Below, piece by piece: positions 1 through 64,000 of a stretch of DNA of 64,000 nt. Under the pieces are notes generated by a model that saw nothing but the letters and a program-made list of their open reading frames with translations, was not told the DNA's origin and did not search any database. The translations under genes and the position numbers were made by a program. The DNA comes from Halorubrum rubrum (GTDB lineage: Archaea > Halobacteriota > Halobacteria > Halobacteriales > Haloferacaceae), in contig NZ_JANHDM010000007.1 in the NCBI RefSeq assembly GCF_024494685.1, positions 1 through 64,000 on the forward strand, written 5' to 3'. Position 1 is the stretch's first letter; each line of letters opens with the position of its first letter.

Positions 1-132
1 ATTCGAAAGTGATAGACCGGCAAGATGGTGGCGAATACCCTTTTCAATGATCTCGCGGGGTGTCCGCTCTCGCTCCACAAATTCCAAGTCGATCCACTCG
101 GTAGACTCGCTGAGGCGGTTGGATTCGGACAT
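1..132 (-). CDS. IS6-family (ISH-type) transposase, N-terminal part, cut by window edge
   Basis: The gene reads leftwards from ATG at 130-132 and runs off the window, leaving 44 residues. The visible part has the typical opening of haloarchaeal IS6-type DDE transposases: STEWIDLEFVERERTP followed by LAGLSLSN, the start of the helix-turn-helix that precedes the DDE core. The protein would cut and join the element ends. Lower GC than the Hef gene next to it fits an inserted element. The terminal inverted repeat probably lies in 133-190 but cannot be fixed without the other end. Whether the full copy is intact is not visible. Confidence 0.8.
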   Translation of the reverse strand, partial: MSESNRLSESTEWIDLEFVERERTPREIIEKGIRHHLAGLSLSN

Positions 133-226
133 GGACATTCGAACTACCGACCGCCTCTTTCTTAACTTAACACCGCGGCTGGAATCGGGGTAAGCGTTAA
201 TACGGATCACGGAGATCCGTCTGCCG

Positions 227-331
227 ATGAGCACGCAAACCCCGTCTGGAGATCGGCTCGTCGAGTGGGCGAGGCTGGTCGACGAGGACGTGCCGGAGGA
301 GGTCAGGGAGGACCACCCCGGCGACCGATAA
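227..331 (+). CDS. Possible 34-residue small protein upstream of hef
   Basis: A short ORF from ATG 227 to TAA 329-331 encodes an acidic peptide starting MSTQTPSGDRLVEWARLVDE. It ends 52 nt before the Hef start, in the same direction. Codon use has the G/C third-position bias of real haloarchaeal genes, and GTTAATACGG about 35 nt upstream could act as a weak TATA element. I do not recognise a family. It may equally be leader sequence of hef. Confidence 0.3.
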   Translation: MSTQTPSGDRLVEWARLVDEDVPEEVREDHPGDR

Positions 332-383
332 CTTTCACCCCGGTTCGCGAAGCCTTTAGGCCGAGGGCGGCGAAGCGTCGCCG

Positions 384-2894
384 ATGGCGACCGAGGCCGC
401 CGGGATAGACCACCCGTTGCTCGTCGACGACTTCCTCCAGTCCCGCCGCTACCAGCTTCGGCTGGCGGACGCCGCGCTCGACGACCACACCCTGGTGTGT
501 CTCCCCACCGGCCTCGGCAAGACCACGGTGAGCCTGCTCGTCACCGCGAGGCGGCTCCATGAGGCGGGCGGGACCGCCCTCTTTCTGGCACCCACCAAGC
601 CGCTGGTCCAGCAGCACGCGGAGTTCTACCGGGAGGCGACCACGATCCCGGACGACGAGATCGTCGTGTTCACCGGCGACGTGAAGCCCGACGACCGCGC
701 GGCGCTGTTCGCGGACGCCCGCGTCGTGATCGCGACGCCGCAGGTGATCGAGAACGACCTCGTCGGCAACCGGATCTCCGTACGCGACGTGACCCACCTC
801 ACCTTCGACGAGTGTCACCGCGCGACCGGCGACTACGCGTACGTCTACATCGCCGAGCGCTACCACGCCGACGCCGCCGACCCGCTCGTGACGGGGATGT
901 CGGCCTCCCCCGGCGGCGACGTCGAGGAGATCGAGACGGTGTGTGAGAACCTCGGGCTGACGAACGTGGAGGTGATGACGGAGGATGACGCCGACGTCGA
1001 CGAGTACACCCACGACACCGACGTGCGCTGGGAGCGGGTCACGCTCCCCGAGGAGGTCCTCGAGATCCGCGACGCGCTGAACGAGGTGATCACGGACCGC
1101 CTGGGGAAGCTGAAGTCGCTCGGGGTGACGAACAAGACGAGCCCGGACCTCTCCCAGCGCGACCTCAACGAGATGCGCGGGAAGCTCAAACGGATGATGG
1201 ACAACGACCGGTCGGACGGCTACAAGGGGATGAGCACCCACGCCGAGGTGATGAAGCTCCGCCGTGCCGTCGAACTGGTCGAGACCCAGTCGGTGGAGTC
1301 GGTCCGGCGCTACTTCGATCGCCAGCGCGAGGCCGCCCGCTCGTCGGGCGCGTCGAAGGCGAGCCAGCGGATGGTCGCGGACCCCAAAGTGAGGGAAGCG
1401 ATGCGGAAGGCGGAGTCGTTCGACGGGCTCCACCCCAAGTTCTCGCAGGCGCGGATCCTGCTCGCGGAGACGCTCGGGATCAACGAGGGCGAGCGCGCGA
1501 TCCTCTTCACCGAGTCGCGCGACACCGCGGAGGCGCTCGTCGAGTTCCTCGAGGCGAGCTTCGACGTCCGCAAGTTCGTCGGTCAGGGTGACAAGGAGGG
1601 GTCGGACGGGATGAGCCAGAAGCAACAACAGGAGACGCTCGAGGAGTTCAAAGCGGGCGAGTTCGAGGTGCTCGTCTCGACGAGCGTCGCCGAGGAGGGC
1701 CTCGACGTGCCCGAGGTCGACCTCGTCTGTTTCTACGAGCCGGTCCCCACCGCGATCCGCTCGATCCAGCGCAAGGGGCGGACCGGTCGACAGGCGGAGG
1801 GGAAAGTCGTCGTGTTGATGGCCGAGGACACCCGCGACGAGGCGTTCTTCTGGATCTCCAGGCGGCGCGAGAAGGAGATGGCGAGCCAGCTCGCCGACCT
1901 GAAGGCCGCCACCGACGACATCGAGGGGGCCGTCGGTGACGACGGCCAGGCCGGGCTCGACGCGTTCGCCGGCTGCGGAACCGATTCGGCCGGAGACGGG
2001 AACCCGGCGGACGGGGGGGACGTCGGGGACGCCGGCAACGCGACGATCGGAACCGCCGCGGACGATCCGGACGGCGCGGCCGCCGCCGGCGACGCGGACG
2101 ACGGCGGAGACGATCCCGGACTGACCGATTTCGTCGCCGAGGCGCGCGAGGACGGCGACGACGACGGCCGAGACGACGGTCGAGACGGTGAAGGCGACGT
2201 CGCGGACGCCGGAGACGCCGTCGTCGCGACCGCGGGCGTCGACGACGGAGTGGAGGTCGTGATCGACCAGCGGGAGCTCGACTCCTCCATCGCGAAGGAC
2301 CTCTCGACGCGCGACGGGCTCCTCACCCGGCTGGAGACGCTCGCCGTGGGCGACTACGTGCTCTCCGACCGAGTCGCGGTCGAGCGGAAGTCGGCGGCGG
2401 ACTTCGTCGACTCCATGCTCGATTCCGACCGGTCGATGTTCGAGCAGGTCGGCGAGCTCTCGCGGGCGTACGCCCGTCCCGTGTTGGTCGTCGAGGGAAC
2501 GAACCTCTACGGCCAGCGCGACATCGAACCCAACGCGATCCGGGGTGCGCTCGCGTCGCTCGCGGTCGATTTCGGGATCAGCGTGCTTCGGACCGAAGGC
2601 GAGACGGACACGACCGAGCTGCTCGCGACGATCGCCCGGCGCGAACAGGAGACCCGCGACCGGGAGGTGAGCGTCCACGGCGAGAAGACGACGAAGACCC
2701 GCGCGGAACAACAGGAGTACGTCGTCTCCTCCATCGCCGACGTCGGCCCGATCACCGCCCGCGGGCTGCTCGAGCACTTCGGCTCGGTCGAGGCGGTGAT
2801 GACCGCGTCGGAGGACGACTTACTCGAGGTGGACGGCGTCGGCCCGGTGACCGCGGAGCGGATCCGCGAGGTCGTCGGGAGCGCGTACGAGTGA
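384..2894 (+). CDS. hef: Hef: XPF-family helicase/nuclease for stalled forks
   Basis: Hef is the archaeal XPF/FANCM-like enzyme that unwinds and cleaves stalled or branched replication forks. At 836 residues it has full length. The SF2 helicase half has Walker A (LPTGLGKTT, about residue 40), a DECH box (FDECHRATGD, 141-150) and motif VI (QRKGRTGRQ, about 462). A low-complexity Asp/Gly linker spans about 520-620. The XPF nuclease carries the ERKxxxD signature (VERKSAADF, about 665), and two helix-hairpin-helix motifs end the protein (VGPITARGLL and VDGVGPVTAERI). Helicase and nuclease motifs are all present. ATG 384 gives the standard N-terminus. Confidence 0.95.
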   Translation: MATEAAGIDHPLLVDDFLQSRRYQLRLADAALDDHTLVCLPTGLGKTTVSLLVTARRLHEAGGTALFLAPTKPLVQQHAEFYREATTIPDDEIVVFTGDVKPDDRAALFADARVVIATPQVIENDLVGNRISVRDVTHLTFDECHRATGDYAYVYIAERYHADAADPLVTGMSASPGGDVEEIETVCENLGLTNVEVMTEDDADVDEYTHDTDVRWERVTLPEEVLEIRDALNEVITDRLGKLKSLGVTNKTSPDLSQRDLNEMRGKLKRMMDNDRSDGYKGMSTHAEVMKLRRAVELVETQSVESVRRYFDRQREAARSSGASKASQRMVADPKVREAMRKAESFDGLHPKFSQARILLAETLGINEGERAILFTESRDTAEALVEFLEASFDVRKFVGQGDKEGSDGMSQKQQQETLEEFKAGEFEVLVSTSVAEEGLDVPEVDLVCFYEPVPTAIRSIQRKGRTGRQAEGKVVVLMAEDTRDEAFFWISRRREKEMASQLADLKAATDDIEGAVGDDGQAGLDAFAGCGTDSAGDGNPADGGDVGDAGNATIGTAADDPDGAAAAGDADDGGDDPGLTDFVAEAREDGDDDGRDDGRDGEGDVADAGDAVVATAGVDDGVEVVIDQRELDSSIAKDLSTRDGLLTRLETLAVGDYVLSDRVAVERKSAADFVDSMLDSDRSMFEQVGELSRAYARPVLVVEGTNLYGQRDIEPNAIRGALASLAVDFGISVLRTEGETDTTELLATIARREQETRDREVSVHGEKTTKTRAEQQEYVVSSIADVGPITARGLLEHFGSVEAVMTASEDDLLEVDGVGPVTAERIREVVGSAYE

Positions 2895-2930
2895 GCGCGG
2901 TCGACTGCGGCCGGGCTCGACCGCTCCCGT

Positions 2931-3758
2931 CTACAGCTCGTATGTCTCTCCGTCGACCGCGAGCGGCTCCGCGAACGCCTCTTCCGGCGGATAGAAGTGC
3001 GCGACGTGGACGAGCCGCGTTCGGTCGGCGTCCAGATCCCCGGCGAGCGCGAGCGCCCCCTCGCGGGTCATGTGTTTCGTGCCGAACGTGCGCGGGACCC
3101 CGTCGGGTCCCTCGTGTCGCCCGCCGATCGGATGGTGCTCACACAGCGAGGCGGGGACGATGGCGTCGGCGAGCAGGAGGTCCGGGTCGGCGAGCGCCTC
3201 GCGGGACCGCTCGGGCACGTCGTAGCTCGTGTCGCCGGTCAGCGAGAGCTTCCCGCCCGTCTCGGGGTCCTCGACGACGACGCCGAAACACAGGAGGGGC
3301 GGGTGGTCGACGGGGACGAACCGGACCTCGAACCCGCAGGTCTCGAACGGTTCGAAGGGGGCGCGCGAATGGACGCCGATCCGGTCCTCGAGGTAGTCGT
3401 ACTTCCGGCGGACCGTCTCTGCGACGCTCTCGTCGGTCGCCGGGTCGGTCCCGCTCGGCGCGTGGACCGGCAGCCCGTCGACGAGCCGATAGACGTTGCC
3501 GAGCCCGTCGAGGTGGTCGAAGTGGATGTGCGTCACGATCCCGGCGTCCGGCAGCCCCACGTCGTTGTCCAGGAACTGGCTCCGGAAGTCGGGGCTGAAA
3601 TCGACCAGAAGCGACTCGCCGGTCCGCTCGTTCTCGACGTGGACCGAGAACCGCGAGCGCGACACGCCGCGTTCGCGCGCCTCGCGACAGGTGTCACAGC
3701 CGCAGCCGACGGTGGGCGTCCCCGTCGTGTCGCCGGTTCCGAGGAGGGTGACCCGCAT
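2931..3758 (-). CDS. MBL-fold metallohydrolase (PhnP-like)
   Basis: This 275-residue protein has the metallo-beta-lactamase fold used by cyclic-nucleotide and phosphoribosyl cyclic phosphodiesterases. THIHFDHLDG (about 76-85) is the HxHxDH metal motif; LTGDTS and VHVAHF supply further ligands. The N-terminal GTGDTTGTPTVGCGCDTC is the glycine- and cysteine-rich opening typical of PhnP-like proteins. The substrate cannot be told from sequence. The reading frame stays open upstream, but ATG at 3756-3758 starts the first MBL strand (MRVTLLGTGD) and is preferred. It converges with hef, 36 bp apart. Confidence 0.85.
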   Translation of the reverse strand: MRVTLLGTGDTTGTPTVGCGCDTCREARERGVSRSRFSVHVENERTGESLLVDFSPDFRSQFLDNDVGLPDAGIVTHIHFDHLDGLGNVYRLVDGLPVHAPSGTDPATDESVAETVRRKYDYLEDRIGVHSRAPFEPFETCGFEVRFVPVDHPPLLCFGVVVEDPETGGKLSLTGDTSYDVPERSREALADPDLLLADAIVPASLCEHHPIGGRHEGPDGVPRTFGTKHMTREGALALAGDLDADRTRLVHVAHFYPPEEAFAEPLAVDGETYEL

Positions 3759-3858
3759 CTCGTGGTGTGCTCCTCGCCGCACGGCCTTAGCGTCCGTGAT
3801 CCGGCAACCGGCTCCGTCCCCCGGATCGAGTCGTGATCGCCGACGACCGCGACCCTGA

Positions 3859-3866
3859 TTTATAAG
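3859..3866 (+). promoter_or_regulatory. TATA box of the deacylase gene
   Basis: The sequence TTTATAAG lies about 27 nt before ATG 3890, which is the archaeal TATA-to-start distance. Transcription would begin at or next to the start codon, so the mRNA is probably leaderless. Confidence 0.6.
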
Positions 3867-3889
3867 CGAGTTCGGGATCACGCTAACGT

Positions 3890-4915
3890 ATGTACGACAG
3901 CCGCGAACTCGTCCTCGCACGGCTCCCGTCAGGCGTCCCGATCCGCACGACCGTCCACGTCTACGGCGAGGGTACCCTCGCCGACGGCGAGGAGGGCCCC
4001 GAACTCGACGTCCCCGACGACGGCGGCCCCGTCGTCTACGCGCAGGCGGCCCAACACGGGAGGGAAGTGAACGGCGCGGCCGTCCTCCGGCGGCTCCACG
4101 AACGGTTGACGGGTGCGGACGCGGCGGGGGACAGAACGGGGTTCCGCGGGACGTTCGTGAGCGTCCCGGTGGCGGACCCGCTCACGTTCGATCACGTCTC
4201 GTACACGACGCCGGAGTCGCTCGACTCGATCAACGCCAACATGAACCGCTGTTGGCCCGGCGACGCCGACGGGACGCTCCACGAGCGGATGGCCGCGCGA
4301 CTCTGGCCGTTCGCGAGCGCGGCCGACGCGGTCGTCGACCTCCACACCGGCTCGCCGACCATGCTCACCCACACGGTATACATGCGCGGCGACGAGGCGT
4401 GTCGCGGGCTCGCGGAGGCGTTCGGCACGGACCTCCTGCTGGCGGAGGCCGCCGGTGACGACGCCGACACGGAGTGGGCAGAGCGGAACTTCGGCGGGAA
4501 GTTCCGCGTCGCCGCGACCCGCGAGGGGATCCCGACGATCACGCCCGAGCTCGCCCACAGCCGCGAGATCGTCGAGGAGGCGGTCGAGACCGGCGTCGAC
4601 GGGATGGTGGGCGTTCTGCGGCACGAGGGCGTGCTCGCCGGCGACCCCGACCCGTGGGAGGGGACGGTCGCGCGCAACCACCTCGGGCGGGTGACCGCGG
4701 CCGACTCCGGACTGTTCCGGGCGAAACCCGACCTCGCGATCGGCGACGAGGTGGCGGACGGGGAGCGGCTCGGCGAGGTGTACGACCCGGCGACCTTCGA
4801 GACGCTCCAGGTCGCCGAGGCGGACCGCGACGGGATCGTCTACTCGGTCGCCCGCGAGTCGACCGTCACCGCGGGCGCGACGCTGGTGGGCGTCGCCGAG
4901 CGGATCGAGGAGTGA
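3890..4915 (+). CDS. Succinylglutamate desuccinylase/aspartoacylase-family deacylase
   Basis: The protein (341 aa) belongs to the zinc-dependent AstE/AspA branch of the M14 peptidase fold, which removes acyl groups from amino acids or related amides. AQAAQHGREVNG (51-62) carries the HxxE zinc motif and VVDLHTGSPT (about 150) the third ligand His. The C-terminal part from about 255 forms a small beta barrel typical of the family. Many haloarchaeal genomes have several paralogues, and the natural substrate of this one is not clear from its neighbours. Transcription is monocistronic from its own TATA box. Confidence 0.85.
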   Translation: MYDSRELVLARLPSGVPIRTTVHVYGEGTLADGEEGPELDVPDDGGPVVYAQAAQHGREVNGAAVLRRLHERLTGADAAGDRTGFRGTFVSVPVADPLTFDHVSYTTPESLDSINANMNRCWPGDADGTLHERMAARLWPFASAADAVVDLHTGSPTMLTHTVYMRGDEACRGLAEAFGTDLLLAEAAGDDADTEWAERNFGGKFRVAATREGIPTITPELAHSREIVEEAVETGVDGMVGVLRHEGVLAGDPDPWEGTVARNHLGRVTAADSGLFRAKPDLAIGDEVADGERLGEVYDPATFETLQVAEADRDGIVYSVARESTVTAGATLVGVAERIEE

Positions 4916-4954
4916 CGGGGCGGAGGTCCGCCCCCGTGACCCGGCGTCACGCGG

Positions 4955-5449
4955 TCACCGCACCCGGATCCGACCGTCCGCGTCGACCGTGACGAGCAGG
5001 CGCTCGCGGACCTCCCGGCCGTACACCGCGTCGCCGGCGCGCTCGCCGATCGTCTTCATCAGGTCCGGCGCGGTCTGGCTCACCTTCACGCCCGCCTCGT
5101 CGCAGGCGTCGTACACGCGCTGTGGCGCGTCGTAGAGGTCGGTTCCCGCGGGGATCTCGACGCGGACGGGCGCGCAGAGCGCCTCGGCGAACGCGACCGT
5201 CTCCTTCGCGCGCTCGACGTTGTCTCGCGCGCTCGCCTCGACGCTGGAGACGTTCGCGCGCGAGGTCCCGAACCGGTCGGCGATGTCCGACTGCCGGAGT
5301 CCCCGCTCGCGGAGCGCGAGGACCTCGGCCTGCCGCTCGGTGAGCACGCTCGCGTCGGCGTCGAAGCCGGCGCGCGCTAACAGTTCCGCGGCGTCGACGT
5401 CGTCCGCGTCGTTCGTGGCGTCCGCGGACGAGGCGTCCTCTGCGACCAT
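4955..5449 (-). CDS. Tfx-family DNA-binding regulator
   Basis: A 164-residue protein of the Tfx family of archaeal transcription regulators. After an acidic N-terminus (1-35), residues 36-75 form a helix-turn-helix beginning LTERQAEVLALRERGLRQS and continuing ADRFGTSRANVSSVEASA. The second half is the Tfx C-terminal domain ending in LLVTVDADGRIRVR. The founding member acts upstream of molybdenum formylmethanofuran dehydrogenase genes in methanogens, which halophiles lack, so the target here is unknown. ATG at 5447-5449 is chosen because the open frame beyond it is arginine-rich shadow sequence. Confidence 0.85.
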   Translation of the reverse strand: MVAEDASSADATNDADDVDAAELLARAGFDADASVLTERQAEVLALRERGLRQSDIADRFGTSRANVSSVEASARDNVERAKETVAFAEALCAPVRVEIPAGTDLYDAPQRVYDACDEAGVKVSQTAPDLMKTIGERAGDAVYGREVRERLLVTVDADGRIRVR

Positions 5450-5601
5450 GGCTCGACCGACGGGACGGGCGGTGAAAAAACGGCGGTTTCGGCGGGAACG
5501 CGACGACGGAGGGAACGACGGCGATCGGCGGGAGCGGGCCGGAATTCGGTCGAACCGGCGGCGTGTGGACTGTCCGTGGGGTGGGCCGACCCCGGCCCGC
5601 C

Positions 5602-6075
5602 TCACTTGCCCCAGAAGTTCTCGCGGCTGCCGAGCCGCTCGCGCTCGGTGCGGCTCGGACGGTCCCGTTCCTCGTCGTCCTCGTCGCCCGCTCCGTCGCG
5701 GTCGGCGTCGTCCCCCTCCTCGCCGTCCTCGTCGGGGTCGTCGGGGAGCCGCTCGACTATCTCCTGGGCGGTCGCGTGGCTGGATTTCACCCGGTGGATC
5801 GACACCACGGCGCGGGCGGGCGGCAGCAGCCCGTCGACGAGCACGATGAAGCCGTCGTCGGTGCGGCCGACCCCGGCCCCGCTCTCGTGGATGTCGTCGA
5901 CCTCGACGACGACCTCCTCGCCGGGCTGGACCGGCTGCCGTTTGAGCTCGTAGATCGGCATGTCGTAGTGGTTGCACCACTCGGCACCCCCCTTGTTGCC
6001 GTAGTGTTGACACCCCATGCCCTGGATCCGTTCGTCGAAACTGGGGCAGTCGTCGGCGAGTGGACAGTCCGCCAT
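5602..6075 (-). CDS. TRAM-domain protein with cysteine-rich N-terminus
   Basis: A 157-residue protein. Residues 1-50 hold cysteines in the pattern CPLADDCPSF, MGCQHYGNK and WCNHYD, suggesting a metal site. A TRAM domain follows (about 52-110: PGEEVVVEVDDIHESGAGVG and DGFIVLVDGLLPP), an RNA-binding beta barrel found in tRNA-modifying enzymes. The last 45 residues are acidic and disordered. Small TRAM proteins of this kind are common in halophilic and methanogenic archaea and are proposed RNA chaperones. ATG at 6073-6075 starts just before the first cysteine pair. Confidence 0.85.
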   Translation of the reverse strand: MADCPLADDCPSFDERIQGMGCQHYGNKGGAEWCNHYDMPIYELKRQPVQPGEEVVVEVDDIHESGAGVGRTDDGFIVLVDGLLPPARAVVSIHRVKSSHATAQEIVERLPDDPDEDGEEGDDADRDGAGDEDDEERDRPSRTERERLGSRENFWGK

Positions 6076-6241
6076 ACAGTAGGTCAGACCGGCGGCGGTT
6101 GTAAACGTTTTCGACTCTGCGGGTGTGAAACGCCGAGAACGGCCGGCTCGCTCGGGTGAAAATCCGGAGATTCGAGTTCTCGAGGTCCTCTGCGTCACCG
6201 GACCGCGACCGTGTCCGACGGATCTCCGTCCCCGGCCTCCT

Positions 6242-6589
6242 TCAGAGGAACTCGCGGACCTCGGAGTACCACATGTCGTGGTGGTCGACCGCGCCGACCG
6301 CGTCCGCGACGTCGACGGCGATGGCGTGCCAGCAGCGCTCCGCGGGGTCCTCGGGGTCGAGGTTGTACGTCGCGTCCGCGCAGTCGCAGCCGCCGTCCTC
6401 GACGACGTACTCGTCCTCGTGGCCGACGACGACCGTGAAATCGCGGTAGCGCTTCACCCGCCCCTCCGCGACCGCCTCGATCGCGCGTTTCCCGCGGTCG
6501 CCGTGTTCCTCGACGATCGCGGCGGCGATCGGGCCGGTGAGTTCGCCGGCCGTCTCGATCGCCGTCCGCCAGTCGTCGACCGGCTCCAT
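6242..6589 (-). CDS. SWIM zinc-finger-like small protein
   Basis: A 115-residue protein with CDCADATYN followed by RCWHAIAVDV, giving the CxC...CxH spacing of a SWIM zinc finger, a fold that binds DNA or protein partners. The N-terminal half is a short helix-rich region. It lies alone between convergent and divergent neighbours. Haloarchaea carry many small SWIM proteins of unknown role, so no specific function is assigned. Confidence 0.75.
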   Translation of the reverse strand: MEPVDDWRTAIETAGELTGPIAAAIVEEHGDRGKRAIEAVAEGRVKRYRDFTVVVGHEDEYVVEDGGCDCADATYNLDPEDPAERCWHAIAVDVADAVGAVDHHDMWYSEVREFL

Positions 6590-6688
6590 GTCCCGTCCTT
6601 TTCGGGCGGCCGGTTAAATCCCGTCGGTGGGGCGGCGGAACGGCCTCTCCGGAGGTGGTTTCAAGCCGCTCGTCCCCGATGACGGGGC

Positions 6689-6928
6689 ATGAGCGAGACG
6701 TGTCCGCACCTGGAGTACCGCGAGGAGGGCGACGGCCGGTCCTTCGAGGTCGCCCGCGCGTTCTGTACCGCCACGGGGTCGTTCGTCCAGCCGATGCGCG
6801 CTGACGTCTGTAACGCCCGACACGGGCTCGACCCGACGACGGACTGCGAGTTCTACGTCGAGCCCGACGGGGAGACGGGCGACGGATCGGACGGGAACGC
6901 CGACGAAGGCGAGGGCGGAAACCGATGA
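6689..6928 (+). CDS. Small cysteine-containing conserved haloarchaeal protein
   Basis: A 79-residue protein with five cysteines (TCPHLEYRE, AFCTATG, DVCNARHGL, DCEFYV), possibly a small metal-binding fold, and an acidic glycine-rich tail. Its stop codon overlaps the start of the following BKACE gene (ATGA at 6925-6928), so the two are translationally coupled and probably work together. I do not recognise a characterised family. Confidence 0.75.
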   Translation: MSETCPHLEYREEGDGRSFEVARAFCTATGSFVQPMRADVCNARHGLDPTTDCEFYVEPDGETGDGSDGNADEGEGGNR

Positions 6929-7767
6929 CCTACGACGAGTACCTCGACGGGAAGCCGGTCGTGATCACCGCGGCACTCACCGGGGGCGTCCACGGGAAGG
7001 AGGCGCACCCGGACCTCCCGGAGACGCCGGCCGAGATCGCCGAGGCCGCGACGGCCTGCGAGGCGGCGGGCGCGAGCATCCTCCACCTCCACGCGCGCCG
7101 CGCGAATGGCGAGCGCGCGTTCTCGACCGAGCGGTTCCAGACGGTGACCGACGCGGTCCGCGAGGCGACCGACGACGTCGTGATCCAGCACTCGACGGGC
7201 GGCACCGCCGCATCGAACGACCTCCGCCACGAGCCGCTCCGGACCGACCCCGCCCCGGAGATGGCGTCGCTCGACATGGGGCCGCTCAACCGCTACGACC
7301 GGCTCACTTCCGAGAACACCCGCGAACTCGTCGCGTCGCTCCACGCGGAGATGCGCGATCGGGGCATCAAACCCGAACTCGAGGTGTTCAACGACGGCCA
7401 CCTCAACGAGTCGCTCGCGATCCTCGAGGAGTTCGAGGAGCCGCCGTACCTCAACTTCCTGTTCGGCGGCGGCACCACGTCGCCGCCGCACCCGCGGAAC
7501 CTCCTCAACCGCGTGGAGGGATTGCCAGGACGCGTCGAGTTCAACGTGATCGGTCTCGGTCGCCACCAGCTGCCGATGACGACGCAGTCGGTGCTCCTCG
7601 GCGGACACGTCCGGGTCGGGCTGGAGGACAACCGCTACTACGAGCGGGGCGAGCTCGCGACGAACGAGGCGCTGGTCGCGCGGGCGGCCCGGATCGCGGA
7701 GGAGCTGAGTCGGCCGGTGGCGTCCCCCGCGGAGACGCGGGAGCTGCTGGGGTTGCGGGGCCGCTGA
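6925..7767 (+). CDS. BKACE-family beta-keto acid cleavage enzyme
   Basis: A 280-residue TIM-barrel enzyme of the 3-keto-5-aminohexanoate cleavage family (BKACE, DUF849), which condenses a beta-keto acid with acetyl-CoA to give acetoacetate and a new CoA ester. ITAALTGG near the N-terminus, the zinc ligands in LHLHAR (about 51-56), FLFGGG and GGHVRVGLEDN near the C-terminus are family hallmarks. The keto acid used cannot be told from sequence, and no lysine-fermentation genes are nearby. It overlaps the upstream small gene by 4 bp. Confidence 0.88.
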   Translation: MTYDEYLDGKPVVITAALTGGVHGKEAHPDLPETPAEIAEAATACEAAGASILHLHARRANGERAFSTERFQTVTDAVREATDDVVIQHSTGGTAASNDLRHEPLRTDPAPEMASLDMGPLNRYDRLTSENTRELVASLHAEMRDRGIKPELEVFNDGHLNESLAILEEFEEPPYLNFLFGGGTTSPPHPRNLLNRVEGLPGRVEFNVIGLGRHQLPMTTQSVLLGGHVRVGLEDNRYYERGELATNEALVARAARIAEELSRPVASPAETRELLGLRGR

Positions 7768-7784
7768 CGGTCCCGTCGGGATCA

Positions 7785-8010
7785 GTCCTGGCGGTGGCGT
7801 CGCCGGCGACCGACGAGGCTGGGGAGGCGTGAGGTACGGGATGGCCGCGGTCGGATGGGACCCAACGGGGTAGCCGCGAGTCGAGCGAGGGCGACCGCAG
7901 GGAGCCCTCGCGGCTGGGGCTTCGGCGGTGCTCACCGCAGTCGTCCGTCCCACGTCGTACAGCCGAGCGGCTGGGACTTCGGAGGAGTCATTCGCGGAGA
8001 TCCCGAGGTA
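7785..8010 (-). repeat. Dispersed structured repeat, copy 1
   Basis: The gap before purL holds no gene but a copy of the repeat family also seen near 30.4, 57.6 and 62.5 kb. On the minus strand it reads CCGAAGCCCCAGCCGCGAG, a variable loop, the matching strand CTCGCGGCTACCCCGTTGG, then ACCTCACGCCTCCCCAGCC. A second diverged copy of the first motif (CTCCGAAGTCCCAGCCGCTC) lies just before it, as in copy 3. Confidence 0.7.
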
Positions 8011-8069
8011 ATACCCACGAACGTGCGCATAGAAAAGCATTAGAACGGGCTCGATAACCACGTAAGTGA

Positions 8070-10298
8070 ATGAGTCTGTCCGAGCCGGACCACGAGCTCG
8101 TCGCCGCGGAGCTCGGCCGGGAGCCGACGGCGGCCGAGGCTGCGCTGTTCGAGAACCTCTGGAGCGAGCACTGCGCGTACCGCTCCTCGCGGCCCCTGCT
8201 GTCGGCGTTCGACAGCGAGGGCGACCAGGTCGTCGTCGGTCCCGGCGACGACGCCGCCGTGCTCGCGCTACCGACCCCCGAAGCGGCCGACGCGCCGACG
8301 GGCGAGCGCGACGCCGACGACTACGGCGACACCTACGTCACGTTCGGCATCGAGAGCCACAACCACCCCTCCTACGTCGACCCGTTCGACGGCGCGGCCA
8401 CCGGCGTCGGCGGCATCGTGCGCGACACGATGAGCATGGGCGCGTACCCGATCGCCCTGCTCGACTCGCTGTACTTCGGCGACTTCGGGAGCGAGGAGTC
8501 GCGGTACCTCTTCGAGGGCGTCGTCGAGGGGATCTCCCACTACGGCAACTGTATCGGCGTCCCCACGGTCGGCGGCAGCGTCGCCTTCCACGACGGCTAC
8601 GAGGGGAACCCGCTCGTCAACGTCGCCTGCGTCGGGGTCACGAACGAGGACCGCCTCGTCACGGCGACCGCCGAGGAACCGGGCAACGCCGTAGTGCTCG
8701 TCGGCAACGCCACCGGTCGCGACGGGCTCGGGGGTGCCTCCTTCGCCAGCGAGGACCTCGCCGAGGACGCCGAGACCGAGGACCGGCCCGCGGTCCAGGT
8801 CGGCGACCCCTACGCGGAAAAGCGGCTGATCGAGTGTAACGAGGCGCTGATCGACGAGGACCTCGTCGTCGCCGCGCGCGACCTCGGCGCGGCCGGACTC
8901 GGCGGGGCCTCCTCCGAACTCGTCGCGAAGGGCGGGCTCGGGGCGACGATCGACCTCGAGGCGGTCCACCAGCGCGAGCCGAACATGAACGCCCTCGAGA
9001 TCCTGCTCGCCGAGAGCCAGGAGCGGATGTGTTACGAGGTCGACCCCGACGACGTCGACCGCGTTCGCGACCTCGCCGAGCGGTTCGATCTCGGCTGTTC
9101 GGTCATCGGCGAGGTGACGGCGGGCAACTACGTCTGTACGTTCGACGGCGAGACCGTCGTCGACGTCGACGCCGAGTTCCTCGCGGACGGCGCGCCGATG
9201 AACGACCTCCCGTCGACGGAGCCGGCCGAGCCCGAGCGCGACCTACCGGAGCCCGAACTCGAGGAGGCGTTCGAGGCGGTCGTCTCCGACCCCAACGCCG
9301 CCAGCAAGCGCTGGGTGTACCGGCAGTACGACCACGAGGTGGGGACGCGGACCGCGATGAAGCCCGGCGACGACGCGGCGGTCGTCGCCATGCGCGAGGC
9401 GGCCCCGGACGCGAGCCCGGACGACCCGGAACCCGTCGCGGACGACGCCACGGGCTCGATCGGCGTCGGGCTCGCGCTCTCCTCGGGCGCGAACCCCCGC
9501 TGGACGAGCGTCGCGCCCTACGACGGGGCGCGCGCGGTGGCGATCGAGAACGCGACGAACCTCGCGGCGAAGGGTGCGGTCCCGCTCGCCGCCGTCGACT
9601 GTCTCAACGGCGGCAACCCGGAGAAGCCGGACGTGTACGGCGGGTTCGAGGCGATCGTCGACGGGCTCGCGGACGCGTGTGCCGCGCTCGACGCGCCCGT
9701 CGTCGGCGGCAACGTCTCGCTGTACAACGACAGCGTCGAGGGGCCGATCCCGCCGACGCCGACGCTCGCGGTGCTCGGCACGCGCGCGGGCTACGACGCG
9801 CCGCCCGCCCGCCTGGACGGCGACGCCGCCGACGGGTCCGAGCTCCTCCTCGTCGGTCACGCGGGCGACGGGCTCGGCGGCTCGGCGTACCTCGCGGCGA
9901 CTGGCGGGTCGGACCGGTTCCCGGCGCTGCCCGAGGACCCGGCCGCGGTCGTCTCGTCGCTCGCGGCGGTCGCGCGCCACGAGGCCACCCTCGCGAGCCA
10001 CGACGTAAGCGACGGCGGGCTCGCGGTCGCGCTCGCCGAACTCGTCGACGACGACGCCGGCGCGGACGTGTCGCTGCCCGACCACGCGGCGGCCTTCGAG
10101 GAGACGCCGGGCCGGGTCGTCGTCCAGACGACCGACCCCGACGCGGTCGCCGACCTGACCGGCGACCTCCCCGTCTTCCGGCTGGGGGAGGTGACGACCG
10201 ACGGGACGCTGTCGCTGTCGGTCGGCGAGGAGTCGATCGCGGTCGATTCCGACGCGGTCCGGGAACTGCGCGGCGTGATCGAGCGCGAACTGGCCTGA
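8070..10298 (+). CDS. purL: Phosphoribosylformylglycinamidine synthase subunit PurL
   Basis: PurL is the ATP-dependent synthetase subunit of the fourth step of purine synthesis, making FGAM from FGAR with ammonia delivered by PurQ and PurS. The 742-residue protein is the small archaeal/Bacillus type. [13 protein letters not shown] (about 29-41) and the GIESHNHPS loop are diagnostic, followed by the two AIRS-like halves with glycine-rich loops ([10 protein letters not shown]). purQ and purS are not in the window. The start at 8070 follows an AT-rich stretch (GAAAAGCATTA) about 30 nt upstream that may serve as promoter. Confidence 0.95.
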
Positions 10299-10347
10299 CG
10301 CTCACCCCGAGGCCGTCCCCCTCCGAGAGCCGCCGCGAACGACACGC

Positions 10348-10365
10348 TTTTAGGTTCTCCTAAAA
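10348..10365. promoter_or_regulatory. Perfect palindromic operator, DtxR/SirR-like, over the ABC promoter
   Basis: TTTTAGG, four bases (TTCT), CCTAAAA is a perfect 7-bp inverted repeat. Its right arm runs into AATATAT (10364-10370), the likely TATA element of the ABC ATPase gene 50 nt downstream. TTAGG/CCTAA half sites are typical of DtxR/IdeR/SirR metal-dependent repressors. The overlap with the TATA box implies repression by blocking TBP binding. Which metal is sensed is inferred, not shown. Confidence 0.65.
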
Positions 10366-10414
10366 TATATGACCCCGACCACCGGGCGCCGCTTCTGCCG
10401 GCGTCCGAACGCAC

Positions 10415-11605
10415 ATGGCTCACTCACAAGGGACGGACTCACGACAGTCGACGGATCGCGCGGGCGGCGCGCCGACCGCCTCGGCGGGCACGGACCGGTC
10501 CGTCGCGGACGCCTCGGAGAGGTCGGACGCCGACGACGGGGCCGACCCCGTATTGACGCTCTCGGACGTCTCGAAGGAGTTCGGGCCCGAGCGCGCGGTC
10601 GACGAGGTCTCCCTCGAGGTCCGCTCGGGCGAACTGCTCACCTTCCTCGGCCCTTCGGGCTGCGGCAAGACCACCACCCTTCGGATGATCGCCGGACTCG
10701 AGGAGCCGACGACGGGGTCGATCGCGCTCGCCGGCGAGACGGTCGCGGACGCGGACGCGGGGAACGCCTTCGTCGCGCCCGAGCGCCGCGACGTGGGGAT
10801 CGTCTTCCAGAACTTCGCGCTCTTCCCGCACCTCACCGTCCGCGAGAACATCGCGTTCGGGCTGGAAGCCGACGGGACGGACGCCGACGCCCGCGTCGAC
10901 GAGCTGCTCGAGCTCGTCGAAATGAGCGACCACGGAAAGAAGACGCCCGACCAGCTCTCCGGCGGGCAGAAACAGCGCGTCGCGCTGGCCCGGTCGCTCG
11001 CGCCCGAACCGGACGTCCTGCTCCTGGACGAGCCGTTCTCGAACCTCGACGTGCGCCTGCGCGTCGAGATGCGCGAGGAGGTCCGCCGCATTCTGAAGGC
11101 CGCGGGCGTCACCGCCGTCTCCGTCACGCACGACCAGGAGGAGGCGCTCTCCATCTCCGACCGCGTCGCCGTGATGAACGACGGCTCCATCGAGCAGGTG
11201 GGACGGCCCGAGACCGTCTTCGAACGGCCCGAGTCGAAGTTCGTCGCCTCCTTCCTCGGACGGGCCTCCTTCCTCGAGGGGAGCCTCCGGGAGGGACAGG
11301 TCGAGACGGGCGTCGGCCGGTTCAACGCGGTCACGCTGGAGGGGTACGACACGACCTACGACGGCGCGCCCGTCGACGTGCTCGTCCGCCCCGACGACCT
11401 GCGGGCGACGCCCGCCGACGAGGACGTCGCCGACGGCGTCGTCGTCTCCAGACAGTACGTCGGCCCCTCGTTCATCTACCGGGTCGAGCTCGACTCCGGC
11501 GAGGCGGTCCACTGCCTGCACAACCACGTCGAGGAGTTCGAACTGGACCAGCCGGTCAGCATCGACCTCATCGCCGACCACCCGCTGGCGTGGTATCCGC
11601 GGTAG
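10415..11605 (+). CDS. ABC transporter ATPase, iron(III)/Fbp-like
   Basis: A 396-residue ATPase of the CUT/PotA-FbpC type, which powers import through a membrane permease. Walker A is GPSGCGKTT (79-87), the signature LSGGQKQR (about 181), Walker B LLLDEPFSNLD and the H-loop SVTHDQEE. The C-terminal 120 residues are a TOBE-type regulatory domain (VRPDDLRATP). The first 43 residues are a Ser/Asp-rich extension; ATG 10415 is the only good start. No permease or binding protein adjoins it, so partners lie elsewhere. The metal-type operator at 10348-10365 makes ferric iron the leading substrate guess. Confidence 0.85.
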   Translation: MAHSQGTDSRQSTDRAGGAPTASAGTDRSVADASERSDADDGADPVLTLSDVSKEFGPERAVDEVSLEVRSGELLTFLGPSGCGKTTTLRMIAGLEEPTTGSIALAGETVADADAGNAFVAPERRDVGIVFQNFALFPHLTVRENIAFGLEADGTDADARVDELLELVEMSDHGKKTPDQLSGGQKQRVALARSLAPEPDVLLLDEPFSNLDVRLRVEMREEVRRILKAAGVTAVSVTHDQEEALSISDRVAVMNDGSIEQVGRPETVFERPESKFVASFLGRASFLEGSLREGQVETGVGRFNAVTLEGYDTTYDGAPVDVLVRPDDLRATPADEDVADGVVVSRQYVGPSFIYRVELDSGEAVHCLHNHVEEFELDQPVSIDLIADHPLAWYPR

Positions 11606-11651
11606 ACGTTCCGAGAAGTAGCGTTTCTCGACCGGGTCCGCCGCGCGGCGT

Positions 11652-11798
11652 CTAGATAACCAACGCCGGCAGCACGTACGCGAGAAGCAGACCGATCAGG
11701 GTGACGGCCGCGCCGATGCCGACCTCGCGGCCCCCGAACTCCTGCATCGGGGCGGTCACGCGCTTCTCCGGGTCGGGTTCGTGAGAGTGGTCGTCCAT
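11652..11798 (-). CDS. 48-residue single-span membrane protein
   Basis: A small protein starting MDDHSHEPDPEKRVTAPMQE, with a hydrophilic His/Asp-rich head and one transmembrane helix (about 28-47, VGIGAAVTLIGLLLAYVLPA) at the C-terminus. Short proteins of this shape are widespread in haloarchaea and have no known function. It converges with the ABC ATPase. ATG at 11796-11798 is preferred over an in-frame upstream ATG because family members start this close to the helix. Confidence 0.7.
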   Translation of the reverse strand: MDDHSHEPDPEKRVTAPMQEFGGREVGIGAAVTLIGLLLAYVLPALVI

Positions 11799-11904
11799 GT
11801 TCGGGCGTGTGGTCGCCGGATACAAAAACGCATCTGAACGGAGCGAGTTGGGATCGTCGGCAGTCTGGGGCGTCACGGAGGTTTATACAGATACAAGGAG
11901 AATA

Positions 11905-11924
11905 CCTGCGCCTTTAGGCGCAGG
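11905..11924. repeat. Left-end hairpin of the TnpB element
   Basis: CCTGCGCCTTTAGGCGCAGG forms a near-perfect hairpin 120 bp before tnpB. IS200/IS605-type elements end in subterminal hairpins rather than inverted repeats, and its counterpart lies at 13391-13410. No other gene is seen in 11799-12043. Confidence 0.55.
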
Positions 11925-12043
11925 ATGAATCCGACAACACACTTCGCAGTCCACCGTCTATCGCTAAGCCGGGTATTCTCTCCCCGTCTATACCCGTACT
12001 TTTACAATAGATATAAATATAAGATATTATAGAGGCGTTTCAG

Positions 12044-13357
12044 ATGTTGGAAGTCCACAGAACCCACCGGGCGACAATCCGCAACCACTCACAGGTGGCG
12101 GAGTCACTCGACCGGCATGGGTGGTCGGCCAGCAAACTCTGGAACGTCGCGAACTACTACGCCTGCAGCGTGTGGGACGAAACGGGAGAGATCCCCGACC
12201 ACGGCAGACTCAAAGACGAATTGAAGACACACACCAACTACAAGGGACTCCACTCACAGTCCAGTCAGCGCGTTCTGGAGGAACTCGCTGAAGCCTTCAC
12301 CTCGTGGTATGAGTCTGATGACGATCGGGACAACCCGCCCGGCTACCGCAAGCAAAACTACTACGACTCGCAGGGCCGCCGCGTCCACGAAGAACACCCG
12401 CGCAGTACGGTCACGTGGAAACAAAACGGCATCAAACACGACACCGAACACAACCGTGTTCGCCTTTCAAAAGGTGCCAACCACAAGGAACACCCCAAAG
12501 CATGGGAGTATATCCTTGTTGAGTACGAACCCCGACCCGGCGTCACCGTCGAGAATCTGCAACAGGTTCGTGCCGTCTACGACCGACAGAAGGACCGGTG
12601 GGAACTCCATCTCGTCTGTACCGAAGCGGTGGAAACACCCGACGCGCCCGGCGAGAAAACAGCTGGCGTCGATCTCGGGATCTGTAACGTTGCCGCGGTC
12701 GCGTACAGCACGGAAGAAGCAGAGTTGTACCCCGGTAACCGCCTGAAACAGGACGGCTACTACTTCCCGAAAGAGATCGCAAAGTGCGACGACTCGGGCG
12801 GCGATCGGGCCACTCGACTGTATCACAAGTGGTCAGAACGTCGCACGCACTTCTTCCACGGTCTCGCCAAGCACATCGTCCAGCGGTGTGTTGAGAAAGA
12901 TGTTGGTCGCATCAACGTCGGGGACTTAGAAGGCGTCCGCGAGGACGAACCCGGCAACTCGAAGAACTGGGGAAAGCACGGCAACCTTGACCTGCACGGG
13001 TGGGCGTTCGATAGGTTCTCGAACATCCTCGAATACAAGGCGAAAGTCGAGGGTATCGACGTCGTAGAAGTGTCAGAGCGCAACACGAGTAAAACGTGTT
13101 GTACGTGCGGGAGGAAAGACGAGAGTCAGCGCGTCCACCGCGGTTTGTATGTGTGTGATAGGTGCGACGCTGCGTTTAACGCGGACGTGAATGGGGCGGA
13201 GAACATCCGTCTCGACATGAACCAAAGTAACTCCGAGTCTTCGGCCAGTTTGGACGGGGATAGGAGTACCGGCTGGCTGGCACAGCCAGAAGTCTACCTT
13301 CATGACTTGTCCAGCGGATTCCAACCGCAGGATCAAGTGGTAGACTGCAAACCCTAA
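12044..13357 (+). CDS. tnpB: TnpB, IS1341-type (IS200/IS605) RNA-guided nuclease
   Basis: A full-length 437-residue TnpB. The RuvC-like catalytic residues are in place: Asp in AGVDLGICNVA (about 207), Glu in INVGDLEGVRED (about 295) and Asp in FNADVNGAENI (about 380). The zinc ribbon CCTCGRK...YVCDRCDAAF sits between the last two. TnpB proteins use an RNA made from the element right end to cut DNA, which favours retention of the element at its site. No tnpA transposase gene is present, so the element (about 11.9-13.42 kb) is of the IS1341 type and would need TnpA in trans. GC is clearly lower than the flanking core genes. Confidence 0.9.
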   Translation: MLEVHRTHRATIRNHSQVAESLDRHGWSASKLWNVANYYACSVWDETGEIPDHGRLKDELKTHTNYKGLHSQSSQRVLEELAEAFTSWYESDDDRDNPPGYRKQNYYDSQGRRVHEEHPRSTVTWKQNGIKHDTEHNRVRLSKGANHKEHPKAWEYILVEYEPRPGVTVENLQQVRAVYDRQKDRWELHLVCTEAVETPDAPGEKTAGVDLGICNVAAVAYSTEEAELYPGNRLKQDGYYFPKEIAKCDDSGGDRATRLYHKWSERRTHFFHGLAKHIVQRCVEKDVGRINVGDLEGVREDEPGNSKNWGKHGNLDLHGWAFDRFSNILEYKAKVEGIDVVEVSERNTSKTCCTCGRKDESQRVHRGLYVCDRCDAAFNADVNGAENIRLDMNQSNSESSASLDGDRSTGWLAQPEVYLHDLSSGFQPQDQVVDCKP

Positions 13358-13420
13358 TATCCCAATCCAGCGGCGCGGTGCCGTGGGATTCCTCCGCCTG
13401 AAGGCGGAGGAGGATGTCAA
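13358..13420 (+). ncRNA. TnpB right end / omega-RNA scaffold
   Basis: Directly after tnpB, CCTCCGCCTGAAGGCGGAGG (13391-13410) forms a 9-bp hairpin followed by AGGATGTCAA (13411-13420), the conserved right end of haloarchaeal TnpB elements. By analogy with characterised TnpB systems the guide RNA consists of this end plus the next 15-20 nt, so the predicted guide starts at 13421. The 5' end of the RNA probably lies inside tnpB. Confidence 0.55.
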
Positions 13421-13871
13421 CGGCACTCGTCTCGACGAGCTCGCGATCGGATTCTCTCGGCTCCTCTCACGGCTCGAGAGCGACCACGTCTTCGTGGCGG
13501 GCTACGTGGCCATCCTCGCCGGACGATCACGGTCCACCGAGGACGTGGACGTGTTCATCGAGCGCTGGTCGTCGGGGCGGATCGACGACCTCGTTACCGA
13601 ACTCGAACGCGACGGATACCGGGGGCCGGCCATGCCGCTCTCGGAGACGTACGGAACCCTCGCGAGCGGAACGAGCGTCTGGGTCGCACCGGACGGAGAG
13701 ACGACCCCCCATCTGGAAGTGATTCCCCGGCGACGAGTTCGATCGTGCCTCCCTGGAGAGCGCGATCGACGTACACGTCGGCGACGAAACGATCCCGATC
13801 TGGCCGTTGGAGCTTCGGTGCTGTCGAGGTGGTACCTCCGGCTTCAAGGAGCAAACGGAGTGAGCGAGTAG
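13421..13871 (+). pseudogene. Nucleotidyltransferase relic truncated by the TnpB element
   Basis: Immediately right of the TnpB element an open frame encodes LDELAIGFSRLLSRLESDHV, then VAGYVAILAGRSRSTEDVDV, the GG/DxD-like motif of minimal nucleotidyltransferases related to AbiEii-type proteins. Its own start is missing at the insertion junction. Near 13728 the frame changes: the homologous continuation (DEFDRASLESAIDVHVGDET then IPIWPLELR) is in another frame. After that it decays into a stop. Loss of 5' end plus a frameshift make it a pseudogene. Confidence 0.65.
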
Positions 13872-13900
13872 GGTGGGGTAGTTCACACTCGTTGTCTCTG

Positions 13901-14125
13901 ATGAGAGCCGCGACGACCTCCACGAATCCGCCCGGCAGCCGCTTCACTGTGCCGATCGTGCCGCTTGAGTTCTGTTGGTCCGACGACTCCTACACCGAGT
14001 GCGTCACGGCTAACACGACCCCACGCGACGCGCTCTACGACGACCTCCGTGAGGGAACCGGTCTCACCGCGAACCTTGTTCACGAAATCACGCGTCTCAA
14101 CGCTGCTCACATGGCGGGACCTTGA
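13901..14125 (+). pseudogene. Second TnpB relic (N-terminal fragment)
   Basis: This frame contains LEFCWSDDSYTECVTANTTP and RDALYDDLREGTGLTANLV, closely resembling the N-terminal segment of another, different haloarchaeal TnpB subgroup. It stops at 14125 (HMAGP then TGA), and the rest of the protein is absent. No function is expected. It shows that more than one IS200/IS605-type element has decayed here. 14126-14269 holds nothing I recognise. Confidence 0.5.
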
Positions 14126-14269
14126 ACGGCGAGAGTCACCAGCCTATTGCCGGCGACTGATTGCCGGGAGTCCACGTCAAAGTCCTACCCTCCAGGACCG
14201 AGGCACGGGACGCCGAGGGGGTAGTGTACCAGCGAATGCTCGCCACGGAGTCATAGGGCGTAGGGGCTG

Positions 14270-15082
14270 TCAGAGTAACGCGACCTGTATGAGCGAAAGC
14301 ACTACCAACGGGACGTGAAACGCGGCGTGGGCCACCATCGCCGCTTCGAGGCTCCGCTGCCAGTACAGCCACCCGAAGAGAACGCCTGCGATCGCATTCA
14401 AGAGAACCGTCCGGGCGACGAGTGCCGGGGTTAAATCAACGGACTGCGCGAGCGCCGGGAGATGGCCGATCCCGAACAGTACTGCCGAGACCACGATCGC
14501 GACCCACATGACTCCTGATCCCGGACCGTCCGACCGACGGCCGGTGAGGACCCAGCCGACGAATGCGAGCGTCGACATGAGTCCGTATCGAAGCAGCAGC
14601 TCTTCCGTGATCCCACCGTAGAGGAAGCGGACGGGCGCGTAGACGAGGACGGACGCTATTGTCGCGTCGGTCGCTCCGATTGCGGACTGGGGCAAGTCCC
14701 GCGTGACGAACGGCGCCAGTACGACATCGAGAAGCAGGATCAGTAGGCCGCCGATGACGCCGAGACTGACAGCGAATCGAACCTCGGGCCGGAGACGTCG
14801 CCCGATGTCGTCGCCTGTTCCCACCCAGTCCACGAGGTACGATGACAGATCCACTTGCGGAGCGGTATACGCCCCGACCAGACAGGCGACGGTGAGGAAG
14901 AGGAGCGAGTTGACTCCGGCAGACACAGCGAAGAGTGGAAGCGACAGCCCGGCCGGGACGGCTGTCGACGGCGTCGTGAGATAGATGTACCCGCTGAGGG
15001 CGAGTATTCCAGGCATACCGGCTAGCAGCATCACTCCGAACCGCTTCGTGAAAGAGGAGGAGGTATGCTCGGTTAGAGACAT
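14270..15082 (-). CDS. CPBP-family intramembrane protease
   Basis: A 270-residue membrane protein with about seven or eight hydrophobic helices. The CPBP (Abi, CAAX protease-like) motifs are intact: GGITEELLLRYGL carries the EExxxR glutamates (about 160), FGIGHLPAL the first His and AHAAFHVPL the second. These enzymes cleave within membranes and in bacteria process prenylated or bacteriocin-type peptides; archaeal substrates are unknown. It precedes a hypothetical anchored protein on the other side (15156-15986), also on the minus strand. Confidence 0.85.
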   Translation of the reverse strand: MSLTEHTSSSFTKRFGVMLLAGMPGILALSGYIYLTTPSTAVPAGLSLPLFAVSAGVNSLLFLTVACLVGAYTAPQVDLSSYLVDWVGTGDDIGRRLRPEVRFAVSLGVIGGLLILLLDVVLAPFVTRDLPQSAIGATDATIASVLVYAPVRFLYGGITEELLLRYGLMSTLAFVGWVLTGRRSDGPGSGVMWVAIVVSAVLFGIGHLPALAQSVDLTPALVARTVLLNAIAGVLFGWLYWQRSLEAAMVAHAAFHVPLVVLSLIQVALL

Positions 15083-15155
15083 ACGATGCCAAATCTCAGG
15101 ACGACGATAAAAGTGGTGTCACTGTCTTCGTTCCCGTCGCCAGTATTGTGGGTTC

Positions 15156-15986
15156 TCACCGAGACGGACCGTCGTATCGCCCCATCCCGGCGTGGAGGTG
15201 GCCGTCGAGCTGCGTCCATCCCTGACGGTCGTCCACGTATATTACAGGGGTAGTGCCCGCTTCGAACGTGTTGAAGCTGTTCGAGAGCCAGAATCCCCAC
15301 TCGTTCCACGCTTCGAATCGGATCTCGTCGATGGTGACGATCGCTTCGGTTGGCGTGTCGTACGTGACTGCGGCGACGGTCGTGAACTCCCAGCACGCGT
15401 CCGAGTCGTCCCGCACATACTCACAATCGGTTGAAGAGACGTTTCCAAGCGGTGCGAGGAACGACGCGTTTCCGATCGGATACTGCGTTTCGATGTCGTG
15501 GTCAACGGACTGTTGCCACGCGATCGAGTACCGAGTCGGGTCGGGGGAGAGCTCTTTGTTGGTCATGTTCGCGGGAATCTCCTCGGGGTCGATCTGTTCC
15601 CGGTCGATCACCGAGCCGTTTGGCGCGTACGTCCAGAGGATGTAGCGGTCGTCGCCGACGAGGCGATCGACGTGGAGCCGGAGCATCGGGCCGTGGGCGG
15701 TCTGTACTAGGGTCGTCTCCCAGTCGGAAAGCTCCGTGCCGTTGTCGTCGTAGATCCAAAGTTGCGATGCGGCGTCAGCGTCTACGTCCGCACCAGCGGG
15801 AAACGGGAGACGGAACGTGGCGTTCTCGATCGTCGTATTCGTGCTGATGGAGGTCGTGTAGGAGTACGTCGACGTGTGGGAGTAGGCGAAATCCGGCGGG
15901 AAGAAGAGAAAGCCGACGGCTGCGACCGGCACGAGAACGACGAGGAGAGCGACTCCGATAACGAGAAGTTGCTTTGAGGAAACCAT
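15156..15986 (-). CDS. Signal-anchored extracellular protein, unknown family
   Basis: A 276-residue protein. The N-terminal helix (about 7-28, LVIGVALLVVLVPVAAVGFL) is a signal anchor; the rest is extracellular, beta-rich, with several N-glycosylation sequons (for example NTT, NAT, NGT, NGS, NMT, NVS). Two cysteines (DCEYVRDDSDACWEF) could form a disulfide. I recognise no domain. It is 73 bp upstream of the CPBP protease gene in the same direction, so the two may be cotranscribed. Confidence 0.7.
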   Translation of the reverse strand: MVSSKQLLVIGVALLVVLVPVAAVGFLFFPPDFAYSHTSTYSYTTSISTNTTIENATFRLPFPAGADVDADAASQLWIYDDNGTELSDWETTLVQTAHGPMLRLHVDRLVGDDRYILWTYAPNGSVIDREQIDPEEIPANMTNKELSPDPTRYSIAWQQSVDHDIETQYPIGNASFLAPLGNVSSTDCEYVRDDSDACWEFTTVAAVTYDTPTEAIVTIDEIRFEAWNEWGFWLSNSFNTFEAGTTPVIYVDDRQGWTQLDGHLHAGMGRYDGPSR

Positions 15987-16193
15987 ACAAAGAGTACATT
16001 CATATCAAATATAATACTATTGTGGGTCTGGATAGCACTCGGCAGCATCTGATTGGTCGTTCTGGCACGATAGAATCTTTATCTCTGACGATTGTCTTGT
16101 TGTGGCGAGGCAGGATTAACCATCGTCATCCGGGTTTGTCACACACGGTCATCACTCGCACCTCGACCGTCGTGGGAGTTGTAGTATTTACAG

Positions 16194-16479
16194 TCAATCT
16201 GGTCGCGTTCTACCTCCAGCGGGTGGGTAGATCATAGAGGCACTAGAGGGGATGGCTCGGATGAACCGGGCTACAAGGGTGAGGCCAGTGAGACTCAGGA
16301 GAGCGAACAGCACGACCTGTGGAAGCGGGACGGATTGGCCGTTCTGGAGCATGAATACAATCATAGAATTCCGGGACAAACAGCCCAACACCGGTCGCTA
16401 CAACCGACAGCACGATGATGCGTATCGACGACACCCCATACAGACGAGAGAGTTGTTGTGGGGTTGGCGTGGCGGTCAT
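16194..16479 (-). pseudogene. Frameshifted two-helix membrane protein downstream of hemG-like gene
   Basis: The ORF begins with ATG 16477-16479 overlapping the stop of the flavodoxin gene (ATGA) and encodes MTATPTPQQLSRLYGVSSIR followed by a transmembrane helix (IIVLSVVATGVGLF). After about residue 40 this frame turns into Pro/Ser/Arg-rich shadow sequence. The neighbouring frame continues as a convincing second helix (LPQVVLFALLSLTGLTLVAR) ending at 16194. One small frameshift near 16340-16375 explains both halves. It is either a recent pseudogene or a sequence error. Confidence 0.5.
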
Positions 16480-17057
16480 GTCGCCGAGCCCTCTGAGCTG
16501 TCCGGAGTGACGCCAAGACGTCCTTCGACGAACGCCGCGACATCCGATGTAAACGCATCGACTGCGTTCCAGTCGGTGAATTCAACATCACCGTGTGACC
16601 GCCGCTCTTCGTCGAGCAGATCCTTTGCGATCTGTTTCATCATGAGACGCTTGAGGAATCCATACTCTGAGAACCGAAGCGCGCCGCCGAACTGACCGAT
16701 TCGATCCGGATGCCACCCGGTTTCGGTGATGAATGACTCGACGTATCCGGCAGCTTCATCCCGCTTCTCCTCGCTTGCTGAGGACAACGAGACCTGGAAG
16801 AAGGCGGTCGGCATCTCCGCCAGAGCGTCTCGATTTTCGGAGACGAAATCCCGAATCGCCTCCTGATGTTTGCCGACGTGGATCGACGCGCCCACGATGA
16901 CGGCGTCGTACATGTCCACGGTGAACGAGTCCGGTCGATCGCGCACGTCGAGCGCGCTCGCCTCGTGACCGCGCCCACTGAGTTTCGCCGCAACTCGCTC
17001 TGCAACTTTGGCTGTTTGACCTTCTTCCGTCCCGTAGAGTATCAGAAAGGAACTCAC
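16476..17057 (-). CDS. HemG-like flavodoxin-domain protein
   Basis: A 193-residue protein with a flavodoxin fold. LILYGTEEGQTAKVAERVA (about 5-23) is the FMN phosphate loop, IVGASIHVGKHQ and FFQVSLSSASEE are the other FMN loops characteristic of menaquinone-dependent protoporphyrinogen oxidase (HemG/MioC group). HemG oxidises protoporphyrinogen IX to protoporphyrin IX in heme synthesis. No other heme gene is nearby, and halophiles often have several paralogues, so a general quinone-linked redox role is also possible. Its stop overlaps the start of the next small membrane gene. Confidence 0.8.
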   Translation of the reverse strand: MSSFLILYGTEEGQTAKVAERVAAKLSGRGHEASALDVRDRPDSFTVDMYDAVIVGASIHVGKHQEAIRDFVSENRDALAEMPTAFFQVSLSSASEEKRDEAAGYVESFITETGWHPDRIGQFGGALRFSEYGFLKRLMMKQIAKDLLDEERRSHGDVEFTDWNAVDAFTSDVAAFVEGRLGVTPDSSEGSAT

Positions 17058-17207
17058 GTGTTCTCACACCTCAAGACGGTGTTCGTCGGACCCGTACATA
17101 AATTCTGGTCGAACTTGCGCTGCCGTCCAAGTCACGGTGTGGCGGGTGTGTTAGTACGTACCGGGGCAGTTCAGAATTCTCAATAAGCGTCCAATGTTGG
17201 TGGGTGT

Positions 17208-18104
17208 TCACCCGACAGGGTCGGACTCTGTTTTCGGGGGGAGGCCGGCATCTTGGGGCGTTGGCGGATCGCGATTCGCGAGGCGGTCCCTGCCGTAGAC
17301 GATGATCAGAAGGATCGCAATGAGTACGAGTGGAACTGCCCCGGTAACTTCGGCGAGCAGGTTCAGCCACGGGTCAGGGACACCATTCGGGATGAGCGCC
17401 GCCGGATCGGCGGGATGGAAGATTCCCATCGCATTGACGCCAGCATGGAACACCGCGACGGCGAGTACGCTGCCGCCGGTGCTGTTGTACATCCACGTCC
17501 AGAGGATGGAACCAGCAAGGATGGAGACTATCCAGAGGAGTTGCTGGGAGAGCGGCCAGCCGCCGTGGGTGGTCGTCGCGTTCAGGAACAACGGGAGATG
17601 CCAAGCAGCCCACGTGACGCCCACGATAACACTCGAGGTCAGCGCGCTGTAGGTGTCCTGTAGGATAGGGAGCATGAAGCCACGCCAGCCGAGATCTTCC
17701 TGGCCGCCACCCCACACGGTTCCCCACACCATCGCGAACAGGTAGACGAAGGGCGATTCGAATTCGGTGAGGTCGATTGGACCGCCAGCTAAGACGAACA
17801 GCAAGACGCCCAGTGAGAGAATAATCAACGGGAGCCCGAACGCGATCGCCCACCATTTCGCACCGATTCGCCACGTGAACATCTGGCCGACCCACTTACC
17901 GAGGCTTCCACCGGAAGCCCAGATGACCACCGCCGCACCGATCGGCGGACCGAATCCGCCGAACCCGATCAGGATCGAGTGCGTCCAGGAGGCTTCCATA
18001 CCCGAATACGCGAGCGCCGCCTGAATCGTCCAGGTGAACGCATAGGCGATTACAACGAAGCTTAGGAGGCGATGTTGGTTGACCCACGAGCGGATACTGG
18101 CCAT
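17208..18104 (-). CDS. CPBP-family intramembrane protease, second copy
   Basis: A 298-residue polytopic membrane protein. GGGQEDLGWRGFMLP has the paired acidic residues and Arg of CPBP motif 1, WAAWHLPLFL is motif 2 and FHAGVNAMG motif 3. The sequence is only distantly related to the CPBP protein at 14270-15082, so it is not a recent duplicate. The frame is open upstream, but ATG at 18102-18104 (MASIRSWVNQHRLLSFVVIA) starts at the first hydrophobic helix. It stands alone and is transcribed away from the metal ATPase. Confidence 0.82.
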   Translation of the reverse strand: MASIRSWVNQHRLLSFVVIAYAFTWTIQAALAYSGMEASWTHSILIGFGGFGPPIGAAVVIWASGGSLGKWVGQMFTWRIGAKWWAIAFGLPLIILSLGVLLFVLAGGPIDLTEFESPFVYLFAMVWGTVWGGGQEDLGWRGFMLPILQDTYSALTSSVIVGVTWAAWHLPLFLNATTTHGGWPLSQQLLWIVSILAGSILWTWMYNSTGGSVLAVAVFHAGVNAMGIFHPADPAALIPNGVPDPWLNLLAEVTGAVPLVLIAILLIIVYGRDRLANRDPPTPQDAGLPPKTESDPVG

Positions 18105-18198
18105 ACCTCCGGTTGGGGCACACATCGTAATTAACGGTACTCCCAGGTGCCGAGTTTTCGTCACTCCGCTCTTCTCAACCCCCCTCGAACTCTATCGT

Positions 18199-18342
18199 AT
18201 GCCTGACAACGTTCTCGTCGCCTTGGACGGCTCCCCGCTTGCCGAGCGTGTATTCATGTACGCACTCGTGACCTTTCCGAACGCCACGATCACCACAATT
18301 TACGTCATCAACCCGATCGACTCGGTAACCATCATCGGATGA
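18199..18342 (+). pseudogene. Truncated universal stress protein
   Basis: An ORF from ATG 18199 encodes MPDNVLVALDGSPLAERVFM and TTIYVINPIDSV before stopping at residue 47. This is the first strand-helix-strand unit of a UspA domain, normally about 140-150 residues; the ATP-binding C-terminal half is missing. The next gene follows within 100 bp. It is a remnant, probably left when the neighbouring ATPase gene moved in. Confidence 0.65.
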
Positions 18343-18375
18343 AATCCTCGACTCGTGTGCCGAGAGTCGGATCGG

Positions 18376-20616
18376 ATGAATGCTCGTGGGCCCACCTCAA
18401 ACGTGAAATCAAACCAAATCATAGGTGTCGAGAACGTGCCTGTTACTGAATCACCTCCTCTCTCGACGTGTACGATCCACATTGAACGACGGGGCGGTCG
18501 TGGCGACGCGGGAGCACGGGCACTTGAACGACATCTCAGGCGTCTCTCCGGCGTCCACGCTGTTGACGTCTCGTTTCGAACAGGGGACGCCCGGATCACC
18601 TACGACGGGAGCGTCATCTCAGAAGAAACGATTCGAGACGCTGTCCGCGACCGCCAGGTGTCGATTCGGGACGAATCTGAGACAGCAACGGATGACGCGA
18701 GTACCCGCTCGGAACTCAGGCAGGAGGTCGTGTTCGTCGGCTTGACCCTTCTCGGGATGGCGATCGGCCTAGTGACGGGATGGCTCGAAGGACCACAGCT
18801 TCTCATGTGGGCCGGGTACGGCGTCGCATACGTCTTCGGTGGCTGGTACGGGCTCAAAGGCGCGGTCGAGACGCTCCGCCACCGTGCGGTCGACATCGAC
18901 CTGTTGATGATCGTCGCTGCCCTCGGTGCCCTCTCGATTGGCGCCCCGTTCGAGGGCGCGATGCTGCTGTTCCTGTTTTCGTTATCGAATACGCTCCAAC
19001 ACTACGCCATCGGCCGCTCACGCCGAGCGATCAAGTCACTCGTCGAAATGCGACCGGACGAAGCGCAGGTCCTCCGCGACGGTGAGGAGGTCACTGTGGC
19101 CATCGACGAGGTCGCCGTGGGCGACGTGTTCGTCGTCCGGCCCGGCGACAGGATTCCGCTCGACGGCGTCGTCGCGTCTGGCGAGGGGACGGTCGATCAG
19201 GCGTCGCTCACCGGCGAGTCAGTGCCCGTGCCGAAAGAATCCGGCGACGAAGTGTTCGGCGGGACGATCAACGGGAGTGGCAGCCTGGAGATCGAGGTCA
19301 CACGGCAGGCTCACGAGTCGGCGATCAGCCGGCTCATCCACATGGTCGAGCGTGCCCAGAGCGAGAAGGCGCCGACACAGCGGCTCATCGACCGCCTCGA
19401 ACAGCCGTACGTCCTCGGCGTGTTCGGGCTGACGATCGCAGCGATCGCCATCCCGCTCGCGCTCGGAAGCGAGTTCACTAGCACGTTCTACCGCGCGATG
19501 ACCCTGATGGTCGCCGCCTCGCCGTGTGCGGTCATCATCTCCACGCCTGCGGCGGTGCTGTCGGCGATCGCCTCCGGTGGGAGGCAGGGCGTCCTGTTCA
19601 AGGGCGGCGAACACGTCGAGACGGCGGCGAACATCGACGCGGTCGCGTTCGACAAGACGGGCACACTCACGCGGGGCGAGACACAGCTGACGGACGTGTT
19701 CGTCCGGGACGGCCTCGCGGACGAGTCGCTGACTGCCGACGACCTGCTCTCGCTCGCGGCCTCCGTCCAGGCCCGCTCGGAGCACCACCTCGCTCGTGCG
19801 ACCGTCTCGGAAGCCGAAGACCGCGCCCTCGACGTCCCCGACGCACGTCGGTTTCAGTCGGAGGCCGGGAAAGGAGTGCGCGCCGACGTCGCCGACGGAA
19901 CCATCCACATCGGAAATCGGAGTTATATCAAGACGGTTCTCGAAGACGCTGCGATCGAGGGGCTCGAACCTGGTCTCGATCGGCTCCAGTCCCTGGAGGC
20001 GGAGGGGAAGACCAGCGTCCTCGTCGCCCGCGAGCACGGCGGCGACGTTACGGTCCTGGGATGGCTTGCGTTCACCGACACGGTCCGGCCGAGGGCTGTA
20101 GAGATGATCGAGAATCTCCGGTCGCTCGGCGTGGAGCACATCGTCATGCTGACCGGCGACAACGAACGGGTCGCCCAGCAGATCGCCGATGAAGTCGGGA
20201 TCGACGAGGTACAGGCGGAGCTGCTGCCGGAAGAGAAGGTGGCAACTATCGAAGACCTGGTTGAGCGATACGAGAACGTGGCGATGGTGGGTGACGGGGT
20301 GAACGACGCACCGGCGCTGGCGACGGCGACGCTCGGCATCGCCATGGGTGGCGCCGGGACCGACGTTGCCCTCGAGACGGCGGACGTCGTGTTGATGGGC
20401 GACGACATCGGGAAGATCCCTTACGTGTTCGGACTCGGTCGCCGGACGCGCCGGACGCTGACAGTCAACCTCGCGATCGCCTTCGGTGCGATCGCGCTGA
20501 TGGTCGGCACGATTCTGTTGCGAGGCATTCCCTTGCCGCTTGCCGTGGTCGGCCACGAGGGTTCGACGGTCCTCGTTTCCCTGAACGGCCTTCGGTTACT
20601 CGCGTTCCACGAATAA
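18376..20616 (+). CDS. P1B-type heavy-metal ATPase, P1B-4-like
   Basis: A metal-exporting P-type ATPase of 746 residues. An HMA-like fold lies at the N-terminus (CTIHIERRGGRGDAGARALE) but lacks CxxC. SPCAV in the membrane channel, DKTGTLT (phosphorylated Asp, about 425), TGDN and GDGVNDAP are present. HEGSTVLVSLNGLR in the last helix matches the HEGGT-type motif that with SPC defines subgroup P1B-4, transporters of Co, Fe or Zn. Starts are ambiguous: GTG 18355, ATG 18376 and GTG 18436 are in frame, and family alignment favours 18376 or 18436. No metal regulator gene adjoins it. Confidence 0.88.
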   Translation: MNARGPTSNVKSNQIIGVENVPVTESPPLSTCTIHIERRGGRGDAGARALERHLRRLSGVHAVDVSFRTGDARITYDGSVISEETIRDAVRDRQVSIRDESETATDDASTRSELRQEVVFVGLTLLGMAIGLVTGWLEGPQLLMWAGYGVAYVFGGWYGLKGAVETLRHRAVDIDLLMIVAALGALSIGAPFEGAMLLFLFSLSNTLQHYAIGRSRRAIKSLVEMRPDEAQVLRDGEEVTVAIDEVAVGDVFVVRPGDRIPLDGVVASGEGTVDQASLTGESVPVPKESGDEVFGGTINGSGSLEIEVTRQAHESAISRLIHMVERAQSEKAPTQRLIDRLEQPYVLGVFGLTIAAIAIPLALGSEFTSTFYRAMTLMVAASPCAVIISTPAAVLSAIASGGRQGVLFKGGEHVETAANIDAVAFDKTGTLTRGETQLTDVFVRDGLADESLTADDLLSLAASVQARSEHHLARATVSEAEDRALDVPDARRFQSEAGKGVRADVADGTIHIGNRSYIKTVLEDAAIEGLEPGLDRLQSLEAEGKTSVLVAREHGGDVTVLGWLAFTDTVRPRAVEMIENLRSLGVEHIVMLTGDNERVAQQIADEVGIDEVQAELLPEEKVATIEDLVERYENVAMVGDGVNDAPALATATLGIAMGGAGTDVALETADVVLMGDDIGKIPYVFGLGRRTRRTLTVNLAIAFGAIALMVGTILLRGIPLPLAVVGHEGSTVLVSLNGLRLLAFHE

Positions 20617-20745
20617 CCGATCGCTAACAGCTTCGAATAGACCGATGACACCGATCAGCAACAGCTGGTGTCGTCGGGAGTCCACGCACACGCCCTCCCG
20701 TCCGCTCTTGGGCGATTTCTTCACCAACACGTCCATTCCGGCAAT

Positions 20746-21258
20746 CTAATTCAACACCCAAAACTGGTAGTTGAGATACGCGGCAAAGGAGACCCACAGG
20801 AGGTATGGAACAAGTAGCAGGGCCGCACGTCGATCAACTCGATTGAAGACCCACATCGTTGCCACGATGAGCGCCCAGAGAACGAGAATGACCGCAAGGC
20901 CGAGGCCGATCTCTTGCATTCCAAAAAAGACCGCCGACCAGCCTAGATTAAACACAAAATGGAGAGCAAAGACGCTGAATGCGAGACGAACCGCAGTAGG
21001 TGCCGAATTGGCCTGTCGCCAGACCAGCCACAGGGCGACCCCGATCAGGGCGAACAGAAACGTCCAGACGGGGCCGAACACCCAGTTCGGTGGCGCAAGT
21101 GCGGGACGCTGTAGTGTTCCATACCACTCGCTGAGTCCCTGGACGGTGAATATCGCCCCCGAAGCGCCGATAATCTCGACAGTTAGAATAGCAAGCGCAA
21201 GCGCGAGAAGCGGGCGAGTCCGAGCGAGCTGGCTGGCCTTAGCTCCGTATGATGGCAT
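20746..21258 (-). CDS. tspO: TspO/MBR family membrane protein
   Basis: A 170-residue five-helix protein. Diagnostic TspO residues are present: GLSEWYGTLQRPALAPPNWV followed by FGPVWTFLFALIG, and FNLGWSAVFFG, and LLVPYLLWVSFAAYLNYQFW at the end. TspO binds porphyrins and steroids and modulates stress responses and tetrapyrrole levels. The HemG-like gene 4 kb away may be a functional link but is not in the same operon. It starts at ATG 21256-21258. Confidence 0.92.
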   Translation of the reverse strand: MPSYGAKASQLARTRPLLALALAILTVEIIGASGAIFTVQGLSEWYGTLQRPALAPPNWVFGPVWTFLFALIGVALWLVWRQANSAPTAVRLAFSVFALHFVFNLGWSAVFFGMQEIGLGLAVILVLWALIVATMWVFNRVDRRAALLLVPYLLWVSFAAYLNYQFWVLN

Positions 21259-21618
21259 ATGTATGACTCAGGTCGCGGCGTCAACGCGATTACCCTCATC
21301 GGCACCGTGTTTCTGATGACTGGTGGAGTTTCGTTTACAAAGAGTAATCCCGGACTCAAAAGCTCATCGAAGAGTTCGAACGACCGTTTCGCCGGCATCA
21401 GTCGGTCACCCATTTTCAGGAGATAGCGAGCAACTCTGATGCGACTATACACAGGCGTAATAGGCAGGCTGCTTTCGGAGACAGTCGGCTCATGGCTCCT
21501 GACGGCACGCGGTGTTGCGACCCCCGTCATATCGGTCCACGCCGGACAACCATCGCAACGACGATTAATGAGGAGTGTGAACAAATCACAAATAGCTAAA
21601 CTCACCCCCGATCAATCA
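21259..21618. other. Intergenic stretch without a recognisable gene
   Basis: About 360 bp between divergent tspO and archease. No ORF here has haloarchaeal codon bias over a meaningful length. The AT-rich run at 21574-21612 (AACAAATCACAAATAGCTAA) just before archease probably contains its promoter. Confidence 0.4.
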
Positions 21619-22038
21619 ATGACCTACGAGATCCTTGACCACCCCGCAGACGTCAAGTTCCGGACGTATGGAGCGACGCTTGAAGAAGCGTTCAGCGAGG
21701 TAGTCACCGCCGTATCCGATCTGGTCGGAGGTGTGACTGACTCCCATCACCAAACAACTACGCGTGAGACCGATCTGGAGGCCCGGAACCTCGAGGCACT
21801 GCTCTTTGATTTCCTGAACCAGATAATTCTGTTTCAGGACCTTGAAGACGCCGTGGTAACACGAGCTTCGAATCTCGATATCGAAGAAACCGACACCGGA
21901 TATCGGCTCTCGGCGGTACTCCAAGCGAGTCGGATCCCCCCGGATCAGGCCCTGCTCGATCTCAAAGCACCCACCTACAGCCAAATGATGGTTATCGGAA
22001 ACGGAGAATGGACGATCGAGGCCGTGATAGACGTTTGA
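21619..22038 (+). CDS. Archease, activator of RNA ligase RtcB
   Basis: A 139-residue archease. MTYEILDHPADVKFRTYGAT is the family N-terminus, with the conserved Asp that binds metal in DHPAD, and LEALLFDFLNQIIL follows. Archease speeds guanylylation and turnover of the RtcB RNA ligase in tRNA splicing and RNA repair. The frame is open upstream, but ATG 21619 gives the standard start. It converges with rtcB, the two stop codons lying 2 bp apart, so the pair is linked although on opposite strands. Confidence 0.92.
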   Translation: MTYEILDHPADVKFRTYGATLEEAFSEVVTAVSDLVGGVTDSHHQTTTRETDLEARNLEALLFDFLNQIILFQDLEDAVVTRASNLDIEETDTGYRLSAVLQASRIPPDQALLDLKAPTYSQMMVIGNGEWTIEAVIDV

Positions 22039-22040
22039 TC

Positions 22041-23478
22041 TCACCCTTTGATGTTTGCTATCGGTCGGGTTCGAGCAACTTTGGTGCCGATATCGAGAGC
22101 GTCACTCACTCGAATCACCTCGTCGATGTCCTTGTACGCACCGGGGGCCTCTTCGGTGAGCGTCCCGCCCGATCGCGCTCGAACGTAGATACCCTGGCCA
22201 CGAAGCGTTTGCTGGAGTTTGTTGGCGGTGTACTCCTTCTTGGCTTGGGTTCTGGACATGACTCGACCAGCACCGTGTGCCGTTGAGCCGAACGTCCGGT
22301 CGAGGGACTTCTCGCCACCACACAGGATATACGATGACGTTCCCATGCTTCCTGGGATGAACACGGGTTGGCCGACCGCTCGGTATGCCTCGGGAATTTC
22401 AGGACGTCCGGCTGGAAACGCCCGTGTCGCACCTTTTCGATGAACTAGGACGGTCTGCTCGTGACTATTGACCCGGTGTCGTTCCTCTTTGGCGATGTTA
22501 TGACACACGTCGTAAATCAGTTCTATATCGGTTTCACCGAAGATGGCTTCGAACACCTCACGGACGGCCTGTGTCATCGCCTGCCGGTTCGCCCAAGCGA
22601 AATTCGCTGCTGCGTGCATCGCACGCTTGTAGTTCGCAGCGACTTGTTCGCCGAGCGGCGCGTAGATGAGCTGTTTGTCCGACAACGAATCCGCGATTTC
22701 GGGGAAGGCCCGCTCGAACCGACGGACGAACTCGGTACACGTCTGATGTCCGAGCCCCCGAGAGCCCGAATGGATCATCACGACGACACCGTCTCGTTCG
22801 AGTCCGAACGCTGCTGCAGTTCCCTCATCGTAAACTTCCGCGACCCGCTGAACCTCGAGGAAGTGGTTGCCTGATCCGAGCGACCCGACTTGGTTCTGTC
22901 CCCGGCTCAGTGCCTCGGCAGGAACGCTCTCAGGGTCGCCTGCCAACCGCCCGTTCTCCTCACAATGGTCGATGTCTGCCTCGGTCGCATGGCCCTGTTC
23001 GAGCATCCACTCCATCCCGCCCGCAAGAATCCCCCTAAGGTCGTCCATATCGGTATCGAGGTATCCGCCCTTTCCGAGTCCGCAGGGAATCGTCCGGTAG
23101 GGGTGTTCGACGAGCTCTTCCTCATGCCCCCGCACGTCGTCGTATTTCAGTGGCGTTCGCAGAAGACGGACGCCACAGTTGATGTCGAAACCCGATGCCC
23201 CCCGGGCTGATCACCCCCGTTTCCGTGTCCACGGCCGCCACGCCTCCGATCGGAAACCCGTATCCCTGGTGGCCATCAGGGAGGACGATCGCAAATTTCT
23301 GGATCCCTGGGAGCGTCGCCACGTTCCGACCCTGGGTGAGTGTGAGGTCACCTTCCGTTCGCATTTCCTCGATAAGTGCTTCCGAGCCATAGACGCGGAC
23401 TGGAACGTACATCTCGTCGGCTCGTGGGATTTCGTAGATGTTCTCTGCCACTTGTGAAAGCTGGATCTGTTGTGTCAT
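22041..23478 (-). pseudogene. rtcB: RtcB RNA ligase with a single-base frameshift
   Basis: RtcB joins 2',3'-cyclic phosphate and 5'-OH RNA ends in tRNA splicing. Here the N-terminal part (23478 to about 23190, [36 protein letters not shown]) and C-terminal part (GSLGSGNHFLEVQ, SHEQTVLVHRKGATRAFPAG, GSTAHGAGRVMSR) are both well conserved but lie in different frames. The break is at GGIGF: the minus strand reads GGGTTTCGACATC where one T fewer would restore the expected GFDINCGVR metal-binding motif. All other catalytic motifs are intact. It is either a sequencing error in a T run, a very recent mutation, or recoding. Confidence 0.85.
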
Positions 23479-23765
23479 GGGCGTGTTCGGATTCACGTTC
23501 TCACGGCTCTGGAGCCCGTCTCGACGACGTATTTGTCGGCGGGTGGCTTCGTTTGAACTCGGCTGTCAGGCCGTCATCACCCGGCGCTGACCGAGTGCGG
23601 GTATGGGCTCTTCAACTCGTAACTTGTTATATGTTACCAACACCCGCAAAAACCATCGTTCCCGCCCAGTAGCCTCCGGTAGAATTCGACTTCTCGGACG
23701 GTGACCAATCGAGTATGGTAGTCTCTAACACAGCATCTAATAACTACGCCGGTCTCAGTAGGAGT
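23479..23765. other. Promoter region of rtcB and the small charged gene
   Basis: This 287-bp gap separates divergent genes. The AT-rich segment AACTTGTTATATGTTACC (23621-23638) is a plausible TATA region for the rightward gene. No ORF of note is seen. Confidence 0.35.
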
Positions 23766-23924
23766 ATGCCGGATACGAGAGAAGGCCGCGACAAGAAGGG
23801 ACACGACGAAGAGAAGAGACAACGAGAGCAAGAGCTTGAAGAGGATCTTGAATACGAGAAAGAAGCCGAGAAACGGCGTGAAGAACACGAGGAAGCGGAA
23901 GAAGGACTCGCTCAAGACGAATAA
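23766..23924 (+). CDS. Small highly charged coiled-coil-like protein
   Basis: A 52-residue protein beginning MPDTREGRDKKGHDEEKRQR and consisting almost wholly of Glu, Lys, Arg and Asp, predicted to form one long helix or remain disordered. Such tiny charged proteins recur in haloarchaeal genomes, but I know of no assigned function. The start is ATG 23766; the frame extends upstream without a better start. Confidence 0.5.
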   Translation: MPDTREGRDKKGHDEEKRQREQELEEDLEYEKEAEKRREEHEEAEEGLAQDE

Positions 23925-24043
23925 CGCATCCGAAGTGCTCTTGTCCTGTAACCATACGAGTGTGTGACTGTCTGTGATTCCTGAAGACGATCTCGACTCA
24001 GGTAGGTGACTCCGCAGGATTTCTCCATCGGCTCGCTTCACGA

Positions 24044-24685
24044 TTAACGCCCCTGGTCTTCGGTTCCGTCGAGACAGGCTTTCGCTCGTTCGTCGGAGAC
24101 CTGCTCGAACGACTCGTAGAACTGGCCCACTGCTCCGAAGTGTGGCGGAGATTCGACACAGATCACTTCATCAGCTTCTGACTGGAGCTTTTCAATCGTC
24201 TCTGGAGGGGCGACCGGGATAGCGAGAATCACGCGTTCAGCACCCGCGTTCTTGATCTGTCTAATGCACGCGATGGTTGTCGCACCCGTTGCAACACCAT
24301 CATCGACGATGAGTACCGTTTTTCCGCTGTACTCCAGTGGCGGTCGTTCTCCACGGTATCGCTTTACTTTGTCGAGGGCGGCTTGGCGCTGGCGTTCGAT
24401 CTGGTCTTGGAGGTACGTGTCCCCGAGCTTCAGCTCGCCGATCAACGATTCGTTTAGCCACACTGTCCCATCACTAGCGACGGCACCAACGGCGAGTTCC
24501 GGATTCTGCGGCGCTCCGATTTTTCGGGCAGATACGATGTCGAGCGGGATCTGAAGGCTGTTCGCAACAACCCGTCCAATCGGGAGTCCTCCGCGAGGGA
24601 TCGCCAGCACAACGTCTGCCTCGGTATCGTGATCGCCGAGAATACGAGCGAGCTGCTGGCCGGCGTCGATTCGATTTTTAAACAT
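24044..24685 (-). CDS. Predicted phosphoribosyltransferase
   Basis: A 213-residue type I phosphoribosyltransferase-fold protein. The PRPP loop is VLIVDDGVATGATT (about 115-128), with two acidic residues followed by the glycine/threonine turn. LAIPRGGLPIG near the N-terminus is the PPi loop, and SARKIGAPQNPELAVGAVA is typical of a family of predicted phosphoribosyltransferases often found beside stress and small heat-shock genes. The base or substrate is unknown. The Hsp20 gene is the next upstream gene on the same strand. Confidence 0.85.
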   Translation of the reverse strand: MFKNRIDAGQQLARILGDHDTEADVVLAIPRGGLPIGRVVANSLQIPLDIVSARKIGAPQNPELAVGAVASDGTVWLNESLIGELKLGDTYLQDQIERQRQAALDKVKRYRGERPPLEYSGKTVLIVDDGVATGATTIACIRQIKNAGAERVILAIPVAPPETIEKLQSEADEVICVESPPHFGAVGQFYESFEQVSDERAKACLDGTEDQGR

Positions 24686-24827
24686 GGGATTCCTGTGTTC
24701 CGGGACGTTCTTACTGAACCTCTTGGTCAGGCAGCTAATTGAACGATTCGACGGTCCAGACTGGCTGTAGTTGCCTATCCGGCTACAATTTCATTTCAAA
24801 AGATAGGTAGATTGTATACTAGTCCGG

Positions 24828-25280
24828 CTATGTTCCCTCGATTTCGATTTTTCGGGCCTCTTCGGTCTCGAGTTTCGGGAGTGTTACGGTTAGCACACCG
24901 TTCTTCATTTGGGCTTTCACACCGTCTTTGTCGACTTCTCCGGGGAGCCGTATCGATCGCTTCGTCGACTCGTGGCGGCGCTCGTGTCGAATAAATCGTT
25001 CCTCCTCTTCGTCGAGTATCTTCTCGTGTTCGGCCTCAATCCGGAGCGTATGATCCGTAACCTGAATGTCGACGTCGTCGCGGTCGAAGCCTGGAAGGTC
25101 GACCGTCGCGACGAACTCGTCATCCCGATCAACGAGATCGATCGCCATCGCCTCGGCCTCCGATACCCACCGACCAATGGGGCCCTCTGACTCCCACATA
25201 CGGGACGCGTCGTCAAATTGTCGGCCCATGCGTTCGAAGAGTCGTTCTAATTCCGCGAAGGAGTTACCCCGAGTATTCAT
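24828..25280 (-). CDS. Hsp20/alpha-crystallin small heat-shock protein
   Basis: A 150-residue small heat-shock protein that holds unfolding proteins. The alpha-crystallin domain spans about 45-140, with VDLPGFDRDDVDIQVTDHTL and the hallmark GVLTVTLPK near the end. ATG at 25278-25280 (MNTRGNSFAELERLFERMGR) gives a standard N-terminus; further in-frame starts exist upstream but add only hydrophobic non-family residues. The AT-rich block 25318-25350 upstream is the probable promoter. Confidence 0.9.
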   Translation of the reverse strand: MNTRGNSFAELERLFERMGRQFDDASRMWESEGPIGRWVSEAEAMAIDLVDRDDEFVATVDLPGFDRDDVDIQVTDHTLRIEAEHEKILDEEEERFIRHERRHESTKRSIRLPGEVDKDGVKAQMKNGVLTVTLPKLETEEARKIEIEGT

Positions 25281-25860
25281 TGTTTGAACCACCACCAGAT
25301 CTATGACAGCCATCACGGAATAGTATTTACTCCATAACATATACTACATCTGATGTTTATTTCAGTACCCTTGAGATCTTCAATCACGATACAGTGGACG
25401 TTCTGATAGTGACCTGACCCGACGGTACACCTCCTCGGCTCGGATGCGCTGGAGAGGGATCAATTCGGTGACGAGCGCAACTACGGCTCCGGCGAGGCCC
25501 ATCTGAAGGACATGTAGATAGTCGACCGTGACGGGCTGAACTACTCACGATTTAAACTCACAAGGATGGATCTCATAGAATCCGTGACGCCGTTCGTCCC
25601 GTCGTCCGAGTATTCAGAGGCGAACGATCGCATGGCGAAGACCGTAGGGAATGCCATCACGCGAGTCGGCCCTTCTGATACGGCTTCGGAGAACGACGAC
25701 TGGACTCCTCTGTGAAACAACTAGTATTGGAATATAAAGGCCCGATTACACCCGTGAGTGCGTACAAACAGTGATGAATCGTCCGATGTTCCCGATACAA
25801 ATCGAACGGGAACTCGCATTTCCAACAATCAAAAGGGCACGGCCAGTCGGGCCGGTCGCG
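25281..25860. other. Gene-poor accessory stretch with one tiny ORF
   Basis: Apart from the hsp20 promoter, this 580-bp stretch has one short ORF (25566-25715, 49 residues, starting MDLIESVTPFVPSSEYSEAN) with weak codon bias and no recognised family. The rest has low GC and no long frame. I see no RNA gene. Confidence 0.35.
25318..25350 (-). promoter_or_regulatory. AT-rich promoter region of hsp20
   Basis: On the minus strand this reads AGTATATGTTATGGAGTAAA with further A/T, in an otherwise GC-richer gap, 40-70 nt before the hsp20 start. It is the only strong TATA-like sequence there. Heat-shock genes of haloarchaea often carry such strong elements. Confidence 0.4.
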
Positions 25861-26090
25861 TTATGTTTGGCGTGAATTGTGGTAGACGGCGACGACTTCG
25901 AGCCGATTTTGAGCTGTCTCTAGCCCGACATTGTTGAAACTATTCGCAAACGATGATGTTCGTCGTTCTATCTCTCAAAGGATATGTTCGATGGCATTCC
26001 GATTTCCATGTTGAATGACTTGAAATCGATAGCCGTCTTCGGCGAGAGTTGGTCCAAGATAGTCCGCGTCATCGACGCTCGACGTCCTCC
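25861..26090 (-). pseudogene. IS6-type transposase relic, C-terminal end
   Basis: Reading leftwards, the frame gives DDADYLGPTLAEDGYRFQVI, then QHGNRNAIEHIL, an in-frame stop, and EIERRTSSFANSFNNVGLET. This matches the end of IS6-type haloarchaeal transposases, where HGNRNSVERVFREIKRRTSS contains the catalytic Glu region. The stop codon at 25977-25975, missing N-terminal half and divergent sequence show it is dead. It belongs to the same broad family as the element at the left edge but is older. Confidence 0.65.
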
Positions 26091-26205
26091 ATTTCCGCGG
26101 TCGGCCGGTCACCTCGTCGATCAGGGAGTTCGCGGACGACGTGTTGCGGGCGGAAGCTGAAGACACTGAAACGGAAGCGGGACCGAGCGAGGAGTAACTA
26201 CCCCC

Positions 26206-26234
26206 TACAGCGTGCTCGGATCGATCCGGTTCAC
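26206..26234 (+). repeat. Left 29-bp direct repeat flanking the toxin-antitoxin pair
   Basis: This segment (containing CTCGGATCGATCCGGTTCAC) matches 26960-26988 at 26 of 29 positions. The two copies bracket the DUF433/DUF5615 genes and suggest duplication or recombination around the module. Confidence 0.6.
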
Positions 26235-26290
26235 CAGTGCCGTGCCGCTCTGCCCGAAGGACTAAACGGATCTCGGTCGTACCTCGCGGT

Positions 26291-26602
26291 ATGGCCTCGA
26301 TCGTTCGGGACGACGGAATTCGCTCCGGCGAGCCGCGCGTCGAGGGGACGCGGATCACCGTGTACGACATCAAGCGGCGCGTGATCGATGTCGGAGAGGA
26401 TCCACACGTCGTCGCCGGCGAGTATGGGATCTCGATGGCCGACCTCTTCGGCGCGCTCGCGCACTACTACGAACACCGCGACGGGTTCGAGGACGGCGAG
26501 CGGGAGGCCGAACGGACACGTCGCGACGGCGAGCGACGGACCCGGACCCTCGTCGAGGAACTTCACGGCGAGAACGCAGAGTCGACGGAGGACGCGGCGT
26601 AG
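26291..26602 (+). CDS. DUF433 antitoxin
   Basis: A 103-residue protein of the DUF433 (VapB45-like) family. The core GEPRVEGTRITVYDIKRRVI (about 13-32) and YGISMADLFGALAHYYEH (about 45-62) form the winged-helix-like DNA-binding domain; the Arg/Glu-rich tail would wrap the toxin. DUF433 proteins are antitoxins paired with PIN-like DUF5615 toxins, as here: the next gene starts 2 bp after the stop. It probably autoregulates the pair. ATG 26291. Confidence 0.88.
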   Translation: MASIVRDDGIRSGEPRVEGTRITVYDIKRRVIDVGEDPHVVAGEYGISMADLFGALAHYYEHRDGFEDGEREAERTRRDGERRTRTLVEELHGENAESTEDAA

Positions 26603-26604
26603 TC

Positions 26605-26964
26605 GTGTCGTGGATCCTCGCCGACGCGAACGTGCCCGAAGAGTACGTCTCCGCGCTCCGAGGCGACGGGCACGACGTCGTATACTCTCGGGAGATATCC
26701 GGACTCGGTCCGGAGGCGACCGACGACGCGATCGTTGCGTACGCCGAATCCGAAGCGATGGCGATCCTCACGACCGACGTGAAAGATTTCGCCGACCGGG
26801 ACGCTGCCGTCCCGGTGTTCGTCGCACCGCAGGACATGACTGGCGGGGCCGTCCGCGCAGCGGTCGCACGCGTCGAGGCGCTGCCGTTCGATCCGGCGGA
26901 GACCGACCCCACCTGGCTTTCGGCGCTGTGGACCGGTACGGTAGGGGGTCGCTCCTCGCTATAG
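26605..26964 (+). CDS. DUF5615 PIN-like toxin
   Basis: A 119-residue PIN-like nuclease. ILADANVPEEYVSALRGDGH carries the first conserved Asp and AILTTDVKDFADRD the later acidic residues of the RNase-type active site. Such toxins are thought to cleave RNA and are held inactive by the DUF433 partner encoded immediately upstream. The start is GTG 26605, two bases after the antitoxin stop, indicating coupled translation. The last 15 residues overlap the flanking direct repeat and may be acquired sequence. Confidence 0.82.
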   Translation: MSWILADANVPEEYVSALRGDGHDVVYSREISGLGPEATDDAIVAYAESEAMAILTTDVKDFADRDAAVPVFVAPQDMTGGAVRAAVARVEALPFDPAETDPTWLSALWTGTVGGRSSL

Positions 26965-26988
26965 CGTACTCGGACCGATCCGGTTCAC
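26960..26988 (+). repeat. Right 29-bp direct repeat flanking the toxin-antitoxin pair
   Basis: Copy of 26206-26234 with three mismatches (contains CTCGGACCGATCCGGTTCAC). It spans the toxin stop codon and leads straight into the start-less ribbon-helix-helix frame. Confidence 0.6.
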
Positions 26989-27228
26989 GACGCCGACGTC
27001 GACGATCCCGAGACGACGACGATCAACGTCCGCGCCACCGAACGCCAGTTCGCGGAGATCGATGCGGTCTGGAGGGAAGAGGGCTACACGTCGCGGAGCG
27101 AATTCCTCCGACACGCGATCCGGGACGCGACGGAGCATGCCGGCGCGTCGCGCGACATGCTGGCGAGCATCGCCGCCGAGGAGTACGCGATGCGGAAGGG
27201 AGAGCACGACTCCGTTTCCTGCGAGTAA
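26974..27228 (+). pseudogene. Ribbon-helix-helix (CopG-like) gene lacking its start
   Basis: After the toxin stop the same frame encodes ETTTINVRATERQFAEIDAV and EEGYTSRSEFLRHAIRDATE, a clear CopG/Arc-type ribbon-helix-helix DNA-binding domain, and ends at TAA 27226-27228. There is no ATG or GTG between the toxin stop and the first beta strand. The 5' end seems to have been replaced by the direct repeat. It is either a pseudogene, or made by reading through or reinitiating after the toxin stop. Confidence 0.6.
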
Positions 27229-27284
27229 GTTGTCAAAACAGCCGATGACAACTGGATGTAATTATTGAAAAATACAACTACTGT

Positions 27285-27932
27285 TTAGTTATCTTGTGGA
27301 CCTTCTGCTTTGATTGTGAGTGATCCTGTCAGATCGTCCTCAGTAGTTGCCAAGGAGCCAGTCGTGTTGACTTCAACAACTACATATATTTCTTGTCCTG
27401 ACTCAAAATCAACAGGACCTGAAGTGGGTAGATTTTTTGACACAGGGATCGGCGTACCCAGTGCGTTATTCGGTGCTTTCAAATCGGCCCAATAACCATC
27501 GGGGTCATTAGACCCGGAGGTGTGGAACTTGATGAATGACTCATTGGAGTACGTAGTACTGTTGTCTACCCAACTATCGTCATCAAGTTCATACTCTAAA
27601 ATGAGATCGTCGTAATCTTGTCCATCGTTATTGACGATTTTGAAGGCGTAATTAGAGGCGGGATCATCTGTGTCTCCCCAGGTGTATTGAGAGTTAATAT
27701 TCACACCCTCTTCATTTGGACCTTCGAGATCGATAGTAAGCTCACCGTTGCTATCGATCTCAATGCCTTGATGATCTCCTGCCATCAGTCCAATTTTACT
27801 CCCTTCATCACCACTAACATTCACGCTCACTGAGCGAGATGCTGAAGCAGTAGTAAACGCACCGGTACCTGTTGCAGCTGCCGAACCGGCAGCGAGCGAT
27901 CCGATCCCGATCATGAATTTGCGTCGTTCCAT
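27285..27932 (-). CDS. SipW-type signal peptide secreted protein
   Basis: A 215-residue secreted protein. The N-terminus MERRKFMIGIGSLAAGSAAA followed by TGTGAFT is the signal peptide class read by SipW-type signal peptidases, named from the Bacillus TasA/camelysin system. The mature part is acidic and rich in Asn, Thr and beta strands, as in DUF1102/TasA-like fibre subunits. It has lower GC than its neighbours. The palindrome CCTGAA-N5-TTCAGG at 28111-28127 is shared with the next secreted gene upstream. The start is ATG 27930-27932. Confidence 0.8.
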   Translation of the reverse strand: MERRKFMIGIGSLAAGSAAATGTGAFTTASASRSVSVNVSGDEGSKIGLMAGDHQGIEIDSNGELTIDLEGPNEEGVNINSQYTWGDTDDPASNYAFKIVNNDGQDYDDLILEYELDDDSWVDNSTTYSNESFIKFHTSGSNDPDGYWADLKAPNNALGTPIPVSKNLPTSGPVDFESGQEIYVVVEVNTTGSLATTEDDLTGSLTIKAEGPQDN

Positions 27933-28341
27933 GGTTGGTCTACCTCTGTTACCGCACGCGACCCGCGTTCGGGGACATGAGACATCTCGTGTCACCCTGG
28001 GTCGCTCTACTACACCCATGGAACGTATCCCATATCGTTATGAGTCAGCAGAAGAATTTCCGGGGAGAACTGAATCCCTTCTGAGGGTGTCTGTAACTGT
28101 TCTGAATGTTCCTGAACCGGATTCAGGGGATACCTGTGGAGAGGGTGTGGACCGTTTCGAAACGAGAGTACAGCAGAATCATCCCTGATCTCGTCGAGAT
28201 GTTTCCTGGATTCGTTCGTCAGATCGAAGATCTCGATCCTATCTACATTGAATTCTCGACGTTGTACGACGAAACGTCGAAAAACACGCCGAATAAGAGG
28301 TAGATCGTGTCGACAGAGAGTGTCGTGAATCAGCTGTACGC
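27933..28341. other. Long upstream region of the secreted gene, with shared boxes
   Basis: This 409-bp gap has no convincing gene. It carries TATCGTTATG at 28033-28042, TTCCGG at 28058-28063 and the palindrome at 28111-28127, in the same order as upstream of the secreted gene 28342-29256, but with different spacing. This points to common regulation of the two genes. Confidence 0.5.
28111..28127. promoter_or_regulatory. Shared palindromic operator, copy 1
   Basis: CCTGAACCGGATTCAGG: six-base arms CCTGAA/TTCAGG around five bases. It lies 180 bp before the SipW-type gene 27285-27932. The same arms and spacing recur at 29335-29351. Confidence 0.6.
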
Positions 28342-29256
28342 TTAGTCGCCGTTGTCGTCGTTGTTGCCGTTATTGTCGCTATCGCCGTTATCGTCGTTGT
28401 TGCTGTTATTGCCGTCCTCAGTCGACCCCGTCGATTCCGACGAACTCTGGTACGATCCATCGACGATCTCCTGTCCTGCTCCAGTCCCCCAGCTATCCGG
28501 CAGCTCGCCGTCGTCCACGTCGTATTCGGGATGAACGAACGTTTGGTTCGTTTCGGTGAAGTAAACGGCCACGAGATTTCCGCTCGAGTTTCCGTCGAAC
28601 GAGTGTTTCAGTTTCTTTCCGGTGTCCCAAGAGAAGGAACCTTCCACGCGGGCGTCATCGAGATCGGTGTCATCACCCGGCTCGACGAACCACGCTTCCG
28701 CTTCGAACGTTCGTCCTCCCGCGTTCGCATCCGCGTTTCCGGATCCACGGAAGGTGACCTCCGATACCGGTTCGATACAGGTCACTTCGAACTCCCGTGT
28801 GTCGCCGAACAGCGTCGCGACGAGGCCCGTCGCTTCGACGGTGACGGTCACCTCGACCTGTGAGGTACCTCCACCTTCCGAGCAGTGGACTTCACCGCGT
28901 ATCACGTCGGTCGAACCTGGTTTAAACTTCTCACGGTCCGTCTCCGCCAGTTCGATCATCGGCCAGCCGTCATCACCGCTCTGTGGGTTAACTCCGATCT
29001 CGACGTTGGTGATCTCGAGTTTAACATCTCCAGCAAAACGATTCTCGACGGTCACCAGATCGATCGTTCCGTCGTCGTTTTCGTCGGCTGGAACGGTCCT
29101 GTCAGCCGCGTCATATCCCACGAACGCCTCGTCGTCGCCTACCACGTCCACCGACACCCCCCGTTCCGCCTCCATGCTGCTGAACGCTCCGGTGCCGACG
29201 CTCAGCGCGCCGGAGCTCGCGCCGCCGCAAAGCAGGATGAAGCGTCGTCGTTTCAT
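28342..29256 (-). CDS. SipW-type/DUF1102-like secreted protein with Asn-Asp-Gly tail
   Basis: A 304-residue secreted protein. MKRRRFILLCGGASSGALSV then GTGAFSS is a SipW-type signal peptide. The mature part begins with the DUF1102-like strand RGVSVDVVGDDEAFVGYD and has a second beta domain with two cysteines (EVHCSEGG, VTCIEP). From about residue 270 the tail is a repeat of Asn, Asp and Gly (SNNDDNGDSDNNGNNDDNGD), likely disordered or calcium-binding. It is the second candidate fibre subunit of this locus and shares the CCTGAA-N5-TTCAGG operator. Confidence 0.8.
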   Translation of the reverse strand: MKRRRFILLCGGASSGALSVGTGAFSSMEAERGVSVDVVGDDEAFVGYDAADRTVPADENDDGTIDLVTVENRFAGDVKLEITNVEIGVNPQSGDDGWPMIELAETDREKFKPGSTDVIRGEVHCSEGGGTSQVEVTVTVEATGLVATLFGDTREFEVTCIEPVSEVTFRGSGNADANAGGRTFEAEAWFVEPGDDTDLDDARVEGSFSWDTGKKLKHSFDGNSSGNLVAVYFTETNQTFVHPEYDVDDGELPDSWGTGAGQEIVDGSYQSSSESTGSTEDGNNSNNDDNGDSDNNGNNDDNGD

Positions 29257-29334
29257 GTCGAGTGACCCCCTCTCATCCGTTCCATCGCCTCCTACCCCTA
29301 TCGTTATGCGGTTCCGGAAGACCGGTACGCGCCC

Positions 29335-29351
29335 CCTGAAATCGGTTCAGG
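29335..29351. promoter_or_regulatory. Shared palindromic operator, copy 2
   Basis: CCTGAAATCGGTTCAGG has the same CCTGAA/TTCAGG arms and five-base centre as 28111-28127, here 80 bp before ATG 29256. TATCGTTATG (29299-29308) and TTCCGG (29312-29317) also recur between operator and gene. Confidence 0.6.
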
Positions 29352-29396
29352 CGTCGATCACCCGCTCCGAAATCCGGACCTATCCCCCCGTCCGGC

Positions 29397-29975
29397 TCAC
29401 TGGAGCTCCGGCGGCTCCTCCAGTTCCCCGACCTTCATCTCCGCGGTGTAGTACTTGTGCGCGATCGCCGAGAACGTGAATGCGACCACGATAGCGAGGG
29501 TCCACGCGAGCGGCGGGAGCAGGGTAAAGGGCCACGCGCCCACCCACACCGCGGCCACGAGTGCCAGTGCGACCCCCGATAACCCCAGGTAGTACTCGCT
29601 CCAGGGGATCTCCTTCCCCTCGACCACGTCCATGTAGAGGTCGATGTTCTGGAGCGCGTCGGTGGGCTCGACCACCCCGCGGTTCTTGTTGAAGTCGACG
29701 ACGCCGGCGCGGTCCATCTTCGGCAGGTGCGACTGCTGGAGCGCGGTGTAGACGCGCTTGCGGTCGCTGCCCGTGATCTCCGCCATGTCGACGTCGTTCT
29801 CCCAGGCCGCGATCTGCTCGGCCATGTCGCCGATCTCCATCGTCTCCTCCTCTCGTTTCAACAGATGCACCGCGAACCGTCGCCGCTGGTTCGCGAGCAC
29901 GTCGTACAGCTCGTCATCGGAGATGTCGACTCCGACGTCAGAGGGCCCCCCGTCGATCTGCTGTGCCGACGCCAT
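29397..29975 (-). CDS. Winged-helix regulator with two membrane helices (DUF7344-like)
   Basis: A 192-residue protein. Residues about 20-105 form a winged helix: ISDDELYDVLANQRRRFAVH and ITGSDRKRVYTALQQSHLPK, then GVVDFNKNRGVVEPTD. Two adjacent hydrophobic helices follow (about 132-150 and 152-172). Proteins of this design are common haloarchaeal membrane-tethered regulators. Being just upstream of two secreted genes that share an operator, it is the natural candidate to bind it. A TATA-like ATATATGATC lies just before the start. Confidence 0.8.
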   Translation of the reverse strand: MASAQQIDGGPSDVGVDISDDELYDVLANQRRRFAVHLLKREEETMEIGDMAEQIAAWENDVDMAEITGSDRKRVYTALQQSHLPKMDRAGVVDFNKNRGVVEPTDALQNIDLYMDVVEGKEIPWSEYYLGLSGVALALVAAVWVGAWPFTLLPPLAWTLAIVVAFTFSAIAHKYYTAEMKVGELEEPPELQ

Positions 29976-30359
29976 TGCTGTCAGACATATATGATCCTGT
30001 TAACATAAATCCTCTGGTCGTGATAATCTAATGAGGGTTCTCACGGACTGAAACGGAACTATCGTTGAAAGACTGAAACGCAGTTTTCTCGGGTTTGAAC
30101 GCGTGTAGTGGTTGTTATCCGAATTGATTACGAGTGTCTCGGGACGTGAGAACGCGCTCACGTACCTGGTTAATTATATATTTTGGCGCGCAGATCCGCC
30201 CTTCAGGCCGATCGTGAACGGTGGGAGAGCGGTCTTCAGACCGAGCCTGAAGCGGATCGAATCGGCGCTCAACGGAGACGGAGCGGTCTCCGTTGCTGTT
30301 CGAGCTCTCTCCTCCGGAATTAGATCGAGTCGTTTGGTATGGACGTACCTCCGCGGTGA
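29976..30359. other. AT-rich promoter zone with short hairpins
   Basis: No gene is seen. ACATATATGATCC (29985-29997) serves the leftward regulator gene. GACTGAAACG occurs twice (near 30046 and 30069). TTAATTATATATTTTGG (30170-30186) is a strong rightward TATA-like element with no obvious gene behind it, only the repeat copy that follows. Confidence 0.4.
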
Positions 30360-30700
30360 ACGCTTCCGAAGCCCCGGCCGCGAGGCCGGCACGTGCGTTC
30401 ACGAGAGTTGCTCTCGTGAGCCAATCGGAGCGGTGCGTTCTGATGACGACGTAAGCACCGGGGAGCGACAGCGACCGAGCGGGAAGCGTGGTTCGAGAGA
30501 GCGCCGCTCTCTCGTCATCACGGACGGCTTCGCCGTCTCGAACGACGGCGAGCGTGCGCCGTCTCCCGGCTGTCTCGTTGAGTCCCGCCCGCACCGCACG
30601 CTTCCCCGGCGTCGCCGGACGACGTCCGGGTGCCAGAGGCGCACGGCGCCTCGCTCCGACTCCCTCGCGCGTTTCGGCTCGCGCCACCGCAGTCGATCGA
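30360..30700 (+). repeat. Dispersed structured repeat, copy 2 (diverged)
   Basis: The segment reads CCGAAGCCCCGGCCGCGAG, a loop filled with several small hairpins (for example CGAGAGTTGCTCTCG), then GGCTGTCTCGTTGAGTCCC, CGCACGCTTCCCCGGC and GTGCCAGAGGCGCACGGCGC. The order matches copies 1, 3 and 4. A strong TATA-like sequence (30170-30186) lies upstream. No ORF here looks real. Confidence 0.6.
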
Positions 30701-30821
30701 TTCTCTTTCCACATGAGCGACGTATCTCCGGGATCGTTCCGCCGACAACGACACCCTTCAGTGGCTTCAGGAACCCCATAATCAAGGCCCCCAGTCCCCA
30801 ATCGACGGTCGACAGCGACCC

Positions 30822-32432
30822 ATGCCCACCGCCCGCCGCACCGCGATCCTCGCCGTCCTCCTCGTAGCCGCGGGCTCGCTCGCGTTCGCGACGGGCGCGG
30901 CCGTCCTCGACGGCGAGGCCGACACCCTCGCCGACGACCGCGTGGCGATCCAGCCCGCGGACGGGCCGAACGGCAAGTACGCCTACCTGAACGAGGACGA
31001 CGAGATCACGATCGACGTCTCGCCGTCGAACCCGAACCTCTCCGCCGACTTCGAGGGCGTCAACGTCGACTCGACCGGCCGGATCGACGACGTGTTCACG
31101 ATCACCTACACCGCGAACGAGACGGCCGACGTCTGGATCGAGCACGCGGGCGAGAACCTGACGTTCACCACCGACGACGGCCCGATCGAGAACGAGTCGA
31201 ACGCGGTCACCCTCGGGCCGGACGGCTCCGTCTCGGTCGGCCTCCGGTTCGACACGCGCGGCGCGGAGGCGGGCACGTACCTGAGCGGCGACGAGTTCGC
31301 GGTCCACGCGAACGTCACGGACCCGGCGTCGGCGGAGAACGCGGCGTTCACCGCCGAGGGCGACGACGACGCCGCCGGCCCGCGGGTCCTCGTCGCGGAC
31401 GCGGGTCCGTCGGCGCGCGAACTCGAGGCGAGCGACGTCGACCCCGGTGACACGCTCCGGTTCGAGACGGACGGCATGTCGGTGAACGGCGGAGATCTCA
31501 CGCTCGACCGGATCGACCTCCGCGGCGTCGCGACCCGGACCGTCCGCATGGACGCCGACGGAACCCCCGACCCGCTCCCCGAGGCCGGCCCGCTCGAGGC
31601 GGCACGGGACCCGGTGCCGCTCGGCTACCTCGCGCTCGAGTACGACTTCGATCCCGCCGAGGTCGACGAGATGGCGATCCGGTTCAGCGTCGACCGCGAG
31701 TACCTCGGCGACACCGACCCCGAGAACGTGGTCGTCTTCCGCCGGAGCGACGACGGCGACTGGGAGCCGCGCGAGACCGCGGTCCTCGACGAGGACGTCG
31801 TCGAGATCCGCGGGCTCTCCGAGGACCGAGTCCACTTCGTCGCGCGCACGACGGAGTTCTCGACGTTCGCGGTCGCGACCCACACCGACCGGATCGGGAT
31901 CCGGAACGCCTCCACCGCCGACGAGGCCGTCGAGGCTGGAGCCGAGACGACCGTGACCGCGACCGTCGAGAACGCGGGCGGCGCGGCCGGCGAGCGAACC
32001 CTGGAACTCACCGCGGACGGCGGGACGCTCGACGACGAGGCGCTCGACTCCGAGACCGTGTCGCTCGATCCCGACGAGTCGACGACGGTCTCCTTCCCGG
32101 TCGAATTCGCGGAGAACGGCGCGTACGACCTCGCGGTCGACGGGACCTCGGCCGGGACCCTCCTCGTCGGCGACGGGACCGGATCGGGCGACGAGACGGC
32201 TCGGGCCGCCGCGGACGAGGGGAGCCAGCCCCAGCCCGACGCGGACGGCGGGAACGAGGTCTCCACGGACGGCGGGAGCCAGTCCGACGCGGAGGGGTCG
32301 GAAGCCTCCGAGCAGGACCCTCCGACCGAGGAGCCGGGCGGGTTCGGTATCCGGGAACTCGCGGGCGTGATGGGCGTACTCGCCGTGCTCCTCGGGTGGT
32401 TGGCGGTGATCCGCCGAATGCCGCGTTCCTGA
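30822..32432 (+). CDS. Anchored surface protein with DUF1102-like and CARDB-like domains
   Basis: A 536-residue secreted, membrane-anchored protein. Residues 1-30 are a signal peptide (AILAVLLVAAGSLAFATGAA). About 35-200 is a DUF1102-like beta domain; about 360-460 resembles a CARDB-type adhesion repeat (VTATVENAGGAAGERTLELT). An acidic Ser/Gly-rich stalk follows, then PGGFGIRELAGVMGVLAVLL and a basic tail, an archaeal PGF-CTERM-like anchor with an extra glycine. It heads a four-gene rightward operon with the rhomboid-like protease, signal peptidase and DUF5305 protein, and probably presents or anchors the small secreted proteins at the surface. Confidence 0.75.
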   Translation: MPTARRTAILAVLLVAAGSLAFATGAAVLDGEADTLADDRVAIQPADGPNGKYAYLNEDDEITIDVSPSNPNLSADFEGVNVDSTGRIDDVFTITYTANETADVWIEHAGENLTFTTDDGPIENESNAVTLGPDGSVSVGLRFDTRGAEAGTYLSGDEFAVHANVTDPASAENAAFTAEGDDDAAGPRVLVADAGPSARELEASDVDPGDTLRFETDGMSVNGGDLTLDRIDLRGVATRTVRMDADGTPDPLPEAGPLEAARDPVPLGYLALEYDFDPAEVDEMAIRFSVDREYLGDTDPENVVVFRRSDDGDWEPRETAVLDEDVVEIRGLSEDRVHFVARTTEFSTFAVATHTDRIGIRNASTADEAVEAGAETTVTATVENAGGAAGERTLELTADGGTLDDEALDSETVSLDPDESTTVSFPVEFAENGAYDLAVDGTSAGTLLVGDGTGSGDETARAAADEGSQPQPDADGGNEVSTDGGSQSDAEGSEASEQDPPTEEPGGFGIRELAGVMGVLAVLLGWLAVIRRMPRS

Positions 32433-32479
32433 CCGCTCGCGGCGACAGGGATTTACTGTCGGCTGCCGCACGCGTAGTC

Positions 32480-33445
32480 GTGACGAACCGGTCGATCGAC
32501 TCGAGCGTCCGTAGCCTGGATCCACCGCTTCGTGAGGTCCTTCTCTCGCGTACGCGCCCGGTCGACCTCCTCGTCCTGTCGGTCGTGCCGGCCGTTCTCC
32601 TCGCGACCTTCACGCTTCCGGAGACGACTCGGCGGTCGCTCGCGTTCGCGTACCACGACCCGACCGTGCTCACGGCGTTTTCCGCTCACTACGTCCACCT
32701 CGACGCCGATCATCTCCTCGCGAACGTCGCCGCATACGGGCTGCTCGCTGGCGTCGGCTACCTGCTGGCGATCGCGAGCGGACGCCGGCGGTTCTTTTTC
32801 ACGGCGTTCTCGACGTTCGCTCTCGCGTTCCCGTTCGCGCTCTCCGCGCTGAACCTCGCGGTCCCGCGGCGTGCGATCGGCTTCGGCTTCTCCGGCATCA
32901 ACATGGCCTTCTCGGGACTCCTGCCGCTTCTTCTCGCCGCGTTCGTCCACGCGAACCTCTCGGGACGCGGCGGGGGGTCCCCGGCTGGGCGAACGGTCCC
33001 GCTCTCCGGGTCCGTGCCGATCCGTCTCCTCCCGGCGACGTTCCTCGTCGTCGTCGGCTGGATCGGGGTGTTGGCGCTGCCGGCTTCGACCGAGTGGTCG
33101 GGGGTCGTCGGTCCCGGTATCCTCCTCGGGGGGCTACTTCTCGGCGCGGGCGGGGTCCTGTCGACCCCGCTGGAGCGTCGCCCCTCGCTTCGGGAGGGCC
33201 TCCGTCGGGTGGTCGACCGGCGGGGATACGGCGACCTCTTCGCCGTCGGCGCGACCCTGGCGGTCGCGTACCCGGTCGTCGGGTTCCCCGCCGAGCCGGC
33301 GGTCGAGGGCGGTGTGATCAACCTCTATGTCCACCTCCTCGGCTTCTGTCTCGCCTTCATCGGTCCGTACGTCCTGGTCGCGGGCGGCGTCTTCGACGAC
33401 CGGACCTCCCGGTCCGAGGCCCCCGCCGACCTCCGAGTCGATTGA
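32480..33445 (+). CDS. Rhomboid-like intramembrane protease
   Basis: A 321-residue membrane protein with about seven helices. YVHLDADHLLANVAAYGLL resembles the rhomboid H...HxxxN segment, GFGFSGINMAFSGLLP contains the catalytic GxSG serine, and a late helix has NLYVHLLGFCLAF with the partner His. These serine proteases cut within membranes. It starts at GTG 32480, 48 bp after the surface protein. A rhomboid between a surface protein and a signal peptidase suggests a role in processing or releasing anchored surface proteins. The overall similarity is judged by eye. Confidence 0.65.
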   Translation: MTNRSIDSSVRSLDPPLREVLLSRTRPVDLLVLSVVPAVLLATFTLPETTRRSLAFAYHDPTVLTAFSAHYVHLDADHLLANVAAYGLLAGVGYLLAIASGRRRFFFTAFSTFALAFPFALSALNLAVPRRAIGFGFSGINMAFSGLLPLLLAAFVHANLSGRGGGSPAGRTVPLSGSVPIRLLPATFLVVVGWIGVLALPASTEWSGVVGPGILLGGLLLGAGGVLSTPLERRPSLREGLRRVVDRRGYGDLFAVGATLAVAYPVVGFPAEPAVEGGVINLYVHLLGFCLAFIGPYVLVAGGVFDDRTSRSEAPADLRVD

Positions 33446-33514
33446 CACGATCCGCGACTTTATTACGCGCCGACGATAGCGTTCTACCGAGCGCGGCCGT
33501 TTCCCGATCGACAC

Positions 33515-34675
33515 ATGTCACCTCGACGAATCCTCTCGGTCGGCGCACAGGTCGCGGCCGTCCTCGTGGTGCTCTCGCTCGTCGTCGGCCAGTTCCTCGG
33601 ACAGCCCGTCCTCCTGAGCTTCGTCGAGACGGGGAGCATGCAGCCCACGCTCGCCCCCGGCGACGGGTTCGTCGCGATCCCCGCGCCGGTCGCCGGCGGG
33701 ATCGGCGTCGGCGACGTCGTCACCTTCGACGCCCAGGAGATCCAGGGCGGCGGGCTGACAACCCACCGCGTCGTCGACGAGACCGAACGCGGGTACATCA
33801 CGCAGGGGGACGACAACCCGTTCACCGACCAGGACGGCGGCGAGCCGGTCGTCCAGGAGGCGGACGTCGTCGCCAAGGCGCTCACCGTCGGCGGGAGCGT
33901 CGTGGTGATCCCCCACCTCGGGACGGTCGCCATGGCGTTCCAGTCCGGACTGGAGGGCGTCCAGACGTGGCTCGCGGTGACGTTCGGGATGCGGTCGCTC
34001 CAGGGCACCCAGGGACTCGCGTACCTCCTCTTCGGGCTCTCGGTCGTCGCGTACGCGGCCGACTGGCTGCTGACGGGGTCGACGCGCGACCGGCCGGAAC
34101 GCGACCGCTCCCGCGACGACGGCACCTCGGTGACGTTCATCCTCGCCGTGCTCGCGCTCGTGTTGATGAGCACCGCGACCGCAGCGATGGTGGTTCCGGG
34201 GGGCACCCAGGAGTACGGCGTCGTCAGCGCGGAGTTCGAGTCCGACAACCCCACAGTGATCGAGCGGGGGACGAGCCAGGAGCTGGAGTACGTCGTCCCG
34301 AACGCCGGGCTCGTCCCCGTCCGGACGTACGTCGAGCCGGCCAGTCCGGGCGTGGCGGTCGAGCCGCAACGGGTCGCGGTCGGTCCCCGCGGCGAGGGGT
34401 CGACCACGGTGACGCTCACCGCGCCCGAGGAGACCGGCTACTACCGGATGTACGTCGTCGAGCACCGCTATCTTGCGGTGTTGCCGCCGGCGGTCATCGA
34501 CGGCCTCCATCGGGTCCACCCGTGGGCGCCACTCGTCGCGATCAACGCCCTGCTCGGCGGCGGCATCCTCCTCACCGGCCTCCTCCTGCTCCGCGGGGAG
34601 CCGGCGCGGATCCGGAGCCGCGAGTCGCGCCGGAAGACCCCGCTTCACCGACGCCTCCTCCGTAAACTCTACTGA
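33515..34675 (+). CDS. Signal peptidase I, ER/SipW type, with extra C-terminal domain
   Basis: A 386-residue signal peptidase. The Ser/His dyad of the ER/SipW class is visible: Ser41 in ETGSMQPTLAPGD and His84 in LTTHRVVDE, followed by the Asp region ITQGDDNPFTD. Beyond the usual length (about 160) it carries further helices, an extracellular beta domain (about 225-320) and a last helix. Such enzymes remove SipW-type signal peptides, as found on 27285-27932 and 28342-29256. The next gene starts 4 bp after its stop. Confidence 0.85.
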   Translation: MSPRRILSVGAQVAAVLVVLSLVVGQFLGQPVLLSFVETGSMQPTLAPGDGFVAIPAPVAGGIGVGDVVTFDAQEIQGGGLTTHRVVDETERGYITQGDDNPFTDQDGGEPVVQEADVVAKALTVGGSVVVIPHLGTVAMAFQSGLEGVQTWLAVTFGMRSLQGTQGLAYLLFGLSVVAYAADWLLTGSTRDRPERDRSRDDGTSVTFILAVLALVLMSTATAAMVVPGGTQEYGVVSAEFESDNPTVIERGTSQELEYVVPNAGLVPVRTYVEPASPGVAVEPQRVAVGPRGEGSTTVTLTAPEETGYYRMYVVEHRYLAVLPPAVIDGLHRVHPWAPLVAINALLGGGILLTGLLLLRGEPARIRSRESRRKTPLHRRLLRKLY

Positions 34676-34679
34676 CACC

Positions 34680-35963
34680 ATGAGCACGTCCACAGCCCCC
34701 GACGAAAGCCGCCTGCGGCTTCGAGCGTTCCTCGACGCACAGTTCACCGTCCTCCTCGTCGTCTGTCTCCTCGTCGCCGCGGCGGGCGGAGCCGTCGTCT
34801 ACACCACCCACGTCGAGCCCGGCACCGAGACGCAGACGCGGACCGTCTCCTCGTGGACCGTCGAGACCGAGTACGTCCACAGCGCGGAGGTGACGGAGCC
34901 GAGCCCCGTGTTCTCGATCGGCGACGAGCTGACGAACCGCGAGACGTACTTCGCGAGCGTCGCCCCCGAGCTCGACGTCGCGGCAGAGACCACCTACGCC
35001 GCCGACTCGGCGGAGTCCGTCGACGTGGCGGTCAACTCGACGCTCGTCGTGCGTAACGTCGGCGAGGAGGACGTCGTCTACTGGGAGCAACGCGAGCCGG
35101 TCGACTCGACGAACGCGACGGACGTCGAGCGGGGCGAGACGGTCTCGGCCCCGTTCACGCTCAACAGCACCGCGATCGACGAGCGGGTCGCGACGATCGA
35201 GGAGGAGCTTGGGGCCTCCCCCGGCGAGACGGAGACGTTCGTCGTCACCGACGTCGAGGTCGCCGGCACGCTCAACGGCGAGGAGGTCACGTACACGCGG
35301 TCGACCCAGTTCGGGATCAGCCACGAGGGGGCCACCTACACCGTCTCCGATCCGGGCGTCCAGTCCGACGGCGACGAACAGCAGGTCACCGAGACGGTCG
35401 AGCGGACCTACGGGCCGCTCCGGGGGATCGGCGGTCCGGCCCTCCTCGTCGTCGGTCTCCTCGGCACCGCGATCCTCGGGTACGTCCGGTACGAGGGACT
35501 CCTCCGAGTCACCGAGGCGGAGCGGGAGTACCTCTCGTTCCGCGACGATCGCTCGGAGTTCGGCGAGTGGATCACGCGAGTCCGACTCCCGCCCGAGGCG
35601 CACGAGCGGCCGGAGGCGCACGCCGACGACCTCCGGGACCTGGTCGATTTCGCCATCGACAACGACACCGGCGTCGTCGAGGACCCGAACACGGGCGCGT
35701 TCCACGCCGTCTCCGGCGAGTTCGTCTACACCTACCGACCCCCGCTCGCGCCCGCCGCCGGAAGTCTCGACGACTCGGGCGGGGACGGATCCGACGTGGG
35801 GGGTCCCGAGGAGGACGACGGGACCGAGGGGGGGCTGTTCACGCGGCCGCTTTTCGGCGGCGGATCGGACGGCGAGGGCCGTGAGATCGACGGCGACACC
35901 GGCGTCGACGGCGACGCTGAGAGCGCGGACGACGCGGACGGTCGCGTCGGCGACGACGCGTGA
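34680..35963 (+). CDS. DUF5305 membrane protein
   Basis: A 427-residue protein of the archaeal DUF5305 family. An N-terminal helix (about 22-42, FTVLLVVCLLVAAAGGAVVY) and one at about 245-262 bracket an extracellular beta-rich domain; the remaining 165 residues are cytoplasmic, ending in an acidic low-complexity tail. DUF5305 genes commonly accompany signal peptidase and DUF1102-type secreted proteins in haloarchaea, so it is probably part of the export or assembly machinery. ATG 34680 lies 4 bp after the signal peptidase stop. Confidence 0.85.
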   Translation: MSTSTAPDESRLRLRAFLDAQFTVLLVVCLLVAAAGGAVVYTTHVEPGTETQTRTVSSWTVETEYVHSAEVTEPSPVFSIGDELTNRETYFASVAPELDVAAETTYAADSAESVDVAVNSTLVVRNVGEEDVVYWEQREPVDSTNATDVERGETVSAPFTLNSTAIDERVATIEEELGASPGETETFVVTDVEVAGTLNGEEVTYTRSTQFGISHEGATYTVSDPGVQSDGDEQQVTETVERTYGPLRGIGGPALLVVGLLGTAILGYVRYEGLLRVTEAEREYLSFRDDRSEFGEWITRVRLPPEAHERPEAHADDLRDLVDFAIDNDTGVVEDPNTGAFHAVSGEFVYTYRPPLAPAAGSLDDSGGDGSDVGGPEEDDGTEGGLFTRPLFGGGSDGEGREIDGDTGVDGDAESADDADGRVGDDA

Positions 35964-36011
35964 TCGCGGGAAAGTAACCTACTTGAGTCCGGCCCGGTTA
36001 GGTCCGGCCGC

Positions 36012-36084
36012 AGTCCCGTGGTGTAGTGGCCAATCATAATGGCCTTTGGAGCCATTGACGGCGGTTCGAATCCGCCCGGGACTA
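36012..36084 (+). tRNA. tRNA-Gln (anticodon TTG)
   Basis: A complete cloverleaf: acceptor AGTCCCG/CGGGACT, anticodon stem ATGGC/GCCAT with loop CTTTGGA giving anticodon TTG (Gln, CAA codons), and T arm GGCGG-TTCGAAT-CCGCC. There is no intron, and CCA is not encoded. Its 3' end is duplicated at 36161-36184. Confidence 0.95.
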
Positions 36085-36160
36085 TTCGTGCTCACTTCGT
36101 TCGCACGGAATAGTCCCGACTCCGGATTCGAAGCAGGGAACGGAGCGAAGCGGAGTGACC

Positions 36161-36184
36161 GCGGTTCGAATCCGCCCGGGACTA
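36161..36184 (+). repeat. Duplicated 3' end of tRNA-Gln (att site)
   Basis: A 24-bp exact copy of tRNA positions 36061-36084 (GCGGTTCGAATCCGCCCGGG plus ACTA). tRNA 3' ends are the usual attachment sites of integrases, and such a duplicate is what an integrated element leaves. A weaker partial copy (GCGGTTCGAACCC) follows at 36222-36234. Only about 100 bp lie between the copies, so any element has been lost. Confidence 0.75.
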
Positions 36185-36234
36185 CTTTGCGCCGAACAAA
36201 CTCGTGAGGCGCACATGTCCGCAGCGGTTCGAAC

Positions 36235-36836
36235 CCAGAGGACGAGGGGGTCGCGTCCTCGCGATTCGAGTTCCGCTCGGACTCCGGAACGGTCGTTGAC
36301 GTTCGTGCTCCCGGCGAGCCCGCGCCGGGCGTCCGGATGACGGATCGGTTTCCGGACTTCTCGCCGGTCGCGCTCGGCGACGTCGGCTTCGTCGGGCGTG
36401 TCAGGTCGGGGCTCGAACCGGTCGTCGACGTCGTGGCGCTTTCGGGGCTCGCCGTCCACGATTCACAACGACGGTGTTCCTGACGGGTCGTGTCGGTTGC
36501 GACGGCAACTCGTGCGGTACACGCCGAAACGGGCCACGGAACGTCGATCGAGCGTCGCGAAGATAATACGATCGCCGAGCGAGGTCCAATCCGGTGACGC
36601 ACTGTGCTAAGCGCGGCCCTTGGCGGGCTCGTCTTTGCCCTTCTGCGTGACTTCGTTTGGCGGTGGTACACCAATCCGGATCTCCACCTCGCCGACTCAG
36701 CCGATCGAACCTCCGGGAGGATCGAAACGACGTGGGTGACTGGTCCTGTCGCGGGCCGTTCGTGAGCCGGGGCGCCGCCGCGAAGCGTTTCCGGCTCCAG
36801 TAAATATACTATCCCTGACGATTCTCATCGGGACGA
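36235..36836. other. Decayed stretch after the tRNA
   Basis: No complete gene. A short frame from GTG 36604 (AALGGLVFALLRDFVWRWY) to 36764 looks like the beginning of a one-helix membrane protein but lacks a known family. Remaining ORFs are arginine-rich shadows. It is plausibly the remnant of elements once integrated at the tRNA. Confidence 0.4.
36801..36810 (+). promoter_or_regulatory. TATA box of the FAD oxidoreductase gene
   Basis: TAAATATACT ends 27 nt before ATG 36837, the typical spacing for a leaderless haloarchaeal transcript. Confidence 0.6.
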
Positions 36837-38258
36837 ATGTCGGCGCACGCTCATCCGTTGGGAACGGTCGAGGCGCTGAGTGACGGGGCGATAGATGGAT
36901 TCGCGGCCGACCTCGACGGCGACCTCATTCTGCCGGACAGCGAGGAGTACGGGGACGCCCGCAACGTCTGGAACGGCCTGATAAACGAGTATCCGGCCGT
37001 CGTCTCCCGGGTCGCGAACGCGGGCGACGTGGCCCGATCGATCCGATTCGCCTGCGAGCACGGCCTCCGGATCGCGGTCCGCGGCGGCGCACACCATCAG
37101 GCCGGGAGCGCGGTCGTGAGCCAGGGGCTCGTCGTCGACCTCGCGGACATGGACGCGATCGACGTCGACCCCGAGGCGCGGGTGGCTCGTGTCGAGCCGG
37201 GCAACCGCGCCGAGGACGTGCTCGCGGCGACCCAGGAGTACGGGCTCGCGATGCCCACCGGCAGCGCGGGGGACGTGGGGATCGCCGGCTCCACGCTCGG
37301 CGGCGGCATCGGCTGGATCCGACGGAAACACGGGCTCGGGATCGACGCGCTCCGGAGCGTCGAGATCGTCACTGCCGACGGCGAGCGGCACAGGGCCTCC
37401 CCCGAGCGCAATCCGGACCTGTTCTGGGCGGTCCGCGGCGGCGGCGGCAACTTCGGAGTCGTGACCGAGTTCGAGTTCGACCTGTACGAGGTGGGGCCGA
37501 TGGTCCAGGGCCTCGGCGTCTTCTACCCCGCAGACCTCGCCGAGGAGGTGATGGCCGTCCACCGCGAGGTCGTCTCGGACGCCCCCGCGGAGCTGACGAC
37601 GATCCTGCTCGACGGCCACGTCCCGAACCTCCCGCCGATGCCCGACGAGATCGCCGGTACCGACGCGGTCGGCGTCCTCGGCGCGTACGCCGGCGACCCG
37701 GAGGCGGGCGCGGAGGCCGTCGCTCCGCTCCGCGAGGTCGACGAGCCGATCGTCGACATGAGCGACGTGATGCCCTACGAGGCGCTCCACGACCTGGGGT
37801 CACAGCTCTACCCGTGGGGTCGCAAGTACACCCACCGGTCGGTGTTCGTGGACGAACTCACCGACGAGATCCACGGGATCGTCCACGAGCGGACCGCGGC
37901 CGCGCCGACGCCGATGTCCGCCGTCGGGATCTGGCCGCTCGGCGGCAACGTCGGACACGGCCCCGACGCCGCCTACGCGTGGGCGGACGACGGGTACATG
38001 ATCACCGTCGAGGGCAACTGGGAGACGGTCGAGAACCGACCCACGCTCGACTGGGCCGCCGAGACTGACCGGCTGCTGCGCGAGGCGGGCGGCGAGGGCG
38101 CGTACGCGGGCTTCACCGGCGTCGAGGAGCGCGACTGGGAGGACTGGGCGGCGCAGGTGTACGGCGACAGCTACGACCGGCTCGCCGCGATCAAAGCCGA
38201 GTACGACCCCGACAACGTGTTCAGCCGGAACGTCACCGTCGACCCCGACGACGCCTGA
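36837..38258 (+). CDS. FAD-binding oxidoreductase (berberine bridge enzyme-like)
   Basis: A 473-residue flavoprotein of the VAO/PCMH superfamily. VRGGAHHQAGSAV (about 80-92) has the His that can bind FAD covalently; GSAGDVGIAGSTLGGGIGWI is the FAD loop. At the position where bicovalent enzymes have Cys this protein has no cysteine, so at most one covalent link is expected. The BBE domain at the C-terminus ends with EYDPDNVFSRNVTV. The substrate is unknown (sugars or alcohols are typical). It is transcribed alone from its own TATA box. Confidence 0.88.
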   Translation: MSAHAHPLGTVEALSDGAIDGFAADLDGDLILPDSEEYGDARNVWNGLINEYPAVVSRVANAGDVARSIRFACEHGLRIAVRGGAHHQAGSAVVSQGLVVDLADMDAIDVDPEARVARVEPGNRAEDVLAATQEYGLAMPTGSAGDVGIAGSTLGGGIGWIRRKHGLGIDALRSVEIVTADGERHRASPERNPDLFWAVRGGGGNFGVVTEFEFDLYEVGPMVQGLGVFYPADLAEEVMAVHREVVSDAPAELTTILLDGHVPNLPPMPDEIAGTDAVGVLGAYAGDPEAGAEAVAPLREVDEPIVDMSDVMPYEALHDLGSQLYPWGRKYTHRSVFVDELTDEIHGIVHERTAAAPTPMSAVGIWPLGGNVGHGPDAAYAWADDGYMITVEGNWETVENRPTLDWAAETDRLLREAGGEGAYAGFTGVEERDWEDWAAQVYGDSYDRLAAIKAEYDPDNVFSRNVTVDPDDA

Positions 38259-38620
38259 CCCGTCGACGGGGGTCGACCCGGACTCGGGGGAACGACCGGA
38301 GAGCCGAACCGACCCGACCGGTCGAGGACCGATCGCGAAACCGACGCGAACCCGCATGACCGACCACGCGACTCGCGGATCGACTGACGAGCGCACTCTC
38401 GAGAAGCGGGTCCTCCTCGAGAACGAACTGCCGCCGGAGCTCCGACGAGCGATCCGGCGCCGCTCCGACGTCGCTCGAAACCCGCGCTCGCCGAGCGCGG
38501 GTGGTCCAACCCGGTGCGCGGTCCGCGAACGCGCCCGCGAGGGCGAACTCGCCCGGCTCCGCCGAGGGAGCCTCGCGTGGAACACGTGCCCGGCCGAACG
38601 TTTCCGCGTCGCGTTCTCGC
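38259..38620. other. Intergenic stretch, one doubtful ORF
   Basis: Between convergent genes. An ORF from ATG 38356 (MTDHATRGSTDERTLEKRVL, then ENELPPELRRAIRRRSD) runs into the salactin gene on the opposite strand. The first 40 residues look protein-like, the rest is arginine-rich shadow. I do not call it a gene. Confidence 0.3.
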
Positions 38621-39679
38621 TCAGACCAGTCGCTCGGCGATCCGAGCCGCGCCCTCGGCCGCCGCGGTCGCGGGGTCGTCCGGGGCGACGACCTCGACGT
38701 CGCGGTCGAGTTCGGCCGAGAGCCGCTTCTCGAACTCCTCGACGAGTCCGGGGATACACGCCATGCCGCCGGTGACGGCGATCGGGCGGCCCAACGCGAG
38801 CTGGTAGGGTTTCATGTGGTCGTTCGCGAGTTCGGGGAGGAACTCGTTTGCCACGACGTCGACCGCGTCGTCGATGTAGCGGTCGACGGGGTCGCGGACG
38901 CCGCGATCGACGGTGAACTCGTGGCTCCCGCCGCCGGGCTGTTGGACCACGTCCGTGAACGGCTCGAAGTCGTACACGTCGGCGTGTCCTTCTTTGTACT
39001 CGCGGGCGGTCGTCCGATCGATGTGGACCCGACCCTGACTCTCCTCCTCGACGGCGGCGACGATCCAGCGGTCGACCTCGTTGCCCGTCACCGAGCCGGT
39101 CGAGAACGGCGAGAGCTGCTCGCCGCGGCGGTACGCACACGCCTCGAGCGTCGTCGAGCCCATGTTGACGGAGACGAACACCTCGTCTATCGCGTCGAGC
39201 CCGTCGCCGTAGGCGGGGATGGCCCCGCAGAGCGACTCGGGGAAGCTCCGGACCGCGGCCTCGCCGACGCTCGAGCCCTCGATGACCGCCTCGAGGTTCT
39301 CGACGCCCGCCTCGTTGTCGATGGTCGGCACCGCGTAGACGACCGCGCTGTTTTCGGGGACGTCGTGGGCGTCCACGACCGCCTCGAAGAACGCTTCAGC
39401 GTCGGCGACGCCGTCGTCGTTCTCGGGGAGTCCCGATCGGAGCATGAACCGCACCGAGTCGGGGTACTCGACGGCGGCGTCGTGGCCGAAAAGCGCCTTC
39501 TCCTCGCCCGTGATGGCGTCCTCGTAGGTCGCCAGACAGGTGAGCGTCGAGTGTCGCTCGCGGCCGTCGCGCTCGTCGGGGAGATCGAGCACCGTTCGAG
39601 TGCTTCCGAGTTTCACCCCGACGGCGGTCGGGGCGTTCTGGTCGTCGGCGTTCGTCGTGGTGGATTCTGCGTCGCTCAT
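38621..39679 (-). CDS. Salactin-type archaeal actin homologue
   Basis: A 352-residue member of the actin/MreB/Hsp70 superfamily resembling salactin, the haloarchaeal protein that forms dynamically unstable filaments. Phosphate-1 loop: VGVKLGSTRTVLDL; phosphate-2: VSVNMGSTTLEACAY; adenosine motif: IAVTGGMACIPGLVEEF. The 20-residue Ser/Thr/Asp-rich start is disordered. In Halobacterium the homologue affects chromosome partitioning when phosphate is low. Its ATG overlaps the stop of the upstream FlaD/E-like gene (ATGA), so both are made together. Confidence 0.85.
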   Translation of the reverse strand: MSDAESTTTNADDQNAPTAVGVKLGSTRTVLDLPDERDGRERHSTLTCLATYEDAITGEEKALFGHDAAVEYPDSVRFMLRSGLPENDDGVADAEAFFEAVVDAHDVPENSAVVYAVPTIDNEAGVENLEAVIEGSSVGEAAVRSFPESLCGAIPAYGDGLDAIDEVFVSVNMGSTTLEACAYRRGEQLSPFSTGSVTGNEVDRWIVAAVEEESQGRVHIDRTTAREYKEGHADVYDFEPFTDVVQQPGGGSHEFTVDRGVRDPVDRYIDDAVDVVANEFLPELANDHMKPYQLALGRPIAVTGGMACIPGLVEEFEKRLSAELDRDVEVVAPDDPATAAAEGAARIAERLV

Positions 39680-40152
39680 TGTTCACTCGCACACGAGACG
39701 ATCCGGACGACGGAGACGAGGCTGATCCGATGGTCGGCGGGGGAGAAGGGCCGGTCGCGTCGGGGCGCGTCGAAGCCGGCGAGCCGGCGTTCCAACGCGT
39801 CCGCGACCGCCGGCGCGATCCACCCGAGCTCGGCGTAGTACGACAGCGCGTCGCGGCTCCGCAGGTGGCCGCCGACGTCGACGAGGTAGCCGAGCCAGTC
39901 GGCGATCTCCCGCTCCGCTTCGGGCACGCTCGGTACGGATCGCAGGTAGGGACGCTCCCCGCCGTCGACCCGCCGCAGCCCGCGTTGCCGCCGGAGGACC
40001 TCCCGGAACGCGGCCGAGCGAGCCGCCTGTTCGGCGCGGTTCCGGTTCGGTCGACGAAGTCGCCGCTCCCGAGGCGCTTCGTTCACGCCGCCCCGCGTTC
40101 CCGCGAGCCGGCGCAGTTCCCGTACGTCGTATCTCCGTGGGTTCAGACTCAT
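39676..40152 (-). CDS. FlaD/E-like domain protein coupled to salactin
   Basis: A 158-residue protein. The first 70 residues are basic (ERRLRRPNRNRAEQAARSA). Residues about 85-135 (EREIADWLGYLVDVGGHLRS then YYAELGWIAPAVADALERRL) match the archaellum FlaD/FlaE C-terminal domain, where WLxYLV and YYxxIGWI are hallmarks. No archaellum genes are nearby. Its stop overlaps the salactin ATG, so it is probably a dedicated salactin partner, for instance an adaptor linking filaments to another structure. ATG at 40150-40152. Confidence 0.7.
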   Translation of the reverse strand: MSLNPRRYDVRELRRLAGTRGGVNEAPRERRLRRPNRNRAEQAARSAAFREVLRRQRGLRRVDGGERPYLRSVPSVPEAEREIADWLGYLVDVGGHLRSRDALSYYAELGWIAPAVADALERRLAGFDAPRRDRPFSPADHRISLVSVVRIVSCASEQ

Positions 40153-40240
40153 TGTCCGTCCGTCCGTCGTTCGCGTCCGTACCCGAACGCTTCCCACCGA
40201 CGTATATGAGCGTTCGTGCGCAGTTATCACCCCTGAGAAA

Positions 40241-41083
40241 CTACCACGCGTCTCGACGCCCCGTTCGAGAGACGATCCGCCGGGCGACGGCGACGCTCCC
40301 GGCCGCGAGCGCGGCCCCGGCGATCACGTCCGTCGCCCAGTGGGTCCCGAGGTACATGGTCGCGACCACGATGCTGCCCGCGAGCAGGCCCGCAACGGGG
40401 GTCCACCGCGGGAACTCCTCGTGCGTCGAGACCGCGACGAGGAGGACGGTCACCGACAGCGCCGTGTGAAGCGACGGGAACACGTTCGTCTCGACGTTCA
40501 CCCGCGCCGTGAGCCGCGTCACCTCCGGGAACGCCTCGAGCAGCGGTGCCTCGACCCGTGCCGCGTCCGGGTCGGCGCCGGGGAGCCGGTGGTAGTTGCG
40601 CGGTCCGTACGCCAACACCGCGCCGTAACAGACGATCGCGACGGCGTAGTTGACCGCGTACGCCGCCACCAGCGTCTTCAGTGGTCGGGGGTTCGACGCG
40701 AACAGGTACGCCACGAACGGGAAGACGAGCACCACGACGTACCCGAACACGTACATCGGTCCGAAGTAGTAGAGCCCCCAGTCGGGCAGGGTCGCCTGGA
40801 GGGTCGCGACGAAGTCTCCCTCGACGGCGTAGAACCACTCCGTCGGGCGGAGCCCGTGTCGTCGGGAGAACGCCTCGATCCGATCGAGGAGTCCCTTGTT
40901 GAGCAACAACACGACCGCCAGTCCGCCCACGTACGGGGCGGCGACGCGGAGCCGCCGCCGGAGTCGGTCGCGGTCGGCGACGACCGACCGGACCCGGTCG
41001 AGCCCGACGCACGCCGGGAGCAGAAGGGCGAAACACGCGAGGGTGATCCCCGCGACGAGCGCCGCGAGCACCGCGAAGAGCAT
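40241..41083 (-). CDS. PAP2-family membrane phosphatase
   Basis: A 280-residue protein with about six helices. NVFPSLHTALSVTVLL carries the conserved SxH motif and YLGTHWATDVIAG the HxxxD motif of the PAP2 superfamily, in the branch that includes AUR1-type inositol phosphotransferases. It is expected to remove or exchange phosphate on lipids or isoprenoid diphosphates at the membrane. The residue order fits an active enzyme. It is transcribed leftward and has no clear operon partner. Confidence 0.82.
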   Translation of the reverse strand: MLFAVLAALVAGITLACFALLLPACVGLDRVRSVVADRDRLRRRLRVAAPYVGGLAVVLLLNKGLLDRIEAFSRRHGLRPTEWFYAVEGDFVATLQATLPDWGLYYFGPMYVFGYVVVLVFPFVAYLFASNPRPLKTLVAAYAVNYAVAIVCYGAVLAYGPRNYHRLPGADPDAARVEAPLLEAFPEVTRLTARVNVETNVFPSLHTALSVTVLLVAVSTHEEFPRWTPVAGLLAGSIVVATMYLGTHWATDVIAGAALAAGSVAVARRIVSRTGRRDAW

Positions 41084-41202
41084 GGTCTGCCGGGATTACG
41101 ATCGCGACGGTTTCACTGCTCCGCCTCCGGCGGGACGGACCGGTATCGACCCGGTGGCCCGGACGGCCGTCCCGACCCGGTGGTCCGTTCGAGGGCGGGC
41201 GT

Positions 41203-41697
41203 CTACTCCCCGTCGCTCCACGGCAGCGGCTCCGTACACCAGTGACAGAAGTCGAGTTCGGCGTCGGTCTCCCGCCCGCAGTGGGGACACTCGAGTCGGG
41301 TCGGCCCGCCGCCGTCCGAATCGACGCCTCCGGGACCGGCGCTCCCGTCGTCGCCCTCCTCGGCCGGGTGCCGCCGGACGGCCGCCGCGAGCGCGGCGTC
41401 CCGATCCGCCTCCGCGGCCTCCGAGCGCGCGACGAGGTACGCGTCCACCGCCGAGAGGCCGACCAGGACCGAGATCGGCAGGGCGACCCCCGCCGGCACC
41501 GCGGCCGCGACGTCGGCGAGCGACCCGCTGAGATCGATCGGGCCCGCGTCCGAGAGACTGTACAGCGCGACCGCTCCGCCGAGGACGGTCACGTGCCACA
41601 CGATCGCTCGCCCGAACCGCCCCAGGAACGCGTGTCCCAGGCCGGGGACGAACGTCGCCAGGAGGGCGGCGATCGGCGCTCGGAGACGGCCTCGCAT
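41203..41697 (-). CDS. Membrane protein with C-terminal zinc ribbon
   Basis: A 164-residue protein. About three hydrophobic segments (VPGLGHAFLGRFGRAIVWHV and PAGVALPISVLVGLSAVDAY) are followed by an acidic linker and a zinc ribbon, LECPHCGRETDAELDFCHWC (CxxC...CxxC). Haloarchaeal proteins of this architecture are common and uncharacterised. The early glycine/phenylalanine segment resembles TM2-type small membrane domains. It starts at ATG 41695-41697, divergent from pantoate kinase. Confidence 0.75.
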   Translation of the reverse strand: MRGRLRAPIAALLATFVPGLGHAFLGRFGRAIVWHVTVLGGAVALYSLSDAGPIDLSGSLADVAAAVPAGVALPISVLVGLSAVDAYLVARSEAAEADRDAALAAAVRRHPAEEGDDGSAGPGGVDSDGGGPTRLECPHCGRETDAELDFCHWCTEPLPWSDGE

Positions 41698-41790
41698 GTC
41701 GAACGCTTCTCGAGGCCGCTACTTACCCGCTACGGTGTCGGACGGGCGCGGATGACAACGATTAATCGAGGGCTCCGCGTGCGACGATCC

Positions 41791-42717
41791 ATGAACGGGA
41801 AGCGGGCGACCGCGTTCGTCCCCGGCCACGTCACCGCCTTCTTCAGCGCGCACCCGGCGGCGGATCCGGCCGCCGCGGGCTCGCGCGGCGCCGGACTCAC
41901 CCTCTCCGACGGCGTCGACGTGACGGTCGAACCGATCGGCGACGCTTCCGACCCGACCGACGACGCCGACGACTGGTCCGCCGCGGACGACGATGCGGCC
42001 GCGGCGATCACCCTCGACGGCTCGCCGGCGGCGATCGGCGCGGTCGCGGACGTGCTGGCCGCACTCGGCGTGCGGGCGCGGGTCGAACTCGAGACCGACC
42101 TCCCGCTCGGGGCGGGGTTCGGCGTCTCGGGGGCGGCGGCGCTGGGAACCGCGCTCGCCGCCAACGCGGCCGCCGACCGGGGGCGCACCGAGAACGAGCT
42201 CGTCCGGATCGCCCACGAGGCCGAGGTCGAACGCGGAACCGGGCTCGGCGACGTGGTCGCACAGGCCCGCGGCGGACTCCCGATCCGGCTGGAGCCGGGC
42301 GCGCCGGGCCACGGCGAGCTCGACGGGATCCCCGCGAACGCCCGCGTCGAGTACGTCACCTTCGGCGAGCTGTCGACCGAGGAAGTGCTCGCCGGCGACA
42401 CCGCCGCGCTCACCGCGGCCGGCGAGCGGGCCCTCTCCCGGCTCCGTGCGGACCCGCGGCTCCCCACGCTGATGGACGCCTCCCGCGAGTTCGCGGAGCG
42501 GGCGGATCTCCTCGTCCCCGAGGTCGCGAAGGCGATCGAGGCGGTGGACCGCTCCGGCGATCGGGACCCGGAATCCGACCGATCCGGCGGCTCCGCGGCG
42601 ATGGCGATGCTCGGCCGCACCGTCTTCGCGCTCGGAACCGATCTCTCCGACGCCGGCTACGATCCCGCCGTCTGTCACACGCATCCCGCGGGCGCGCAGC
42701 TGACCGGCTGCGACTGA
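41791..42717 (+). CDS. Pantoate kinase (archaeal CoA pathway)
   Basis: A 308-residue GHMP-family kinase. Archaea make 4'-phosphopantothenate by pantoate kinase followed by phosphopantothenate synthetase. The GHMP ATP loop is PLGAGFGVSGAAALGTAL (about 105-122); AFVPGHVTAFFSAHP at the N-terminus and GGSAAMAMLGRTVFAL near the C-terminus are typical of archaeal pantoate kinases. The partner synthetase gene is not in the window. ATG 41791 is chosen as it starts the first conserved strand. Confidence 0.88.
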   Translation: MNGKRATAFVPGHVTAFFSAHPAADPAAAGSRGAGLTLSDGVDVTVEPIGDASDPTDDADDWSAADDDAAAAITLDGSPAAIGAVADVLAALGVRARVELETDLPLGAGFGVSGAAALGTALAANAAADRGRTENELVRIAHEAEVERGTGLGDVVAQARGGLPIRLEPGAPGHGELDGIPANARVEYVTFGELSTEEVLAGDTAALTAAGERALSRLRADPRLPTLMDASREFAERADLLVPEVAKAIEAVDRSGDRDPESDRSGGSAAMAMLGRTVFALGTDLSDAGYDPAVCHTHPAGAQLTGCD

Positions 42718-42781
42718 CCGAGCGAGAGCGGTAACCGCCGCGACCGACCGCGTCCGGCGTCGACGACGGCCCTCTCCGGCG

Positions 42782-44416
42782 TCAGTCCGTTCGCGCCGTC
42801 GCCGGACGCCGCGCGTCGAGGTGGTCGCGGGCCGCCTCGGCGATCACCTCGCCCGGACCGCGGACGCAGTCGCGGCGCAGGTCCGGGTAGTGGCCGTCGA
42901 CGAGCCCCTCGACGATCTCTTCGGCCTCGAGCGCGCGCTCGATCGGCTCGCCGCGGAGCGCCTCCGAGACCATGCTCGCGACCGCGGTGCTCACCGCGCA
43001 GCTCTCGCTCTCGAAGCCGATGTCGGCGACGGTTCCGTCGTCGTCGATCTCCACGAAGAACTCGCCGTCGTCGCCACAGGAGGTCTCCGCCGAGTGTTTC
43101 GTGAACGTCGGATCGGCGATCGAACCCGCGTTCCGCGGCGCGCGGTAGTGGTCGGCGAAGCGGTCGTGGAAGCGGTCGGAGGCGACGAGGTCGTCGCGGT
43201 GCTGCCGGGCGTTCTCCAGCGCGTCGATCAGGGCGTCGACCTCCCGCTCCGTGTTGTAGACGTAAAACGAGGCCCGCACGGAGCCGGGGATCTCGAGCCG
43301 GTCGTGGAGCGGCTGGGTACAGTGGTCGCCGGCGCGGACGGCGATTCCGCGGTCGTTCAGCACCGACGAGAGGTCGTGGCCGTGGACGCCGTCGACGTTG
43401 AACGAGACGAGCCCGGAGCGCTCCTCGCCGCGCGGGACGCCGTAGACGGCCACGTCGTCGCGCTCCTCCAGTCGCCGCATCGCGTACTGGGCGAGGTCGT
43501 TCTCGTGGGCGGCGACGGCGTCCATCCCGATCTCGTCGAGGTAGTCGGCGGCGGCCGCGAGCGCGATCCCCTCGGCTATCGGCGGCGTCCCGGCCTCGAA
43601 CTTCCAGGGCGGCCGGTTCCACGTCGCCCCCTCGAAGGTGACGTGGCGGATCATCTCGCCGCCGTAGAGGAACGGCTCCATCTCCTCGAGGACGTGCCGT
43701 TTCCCGTAGAGCACGCCGATCCCGGTCGGGCCGGCCATCTTGTGGCCCGAGAAGGCGAGGAAGTCGGCGTCGAGCGCCTCTACGTCGACCGGGCGGTTCG
43801 GAACCGACTGCGCCCCGTCGACGAAGACGAGCGCGCCGTGGTCGTGCGCGAGGTCGGCGAGGTCGGCGACGGGGTTCACCGTGCCGAGGACGTTCGAGAC
43901 GTGCGCCACCGACAGCATCCGGGTGTCGTCGTCGATCACCTCGGCCGCGTGCTCCATGTCGAGGTGACCCTCCTCGTCGACGCGGACGTACCGGATCTCC
44001 GCGCCGGTCCGGCGGGCGACCTGCTGCCAGGTGACGAGCGAGGCGTGGTGTTCCATCTCGGTGACGACCACGTTGTCGCCGGGTTCGAACTCCTCCATGC
44101 CGAACCCGTAGGCGACGAGGTTCACCGCCTCCGTGGCGTTCTTCGTGAAGACGATCTCCTCGAGTCCGCCGCTCGCGCCGACGAACTCCGCGATCCGCTC
44201 GTGTGCCTCCTCGTAGGCGATCGACGCCTCGTGGCTCAGCCCGTGGATCCCGCGGTGGACGTTGGCGTTGTACTCCTCGTAGTACTCGCGGAACACGTCG
44301 TACACCTGCGTGGGCGTCTGGGTCGTCGCGGCGTTGTCGAGGTAGACGAGCGGCTCGCCGTCGACCTCCCGGTCCAGTATCGGGAAGTCGTCTCGAACGT
44401 GTGCGGGGTCGGCCAT
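42782..44416 (-). CDS. SufS cysteine desulfurase fused to a SufU-like domain
   Basis: A 544-residue fusion for iron-sulfur cluster assembly. Residues 1-405 are SufS, a PLP enzyme that takes sulfur from cysteine: Lys226 (FSGHKMAGP) binds PLP and Cys366 (RAGDHCTQPL) carries the persulfide. Residues about 415-544 are a SufU/IscU-like domain (FADHYRAPRNAGSIADPTF) with its three cysteines and Asp in place (SCGDD 447, SCAVS 473, RRDCV 517). SufU usually is a separate protein that accepts the persulfide, so fusion makes transfer internal. SufBCD genes are not in the window. Confidence 0.92.
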   Translation of the reverse strand: MADPAHVRDDFPILDREVDGEPLVYLDNAATTQTPTQVYDVFREYYEEYNANVHRGIHGLSHEASIAYEEAHERIAEFVGASGGLEEIVFTKNATEAVNLVAYGFGMEEFEPGDNVVVTEMEHHASLVTWQQVARRTGAEIRYVRVDEEGHLDMEHAAEVIDDDTRMLSVAHVSNVLGTVNPVADLADLAHDHGALVFVDGAQSVPNRPVDVEALDADFLAFSGHKMAGPTGIGVLYGKRHVLEEMEPFLYGGEMIRHVTFEGATWNRPPWKFEAGTPPIAEGIALAAAADYLDEIGMDAVAAHENDLAQYAMRRLEERDDVAVYGVPRGEERSGLVSFNVDGVHGHDLSSVLNDRGIAVRAGDHCTQPLHDRLEIPGSVRASFYVYNTEREVDALIDALENARQHRDDLVASDRFHDRFADHYRAPRNAGSIADPTFTKHSAETSCGDDGEFFVEIDDDGTVADIGFESESCAVSTAVASMVSEALRGEPIERALEAEEIVEGLVDGHYPDLRRDCVRGPGEVIAEAARDHLDARRPATARTD

Positions 44417-44474
44417 ACCGGCAACAGATACCAGTCGTACAATAAGTTTCGGGGTGAGGAGATGGCCGCTCCCG

Positions 44475-45530
44475 TTACCGATCGGGAGTTACCCCGTGCC
44501 CTGGGCCGCCGATGTCGTGTACCGGACCCTCGCCACTCTCGACGACGTCCTCCGCCAACAGTCGGTTGCCGTCGAGGTCGACGTACGAGAACGACCCCAG
44601 CCCGGCGACGACGTGGGCGCTGGTGTGGATGCCGACCGAACTCTCCAACATACAGCCGACCATCAGATCGAGGTCCGCGCCGTTCGCGATGGCGGCGATC
44701 TCCGCGACCGCGAGCGGGCCGGACTTTCCCAGCTTGACGTTGACGACGTCGGCCGCCTCCTCCCGGACGACGCGGACCGCGTCCTGTGGCGTGAAGACGG
44801 TCTCGTCGGCCGCGACGGGGACGTCGATGCGACGGCGCGCGTCCGCGAGCCCCGCGAGGTCGCTCGCCGGAACGGGCTGTTCGATCAGATCGAGGCGTAT
44901 CCCCCGCTGGGCGACGCGGTCCGCGAACAGCGCCGTCTCCTTCGGACTCCACCCCTGGTTGGCGTCGACCTTCAGCGCGGCGTCCGGCGCGGTCTCCCGT
45001 ATCGCGGCCACCCGCTCGACGTCCGCGTCCAGGTCGGTTCCCGTCTTGATCTTCAGGTGTTCGTACCCCGCGTCGACCGCCTCCTCGGCTCGTCTCCTGG
45101 CGGCCGCCGGCTCGACGATGGGGATCGTCATGTCCGTCTCGACGGGCGAGGGCGTGCCGCCGAAGAGCTCCGAGAGCGCGATATCCCGCTCCCGACAGAA
45201 CGCGTCGAGGATCGCCGTTTCGACCGCGAACGTCGCCGAGACGGCTCCGGGGAACGTGTTCCGCAGCTCCGCCACGACGCTTCGGTACTCGCCGACGGGC
45301 CGGTCCTCGACGACGTCCGCGGCGGCACGCGCCGTCGCGACCGCTGCCTCACGCGTCTCCCCGGTCACCGGCGGAAGGGGGGACCCCTCGCCGTACCCCT
45401 TCACGCCCTCCTCGGTCTCGACCGTGACGAGCACGTTCGAGGCCTCGTGTTGAACGCCGAGCGAGATCTCGAACGGCTCGGAGAGGGGGAGGTCGAGCGG
45501 TTCCACGGCGAGGTCGACGACGGTACTCAC
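44475..45530 (-). CDS. dgcA: DgcA-like N-acyl-glutamate racemase / dipeptide epimerase
   Basis: A 351-residue enolase-superfamily enzyme. Catalytic Lys162 in KIKTG and Lys266 in NVKLGKSGP, with metal ligands Asp189 (VDANQGW), Glu217 (IEQP) and Asp242 (ADET). The end LESSVGIHTSAHVVAG and DLDGNRLL is characteristic of the Ala-Glu epimerase branch. Next to a DUF1611/DgcN gene, the known role is DgcA: racemising N-acetyl-D-glutamate to the L form. Its GTG start (45528-45530) overlaps the dgcN stop (GTGA). Dipeptide epimerase activity is the alternative. Confidence 0.8.
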   Translation of the reverse strand: MSTVVDLAVEPLDLPLSEPFEISLGVQHEASNVLVTVETEEGVKGYGEGSPLPPVTGETREAAVATARAAADVVEDRPVGEYRSVVAELRNTFPGAVSATFAVETAILDAFCRERDIALSELFGGTPSPVETDMTIPIVEPAAARRRAEEAVDAGYEHLKIKTGTDLDADVERVAAIRETAPDAALKVDANQGWSPKETALFADRVAQRGIRLDLIEQPVPASDLAGLADARRRIDVPVAADETVFTPQDAVRVVREEAADVVNVKLGKSGPLAVAEIAAIANGADLDLMVGCMLESSVGIHTSAHVVAGLGSFSYVDLDGNRLLAEDVVESGEGPVHDIGGPGHGVTPDR

Positions 45531-46609
45531 GTTCCACCTCCCGTCGCGCCGGTCGAAGCCTCCGGTTCCAGGGCGTCCCGAACCGCGCCGAGGAGCTCCT
45601 TCGCGCCGCCTTCGTCGTAGACGTTCGCGACCGGGTACTCGTGACGATCGCGCTCCGCTTCGGGATCTCCCCAGGTCGAGATCCCGGCGACGGTAGCGTC
45701 GGAGAGCGTTTCGACGAGTTCGGCCTCCCGCTCGACGCCGTCGACCCGAAACCGGTCGAAGTGTGTCCGTCGGACTCGAGCCGGGTCGTCGGCGAGGACG
45801 ACCGCGTCGGGCCACGACCCGTGGAGGACGCCGAGCGTGACGCTGGAGTACGCGCGGTGGGTGAGCGACGCCTGCCCCTCCACGAAGACGAGGTCGTGTT
45901 CCGCTCCCACCGACATCACCATGTCCTCGACGACCCCGCCCGTGAAGTCGGCGGGGACGCGGTCGACCACGACCCCCTCGTGCGCGCCGACCATGATCCC
46001 GGTCTGTCCGGTGGCGACCCAGCCGGCGTCGAGGTCGGCCTCGCGGGCCGCCTGATAGAGTTCGAACGTCGTCGTGCGCTTGCCGACCGCACAGTCGGTT
46101 CCGAGCGTGAGAACCACGTCGGCGTCGACGTCGTCGACCGACCCGTCCCCGACGCGGAGCGCGTCCTCCCTGGGGGGCTTCCGTACGTCGAGGATTCGGG
46201 CGCCGTGCCCGTCGGCTACCCCCGACCAGCGTTCGTCGTCGCCGAGGAAGTGGTGGAGCCCGCTCACGACGTCACAGCCCGCGCGAAGGGCGTCCTCGAT
46301 GTCCCCGATCCACGCGTCGGGGAGCTGTCCTCCCGCCGGCGCGACGCCGATGACGAGTGCCTCGGCTTCCGGAGCGATGTCGAGGGCGTCGGCCACGCAC
46401 TCCACGATCGGAATCTCGGGTGCGTCGCGTTTCTCGAGGACTTCGGCCGGCGTCCGTCCCGCCGTCCCCGAGTCGACTACCGCCCGGACGTCGAACACCT
46501 CGCTGTGTGTGACGACTCCGTTTGCCGTCTTCCCGCCGTTCTTCCCGAACTCTCCCTCGGCGAGGACGATGGCGGGAGCCGGGACGTCGAACGTGTCTCG
46601 AAGGTTCAT
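45527..46609 (-). CDS. dgcN: DgcN-like D-glutamate N-acetyltransferase (DUF1611)
   Basis: A 360-residue DUF1611 protein. It has an N-terminal Rossmann-like part (LVIGVAPAGGQLPDAW) and a P-loop half with GTDCAVGKRTT (about 170-180) and GQTGIMVGAHEGVVVDRVPA. DUF1611 proteins paired with an enolase-superfamily epimerase are DgcN, which acetylates D-glutamate so that DgcA can invert it. The first gene of a two-gene unit with dgcA (4-bp overlap). ATG 46609 is preferred over GTG 46627. Confidence 0.8.
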   Translation of the reverse strand: MNLRDTFDVPAPAIVLAEGEFGKNGGKTANGVVTHSEVFDVRAVVDSGTAGRTPAEVLEKRDAPEIPIVECVADALDIAPEAEALVIGVAPAGGQLPDAWIGDIEDALRAGCDVVSGLHHFLGDDERWSGVADGHGARILDVRKPPREDALRVGDGSVDDVDADVVLTLGTDCAVGKRTTTFELYQAAREADLDAGWVATGQTGIMVGAHEGVVVDRVPADFTGGVVEDMVMSVGAEHDLVFVEGQASLTHRAYSSVTLGVLHGSWPDAVVLADDPARVRRTHFDRFRVDGVEREAELVETLSDATVAGISTWGDPEAERDRHEYPVANVYDEGGAKELLGAVRDALEPEASTGATGGGT

Positions 46610-46695
46610 CGGATACGAGACGGTCACTCCCGTTCAAGCAAAACCCTACAACCTTCCATGATGGGTCCCCGACGCCCCTCCGATTCGGGTGTGGT

Positions 46696-47832
46696 TCAGT
46701 CGATCCGATACCGTTCGACCGCCGAATCGTCCAACGTCACTCCGAGGCCCGGATCGCTCGGGACCGTGAAGCGACCTCCCGAGGCGTTCCACGCCTCCGG
46801 GTCCTCGACGAGCGTCGACGCCGCGTGGACGTTCAGGGCACCGGACGGATAGGGGATCGCCGGCGACGACGCCGCGAAGTGCGCGTTTGCGGCCGTCCCG
46901 ACACCGAGTTCGAGCATCGTTCCCATGAAACAGGGGAGTCCGTGCGCGCTCGCGACCGTCGCGACGTCGCGCGCACGCGAGAGCCCGCCGGTCTTCGCGA
47001 GCTTGATGTTGACGATATCACAGGCGTCCCGGCCCGCGAGGTCGGCGACGTCCGACGGGGAGAAACAGGCCTCGTCGGCCAACACCGGCACGCCCGTCGC
47101 CTCCCGTACCCGCCGGAGCCCCGCGACGTCGTCGTAGGGTACCGGCTGTTCCACCAGGACGAGCCCGCCGGCGGCCTCGTCGAGGACGGGGACGCGACGC
47201 ACCGCCTCCGCGGCGGACCATCCCTGGTTGGCGTCGACGCGGATCCTCGCGTCGGGCACCGCGTCGACGATCGCCGCGATCGCCTCCCGCTCTGCCTCGA
47301 AGTCCGGCCCGCCGACCTTCACCTTGAACGCCGTGAACCCCTCTTTCCGGGCCTCGACCGCGAGCTCGCGGACCTCCTCCGGCGGACGGATGCCGATGGA
47401 GTAGTGGAGGGGGATCGTCGGATCGCCGTCGGGCGCGCCGCCGAGCAGATCGTACACCGGGAGGTCGCGTAGCTTCCCCAGCGCGTCGTACAGCGCCACG
47501 TCGACGCCGCTGATCGGGAACGGCTCCCCCGAGAGCGTCCGCTCCGCCCGGTCGACGAGCCGCGGGATGCGGTGGAGCGGCTCGCCCTCGACGAGCGGCG
47601 CGAGACGATCCTCGACCAGGTCCAGGACCGCACGCCGTGTCAGCCCGTGCGGCCACGTCGACAGCGGCGCGATTTCGCCGACGCCCGTGACGCCGGCGTC
47701 GGTCTCGACGCGGACGAGGACGTGGTCGTACGACCCTTGTCCACCGGCCGCGACCGAGAGGCTCGTCTCGTAGGACGTCTCCACCGGTACTGACACCGGG
47801 ATCGTCTCGACGGCGGTGACCGTGGCGCTCAT
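46696..47832 (-). CDS. Mandelate racemase/muconate-lactonising enzyme family protein
   Basis: A 378-residue enolase-superfamily enzyme, not closely similar to the DgcA-like one. Lys170 and Lys172 (FKVKVGG), Asp200 (VDANQGW), Glu228 (VEQP), Asp253 (ADEA) and Lys277 (NIKLAKTGG) are in place, so it should form an enolate and act as racemase, epimerase or cycloisomerase. It is coupled to the D-aminoacylase gene upstream (ATGA overlap at 47829-47832), so its substrate is probably an N-acylated amino acid or dipeptide; N-acylamino acid racemase is a good guess. Confidence 0.8.
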   Translation of the reverse strand: MSATVTAVETIPVSVPVETSYETSLSVAAGGQGSYDHVLVRVETDAGVTGVGEIAPLSTWPHGLTRRAVLDLVEDRLAPLVEGEPLHRIPRLVDRAERTLSGEPFPISGVDVALYDALGKLRDLPVYDLLGGAPDGDPTIPLHYSIGIRPPEEVRELAVEARKEGFTAFKVKVGGPDFEAEREAIAAIVDAVPDARIRVDANQGWSAAEAVRRVPVLDEAAGGLVLVEQPVPYDDVAGLRRVREATGVPVLADEACFSPSDVADLAGRDACDIVNIKLAKTGGLSRARDVATVASAHGLPCFMGTMLELGVGTAANAHFAASSPAIPYPSGALNVHAASTLVEDPEAWNASGGRFTVPSDPGLGVTLDDSAVERYRID

Positions 47833-49424
47833 GTGCCGATCACGTCCCCAGGCCGCGCGCCGGTGTGGTCGCCGTCTTCGACGACGAACTCCCCGTTGAC
47901 GAGGACGTGCTCCACGCCGGCGGGATACGCGGCTGGATCGAGGAAGTCGCCGGTCTGCTCGACGGTTTCGGGGTCGAACACCGTCAGGTCGGCGCGGGCG
48001 TCCCGTTTCACCACGCCGCGATCGTCGAGGCCCAACCGCGAGGCGGGCATGCCCGTCATCTTGTGGACGGCGCGCTCGAGCGGGATCACCTCCTCCTCGC
48101 GGACGTAGTGGCCGAGCACGCGCGGGAACGTCCCGTAGTTCCGCGGGTGCGGAACGCCCTCTCCGAGCGGCCCGGACTGGCGGAGCGAGGAGCCGTCGCT
48201 GCCGACCATGGTGAGGTCGTGGCGCATCACCGTTCGGACGTCGGTCTCGTCCATGCCGAAGTTGACGTGCATGGTCCGGTTCCCGTCCTCGAGGACGATG
48301 TCGAGGAGGATATCGGCAGGTCGGCGGTCCTCCCCGTCACGCGCCGCGAGTTCGGCGATCGTCTTCCCCTCACACGCCTTCAGGTCGGGGTTCTGGACTC
48401 CCGTCACGAGGATGCCGTCCCAATTGCTCGTGCGGTCTGCCTTCAGGTCGTCGCGGATCCGGGCTCGGGTCTCGGGGTCGCGGAGCCGCTCCAGGAGCGC
48501 GTCGTCGCCCCCGTCGTGGGCCCAGTTGGGAAGCAGCGCCCCGAGGCTCGTCGAGGAGGCGACGTACGGGTACTGGTCACACTGTACGTCGATCCCCTCC
48601 CGCTGACGAACGAGCTCCATCCGGCGGAGGGTGGCCCTGACCTTGCCCCAGTTGTCGGGACCGATCGCCTTGTGGTGGGACACCTGTACCGGAACGTCCG
48701 CCCGGCGGCCGATCTCGAGGGTCTCCTCGACGCTCTCGATGAGGCCGTCGCTCTCGGAGCGCATGTGGGTCGCGTAGAAGCCGTCGTGGTCGGCCGCGAC
48801 CTCGGCGAGCGCGACGACCTCGTCGACGTCGGCGTAACACCCCGGCGGGTAGAAGAGGCCGGTGGAGAGGCCGACCGCGCCGTCCGCCATCGCCTCGGCG
48901 ACGAGGTCGCACATCTCCTCGAGTTCGTCGGGCGACGGAGAACGGTCCTCGTGGCCTAAGACGGCCGCGCGGACGTTCCCGTGGCCGACGAGCGACCCGA
49001 CGTTGAGCGAGAGCCCGTCCGCCTCGAGGAACGCGAGGTAGTTCGCCATCGAGTCCCACTCGTCGGGATCCACCTCGTCCCCGAGTCCGTTGCTCTCGAA
49101 CCAGTCGTCGACGGAGCGGGCGGCCGCCCCGTACCGCGGCGCGGCGCTCGTCCCGCAGTTCCCGACGATCTCGAGCGTCACGCCCTGTCGGACCTTGCTG
49201 TGCGCGTCGCGGTTCGCCGGGAGCGTGAAGTCGGAGTGCGTGTGGATGTCGATGAATCCCGGCGCGACCACGTCGCCGGCGAGGTCGATCTCGGCGTCCC
49301 CCTCGCCCGCGACCGCACCGACCGCGGCGATCCGACCGTCGGCGACCGCGACGTCCCCGCGGTACCACGGCGATCCAGTCCCGTCGACGATCCGCCCGTT
49401 TCGAAGCACGTATTCGTAGCTCAT
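47829..49424 (-). CDS. N-acyl-D-amino-acid deacylase, copy 1
   Basis: A 531-residue D-aminoacylase of the amidohydrolase superfamily. GFIDIHTHSDFTLPANRDAH carries the HxH metal motif (His61, His63); VGNCGTSAAP has the metal-bridging Cys, QVSHHKAIGP the metal His residues and GSDGSSLRQ the catalytic Asp. It splits N-acyl-D-amino acids into fatty or acetic acid and a D-amino acid. A similar but not identical enzyme is at 50876-52471. It heads a leftward unit with the racemase-like gene. Confidence 0.88.
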   Translation of the reverse strand: MSYEYVLRNGRIVDGTGSPWYRGDVAVADGRIAAVGAVAGEGDAEIDLAGDVVAPGFIDIHTHSDFTLPANRDAHSKVRQGVTLEIVGNCGTSAAPRYGAAARSVDDWFESNGLGDEVDPDEWDSMANYLAFLEADGLSLNVGSLVGHGNVRAAVLGHEDRSPSPDELEEMCDLVAEAMADGAVGLSTGLFYPPGCYADVDEVVALAEVAADHDGFYATHMRSESDGLIESVEETLEIGRRADVPVQVSHHKAIGPDNWGKVRATLRRMELVRQREGIDVQCDQYPYVASSTSLGALLPNWAHDGGDDALLERLRDPETRARIRDDLKADRTSNWDGILVTGVQNPDLKACEGKTIAELAARDGEDRRPADILLDIVLEDGNRTMHVNFGMDETDVRTVMRHDLTMVGSDGSSLRQSGPLGEGVPHPRNYGTFPRVLGHYVREEEVIPLERAVHKMTGMPASRLGLDDRGVVKRDARADLTVFDPETVEQTGDFLDPAAYPAGVEHVLVNGEFVVEDGDHTGARPGDVIGT

Positions 49425-49529
49425 CGAGCGAACTCACGGGAAGCGGTGGGTAAAGCGTGCTGCCGCTACACCGCAGCCGAATCACGGGAGGCGGAGGAGT
49501 GAAAGCCGGGACGACCGTTCCATCGGAAC

Positions 49530-50774
49530 ATGTCACGGACGATATCGGGCGAACGGTTCAGAGAGCGGTTCGACCGCTTCAACGAGATCGGGGCGACGGA
49601 GCGGGGCGGCGTGAACAGGCCGACGCTCTCCGAGGAGAACGCACGGGCACGGGACACGCTGGTCGAGTGGTTCGAGGAGGCCGGCCTCGAGGTTCGGATC
49701 GACGAGATCGGAAACGTCTTCGGGAGGCGTTCGGGTCGAAACGACGACCTTCCGCCGGTGCTGCTCGGCTCGCACGTCGACAGCCAGTACAACGGCGGCC
49801 GATACGACGGCGTCATCGGCGTGCTCGGCGGCCTGGAAGTCGTCGAGACGCTGAACGCGGCCGGCGTCGAGACCGAGCGGCCGATCGAGGTGGTCTCCTG
49901 GACCAACGAGGAGGGCGTCCGGTTCCAGCCGGACATGCTGGGAAGCGGCGTGTTCGCGGGGAAGTTCGACCTCGAGTTCGCGTACTCCCTCGAGGACAAG
50001 GAGGGGAACACCTTCGGCGAGGAGCTGGAACGGATCGGCTACCGCGGCGAGGAGCCGTGTGAACCCCGCGACCTCCACTGTTACCTCGAGCTCCACGTCG
50101 AGCAGGGGCCCACACTCGAGGACCGCGACCTGGCCGTCGGCGTCGTCGAGGGCGTCTACGGCTTCGTCTGGTTCGACGCCGCGTTCACGGGCAGCGCGGA
50201 CCACGCCGGCCCGACGCCGATGCACCTGCGGAACGACGCGCTTGTCGCGACGGGCGACGTGATCGAGTCGGTCCGGCGCATCGCCGGGACGGGCGGCGAC
50301 GACCTCGTGGGGACGGTCGGGTCGCTCGACGTCGACCCCAACTCGATCAACGTCATCCCGGAGCGCGTGGAGTTCACCGTCGACTTCCGCTCCTACGACG
50401 ACGCCGTCGTCGACCGGGCGGCCGACCGGGTTCGCGAGGAGATCGACCACGCCGCGTCGCGTGAGGGGATCGAGGCCGAACACGAGGTCATCATGCGGAT
50501 CGACTCCCAGTCGTTCGACGACGACGTGGTCGAGGCGGTCGCCGACGCGGCCGACGCGCTCGACGCCGACGCCACCCGGCTCGTCAGCGGGGCTGGCCAC
50601 GACGCGAGCTACCTCAACCGCGTCTGTCCGACCGGGATGGTGTTCGTCCCCAGCGTCGGCGGCGTCAGCCACACCGAGGACGAGTTCACCGAGTGGGACG
50701 ACGTCGTCACGGGTGCGAACGTCCTCCTGAACGCGGCGGTCGAGAAGGCGAACGAACGGGCCGACGGCGAGTGA
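49530..50774 (+). CDS. M20-family amidohydrolase (hydantoinase/carbamoylase type)
   Basis: A 414-residue zinc hydrolase of the carbamoylase/ureidoglycolase branch of M20. GSHVDSQYNGGRYDGVIGVL has the first metal His and bridging Asp, WTNEEGVRF the catalytic Glu and metal Glu, ELHVEQGP and SGAGHDASYL later ligands. Members hydrolyse N-carbamoyl- or N-acyl-L-amino acids or ureido acids. Here it may take the L products of the racemases to free amino acids. It is divergent from the deacylase unit (105 bp apart) and precedes the second deacylase by 101 bp. Confidence 0.85.
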   Translation: MSRTISGERFRERFDRFNEIGATERGGVNRPTLSEENARARDTLVEWFEEAGLEVRIDEIGNVFGRRSGRNDDLPPVLLGSHVDSQYNGGRYDGVIGVLGGLEVVETLNAAGVETERPIEVVSWTNEEGVRFQPDMLGSGVFAGKFDLEFAYSLEDKEGNTFGEELERIGYRGEEPCEPRDLHCYLELHVEQGPTLEDRDLAVGVVEGVYGFVWFDAAFTGSADHAGPTPMHLRNDALVATGDVIESVRRIAGTGGDDLVGTVGSLDVDPNSINVIPERVEFTVDFRSYDDAVVDRAADRVREEIDHAASREGIEAEHEVIMRIDSQSFDDDVVEAVADAADALDADATRLVSGAGHDASYLNRVCPTGMVFVPSVGGVSHTEDEFTEWDDVVTGANVLLNAAVEKANERADGE

Positions 50775-50875
50775 GATCCGGAACGTCCCCTCGCCGCCGC
50801 GTGGAGCGACGCGGACGATCCGACCCGAGGATGGACGGGGGCGGGTTTTTCTAGGACGGAACGGGACCACACCCC

Positions 50876-52471
50876 ATGACGGATCTGCTCATCGAGAACG
50901 CTCGGGTCGTCGACGGGACGGGCGCACCGTGGTTCCGCGGTGCCGTGGCCGTCGAGGACGGCCGGATCGAGGCGATACGCCGCGAGTCGTCCCCCGACGT
51001 CGATCCGGTGGCGACGGTCGACGCGGCGGAGAAGGTGGTGTGTCCGGGATTCATCGACACGCACTCGCATTCGGACCTGGAGCTGTTCGAGGACCCGACG
51101 CTCGCACCCAAGATCAGACAGGGAATCACCACCGAGATACTGGGGCAGGACGGGTTCTCCATGGCTCCGATGTATCGCGACGGCGGTGCCGACCAGTGGG
51201 CGAAACAGCTCGGCGCGCTCGCCGGCCGGGCCGACGTCGAGTGGACCTGGGGAAGCGTCGCCGACTACCTCGACGCCGTCGAGGAGAACGGCGTCGCACC
51301 CAACGTGGCGCTCCTCGTCGGACACGGGGCGGTTCGGTTCGACGTGCTCGGGATGGCCGACCGCGCCCCCACCGACGCCGAGCTCGACGAGATGGGCGAG
51401 CTGGTTACCGAGGCGCTCGAGGACGGTGCCGTCGGCTTCTCCACGGGACTGATCTACACGCCGTGTACCTACGCGGACACACGCGAGATACGGGAGCTGG
51501 CCGCCCGTCTCGGCCCGTACGGACGACCGTTCGTCGCGCACGTCCGGAGCGAGGGGCGGTGGATCTGGGAGGCGCTCGACGAGTTCGTCGACGTCGGTGC
51601 CGCGGAGGACGTTCCGCTCCACCTCTCACACTTCAAGGTCGCCGGCCCGATGCAACACGGGAAGGCCGGACGGGCGACTGAGCTCGTCGAGGCCGCCCGC
51701 GAGCGGGGCGTCGACCTCACGGCCGAACAGTACCCCTACACGGCCGGCAGCACGATGCTCTCTGCCGTTCTCCCGCCGTGGGTTCATGCTGAGGGACCGG
51801 ACGGAACGCTCGAACACCTGACCGACGAGACGGCCAGGGACCGCATCCGCCGTGACGTCGAGGAGTGGCGCATCGACGGCTGGGAGAACATCGGCAAGCT
51901 CGCCGGGTGGGAGAACGTCGTCATCGCGAACGTCGAGACGGCGGCGAACGAGCACGTCGAGGGCATGGACGTGGCCGCCATCGCCGCGGAGCGTGACGTG
52001 GAGCCGGTCGACGCGATCTGCGACCTCCTCGTCGAGGAGGACCTCGGCGTCAGCATGACGATCCACATGCTCGAAGAGTCGGACGTGCGGGAGATCCTCT
52101 CGTACGAGCGGGTCTGTGTCGGGTCCGACGGACTGTTCGGCGGCAAACCCCATCCCCGCGTCTACGGCACGTACCCGCGGATCCTGGGACACTACGTCCG
52201 TGAGGAGAATCACCTCTCGTTGGAGGAGGCGGTACGGAAGATGACGTCGCTTCCGGCGCGCGCGATGGGACTCGACCGGAAGGGCGTCCTCCGGCCGGGG
52301 ATGGACGCCGACCTGGTCGTGTTCGACCCGGTCACCGTCGAGAGCCGGGCGACGTTCGAGAACCCGCGGCGGCATCCGAAGGGGATCGACCACGTGCTCG
52401 TGAACGGCGAGTTCGTGGTTCGTGACGCCGAGACCACCGGAAACCTGGCCGGTCGGGCGGTTCGCCGGTAG
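50876..52471 (+). CDS. N-acyl-D-amino-acid deacylase, copy 2
   Basis: A 531-residue homologue of 47829-49424 of identical length but clearly diverged. GFIDTHSHSDLELFEDPT has the HxH motif (His63, His65); LHLSHFKVAGP and GSDGLFGGKPHPRVYGTYPR match the family. At the bridging cysteine position this copy reads EILGQDGFS rather than VGNCG, so it lacks that Cys. It may therefore have a different metal state or substrate. It probably belongs to the rightward unit with the M20 hydrolase. Confidence 0.85.
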   Translation: MTDLLIENARVVDGTGAPWFRGAVAVEDGRIEAIRRESSPDVDPVATVDAAEKVVCPGFIDTHSHSDLELFEDPTLAPKIRQGITTEILGQDGFSMAPMYRDGGADQWAKQLGALAGRADVEWTWGSVADYLDAVEENGVAPNVALLVGHGAVRFDVLGMADRAPTDAELDEMGELVTEALEDGAVGFSTGLIYTPCTYADTREIRELAARLGPYGRPFVAHVRSEGRWIWEALDEFVDVGAAEDVPLHLSHFKVAGPMQHGKAGRATELVEAARERGVDLTAEQYPYTAGSTMLSAVLPPWVHAEGPDGTLEHLTDETARDRIRRDVEEWRIDGWENIGKLAGWENVVIANVETAANEHVEGMDVAAIAAERDVEPVDAICDLLVEEDLGVSMTIHMLEESDVREILSYERVCVGSDGLFGGKPHPRVYGTYPRILGHYVREENHLSLEEAVRKMTSLPARAMGLDRKGVLRPGMDADLVVFDPVTVESRATFENPRRHPKGIDHVLVNGEFVVRDAETTGNLAGRAVRR

Positions 52472-52578
52472 TCGCCGGGTGATTCGCCGGTAGTCGCCGG
52501 ACCGCCCGACGGAAGTCGTCCGGAGCCGCTCCCGCGACGAACAAAGCCTTTACCGCGTGGCCCGCCTACTCCCGGCAA

Positions 52579-53973
52579 ATGGTGCTCGACGACCTCGGAA
52601 CGTCCCTGCGGAGCAGCCTCGACACGCTCCAGGGGAAGACGCGTCTCGACGAGGACGACGTCGAGGAGATCGTCAAGGAGATCCAGCGGTCGTTGCTCTC
52701 CGCCGACGTCGACGTCTCCCTCGTCATGGAGCTGTCGGACTCGATCGAGACGCGCGCGCTGGAGGAGGAGCCGCCCGGCGGCACGACCGCCCGCGACCAC
52801 GTCCTCAAGATCGTCTACGAGGAGATGGTCGCCCTCGTCGGCGACTCCACGGCGCTGCCGCTCGAATCGCAGACGATCCTCCTGGCCGGGCTTCAGGGCT
52901 CCGGGAAGACCACCTCCGCCGCCAAGATGGCGTGGTGGTTCTCGACGAAGGGGCTCCGCCCGGCGGTGATCCAGACGGACACCTTCCGCCCCGGCGCGTA
53001 CGACCAGGCGAAACAGATGGCCGAGCGGGCGGAGGTCGACTTCTACGGCGACCCCGACGGCGACGACCCGGTCGAGATCGCCCGCGAGGGGATGGAGGCG
53101 ACCGCCGACGCCGACGTGCGTATCGTCGACACCGCGGGCCGACACGCCCTCGAGGACGACCTCATCGCCGAGATCGAGGAGATCGAACGCGAGGTCGACC
53201 CGGACCGCTCGCTGCTCGTGCTCGACGCCGCGATCGGGCAAGGGGCCAAGGATCAGGCCCGCCAGTTCGAGGAGTCGATCGGGATCGACGGCGTCGTGAT
53301 CACCAAACTCGACGGGACCGCGAAGGGCGGGGGGGCGCTCACCGCCGTCAACGAGACGGGATCGTCCATCGCCTTCCTCGGCTCCGGCGAGACGGTCCAG
53401 GACATCGAGCGGTTCGAGCCCTCCGGGTTCATCTCCCGGCTGCTCGGGATGGGCGACCTGAAACAGCTCTCCGAGCGCGTCGAGCGCGCGATGCAGGAGA
53501 CCCAGGAGGAGGACGACGACTGGGACCCGGAGGACATGCTGGAGGGGAGCTTCACCCTGAAGGACATGAAAAAGCAGATGGACGCGATGAACCGGATGGG
53601 CCCGCTCGACCAGGTGATGGACATGATTCCTGGGATGGGCGGCGGGATGATGGACCAACTTCCCGACGACGCGATGGACGTGACCCAGGACCGGATGCGC
53701 AAGTTCGAGCGGATCATGGACTCGATGACCGACGAGGAGCTCGAGAACCCTCGCGTCGTCGGCCAGGAACGCACCCGCCGGATCGCCCGCGGCTCGGGGA
53801 CCGACGAGGAGACGGTCCGCCAGCTGCTCGAACAGCACTCGATGATGGAGCGGACCATCGAGCAGTTCCAGGGGATGGGCGAGGGAGACATGCAGCGCAT
53901 GATGAAGAAGATGGGCGGCGGCGGTGGCGGCCTCGGCGACATGATGGGCGGCGGCAAGGGCCCGTTCGGGTAG
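52579..53973 (+). CDS. srp54: Signal recognition particle protein SRP54
   Basis: A 464-residue SRP GTPase that binds signal sequences and the 7S RNA and docks with FtsY for co-translational export. N domain 1-95; G domain with GLQGSGKTT (about 105), [17 protein letters not shown] and [12 protein letters not shown]; the Met-rich M domain from about 310 ([15 protein letters not shown]) ends in a Gly/Met tail. All GTPase motifs are intact. A TTTACC element about 27 nt before ATG 52579 may be its promoter. It is a housekeeping gene unrelated to the catabolic island beside it. Confidence 0.95.
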
Positions 53974-54108
53974 ACCGCCCCGCGAGCCGCGGTCGCGCCC
54001 GAGTCGGTCCCGCCGGCCGGGATCGGAGCCGTCTCACACCCCGTCCGGCAGACCGTCAACTCTGCCGACTTCCTCCGTTTTAAGCGTTCGACCGGACAAG
54101 GGCGGCCG

Positions 54109-55335
54109 ATGGACCTCCGGCGGCTCGCCGAGTACGACGTGCTCCTGTTGACCGCGCTTCTGTGGTTTCTCGGCAAGTTCCTTCGGTACGCGTTCCCGCC
54201 GCTTTTCGAGCCCCTCCAGGCGAGTTACGGCGTGAGCAACGCCGCCGTCGGAACGGCGTACACCGGATTCATGCTGGTGTACGCGCTGATGCAGTTCCCG
54301 AGCGGCGCGCTCGCCGACCGGGTCGGCGCGGTGCGAGTGATGGCGGTCGGCGCGGCGGTCGCGGGGACCGGGGCGCTCGCGCTCGCCGTCGACGCCCCCT
54401 TCGTCGCGCTCGCGGCCGTCATGCTCGTCATCGGCGGCGGGACGGGCGCGCACAAGACGGTCGCGGTGCGCCTCCTCGCGCGCGTCTACCCGGCGCGGAC
54501 GGGCCGCGCGCTCGGCGCACACGACACGCTCGGCGCGCTCGGCGGGGTCGCCGCGCCCGCGGCCGTCGTGCTCTTCCTCTCCGCCCCGCCGCTCCTCGCG
54601 AGCGTGCTAGCGCGTCTGCCGGGTGCGGACTGGCGCGGGCTGTTCGTCGTCTCCGGGGTCGTCGTCCTCGCGGTGGCGGCCGCGTTCGCCCTCCGCGTTC
54701 CGGACCGGCTCCCGGAGGACGCCGACCGCGGGGAGCCCCGCGAGGGTCCCGATCCGAACGCGCGAGACTACCTCGTGTTGTTTCGCGACCGGCGGATGAC
54801 GGCGTTCGTGCTCGTGACGATCGCCTCCTCGTTCGCGTACAACGGGGCCGTCGCCTTCTTCCCGCTGTACCTCTCGCAGGCCGCCGGCCTCTCCACGTCG
54901 ACGGCGAGCCTGCTGTACTCGGTGCTGTTCGCGGTCACGTTCGTTCAGCTCGTCTCGGGCGACCTCTCCGACCGGCTCGGTCGTCTTCCGGTGATGACGA
55001 GCGCGCTCGGGCTGGCGGCGATCTCGCTCGTCGGCGTCGTCGTCCTCGTCGATGCCGGACCGCTCGTTCTCGGGGTGCTCGTCGCCGTCCTCGGGATCGG
55101 TTCGCACGGGTATCGTCCCGTCCGGGGTGCGTATCTGGTCGAGGAGCTCCCGGAGCGACTCGCCGGCGGCGGCCTCGGCGTCGTCCGGACCCTGCTTATG
55201 GTCGCCGGCGCGCTCGCACCGGGGATCGTCGGGGCGACCGCCGACGTCGCCGGGTTCCGGCCCGCGTTCGCGCTGCTCGCGGGAGCCGTCGCACTGGCCG
55301 CGATCGCGGCGGCGGGACTGTGGGCGACCGAGTGA
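54109..55335 (+). CDS. Major facilitator superfamily transporter
   Basis: A 408-residue transporter with 12 predicted helices in two halves around a cytoplasmic loop (about 200-220). GALADRVGAVRVMAVGAAVA is the MFS motif A between helices 2 and 3, repeated as SGDLSDRLGRLPVMTSALGL in the second half. The substrate cannot be inferred. ATG 54109 lies about 28 nt after a TTTTAAG promoter element, suggesting a leaderless message. Confidence 0.88.
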   Translation: MDLRRLAEYDVLLLTALLWFLGKFLRYAFPPLFEPLQASYGVSNAAVGTAYTGFMLVYALMQFPSGALADRVGAVRVMAVGAAVAGTGALALAVDAPFVALAAVMLVIGGGTGAHKTVAVRLLARVYPARTGRALGAHDTLGALGGVAAPAAVVLFLSAPPLLASVLARLPGADWRGLFVVSGVVVLAVAAAFALRVPDRLPEDADRGEPREGPDPNARDYLVLFRDRRMTAFVLVTIASSFAYNGAVAFFPLYLSQAAGLSTSTASLLYSVLFAVTFVQLVSGDLSDRLGRLPVMTSALGLAAISLVGVVVLVDAGPLVLGVLVAVLGIGSHGYRPVRGAYLVEELPERLAGGGLGVVRTLLMVAGALAPGIVGATADVAGFRPAFALLAGAVALAAIAAAGLWATE

Positions 55336-55757
55336 GCCCGCCCGCTTGAGTCCCCGACCGGCTCCGCGCTCTCGGACGAACCGCGGATCGTTCGCGGTCC
55401 GCCGCCGTGAGCGCTGTGAGCGCCTCGCGTGGCCACGGGGATCGATCGCGGACGATCTCCCCGGCGAACGATCCGTTAGTCAATCGGCCGTTCGCGGTAC
55501 GTACCTCACCGATCACACGACAAAAATCACCGATTCGACCGCTATCTACGCGTTTCATGTGTGTACTAACACATTTGCACGAACATCGGTGGGTTTATAT
55601 ATATATTCTCGCGACACTACATCGGACATGGTAGGGAGTAGCATATGTTACACGTAAACAGCTTAACTACCCGACCGGAGGCGGAGTACGGGCCGAGAGA
55701 CGATCCGATCGGCACGGGTCGTCGTCTCGAAACATGCCGCGATACGGGGGGTACTCC
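55336..55757. other. Intergenic region with the nhaC promoter
   Basis: No gene. The main feature is the TATA run near 55600. If transcription starts about 27 nt after it, the nhaC message would have an unusually long leader of about 125 nt for a haloarchaeon. Confidence 0.45.
55594..55606 (+). promoter_or_regulatory. Strong TATA element upstream of nhaC
   Basis: TTTATATATATAT stands out in GC-rich sequence, 150 nt before ATG 55758. It is the most TATA-like site in this part of the window. Confidence 0.5.
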
Positions 55758-57371
55758 ATGACGGGTGCCGAGACGTTCGGTGCGATCTCGATCGTCCCGC
55801 CGCTTCTGGCGATCGTCCTCGCGATCGTCACCCGTCGGGCGATCCTCGCGCTGTTCCTCGGGATCTGGTCCGGCGGGATCATCTTCACGGGGAGCATCGG
55901 AGTCATCCAGACGCTCAACTGGACGGTCTCGTCGCTCGGCGAGAGCCTGTTCAACGCCAAGATCCTCACGATCGTGATGTTCCTCGGCGGCGGGGTCGCC
56001 ATGATATGGCGGCTCGGCGGGGCGAAAGCCATCGGGAACGCCGCCACCGCTCGGCTGGACTCCCAACGGAAGGTCGGGCTCGCGACGTGGATCTTCGGCA
56101 TGCTCTGGTTCTTCGGGGACTACTCCAACACCGCCATCGTCGGCACGACCATGCGGGACATGGCCGACGAGATGCGGATGTCAAGAGAGAAGCTGTCGTA
56201 CATCATCGACTCCACCGCCGCGCCGGTGGCGACGTTCGGCATCTCCAGTTGGGTGGTCTACCAGCTGAGCATGATCGAACAGGGGTACGAGGCTGCCGGG
56301 ATCGCCGACCAAGCGCCCGGAGCGTTCAACCTCTTCCTCCAGAGCATCCCCTTCAACATGTACTGTATCTTCGCCGTCGTGATGGTGGGTATCCTCGTCA
56401 TCACGCAGCGTGACTTCGGCGAGATGCTCGATGCCGAACACCGCTCGTGGAAACACGGGAAGGTGCTCCGGGACAACGCGGTCCCGATGCAGAGCGCCGA
56501 GGACAGTCTGGGGGAGATGGTGACGGACTCGCCGCAGCTCCGGTACTTCCTCATTCCCGTCGGCTCGCTCATCACCGTCGTCTTCGCCGGCTCCGCCTAC
56601 ACGGGCATCGCGGAGGCCGGGGCGAACCCCGAACTCATCGACATCGTCGGCAACGCCGCGTTCGTCGACGCCCTGCTGTGGGGGTCGTTCTCGATGGTCG
56701 CGATGGCTCTCATCAGCGGGTTCGTCGGCGGCCTGATGGACCTCGAGGAGGCGATGGAGACGATCATCGACGGGTTCAGCATGATGATCACCGCGGCGTC
56801 GATCCTCGTCATGGCGTGGACCATCGGCACCGTCACGACCGAGCTCGGGACGGGCGTCTACGTGACCAGCGTCGCGGAGACGATCATCACCCCGATGCTC
56901 CTGCCCGTCGTCATCCTCTTCGCCTCGGCGGTGATCGCCTTCTCCACCGGGACGTCCTGGGGGACGATGGCCATCGTCACGCCGATCGCGATCCCGCTGG
57001 CGTGGAGCATCGGCGGCTCCGCCCCGACGCTCCTGCCGGTCGCGGTGGGAACGGTGTTCAGCGGCGCCATCTTCGGCGACCACTGTTCGCCCATCTCGGA
57101 CACGACCATCCTGTCGTCGACGTTCACCGGGGCGGACCACATCGACCACGTGCGGACGCAGATGTACTACGCGGTGACCGTCATCCTCGTCGCCTCGGTG
57201 ATGCTGCTGATCTGGGGTGCGACCCGGATCACGCCGCTGGTCCTGCTGCCGATCGGCGTCGGCCTGCTCTACGGGCTCGTCTACAGCCTCTCCGAGTGGG
57301 ACGCCAGCCGCAAGGACCTCGCGCCGCAGGCGGTGCGGACGGAACAGCAGTCCTCGCCGTCGGACGACTGA
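55758..57371 (+). CDS. NhaC-family Na+/H+ antiporter-like transporter
   Basis: A 537-residue polytopic membrane protein of the NhaC family, which exchanges Na+ for H+ or couples ions to amino and organic acids. GDYSNTAIVGTTMRDMADEM and FSGAIFGDHCSPISDTTILS are the two family signature loops, and FSTGTSWGTMAIVTPIAIPL lies before the second. In frame an earlier ATG exists at 55734 but adds eight non-hydrophobic residues; ATG 55758 is preferred. Its role could be ion balance or import of compounds degraded by the nearby D-amino-acid island. Confidence 0.88.
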   Translation: MTGAETFGAISIVPPLLAIVLAIVTRRAILALFLGIWSGGIIFTGSIGVIQTLNWTVSSLGESLFNAKILTIVMFLGGGVAMIWRLGGAKAIGNAATARLDSQRKVGLATWIFGMLWFFGDYSNTAIVGTTMRDMADEMRMSREKLSYIIDSTAAPVATFGISSWVVYQLSMIEQGYEAAGIADQAPGAFNLFLQSIPFNMYCIFAVVMVGILVITQRDFGEMLDAEHRSWKHGKVLRDNAVPMQSAEDSLGEMVTDSPQLRYFLIPVGSLITVVFAGSAYTGIAEAGANPELIDIVGNAAFVDALLWGSFSMVAMALISGFVGGLMDLEEAMETIIDGFSMMITAASILVMAWTIGTVTTELGTGVYVTSVAETIITPMLLPVVILFASAVIAFSTGTSWGTMAIVTPIAIPLAWSIGGSAPTLLPVAVGTVFSGAIFGDHCSPISDTTILSSTFTGADHIDHVRTQMYYAVTVILVASVMLLIWGATRITPLVLLPIGVGLLYGLVYSLSEWDASRKDLAPQAVRTEQQSSPSDD

Positions 57372-57389
57372 CGGCGTCGCGGTAGCCGG

Positions 57390-57396
57390 TTTTTTT
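57390..57396 (+). terminator. Poly-T terminator after nhaC
   Basis: A run of seven T after GTAGCCGG lies 19 nt beyond the nhaC stop, fitting archaeal oligo-T termination. Confidence 0.5.
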
Positions 57397-57519
57397 GATC
57401 GAGTCGAGGAACGTCTCGGAGCCGTTCGTGGCGATCCGATGCTTCGTGAATTCGTGAAGCGACCGATGGAGTCCGGCTGTTAATAGTACGGTCGTTTGGA
57501 TGGGGATCGGGTTAGTGAG

Positions 57520-57920
57520 TACGGGATCGTTGCTGGCGGGGTGACCACCTCCAAAGCCCCAGTCGCTCGGCGATACGCAGTTGCCGACACGGTAAACACC
57601 TCCAAAGCCCCAGTCGCGAGGAGGCCGTACGCTTGCTGCGCTCCTCACTCGGTCGCTATCGCTCCCTCGTTGCGGTGCTTGTGTCGCCTACGGCCTCCTC
57701 GCGACTGCCCCGTTGAGTCCCACCCACCCCGCACAGCCCCGCACCTCACGCCTCCCCAGCCTCGTCGCCGGACTACGTCCGGCTGCCAGAGGCGCGTAGC
57801 GCCTCGCTGCCGCTCGCTTCGCTCGCCGCGTCCCTCGCGGGCTCCTCGCGCCCTCCGGGCGCTCGGAGGCGCGCCATCGCGATATCTGATCACTCATCGC
57901 TTCACCTGTACTGAGCGGTT
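57520..57920 (+). repeat. Dispersed structured repeat, copy 3 (best copy)
   Basis: CTCCAAAGCCCCAGTCGC occurs twice, 51 bp apart (57549 and 57600). The second begins a perfect 15-bp stem AGTCGCGAGGAGGCC (57612-57626) with GGCCTCCTCGCGACT (57692-57706). Then come CCCCGTTGAGTCCCACCC, CACCTCACGCCTCCCCAGCC and, at the far end, CTTCACCTGTACTGAGCGG. No protein is encoded. Confidence 0.75.
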
Positions 57921-57940
57921 CATTCGGCCATCCGGCCGAC

Positions 57941-57948
57941 AGTATAAG
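57941..57948 (+). promoter_or_regulatory. TATA box of polX
   Basis: AGTATAAG lies about 27 nt before ATG 57975, the expected position for a leaderless transcript. Confidence 0.6.
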
Positions 57949-57974
57949 ACCCGGCCGGCCGAACGGTTCGTCGA

Positions 57975-59729
57975 ATGAGCCGGAACGACGAGGTCGCGTC
58001 CCTCCTCGAGGAGTTCGCGGACCGACTCGAGGCGACGGGCGTCGAGTACAAGCCGACGGCGTACCGCCGCGCGGCCGAGAACGTCCGCGAGCACCCGACC
58101 CCGATCGAGGACCTGGCGGCGGAGGGCGAGGACGCGGTGAGCGAGATCGACCGCGTCGGCGACGCCATCGCCGCGAAGGTCGTCGAGTACGTCGAGACGG
58201 GCGAGATCGCTGAACTCGAGGAGCTCCGGGCGGAGCTGCCGGTCGAGATCGGGGCGCTGACCGCGATCGAGGGCGTCGGTCCGAAGACCGTCGGGACGCT
58301 GTACGAGGCACTCGGGATCGCCACGCTCGACGAGATGGAAGCCGCCGCCGAGGCGGGCGAGATCCGCGAGGTGAAGGGGTTCGGCGCGAAGACTGAGGAG
58401 TCGATCCTGGCGAACCTCCCCTTCGCGCGCGAGTCCCGAAAGCGGACGCGCCTCGGCGACGCCCGCCCGGTCGCCGACGACGCCGTAGCGTACCTCGCGG
58501 AACTCGAGGACGCCTCCCGCGTCGAGGTGTGCGGATCGATCCGCCGGTGGAAGGACACGATCGGCGATATCGACCTGCTCGTCGCGAGCGACGACGGCGG
58601 GTCGGTCGTTGACGCCTTCGTCGACTGGCCGGCCGCGGACGCGACCATCGAGGCCGGCACCGGGAAGGCCAGCGTCCGCGCGGACGACACTCGCGTCGAC
58701 CTGCGGGTCGTCGCCGACGCGGAGTTCGGCGCGGCCCTCCAGTACTTCACCGGGTCGAAGGCGCACAACGTCGCGGTCCGCAACCACGCGATCGACCGCG
58801 GCCTCAAGCTCAACGAGTACGGCCTCTTCGACGTGAGCGACGTCGAGGATCCGGACGCCGGTCAACGAGTCGGCGAGCGGGTCGCGGGCGAGACGGAGGC
58901 GGGGGTGTACGACGCGCTCGACATGGCGTACGTTCCGCCGGAGCTTCGCGAGGACACCGGGGAGGTCGCGGCCGCGGTCGCGGGGGCGCTCCCGGACCTC
59001 GTCGACCTCGACGACCCTCGCGGCGACCTCCACACCCACACCGACTGGTCCGACGGCGGGTTCACGATCCGAGAGATGATCGCGGCCGCGGCCGACCGCG
59101 GCCACGAGTACCACGCCGTCACCGACCACGCCGCCGGGCCGGGGGTGTTCGGGGACGTCGGGCTCGAGGAGGCCGAGATCGCGGAGCAGGCGGCGGCGGT
59201 CGCGGAGGCGGCCGACGCGGTCGACGCCGATATCGAGGTGCTTCACGGTATCGAGGCGAACATCGACGCCGACGGGGCGATCACCCCCGACGACGCGATG
59301 CTCGCCGACCTCGACGTCGTGGTCGCCTCGCCGCACTCGGCGCTCGACGCGGACGCCGACGCCGCCACCGAGCGGCTCGTGCGGGCGGTCGAACACCCCG
59401 AGGTCGACGTCCTCGGGCACCCCACCGGCCGGCTCATCAACGAGCGGCGGGGGCTCGATCCGGACGTGGAGGCGGTCGCGGCCGCGGCCGCCCGCGAGGG
59501 GGTCGCGATCGAGGTGAACGCGAACCCCGCCAGGCTCGACGCGGACGGCTCCGCGGTTCGCGCCGCGGTCGAGGCGGGCGCGACGGTCGCGGTGAACACG
59601 GACGCGCACTCGCCCCGCGAGTTGGACAACGCCCGATACGGCGTCCACACCGCCCGCCGCGGCTGGGCGGAGGCCGCCGACGTGCTCAACGCGTACCCGA
59701 TCGACGAGCTTCGCGAGTTCCTCGGGTAG
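57975..59729 (+). CDS. polX: Family X DNA polymerase with PHP exonuclease domain
   Basis: PolX (584 residues) fills gaps in base excision repair and trims 3' ends. N-terminal helices and HhH motifs (ALTAIEGVGPKTVGTLYEAL) bind DNA; the palm holds the catalytic Asp pair in IGDIDLLVAS (about 195-203) and VDLRVV. From about 340 the PHP domain begins with DLHTHTDWSDGGFT and continues with HEYHAVTDHA, HGIEANID and VNTDAHSP, all metal-binding motifs of the 3'-5' exonuclease. The next gene starts immediately after the stop. Confidence 0.93.
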   Translation: MSRNDEVASLLEEFADRLEATGVEYKPTAYRRAAENVREHPTPIEDLAAEGEDAVSEIDRVGDAIAAKVVEYVETGEIAELEELRAELPVEIGALTAIEGVGPKTVGTLYEALGIATLDEMEAAAEAGEIREVKGFGAKTEESILANLPFARESRKRTRLGDARPVADDAVAYLAELEDASRVEVCGSIRRWKDTIGDIDLLVASDDGGSVVDAFVDWPAADATIEAGTGKASVRADDTRVDLRVVADAEFGAALQYFTGSKAHNVAVRNHAIDRGLKLNEYGLFDVSDVEDPDAGQRVGERVAGETEAGVYDALDMAYVPPELREDTGEVAAAVAGALPDLVDLDDPRGDLHTHTDWSDGGFTIREMIAAAADRGHEYHAVTDHAAGPGVFGDVGLEEAEIAEQAAAVAEAADAVDADIEVLHGIEANIDADGAITPDDAMLADLDVVVASPHSALDADADAATERLVRAVEHPEVDVLGHPTGRLINERRGLDPDVEAVAAAAAREGVAIEVNANPARLDADGSAVRAAVEAGATVAVNTDAHSPRELDNARYGVHTARRGWAEAADVLNAYPIDELREFLG

Positions 59730-60188
59730 ATGGGTCGCTCCAGTCCCGACGCCGAGGGTGGTCCCGATTCCGACTCCGCCGCCGAGGCCGGTTCCGGCCG
59801 CGCCGGCGAGCCCGCCCGCCCCCGCGTCCTCGTCGACGTCATGTGCGGCACGCTCGCGACCTACCTCCGGATCTGCGGGTACGACGCGGCGTACGCCCTT
59901 GAGGAAGGTATGGAGGACGACGACCGGATCGCGGCGCGCGCGACCGCCGAGGACCGGCTCCTGGTCACCCGCGACCGCGAGCTCGCCGCCCGCGCCGACG
60001 ACTCGCTGCTCCTGACCGAACGCGACGTGCTCGATCAGCTCCGCGAGGTCGCCGACGCGGGCCATCCGGTGTCGGTCGCGGCGGAGCCGACCCGGTGTGG
60101 CTCCTGTAACGGCCCGCTCGAACGGGTCGACGGGGAGGCCGACCCCCCGTCGTACGTCCCCGACGGCCCCCGATCGCGGCCCCGCTAG
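59730..60188 (+). CDS. Mut7-C RNase-domain protein
   Basis: A 152-residue protein with the Mut7-C domain, a PIN-fold RNase-like unit: VLVDVMCGTLATYLRICGYD, the acidic DDDRIAARA and LLVTRDREL are its motifs, followed by a zinc-binding-like CGSCNGPLERV. Its ATG abuts the polX stop codon (59729/59730), so it is cotranscribed and may work in nucleic-acid repair or turnover with PolX. The first 28 residues are a disordered extension. Confidence 0.85.
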   Translation: MGRSSPDAEGGPDSDSAAEAGSGRAGEPARPRVLVDVMCGTLATYLRICGYDAAYALEEGMEDDDRIAARATAEDRLLVTRDRELAARADDSLLLTERDVLDQLREVADAGHPVSVAAEPTRCGSCNGPLERVDGEADPPSYVPDGPRSRPR

Positions 60189-60349
60189 CGGTGTCGAGAC
60201 TGCGGCCAGTGGTTCTGGAAGGGGAGCCACTGGGCGTCGGTCGCCGAGCGAGTGGCACGGATCCGCACGGGAGAGTAGCCGGGCGCCGGGCGTCCCGTCG
60301 TCGCCCCCGAGCGCAACCCGTATGCCCGACCCGCCCGTACCGCGGGCCG

Positions 60350-61024
60350 ATGGAACTGGAGCGGGCCGTCGACCGGCTGGAGGCGATCGTCGACCGCGTC
60401 GAGGACGAGGAAATGCCCGTCCCCGTCCGCGAGGTGTGGGCGTTCGGCGACGTGGCGCTCGGGCTCGACCCGATCGACCGGCTCGACGTCTACCTCACGA
60501 AGGACGTCCTCATGGACAGCGACGCGGACGCCGCGGCGGCCTTCGAGGACGAGTACGGGATCAAGGGGGTCGGATCGACGGTCCGCGCGTCGTGGGCGGC
60601 GGCGAACCCCGACCGCGTGCGCGCCAGCGACAACGGCTACGCAGCCCCCGAGAAGTGTCTCGCGGCCGAGTTGCTCGCCGGGATCGACGCGGACGCCGCC
60701 GGCAACGACGACGACGCCCCGATCCACTTCGAGGTGTGTAACGCGAGCTTCGGGGACAACGTCACTCAGCGACTCAAGGGCGCGCTCGCCCGCGAGGCGT
60801 ACGGGGAGGTCCTCGACCCCCGCGGCGTCTGTCTGTGGGCGGACGGCCGCCGGGACGGGGAGGCGCTCGACCGGCTCCGGGAGGCGTCGTTCGCGATGCC
60901 GACGCTGCCCGCCGCGCTCTCGTCGCTCGGCGTCGACGACGACGTCGCCGGGGCGGTTGCGGACGCGCTCGCCGCCGAGCGAGCCGACCAGGACGGGTCG
61001 TCGGTGCGCGGCGACATGGTGTAG
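60350..61024 (+). CDS. Conserved haloarchaeal protein of unknown function
   Basis: A 224-residue acidic protein starting MELERAVDRLEAIVDRVEDE. EVWAFGDVALGLDPIDRLDV resembles a nucleotidyltransferase-like strand and turn, but no catalytic motif is clear. The family is recognisable as haloarchaeal (DUF7095-like, from memory). ATG 60350 is chosen because the frame upstream is arginine-rich shadow. Its last 20 bp (60997-61016) are repeated just after the stop. Confidence 0.7.
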   Translation: MELERAVDRLEAIVDRVEDEEMPVPVREVWAFGDVALGLDPIDRLDVYLTKDVLMDSDADAAAAFEDEYGIKGVGSTVRASWAAANPDRVRASDNGYAAPEKCLAAELLAGIDADAAGNDDDAPIHFEVCNASFGDNVTQRLKGALAREAYGEVLDPRGVCLWADGRRDGEALDRLREASFAMPTLPAALSSLGVDDDVAGAVADALAAERADQDGSSVRGDMV

Positions 61025-61071
61025 TAGAGGTCGTCGGTGCGCGGCGACACGATGTGACCCGGTTCGGCGTG

Positions 61072-61137
61072 TTTCCGCGACCCGACGATTTCCGCGACCC
61101 GACGATTTCCGCGACCCGACGATTTCCGCGACCCGAC
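61072..61137 (+). repeat. 17-bp tandem repeat before the aminotransferase gene
   Basis: TTTCCGCGACCCGACGA is repeated 3.9 times without error, starting at 61072, 61089, 61106 and 61123. It ends 31 bp before ATG 61169, directly against the probable promoter. Perfect copies imply recent expansion by slippage. Confidence 0.85.
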
Positions 61138-61168
61138 TCCTTTTGGGACCGATACGCGTGGGGATCGT

Positions 61169-62323
61169 ATGCCCACCCCGACCGATCGCGTCCGGAACGC
61201 GGACCGATCGAGCATCCGCGTGATGTACGATCTCGCACAGAAACAGGGCGGCGACCTCGTCCGGCTCGAGGTCGGCGAGCCCGACTTCGACACGCCAGAG
61301 CACGTGATCGACGCGGCCGCCGACGCCGCCCGCGGCGGCGCGACCCACTACACCTCCAACGCCGGGCTGCTCGCCTGCCGGCGGGCGATAAGCGACACGC
61401 TCGCGCGCGATTACGGCGTCGAACACGACCCCTCGGAGATCGTCGTCACCGTCGGCGGCATGGAGGCGCTCCACCTGGCCACCCTCGCGACCGTCTCGCC
61501 GGGCGAGGAGCTGCTCGTCCCCGGCCCGACCTGGCCCAACTACGCGACGCAGGCGGCGCTCGCGGACGGCACCTTTCGGGAGGTCCCGATGCCCGCCGAG
61601 ACGGGGTTCGACCTCGACGCGGACCGCGTCATCGACGCGATGAGCGACGACACCGCCGCGGTCGTGCTCACGACGCCCTCGAACCCGACCGGCCGCGTCT
61701 TCGACCCCGAGGAGTGCCGGGCGGTCGTCGAGGCCGCCGCCGACCACGACGCCTACGTGATCGCCGACGAGGTGTACCTCGGGCTCACCTACGACGGCCC
61801 CGCCGAGGGGATCGCCGCCTACACCGGCCACCCCGACCACGTGTTGACCGTCGGTTCCTGCTCGAAGCGGTACGCCATGACCGGCTGGCGGCTCGGCTGG
61901 CTCGCCGGCGACGACCACCTCATCGACGACGTGACCCGCGTCCACGAGTCGACGACCGCCTGCGCGTCGAGCGTCGCCCAGCACGCCGCGATCGCCGCGC
62001 TCACCGGCCCGCAGGAGCCCTACGAGGAGATGTACGACGCCTTCCGGGACCGCCGCGACCTCGTGGTCGACCGCGTCGCCGCGATCGACGGCCTCTCGTG
62101 TCCCCGGCCGGAGGGCGCGTTCTACGCCTACCTCGACCCCGGCCTCGACGCGCCCGCGATCGACGTCGCGAAGTTCCTCCTTCGCGAGCACGGTGTCGTC
62201 CTCGCGCCCGGCGACGGCTTCGGCGACTCGACGCCCGGCCGGCTCCGGCTCTCCTTCGCGAACTCCACCGAGCGGATCGAGGAGGGGTTCGACCGGATCG
62301 AGGCGGGGCTGGACGCGTACTGA
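61169..62323 (+). CDS. PLP-dependent class I/II aminotransferase
   Basis: A 384-residue fold-type I aminotransferase of the aspartate aminotransferase superfamily. LEVGEPDFDTPEHV is the N-terminal substrate loop, TTPSNPTGRVFDPEE the PLP-binding Asn region, VIADEVYLGLTYDG the Asp, and GSCSKRYAMTGWRLGWLAG the PLP Lys (about 233). The amino acid specificity is not readable from sequence. The start is ATG 61169. Confidence 0.88.
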   Translation: MPTPTDRVRNADRSSIRVMYDLAQKQGGDLVRLEVGEPDFDTPEHVIDAAADAARGGATHYTSNAGLLACRRAISDTLARDYGVEHDPSEIVVTVGGMEALHLATLATVSPGEELLVPGPTWPNYATQAALADGTFREVPMPAETGFDLDADRVIDAMSDDTAAVVLTTPSNPTGRVFDPEECRAVVEAAADHDAYVIADEVYLGLTYDGPAEGIAAYTGHPDHVLTVGSCSKRYAMTGWRLGWLAGDDHLIDDVTRVHESTTACASSVAQHAAIAALTGPQEPYEEMYDAFRDRRDLVVDRVAAIDGLSCPRPEGAFYAYLDPGLDAPAIDVAKFLLREHGVVLAPGDGFGDSTPGRLRLSFANSTERIEEGFDRIEAGLDAY

Positions 62324-62424
62324 AGCCCGGATCCGGTGTGTTCTTTGAACGAGTTCCCGTGTGAAAGAGCCGTTATACGTCGAGTGCTTATAAAACGGAT
62401 GTTTCGTGAGAGAACAAGGTGATG

Positions 62425-62740
62425 AGAACGGTGTCGTTGCTGGTGCGGAGAACGTCTCCAAAGCCCCAGTCGTGAGAACTCGCGCGGCTTGCTGCGGTCC
62501 TCAGTCGTTCGCTCCGCTCACTCCTTTCGGTCCTTGCTGCGCCGTGCTTCGTCCTCACGACTGCCCCTTTGAGTCCCACCCGACCGCTACCGCCCCGCAC
62601 CTCACGCCTCCCCAACCTCGTTGCTCGCGCGTTCGCGCTCGCAACTCCCTCGCGTTCCGGTCGCGGGCCGCCGGCCCGCTCCCGGGCGCGCCACCACACC
62701 GCGAATCTCCCGCTTCTTCACCTGTACTGACCGGATCGGG
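62425..62740 (+). repeat. Dispersed structured repeat, copy 4
   Basis: CTCCAAAGCCCCAGTCGTGAG, a loop with Ser/Arg-like shadow sequence, CTCACGACTGCCCCTTTGAG, CACCTCACGCCTCCCCAACC and CTTCACCTGTACTGACCGG follow in the same order as in copy 3. A TATA-like GCTTATAAAACGG (62386-62398) lies upstream and has no gene of its own. No ORF here is convincing. Confidence 0.7.
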
Positions 62741-62790
62741 ATCGACACGTCTCCATCCGTGAGGACTCCAACGGTCCTCCTTTTCCTAGG

Positions 62791-63519
62791 TCAGTTCATC
62801 AGTTCGCCGCCGTTCACGTTCAGCGTCTCGCCGGTGACGAACCCCGCGTCGCGGAGGTAGGCGGCCGCCTCCGCGATGTCCTCGGGTCGACCGAAGCGGT
62901 CGACGGGGATCGCCTCGAGCTGTTCGCGCTCCTCCTCCGGCGTCCGGTCGCCGGTCATGTCCGTCTCGACGTGGCCGGGCGCGATCGCGTTCACCCGTAC
63001 CTCGGGTGCGAAGTCGGCGGCGTGGCTGCGGGTGAGGGAGACGAGCGCCCCCTTCGAGGCGGCGTAGTGACACTCGATCGGCGCGCCGGTGTGCGCGAGG
63101 ATGGAGGAGACGTTCGTGACCGAGGGGTCGTCCGCGGAGTCGCGGAGGTGCGGCAGCGCCGCCTTCGTTACGTTGAACGCGGAGTTGACGTTCACGTCCA
63201 TGACCCGGTCGAAGTCAGCCGGATCCAGGTTCTCGGTGTACACGTGCTGGTCGATCCCGGCGTTGTTGACGACGTGGTCGACGCCGTCGAACGCGTCGGC
63301 GGCGGTCTCGATCAGCCGCGCGGCGGCCTCGGGATCCGAGACGTCCGCCCCGACGACGACCGCTTCCTGCCCGCGATCCCGGATCTCGGCCGCGACCGAC
63401 TCGGCGGCCGCCTCGCTCGTGTGGTAGTTGACGGCGACGTCGTAGCCGTCCTCGGCGAACCGAAGCGCGATCCCGCGACCGATCCCCCGCGACGACCCCG
63501 TCACGACTGCGGTTGGCAT
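62791..63519 (-). CDS. SDR-family oxidoreductase, FabG-like
   Basis: A 242-residue short-chain dehydrogenase. The NAD(P) loop is VTGSSRGIGRGIALRFA (about 6-22), VNNAGID follows, the catalytic Ser is in NVSSILAHTG, and HYAASKGALVSLTRSH holds Tyr and Lys. The end VTGETLNVNGGELMN is typical of 3-oxoacyl-ACP reductase-like SDRs. The Arg/Ser next to the loop suggest NADPH use. The physiological substrate in an archaeon without standard fatty acid synthesis is uncertain. Confidence 0.88.
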   Translation of the reverse strand: MPTAVVTGSSRGIGRGIALRFAEDGYDVAVNYHTSEAAAESVAAEIRDRGQEAVVVGADVSDPEAAARLIETAADAFDGVDHVVNNAGIDQHVYTENLDPADFDRVMDVNVNSAFNVTKAALPHLRDSADDPSVTNVSSILAHTGAPIECHYAASKGALVSLTRSHAADFAPEVRVNAIAPGHVETDMTGDRTPEEEREQLEAIPVDRFGRPEDIAEAAAYLRDAGFVTGETLNVNGGELMN

Positions 63520-63596
63520 GTCTCTCCTGTCCGAGCCGAGCGACTTCGTCCTTCCGGACCCGGCGAGGGAGGGATCGAGGTGCGACGGTTCATGAC

Positions 63597-64000
63597 CTAC
63601 CGAACCCGGCCCACCGTCACCTCGAAGGGGACGAGTTCGACGCGCTCGTACTCGCCCTCGCGCATCGCCGAGACCACGTCGCGACCCATCTCCCGCCAGC
63701 GGCCGCGGAGGTCGTCGTACGCCGCCGGCGACAGGGCCGCTTGAAGCTCCTCGCGGTGGTCCTCCAGGCCCGCGCCGGACGCCTTCCGGGCGGCCGACTC
63801 GAGGGAGAGATCGGCGTACGGCGGGGCCGTCCGCTTCTCGTGGAGGTACCGTCGGGTTCGGACGTCGACGAGCCCGGCGTCCGCGAACAGCGACTCGACG
63901 CGGTCGCCGAGCGCCACGTCGGTCGCCGCGCCCGCGAGGTACGCCTCCCGCGCCTCCCGCTCGAGGTCGGCCTCGGCCTCGACCGTCGAGGCGACGGCCA
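63597..64000 (-). CDS. Methyltransferase-like protein, C-terminal part, cut by window edge
   Basis: The frame is open to the right edge; 133 residues are visible. GDRVESLFADAGLVDVRTRR is the late strand of a class I SAM-dependent methyltransferase, followed by a helical C-terminal extension ending VELVPFEVTVGRVR. The SAM-binding motifs lie beyond the window, so the assignment rests on the C-terminal half only. It is upstream of and codirectional with the SDR gene. Confidence 0.6.
   Translation of the reverse strand, partial: AVASTVEAEADLEREAREAYLAGAATDVALGDRVESLFADAGLVDVRTRRYLHEKRTAPPYADLSLESAARKASGAGLEDHREELQAALSPAAYDDLRGRWREMGRDVVSAMREGEYERVELVPFEVTVGRVR

Follow-up and report, generated by a model that had tools for sequence, protein, structure and literature searches.

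The locus described here occupies positions 27285-35963 of the window, by which we mean the whole stretch of 64,000 nucleotides of Halorubrum rubrum DNA that was analysed. All seven genes listed in the preliminary description are present, with small changes in their coordinates (Table 1), and they are organized in two divergent sets: C, B and A lie in line on the minus strand, and D, E, F and G on the plus strand. In the latter set, the intergenic distance is -37 bases for D/E (if E starts at 32396), 69 bases for E/F and 4 bases for F/G.

Table 1. Features of the H. rubrum locus, with coordinates given as positions in the window
Feature	Coordinates	Strand	Description
Gene A	27285..27932	-	Tat-exported pilin-like protein of the TafA/TafE family, 215 aa
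Gene B	28342..29256	-	TafC-like fimbrial protein exported via Tat, 304 aa; C-terminus of low complexity, rich in Asn, Asp and Gly
Gene C	29397..29975	-	Winged-helix protein of the DUF7344 family; two membrane helices at the C-terminus; probably acts as local regulator
Gene D	30822..32432	+	Surface protein of the TafF/DUF1102 type containing a CARDB region; carries a tripartite tag at its C-terminus; proposed anchor of the fimbria and substrate of the rhomboid
Stretch coding for the C-terminal tag of D	32322..32429	+	36-residue model, E 3.5e-17
Gene E	32396 or 32480..33445	+	Rhomboid intramembrane protease; start uncertain (GTG at 32396 or GTG at 32480)
Gene F	33515..34675	+	ER/archaeal-type Ser/His signal peptidase I with extra membrane-anchored domain at the C-terminus
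Gene G	34680..35963	+	Membrane protein of the DUF5305 family; outer beta domain between two helices

The preliminary description had recognised in this cluster a winged-helix protein, a surface protein with a DUF1102-like domain, an ER-type Ser/His signal peptidase, a DUF5305 protein and a rhomboid-like protease, and these identifications hold. According to Pfam, C is a DUF7344 protein (PF24035, E 1.6e-29), D contains the DUF1102 domain (PF06510, E 7.5e-8) as well as CARDB (E 2.6e-6), and G is a DUF5305 protein (PF17231, E 2.2e-54). F scores 54.2 bits against the NCBIfam model TIGR02228, above the cut-off of 51.85, and its active-site motifs Ser-Met and Thr-His-Arg are 99% conserved among 95 homologues. 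The window copy of E alone lies below detection by Pfam, and it is recognised as a rhomboid by its motifs (GFSG, HLDADHLLAN and VHLLG): in a family of 40 homologues, GxSG is present in all 40, the later catalytic His is invariant, and HxxxxHLxxN is present in 38. The rhombosortase model TIGR03902 weakly matches 17 of 23 members of family E, and the Pfam Rhomboid model 5 of 23; the window protein reaches 17.5 bits against TIGR03902, far below the equivalog cut-off of 84.

What has to be revised in these earlier observations is the assignment of "SipW-type signal peptides" to A and B. Protein A starts with MERRKFMIGIGSLAAGSAAATGTGAF (MERRKF, then GTGAF) and protein B with MKRRRFILLCGGASSGALSVGTGAF (MKRRRF, then GTGAF). 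The M-(E/K)RR motif, together with the short GTGAF cleavage context, identifies both as Tat-type signals, and the Arg pair is invariant in a 25-member alignment of the A family. Neither protein matches the SipW-cognate model TIGR04088 or the camelysin/TasA domains at E values up to 1 (Pfam/NCBIfam). Instead, A matches the NCBIfam models TafE (E 6.7e-11) and TafA (E 1.5e-10), and B matches TafC (E 1.3e-8), all of them below cut-off, the best score being 42 bits compared with curated cut-offs of 155-410. The TafF model (NF052523) matches a D paralogue (E 5.3e-7) and a D orthologue (E 4.5e-8), while window D itself gives no direct TafF match in NCBIfam. Because the scores are under the curated Taf cut-offs, A, B and D are Taf relatives that are uncertified as orthologues.

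TafA is the core component of the thin, Tat-exported filaments (Tat-fimbriae, tafi) reported by Galeva et al. (2025, iScience 28:111793, as cited by PMC12687288), and our comparison with tafi is based on PMC12687288 and on the NCBIfam Taf models. Reference tafi loci, chosen for having a TafA above the NCBIfam cut-off, contain homologues of every window gene, with the rhomboid present in some of them only, and a C homologue is adjacent in such loci. All seven window families are present in two of these references, L103 and L104. In L104, TafA (245 bits), TafC (552 bits), TafE (222 bits) and TafF (562 bits) are all above cut-off, the genes are in the order rhomboid, DUF5305, TafF, TafE, TafA, DUF7344, TafC and signal peptidase, and the rhomboid is of family E.

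The relationship to fibres is further supported by PDB entry 9p0a, which contains three chains named "Pilin". This structure is matched by the A-family profile (E 1.3e-31) and, in phmmer searches, by A itself (E 1.9e-8) and by B (E 8.7e-5). The 197 residues of the 9p0a sequence covered by the alignments are 100% identical to an ORF (G309:C49:117939-118529) that is followed downstream, on the same strand, by genes for a D-like protein, a signal peptidase and a DUF5305 protein, with a DUF7344 gene nearby; hence, this filament subunit of solved structure is encoded in a locus of the kind described here. A literature search found no paper on 9p0a. The preliminary description saw here a locus for an extracellular fibre that comes with a signal peptidase and a regulator of its own. 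This view is supported by the homology to TafA, TafC and TafE and by this relative from a locus with like genes; the other part of that view, membership of the TasA/SipW family, is dealt with below.

The preliminary description had also remarked that the genes lie together. Since their order and content are repeated across several haloarchaeal families, this clustering is not due to chance: the window gene order is found again in named Halorubrum, Halobellus, Haloplanus and Haloparvum genomes, and pilin-like, signal peptidase and rhomboid genes occur together with a D gene carrying the C-terminal tag described below in nine genomes of two other families. Of the 171 genomes of the haloarchaeal family, 148 have DUF5305, and G is the only copy in its genome. 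A survey of DUF5305 neighbourhoods, which had been suggested as a check, showed that DUF5305 and the signal peptidase are kept together: among the loci of at least 14 kb (n = 92), 89 contain a signal peptidase, 83 a pilin-like gene, 79 DUF7344 and 57 a rhomboid, and in 72 of 96 loci the signal peptidase lies immediately upstream of DUF5305. The rhomboid is absent from many fimbria loci and is therefore not a core part of the fimbria. The AlphaFold model of G (pLDDT 72.5) yielded only generic beta-domain matches in Foldseek (AF_0446 with E 4.6e-4, Kir channel domains and TMEM106B), with no usher or chaperone among them. These observations place two widespread and unnamed families, DUF5305 and DUF7344, inside a fimbria machine, and connect both with the majority of genomes in a large haloarchaeal family.

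The comparison of the secreted proteins with TasA and archaeal pili, also suggested earlier, was run on A. With a low-confidence AlphaFold model of this protein (pLDDT 63.8), Foldseek gave weak matches among which donor-strand filaments are enriched: FimA, the thread of Sulfolobus, the bundling pilus AbpA of Pyrobaculum, CfaB and, at rank 18, TasA. Their E values are 0.005-0.06, none reaching 0.001. A has, in addition, a strong sequence link to the 9p0a filament. We regard donor-strand assembly of A-type subunits in the H. rubrum locus as likely, short of proof.

Protein D ends with PTEEPGGFGIRELAGVMGVLAVLLGWLAVIRRMPRS, a tripartite tag composed of the motif E-E-P-x-G-[F/I], one membrane helix and Arg-Arg. 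In the tails of 22 orthologues, Glu-Pro and one of the Gly residues never vary, and the mean pairwise identity of the tail is 55%, compared with 26% for the preceding linker. The strict tag is present in 31 of the 38 D loci that contain a rhomboid; five of the seven others are one residue off, L161 has a looser variant, and L106 is of the tafi type. Conversely, none of the 13 D loci without a rhomboid has the strict tag, L136 having a loose variant.

A scan of 169 related genomes with a model of the tail revealed 77 tags in 61 genomes, all of which carry a family-E rhomboid. In each of these 61 genomes one tagged gene lies at most 489 bp from the rhomboid (median 131 bp), where about 0.1 would be expected by chance placement. 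Of the remaining 16 tags, two are tandem neighbours and the other 14 are at unlinked sites. One unlinked site is in the window genome: it is the TafF-like D paralogue at C1:135134, in a second fimbria locus, and besides D the only tag match above noise in this genome; this site and 12 others (L199-L210) are all among pilin-like or DUF7344 genes, G115:C83 being left out. It should be noted that the p-value of the association between tag and rhomboid, 5e-25, overstates independence because the counts come from related genomes, and that the association is partly a product of the training set, the D proteins behind the tag model being adjacent to rhomboids. Among loci selected only for having the rhomboid, the enrichment of the tag is non-significant (9/19 versus 1/9, p = 0.1), and the genome-wide scan was run for this reason, together with a test using a second model that was trained only on D tails, with two adhesin tails removed. 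The second model detected nine genomes in two other families, and tag and rhomboid are adjacent in all nine; pilin-like genes, DUF7344, tagged D, rhomboid and signal peptidase are present in every case, and DUF5305 in 7 of the 9 stretches. A tenth match, G464, was rejected as a partial chance match. The pairing is not universal, as the TafF of tafi-type loci with a rhomboid (L101, L103, L104 and L106) has a multi-helix end and no tag.

Based on these results, we propose that E is a rhomboid dedicated to the tagged D, which would release or sort the fimbria anchor; that cleavage takes place, its direction and its effect on the fibre are part of this proposal. The earlier guess that the rhomboid may trim or release an anchored component is strengthened by the conserved tag on the adjacent D. 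A literature search found such pairs of tag and rhomboid described for bacteria only, and none for archaea. In a more general form, in which one rhomboid family recognises EEPxG[F/I]-helix-Arg-Arg on fimbria anchors and large adhesins, and thereby controls the anchoring or release of Tat-fimbriae, there would be a haloarchaeal C-terminal sorting system analogous to, and outside of, the bacterial rhombosortase; we consider the chances of this wider view to be about even. The natural substrates of archaeal rhomboids are still being sought (PMC11985538), and the tagged D provides a specific and easily tested candidate.

The rhomboid might also act on something other than D, for instance in quality control of orphan subunits, in activation of TatA or in general surface proteolysis, in which case its place beside D would reflect operon structure only. 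The broad surface phenotypes of haloarchaeal rhomboids (PMC11985538), and the tafi-type loci in which the rhomboid is located elsewhere in the cluster and TafF has no tag, are consistent with such a role. However, outside fimbria loci the family-E rhomboids adjoin further surface proteins of large size, whose tag is the same or rich in Gly (L169, L172-L177, L181, L183, L184, L211 and L213), and the tag in the window genome is limited to D and its paralogue, which makes this explanation possible but rather doubtful. It is less probable still that the tag serves simply to anchor D in the membrane or acts as a signal for archaeosortase (PGF-CTERM), with D lipid-anchored by ArtA and the rhomboid irrelevant to it. 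The EEPxGF motif does resemble PGF, and a PGF-pre-PGF-like domain is matched in D below cut-off (E 6.6e-5), but no PGF-CTERM model matches D or seven other proteins located beside family-E rhomboids, the Pro-x-Gly-Phe spacing is unlike Pro-Gly-Phe, and the tag tracks the rhomboid. Finally, a Bacillus-style TasA/SipW matrix-fibre system, moved to or shared with haloarchaea, is very improbable, since the weak match of peptidase F to the Bacillus SipW model (E 3.2e-6), the distant structural match of A to TasA (E 0.059) and the resemblance of the GTGAF context to SipW substrates are opposed by the Tat-type signals, by the lack of family matches mentioned above, by the far better matches of A and B to the Taf families and 9p0a, and by a true SipW-type cluster in the same genome. 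In this cluster, at C24:48-62 kb, four proteins match TIGR04088 beside their own SipW-like peptidase, which scores 117.6 bits against the SipW model; the SipW label of the preliminary description thus fits the C24 locus, and membership of the window locus in the TasA/SipW family is rejected on sequence models.

Taken together, we are confident, with some reserve, that the locus encodes a tafi-type system for fimbria export and assembly in which rhomboid E would cut D at its tag. According to this view, A and B would be exported folded via the Tat pathway, after which F, as their dedicated Ser/His signal peptidase, would cleave off the signals. The N-terminal strand freed in this way would probably enter the next subunit, resulting in a thin fibre. 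The TafF-like D, which appears to belong to the same structural superfamily and would be held by its single C-terminal helix, is likely the base or the terminating subunit, G is probably the assembly platform or a chaperone, and C would be the local regulator. Recognition of the D tag by E, followed by cleavage in or beside the membrane, would release D or pass it to another anchor, and would in this way control the attachment of the fibre.

As far as tafi are covered by the sources used, the window locus resembles them in having Tat-exported proteins of the TafA/C/E/F families together with DUF7344, signal peptidase, DUF5305 and, in some cases, a rhomboid. It differs from them in that its proteins score under the Taf cut-offs, in its gene order (F and G in tandem, and D, E, F and G in line), and in the single-helix tagged tail of D as opposed to the multi-helix end of TafF. 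The 9p0a filament shares with the window locus the protein family and a cluster in which an anchor-like DUF1102 protein is encoded together with a Ser/His signal peptidase and DUF5305, although its cluster is without a rhomboid and its D-like protein without a tag.

The pairing of D and E resembles the GlyGly-CTERM/rhombosortase system of Proteobacteria (TIGR03501/TIGR03902), as in both a rhomboid lies beside a surface protein with a Gly motif, one helix and a basic end, dedicated pairs adjoin, and tag and rhomboid co-occur. The GlyGly-CTERM signal is reported to be rare outside Proteobacteria, and dedicated rhombosortase pairs to be adjacent (PMC3237569). However, the window rhomboid scores far below the TIGR03902 cut-off, and the archaeal motif is EEPxG[F/I]. 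With TasA/TapA/SipW of Bacillus and the archaeal donor-strand pili (the AbpA bundling pilus and the Sulfolobus thread), the window system has in common secreted beta-rich subunits, a dedicated Ser/His peptidase, probable strand exchange and weak structural matches; it is set apart by its Tat signals, its lack of a sequence-family match, and its additional DUF5305 and rhomboid. The window system is thus only distantly TasA-like and, since Tat-fimbriae have already been published (cited in PMC12687288), it is known in kind.

The genome that carries the main locus also contains a second fimbria locus, which encodes a TafF-like protein with the C-terminal tag, two TafE/TafA-like pilins, a DUF7344 protein and a short TafC-like protein, and from which a peptidase of its own, DUF5305 and a rhomboid are all absent. 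In a genuine SipW-type cluster of the same genome, four proteins have TIGR04088 (SipW-cognate) signals above the cut-off, a SipW-like signal peptidase is encoded, and the gene of a DUF7344 regulator lies upstream. The whole genome has eleven DUF7344 genes, several of which adjoin secreted-fibre clusters, a pattern that suggests a family of local surface-structure regulators.

Three DUF1102 proteins end in 'ELGGIGLLPTL', 'ELGGISLLPTL' or 'ELAGIGLLPTL', possibly a second type of tag; a homologue of rhomboid E adjoins two of them. The genome of the main locus encodes a second rhomboid from the broad family of E, and no C-anchored protein with the tag is encoded within 1.5 kb of it.

Signal peptidase F has an additional conserved domain (residues about 205-365), flanked by two further membrane helices. 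The tandem DUF433 and DUF5615 genes adjoining the main locus are likely a VapBC-type toxin-antitoxin pair.

Positions of the features discussed
Feature	Stretch	Positions
Second fimbria locus	L010 (G000:C1:130000-142357)	5132-10063
SipW-type cluster	L011 (G000:C24:48000-62000)	4858-13565
Variant-tail DUF1102 protein	L185	10395-12026
Variant-tail DUF1102 protein	L186	4507-6102
Variant-tail DUF1102 protein	L117	5608-7263
Second rhomboid	L167 (G000:C4:74551-75327)	
Signal peptidase F	window	33515-34675 (+)
DUF433 and DUF5615 genes	window	26237-26964

Follow-up and report, generated by a model that had tools for sequence, protein, structure and literature searches.

In most salactin-bearing haloarchaea, the gene for the actin-like filament protein salactin lies directly after the gene for ArlD. 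Because ArlD is part of the swimming motor, the conserved gene pair suggests a joint function of this cytoskeletal filament and the cell end that bears the motor. In its full form our proposal is that the upstream gene is arlD, that in most haloarchaea it shares an operon with salactin, and that ArlD serves as a shared polar adaptor for salactin; we consider the chances of this whole being right to be evenly balanced. The gene pair and the identity of the partner as ArlD are much firmer than the adaptor function proposed for it.

The salactin locus of Halorubrum

The window, the whole 64,000-nucleotide stretch analysed here, carries both genes on the minus strand. The salactin gene (38621–39679, minus strand) encodes an actin-like filament protein of 352 residues that scores 585 bits against PF25229 (cut-off 27.1) and 572 bits against the NCBIfam equivalog NF053533 (cut-off 400), with a full-length family match covering residues 17–352. 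The nearest named salactins, those of H. aquaticum and H. cibi (both Halorubrum), are 96% identical to it, and a plasmid search for salactin gave no match. Salactin of H. salinarum is reported to form dynamically unstable filaments from the poles (PMC10746226); by analogy, the same behavior would be expected of the window protein.

The arlD-type gene (39676–40152, minus strand) encodes a stand-alone FlaD/E-domain protein of 158 residues. The protein matches PF04659 (Arch_fla_DE) over residues 66–151 with 57.2 bits (E 1.6e-15; cut-off 21 bits), and carries an N-terminal motif, described below. In the whole-genome search the domain, at 39700–39957 on the minus strand, scores 58.4 bits. The preliminary description had recognized a FlaD/E domain from the stretch WLGYLV...YYAELGWI, which indeed lies within this Pfam domain. 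An AlphaFold model of the protein is confident and helical for the domain (residues 66–152). Comparing the fold with the PDB returned nothing with E below 0.001, and a solved sequence relative of FlaD/E was likewise absent from the libraries searched. The window ArlD is basic, with a net charge of +11 that comes entirely from the N-terminal linker (the part encoded at 39954–40152); ArlD proteins from elsewhere mostly have net charges between −8 and −29, and the median of the window's genes is −9 per 100 residues. Read directly from the sequence, the TGA stop of arlD (39678–39676) and the ATG start of salactin (39679–39677) have ATGA in common (39676–39679, minus strand), the overlap that had been described beforehand.

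Conservation of the gene pair

We surveyed 391 Halobacteria genomes, 186 of which have a salactin match above the cut-off. A pair was counted when a PF04659 gene lay at most 1 kb upstream of salactin on the same strand. Two genomes with salactin matches under the cut-off (G049 and G287), and second matches under the cut-off in six further genomes, were left out before counting, and the coordinate list does not include small salactin fragments in G182 (C1:143488) and G189 (C19:24901). Groups g26, g6, g29 and g32 are called Halobacterium, Haloferax, Haloarcula and Halococcus (or -type) here, and these genus names are our assignments.

The pair is present in 160 of the 186 salactin genomes, and 30 of the 33 genera have one or more genomes with it, so that the coupling first proposed for one locus extends well beyond this strain, and the idea that it is a peculiarity of a single strain was rejected. 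It is complete in g1, the Halorubrum of the window (42/42), in Haloarcula (24/24), in g9 (10/10) and in g13 (8/8). Genera without it include g26 (0/9), g53 (0/2) and g66 (0/2), the gene in g66 being 5 kb away. Among the loci of named organisms, 43 of 47 are paired; the remaining four are second salactin copies in Halocatena, Actinarchaeum and a relative of the latter, whose other copy is paired. A PF04659 protein is encoded in all 186 salactin genomes, compared with 119 of the 205 genomes that have no salactin.

The pair occurs in at least eight different gene contexts, and therefore the pair, rather than a long block, is what is kept. The junction itself varies. Of 102 distinct junctions, 34 have the ATGA overlap, and just two of these, L048 and L125, fall outside the Halorubrum-type set; elsewhere a gap of 3 to about 1000 nucleotides separates the genes; the overlap was therefore rejected as a conserved feature. 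No ArlD–salactin fusion occurs among the 102 junctions.

Is the neighbourhood a matter of chance, or of annotation? The salactin study reported poor synteny "even within the Halobacterium genus" and argued from adjacent DNA repair genes (PMC10746226), and none of the nine Halobacterium-type genomes has the pair. An accidental arrangement or an annotation artefact is nonetheless contradicted by the 160 of 186 genomes and 30 genera in which the genes are joined, and both proteins pass curated family cut-offs. We consider such an explanation extremely improbable.

In all nine genomes of the Halobacterium-type group, salactin and the PF04659 genes lie far apart or on separate contigs. The arlD gene of this group lies in the arl cluster in three loci (L037, L201 and L210), one of which, L201, is from a genome with no salactin match. 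The archaellin of the group is close to PDB 9eq7 (294 bits over its length), which we take to come from Halobacterium salinarum, and this supports the assignment. The che/CheF/HEAT gene order also resembles that described for the genus (PMC2666748). The strongest clue to salactin thus appears to have been hidden because the genus of study has no informative neighbours. The accessible text of a 2016 survey of archaellum genes mentions no actin (PMC4858521). In the literature searched, we found no account naming the arlD–salactin pair, in keeping with the earlier remark that such a partner was undescribed.

In the 20 salactin genomes of the phylum examined outside Halobacteria, salactin never has a DE gene beside it, although 14 of them have PF04659 elsewhere; a linkage predating the haloarchaea was accordingly rejected.

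Identity of the partner as ArlD

The salactin-linked protein is best identified, most simply, as ArlD, the archaellum switch protein, and not as a reused look-alike. In a midpoint-rooted tree of 97 DE domains over 110 columns, the salactin-linked proteins group with the archaellum-cluster ArlD of Halobacterium-type genomes, as does a stand-alone protein of Halococcus type, and all ArlCE are separate. The split from ArlCE has support of 92/84, which is modest, the alignment being short and several long branches being flagged; L048, although salactin-linked, is placed on the ArlCE side. Both the window partner and the ArlD of arl clusters carry the N-terminal motif M-x-[IL]-[ND]-P-x-x-Y-D-x-x-E-L-R. 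It was considered as a mark of salactin-linked copies and rejected, being present in Halobacterium-type ArlD too; it also occurs, in a weaker form, in Halococcus-type genomes, which gave no salactin match in the survey. The 158-residue protein has no match to the FlaC coiled coil PF05377, one of which is found in the ArlCE of L129.

The genome of the window encodes two PF04659 proteins: the arlCE of its arl operon, which is on contig 11 and has no arlD, and the salactin-linked gene. The arlD-type gene is therefore not encoded in its own archaellum cluster, a position that is usual and not needed for orthology. Exactly two DE proteins are encoded in 128 of the 160 pair genomes, the second being ArlCE where examined, and 126 of these 128 have the archaellum ATPase ArlI (both counts tallied by hand from the survey tables). 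Because the partner is the sole ArlD-type protein in most archaellated pair genomes and groups with ArlD in the tree, we conclude that it is most simply ArlD itself. On this identity, the window partner would be predicted to bind ArlCE, CheF or ArlH and to be needed for swimming.

The partner might instead have left the archaellum, as a FlaD/E paralogue whose one task is to serve as an adaptor for salactin. In favour of this are the archaellum-less lineages that keep the pair, Halocatena and Actinarchaeum among them, and the presence of a third DE protein in most Haloferax and several g13 genomes. The same assumption, however, would leave 126 archaellated pair genomes without any ArlD, and the tree sets the salactin-linked protein with ArlD; moreover, flaD deletion cells of H. 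salinarum are reported to be hardly motile (PMC2666748). A dedicated paralogue is, in our judgement, improbable.

Two further observations concern the DE family. The third FlaD/E-domain protein of the g6 and g13 genomes is divergent (L129:17010–17459, L208 and L209). The f4 genomes, whose name as Natrialbaceae-type is our assignment (L193–L199 and L207), have no listed salactin match, and those of their DE proteins that were examined fall on the ArlCE side of the tree.

Archaellum and chemotaxis surroundings

In g2, g6, g16, g19, g23 and Halogeometricum pallidum, the order cheY-cheC-cheD is followed by the partner and salactin, near arl genes. Some loci of this type have one gene between cheD and the partner; the families were checked for g6. 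In a g56 genome (G117), two salactin genes lie within the arl operon itself, in the order arlG, salactin, first arlH, salactin, second arlH. This stretch (L131, 6300–14500; also contig 8 of G267) contains a tandem duplication within the arl operon, with two salactin genes, extra FlaC–DE proteins and two arlH genes.

These arrangements can be compared with published work on H. volcanii, in which cheY, cheC and cheD are HVO_1207, HVO_1206 and HVO_1205 (PMC2841640). A unit of ArlD and HVO_1202, listed beside CheY/C/D, is reported to be raised upon deletion of csmR (PMC13286277), and all 25 genes of HVO_1201–1225 are reported to fall at least threefold in another mutant (PMC10716476). H. volcanii, among our controls, matches the salactin model, and from the gene order HVO_1202 is probably the salactin homologue.

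A candidate motility-type promoter

Upstream of arlD lies TCTCAGGGGTGATA (40225–40238, minus strand), a candidate motility-regulator site one mismatch from TATCA(N4)TGATA, the motif that CsmR is reported to bind (PMC13286277). Between this site and the arlD start, the alignment of Halorubrum upstream regions contains a conserved TATA-like element, TCATATA (40203–40209, minus strand). In Halorubrum the CsmR-type site is at −81 to −86, followed by the TATA-like element, and the position is conserved. Just before the arlD start is a 23-nucleotide leader, TACGGACGCGAACGACGGACGGA (40159–40181, minus strand), nearly invariant in Halorubrum-type loci and set between variable flanks.

With at most one mismatch allowed, the window contains two matches to the CsmR motif against 0.03 expected, one of them in the gap before arlD. 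The second is at 16003–16016. At the same stringency, 51 of the 86 distinct sequences upstream of archaellated pairs have the motif, although these 51 promoters are not independent because most are from Halorubrum; the background is 2.9% for 200-bp segments drawn at random from the same loci and 8.3% for the sequences before all 1126 called genes, which include the arl and che genes of those loci. Haloferax-type loci have exact matches at about −163. At up to one mismatch the motif is absent from all seven distinct promoters of archaellum-less pairs, from five Halobacterium-type arlD genes (g26 and g53) and from six Halococcus-type genes. Across the genome of the window there are 15 sites of a relaxed CsmR-type form (four rows are the pattern read backwards). 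One is 45 bp before the arlCE start, one before arlD–salactin, one before a chemoreceptor–rhodopsin gene pair and two before pilins; the others lie before genes that are unrelated or uncharacterised, including a chaperonin and a ferredoxin-like gene, or before no called gene. The Halorubrum pair, moved from the archaellum cluster, carries a candidate motility-type promoter motif.

The motif would also suit a regulatory explanation, in which arlD serves the archaellum alone and salactin is cotranscribed with it only so that both are made in the motile rod stage, the two proteins never touching. The rise of the ArlD/HVO_1202 unit in the csmR deletion (PMC13286277) fits this, and so does the salactin deletion without a motility defect (PMC10746226). 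Shared transcription alone does not sit well with a pair that stays joined in at least eight gene contexts and that is kept in ArlI-less genomes, where none of the seven distinct promoters has the motif. We regard co-regulation without contact as rather unlikely.

The pair without an archaellum

ArlI is encoded in 294 of the 391 genomes, and 176 of the 186 salactin genomes have it. Nine of the ten salactin genomes that lack ArlI keep the pair: two g13 species, four g69 genomes (Halocatena and Actinarchaeum among them), G351, G388, which is 81% complete, and G345, which is fragmented and retains a second DE match of ArlCE length. In the tenth, G379 (L146), salactin is in fragments and a single DE protein is left. 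Conversely, 118 genomes have ArlI and no salactin; the motor therefore does not need salactin. Taken together, these distributions indicate that the ArlD-type protein and salactin behave as a module separable from the motor. The preliminary description had spoken of a reuse of the adaptor fold. As a statement about the protein this does not hold, the partner being most simply ArlD, but a role of the pair beyond the motor is likely, given its retention without the archaellum ATPase.

Hypha-forming haloarchaea are reported to have lost the archaellum and motility and to have expanded one MreB-like family (Tang et al., PMC10067837). The g69 genomes have several salactin copies, which would fit that expanded family. 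Actinarchaeum, a relative and Halocatena have extra unpaired copies (L092–L097, L090 and L091); hyphae and spores are reported from these lineages (PMC10067837).

Discussion

The conserved pair, the orthology of the partner with ArlD, the membership in archaellum–chemotaxis clusters of several genera, the motility-type motif and the persistence without an archaellum are all computed here. ArlD-GFP is reported to form polar foci in H. volcanii (PMC11588486), and salactin filaments are reported to grow out of the poles (PMC10746226). These two observations are from different species, and their simplest joint reading is that ArlD ties salactin to the motile pole. One face of ArlD would join the archaellum switch (ArlCE, CheF and ArlH), and the other would hold or nucleate salactin filaments. 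The dynamically unstable filament would then grow from the pole that bears the motor and the chemosensory machinery, and salactin could position or tether the contents of that pole; alternatively, through the same anchor, it might help chromosome partitioning. Physical contact, polar anchoring and an effect on motility or DNA are the steps that we infer.

We offer the following only tentatively, and with some doubt: ArlD may anchor or nucleate salactin at the pole, and an actin system genetically tied to the archaellum switch and chemotaxis may organise the motile pole of haloarchaea. Lineages that lost swimming, which include hypha-forming Actinarchaeum and Halocatena relatives, would have retained it as an independent organiser of the pole or tip. 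Against a polar adaptor are the unchanged motility reported for the salactin deletion of H. salinarum (PMC10746226), the nine unpaired Halobacterium-type genomes, the 118 genomes with ArlI and no salactin, the lack of pairing in 20 of 20 genomes outside Halobacteria and the absence of fusions.

The neighbours of salactin also include ATPases. Haloarculaceae-type loci have a divergent ParA/MinD-type gene immediately before arlD–salactin, on the opposite strand; 25 loci matched, duplicates included (L034:4291–5196, L088, L089 and 22 others), one of which, L143, has arlD without salactin. Among the 20 loci outside the haloarchaea, 12 (Archaeoglobi-type) have salactin at the head of a small operon whose next genes encode a coiled-coil protein and an ATPase of the ParA/MinD type. 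Five of the 20 have a type IV filament platform gene nearby; the neighbour families were checked on L177 (8336–10713) and L187 (7953–12862). The ATPases are of different kinds, and both neighbourhoods, as gene arrangements, point to a putative place-keeping role.

Such neighbours could also belong to a chromosome partitioning module, in which an ArlD-type protein is the pole anchor of a DNA-moving salactin spindle and its archaellum role is secondary. The salactin deletion is reported to have a DNA-partitioning phenotype at low phosphate (PMC10746226), ParA/MinD-type genes adjoin the pair or salactin as just described, and the pair is retained in non-motile lineages. However, the pair is located among che and arl genes and preceded by a motility-type promoter motif, and ParA/MinD proteins are reported to place motility machinery too (PMC11588486). 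A module primarily for DNA seems to us quite improbable.

If ArlD is the anchor, the pair bears on what holds salactin at the pole, for which it offers a named candidate. It predicts a link between actin filaments and the archaellum pole, makes the tractable hosts Haloferax and Haloarcula usable for the salactin question, and calls into question chromosome partitioning as the main task of salactin.

Comparison with known systems

The window partner resembles ArlD of the archaellum switch complex ArlCDE in its PF04659 domain, stand-alone size, N-terminal motif and clade. It differs in that the Halorubrum and Haloarcula-type copies are encoded with salactin and not in the arl operon, and in that the salactin-linked type is also found in some archaellum-less lineages. 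The window salactin shares its NCBIfam equivalog and Pfam family with H. salinarum salactin, VNG0153C (Zheng et al. 2023, PMC10746226), which is reported to lie near DNA repair genes with poor synteny, whereas in the window, and in one or more genomes of 30 of the 33 genera, salactin comes after a gene for a FlaD/E protein. The closest published arrangement is the ArlD/HVO_1202 unit of H. volcanii (PMC13286277), with cheY-cheC-cheD, arlD and a further gene. The order is the same in g6 and Halogeometricum, where the further gene is salactin; HVO_1202 is probably the salactin homologue, judging by its place in that order.

Two other haloarchaeal systems are related in function or kind. MinD2 and MinD4 of H. 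volcanii are pole organisers and affect the polar placement of ArlD and chemosensory proteins, but they are ParA/MinD-type ATPases and not actin-like filaments, and the accessible part of that report describes no co-encoded FlaD/E adaptor (PMC11588486). Volactin (HVO_2015) of Haloferax volcanii is, like salactin, a dynamic haloarchaeal actin (PMC10869688), but it belongs to a separate family: the window salactin scores 22.5 bits against the Volactin model, under its cut-off of 35.
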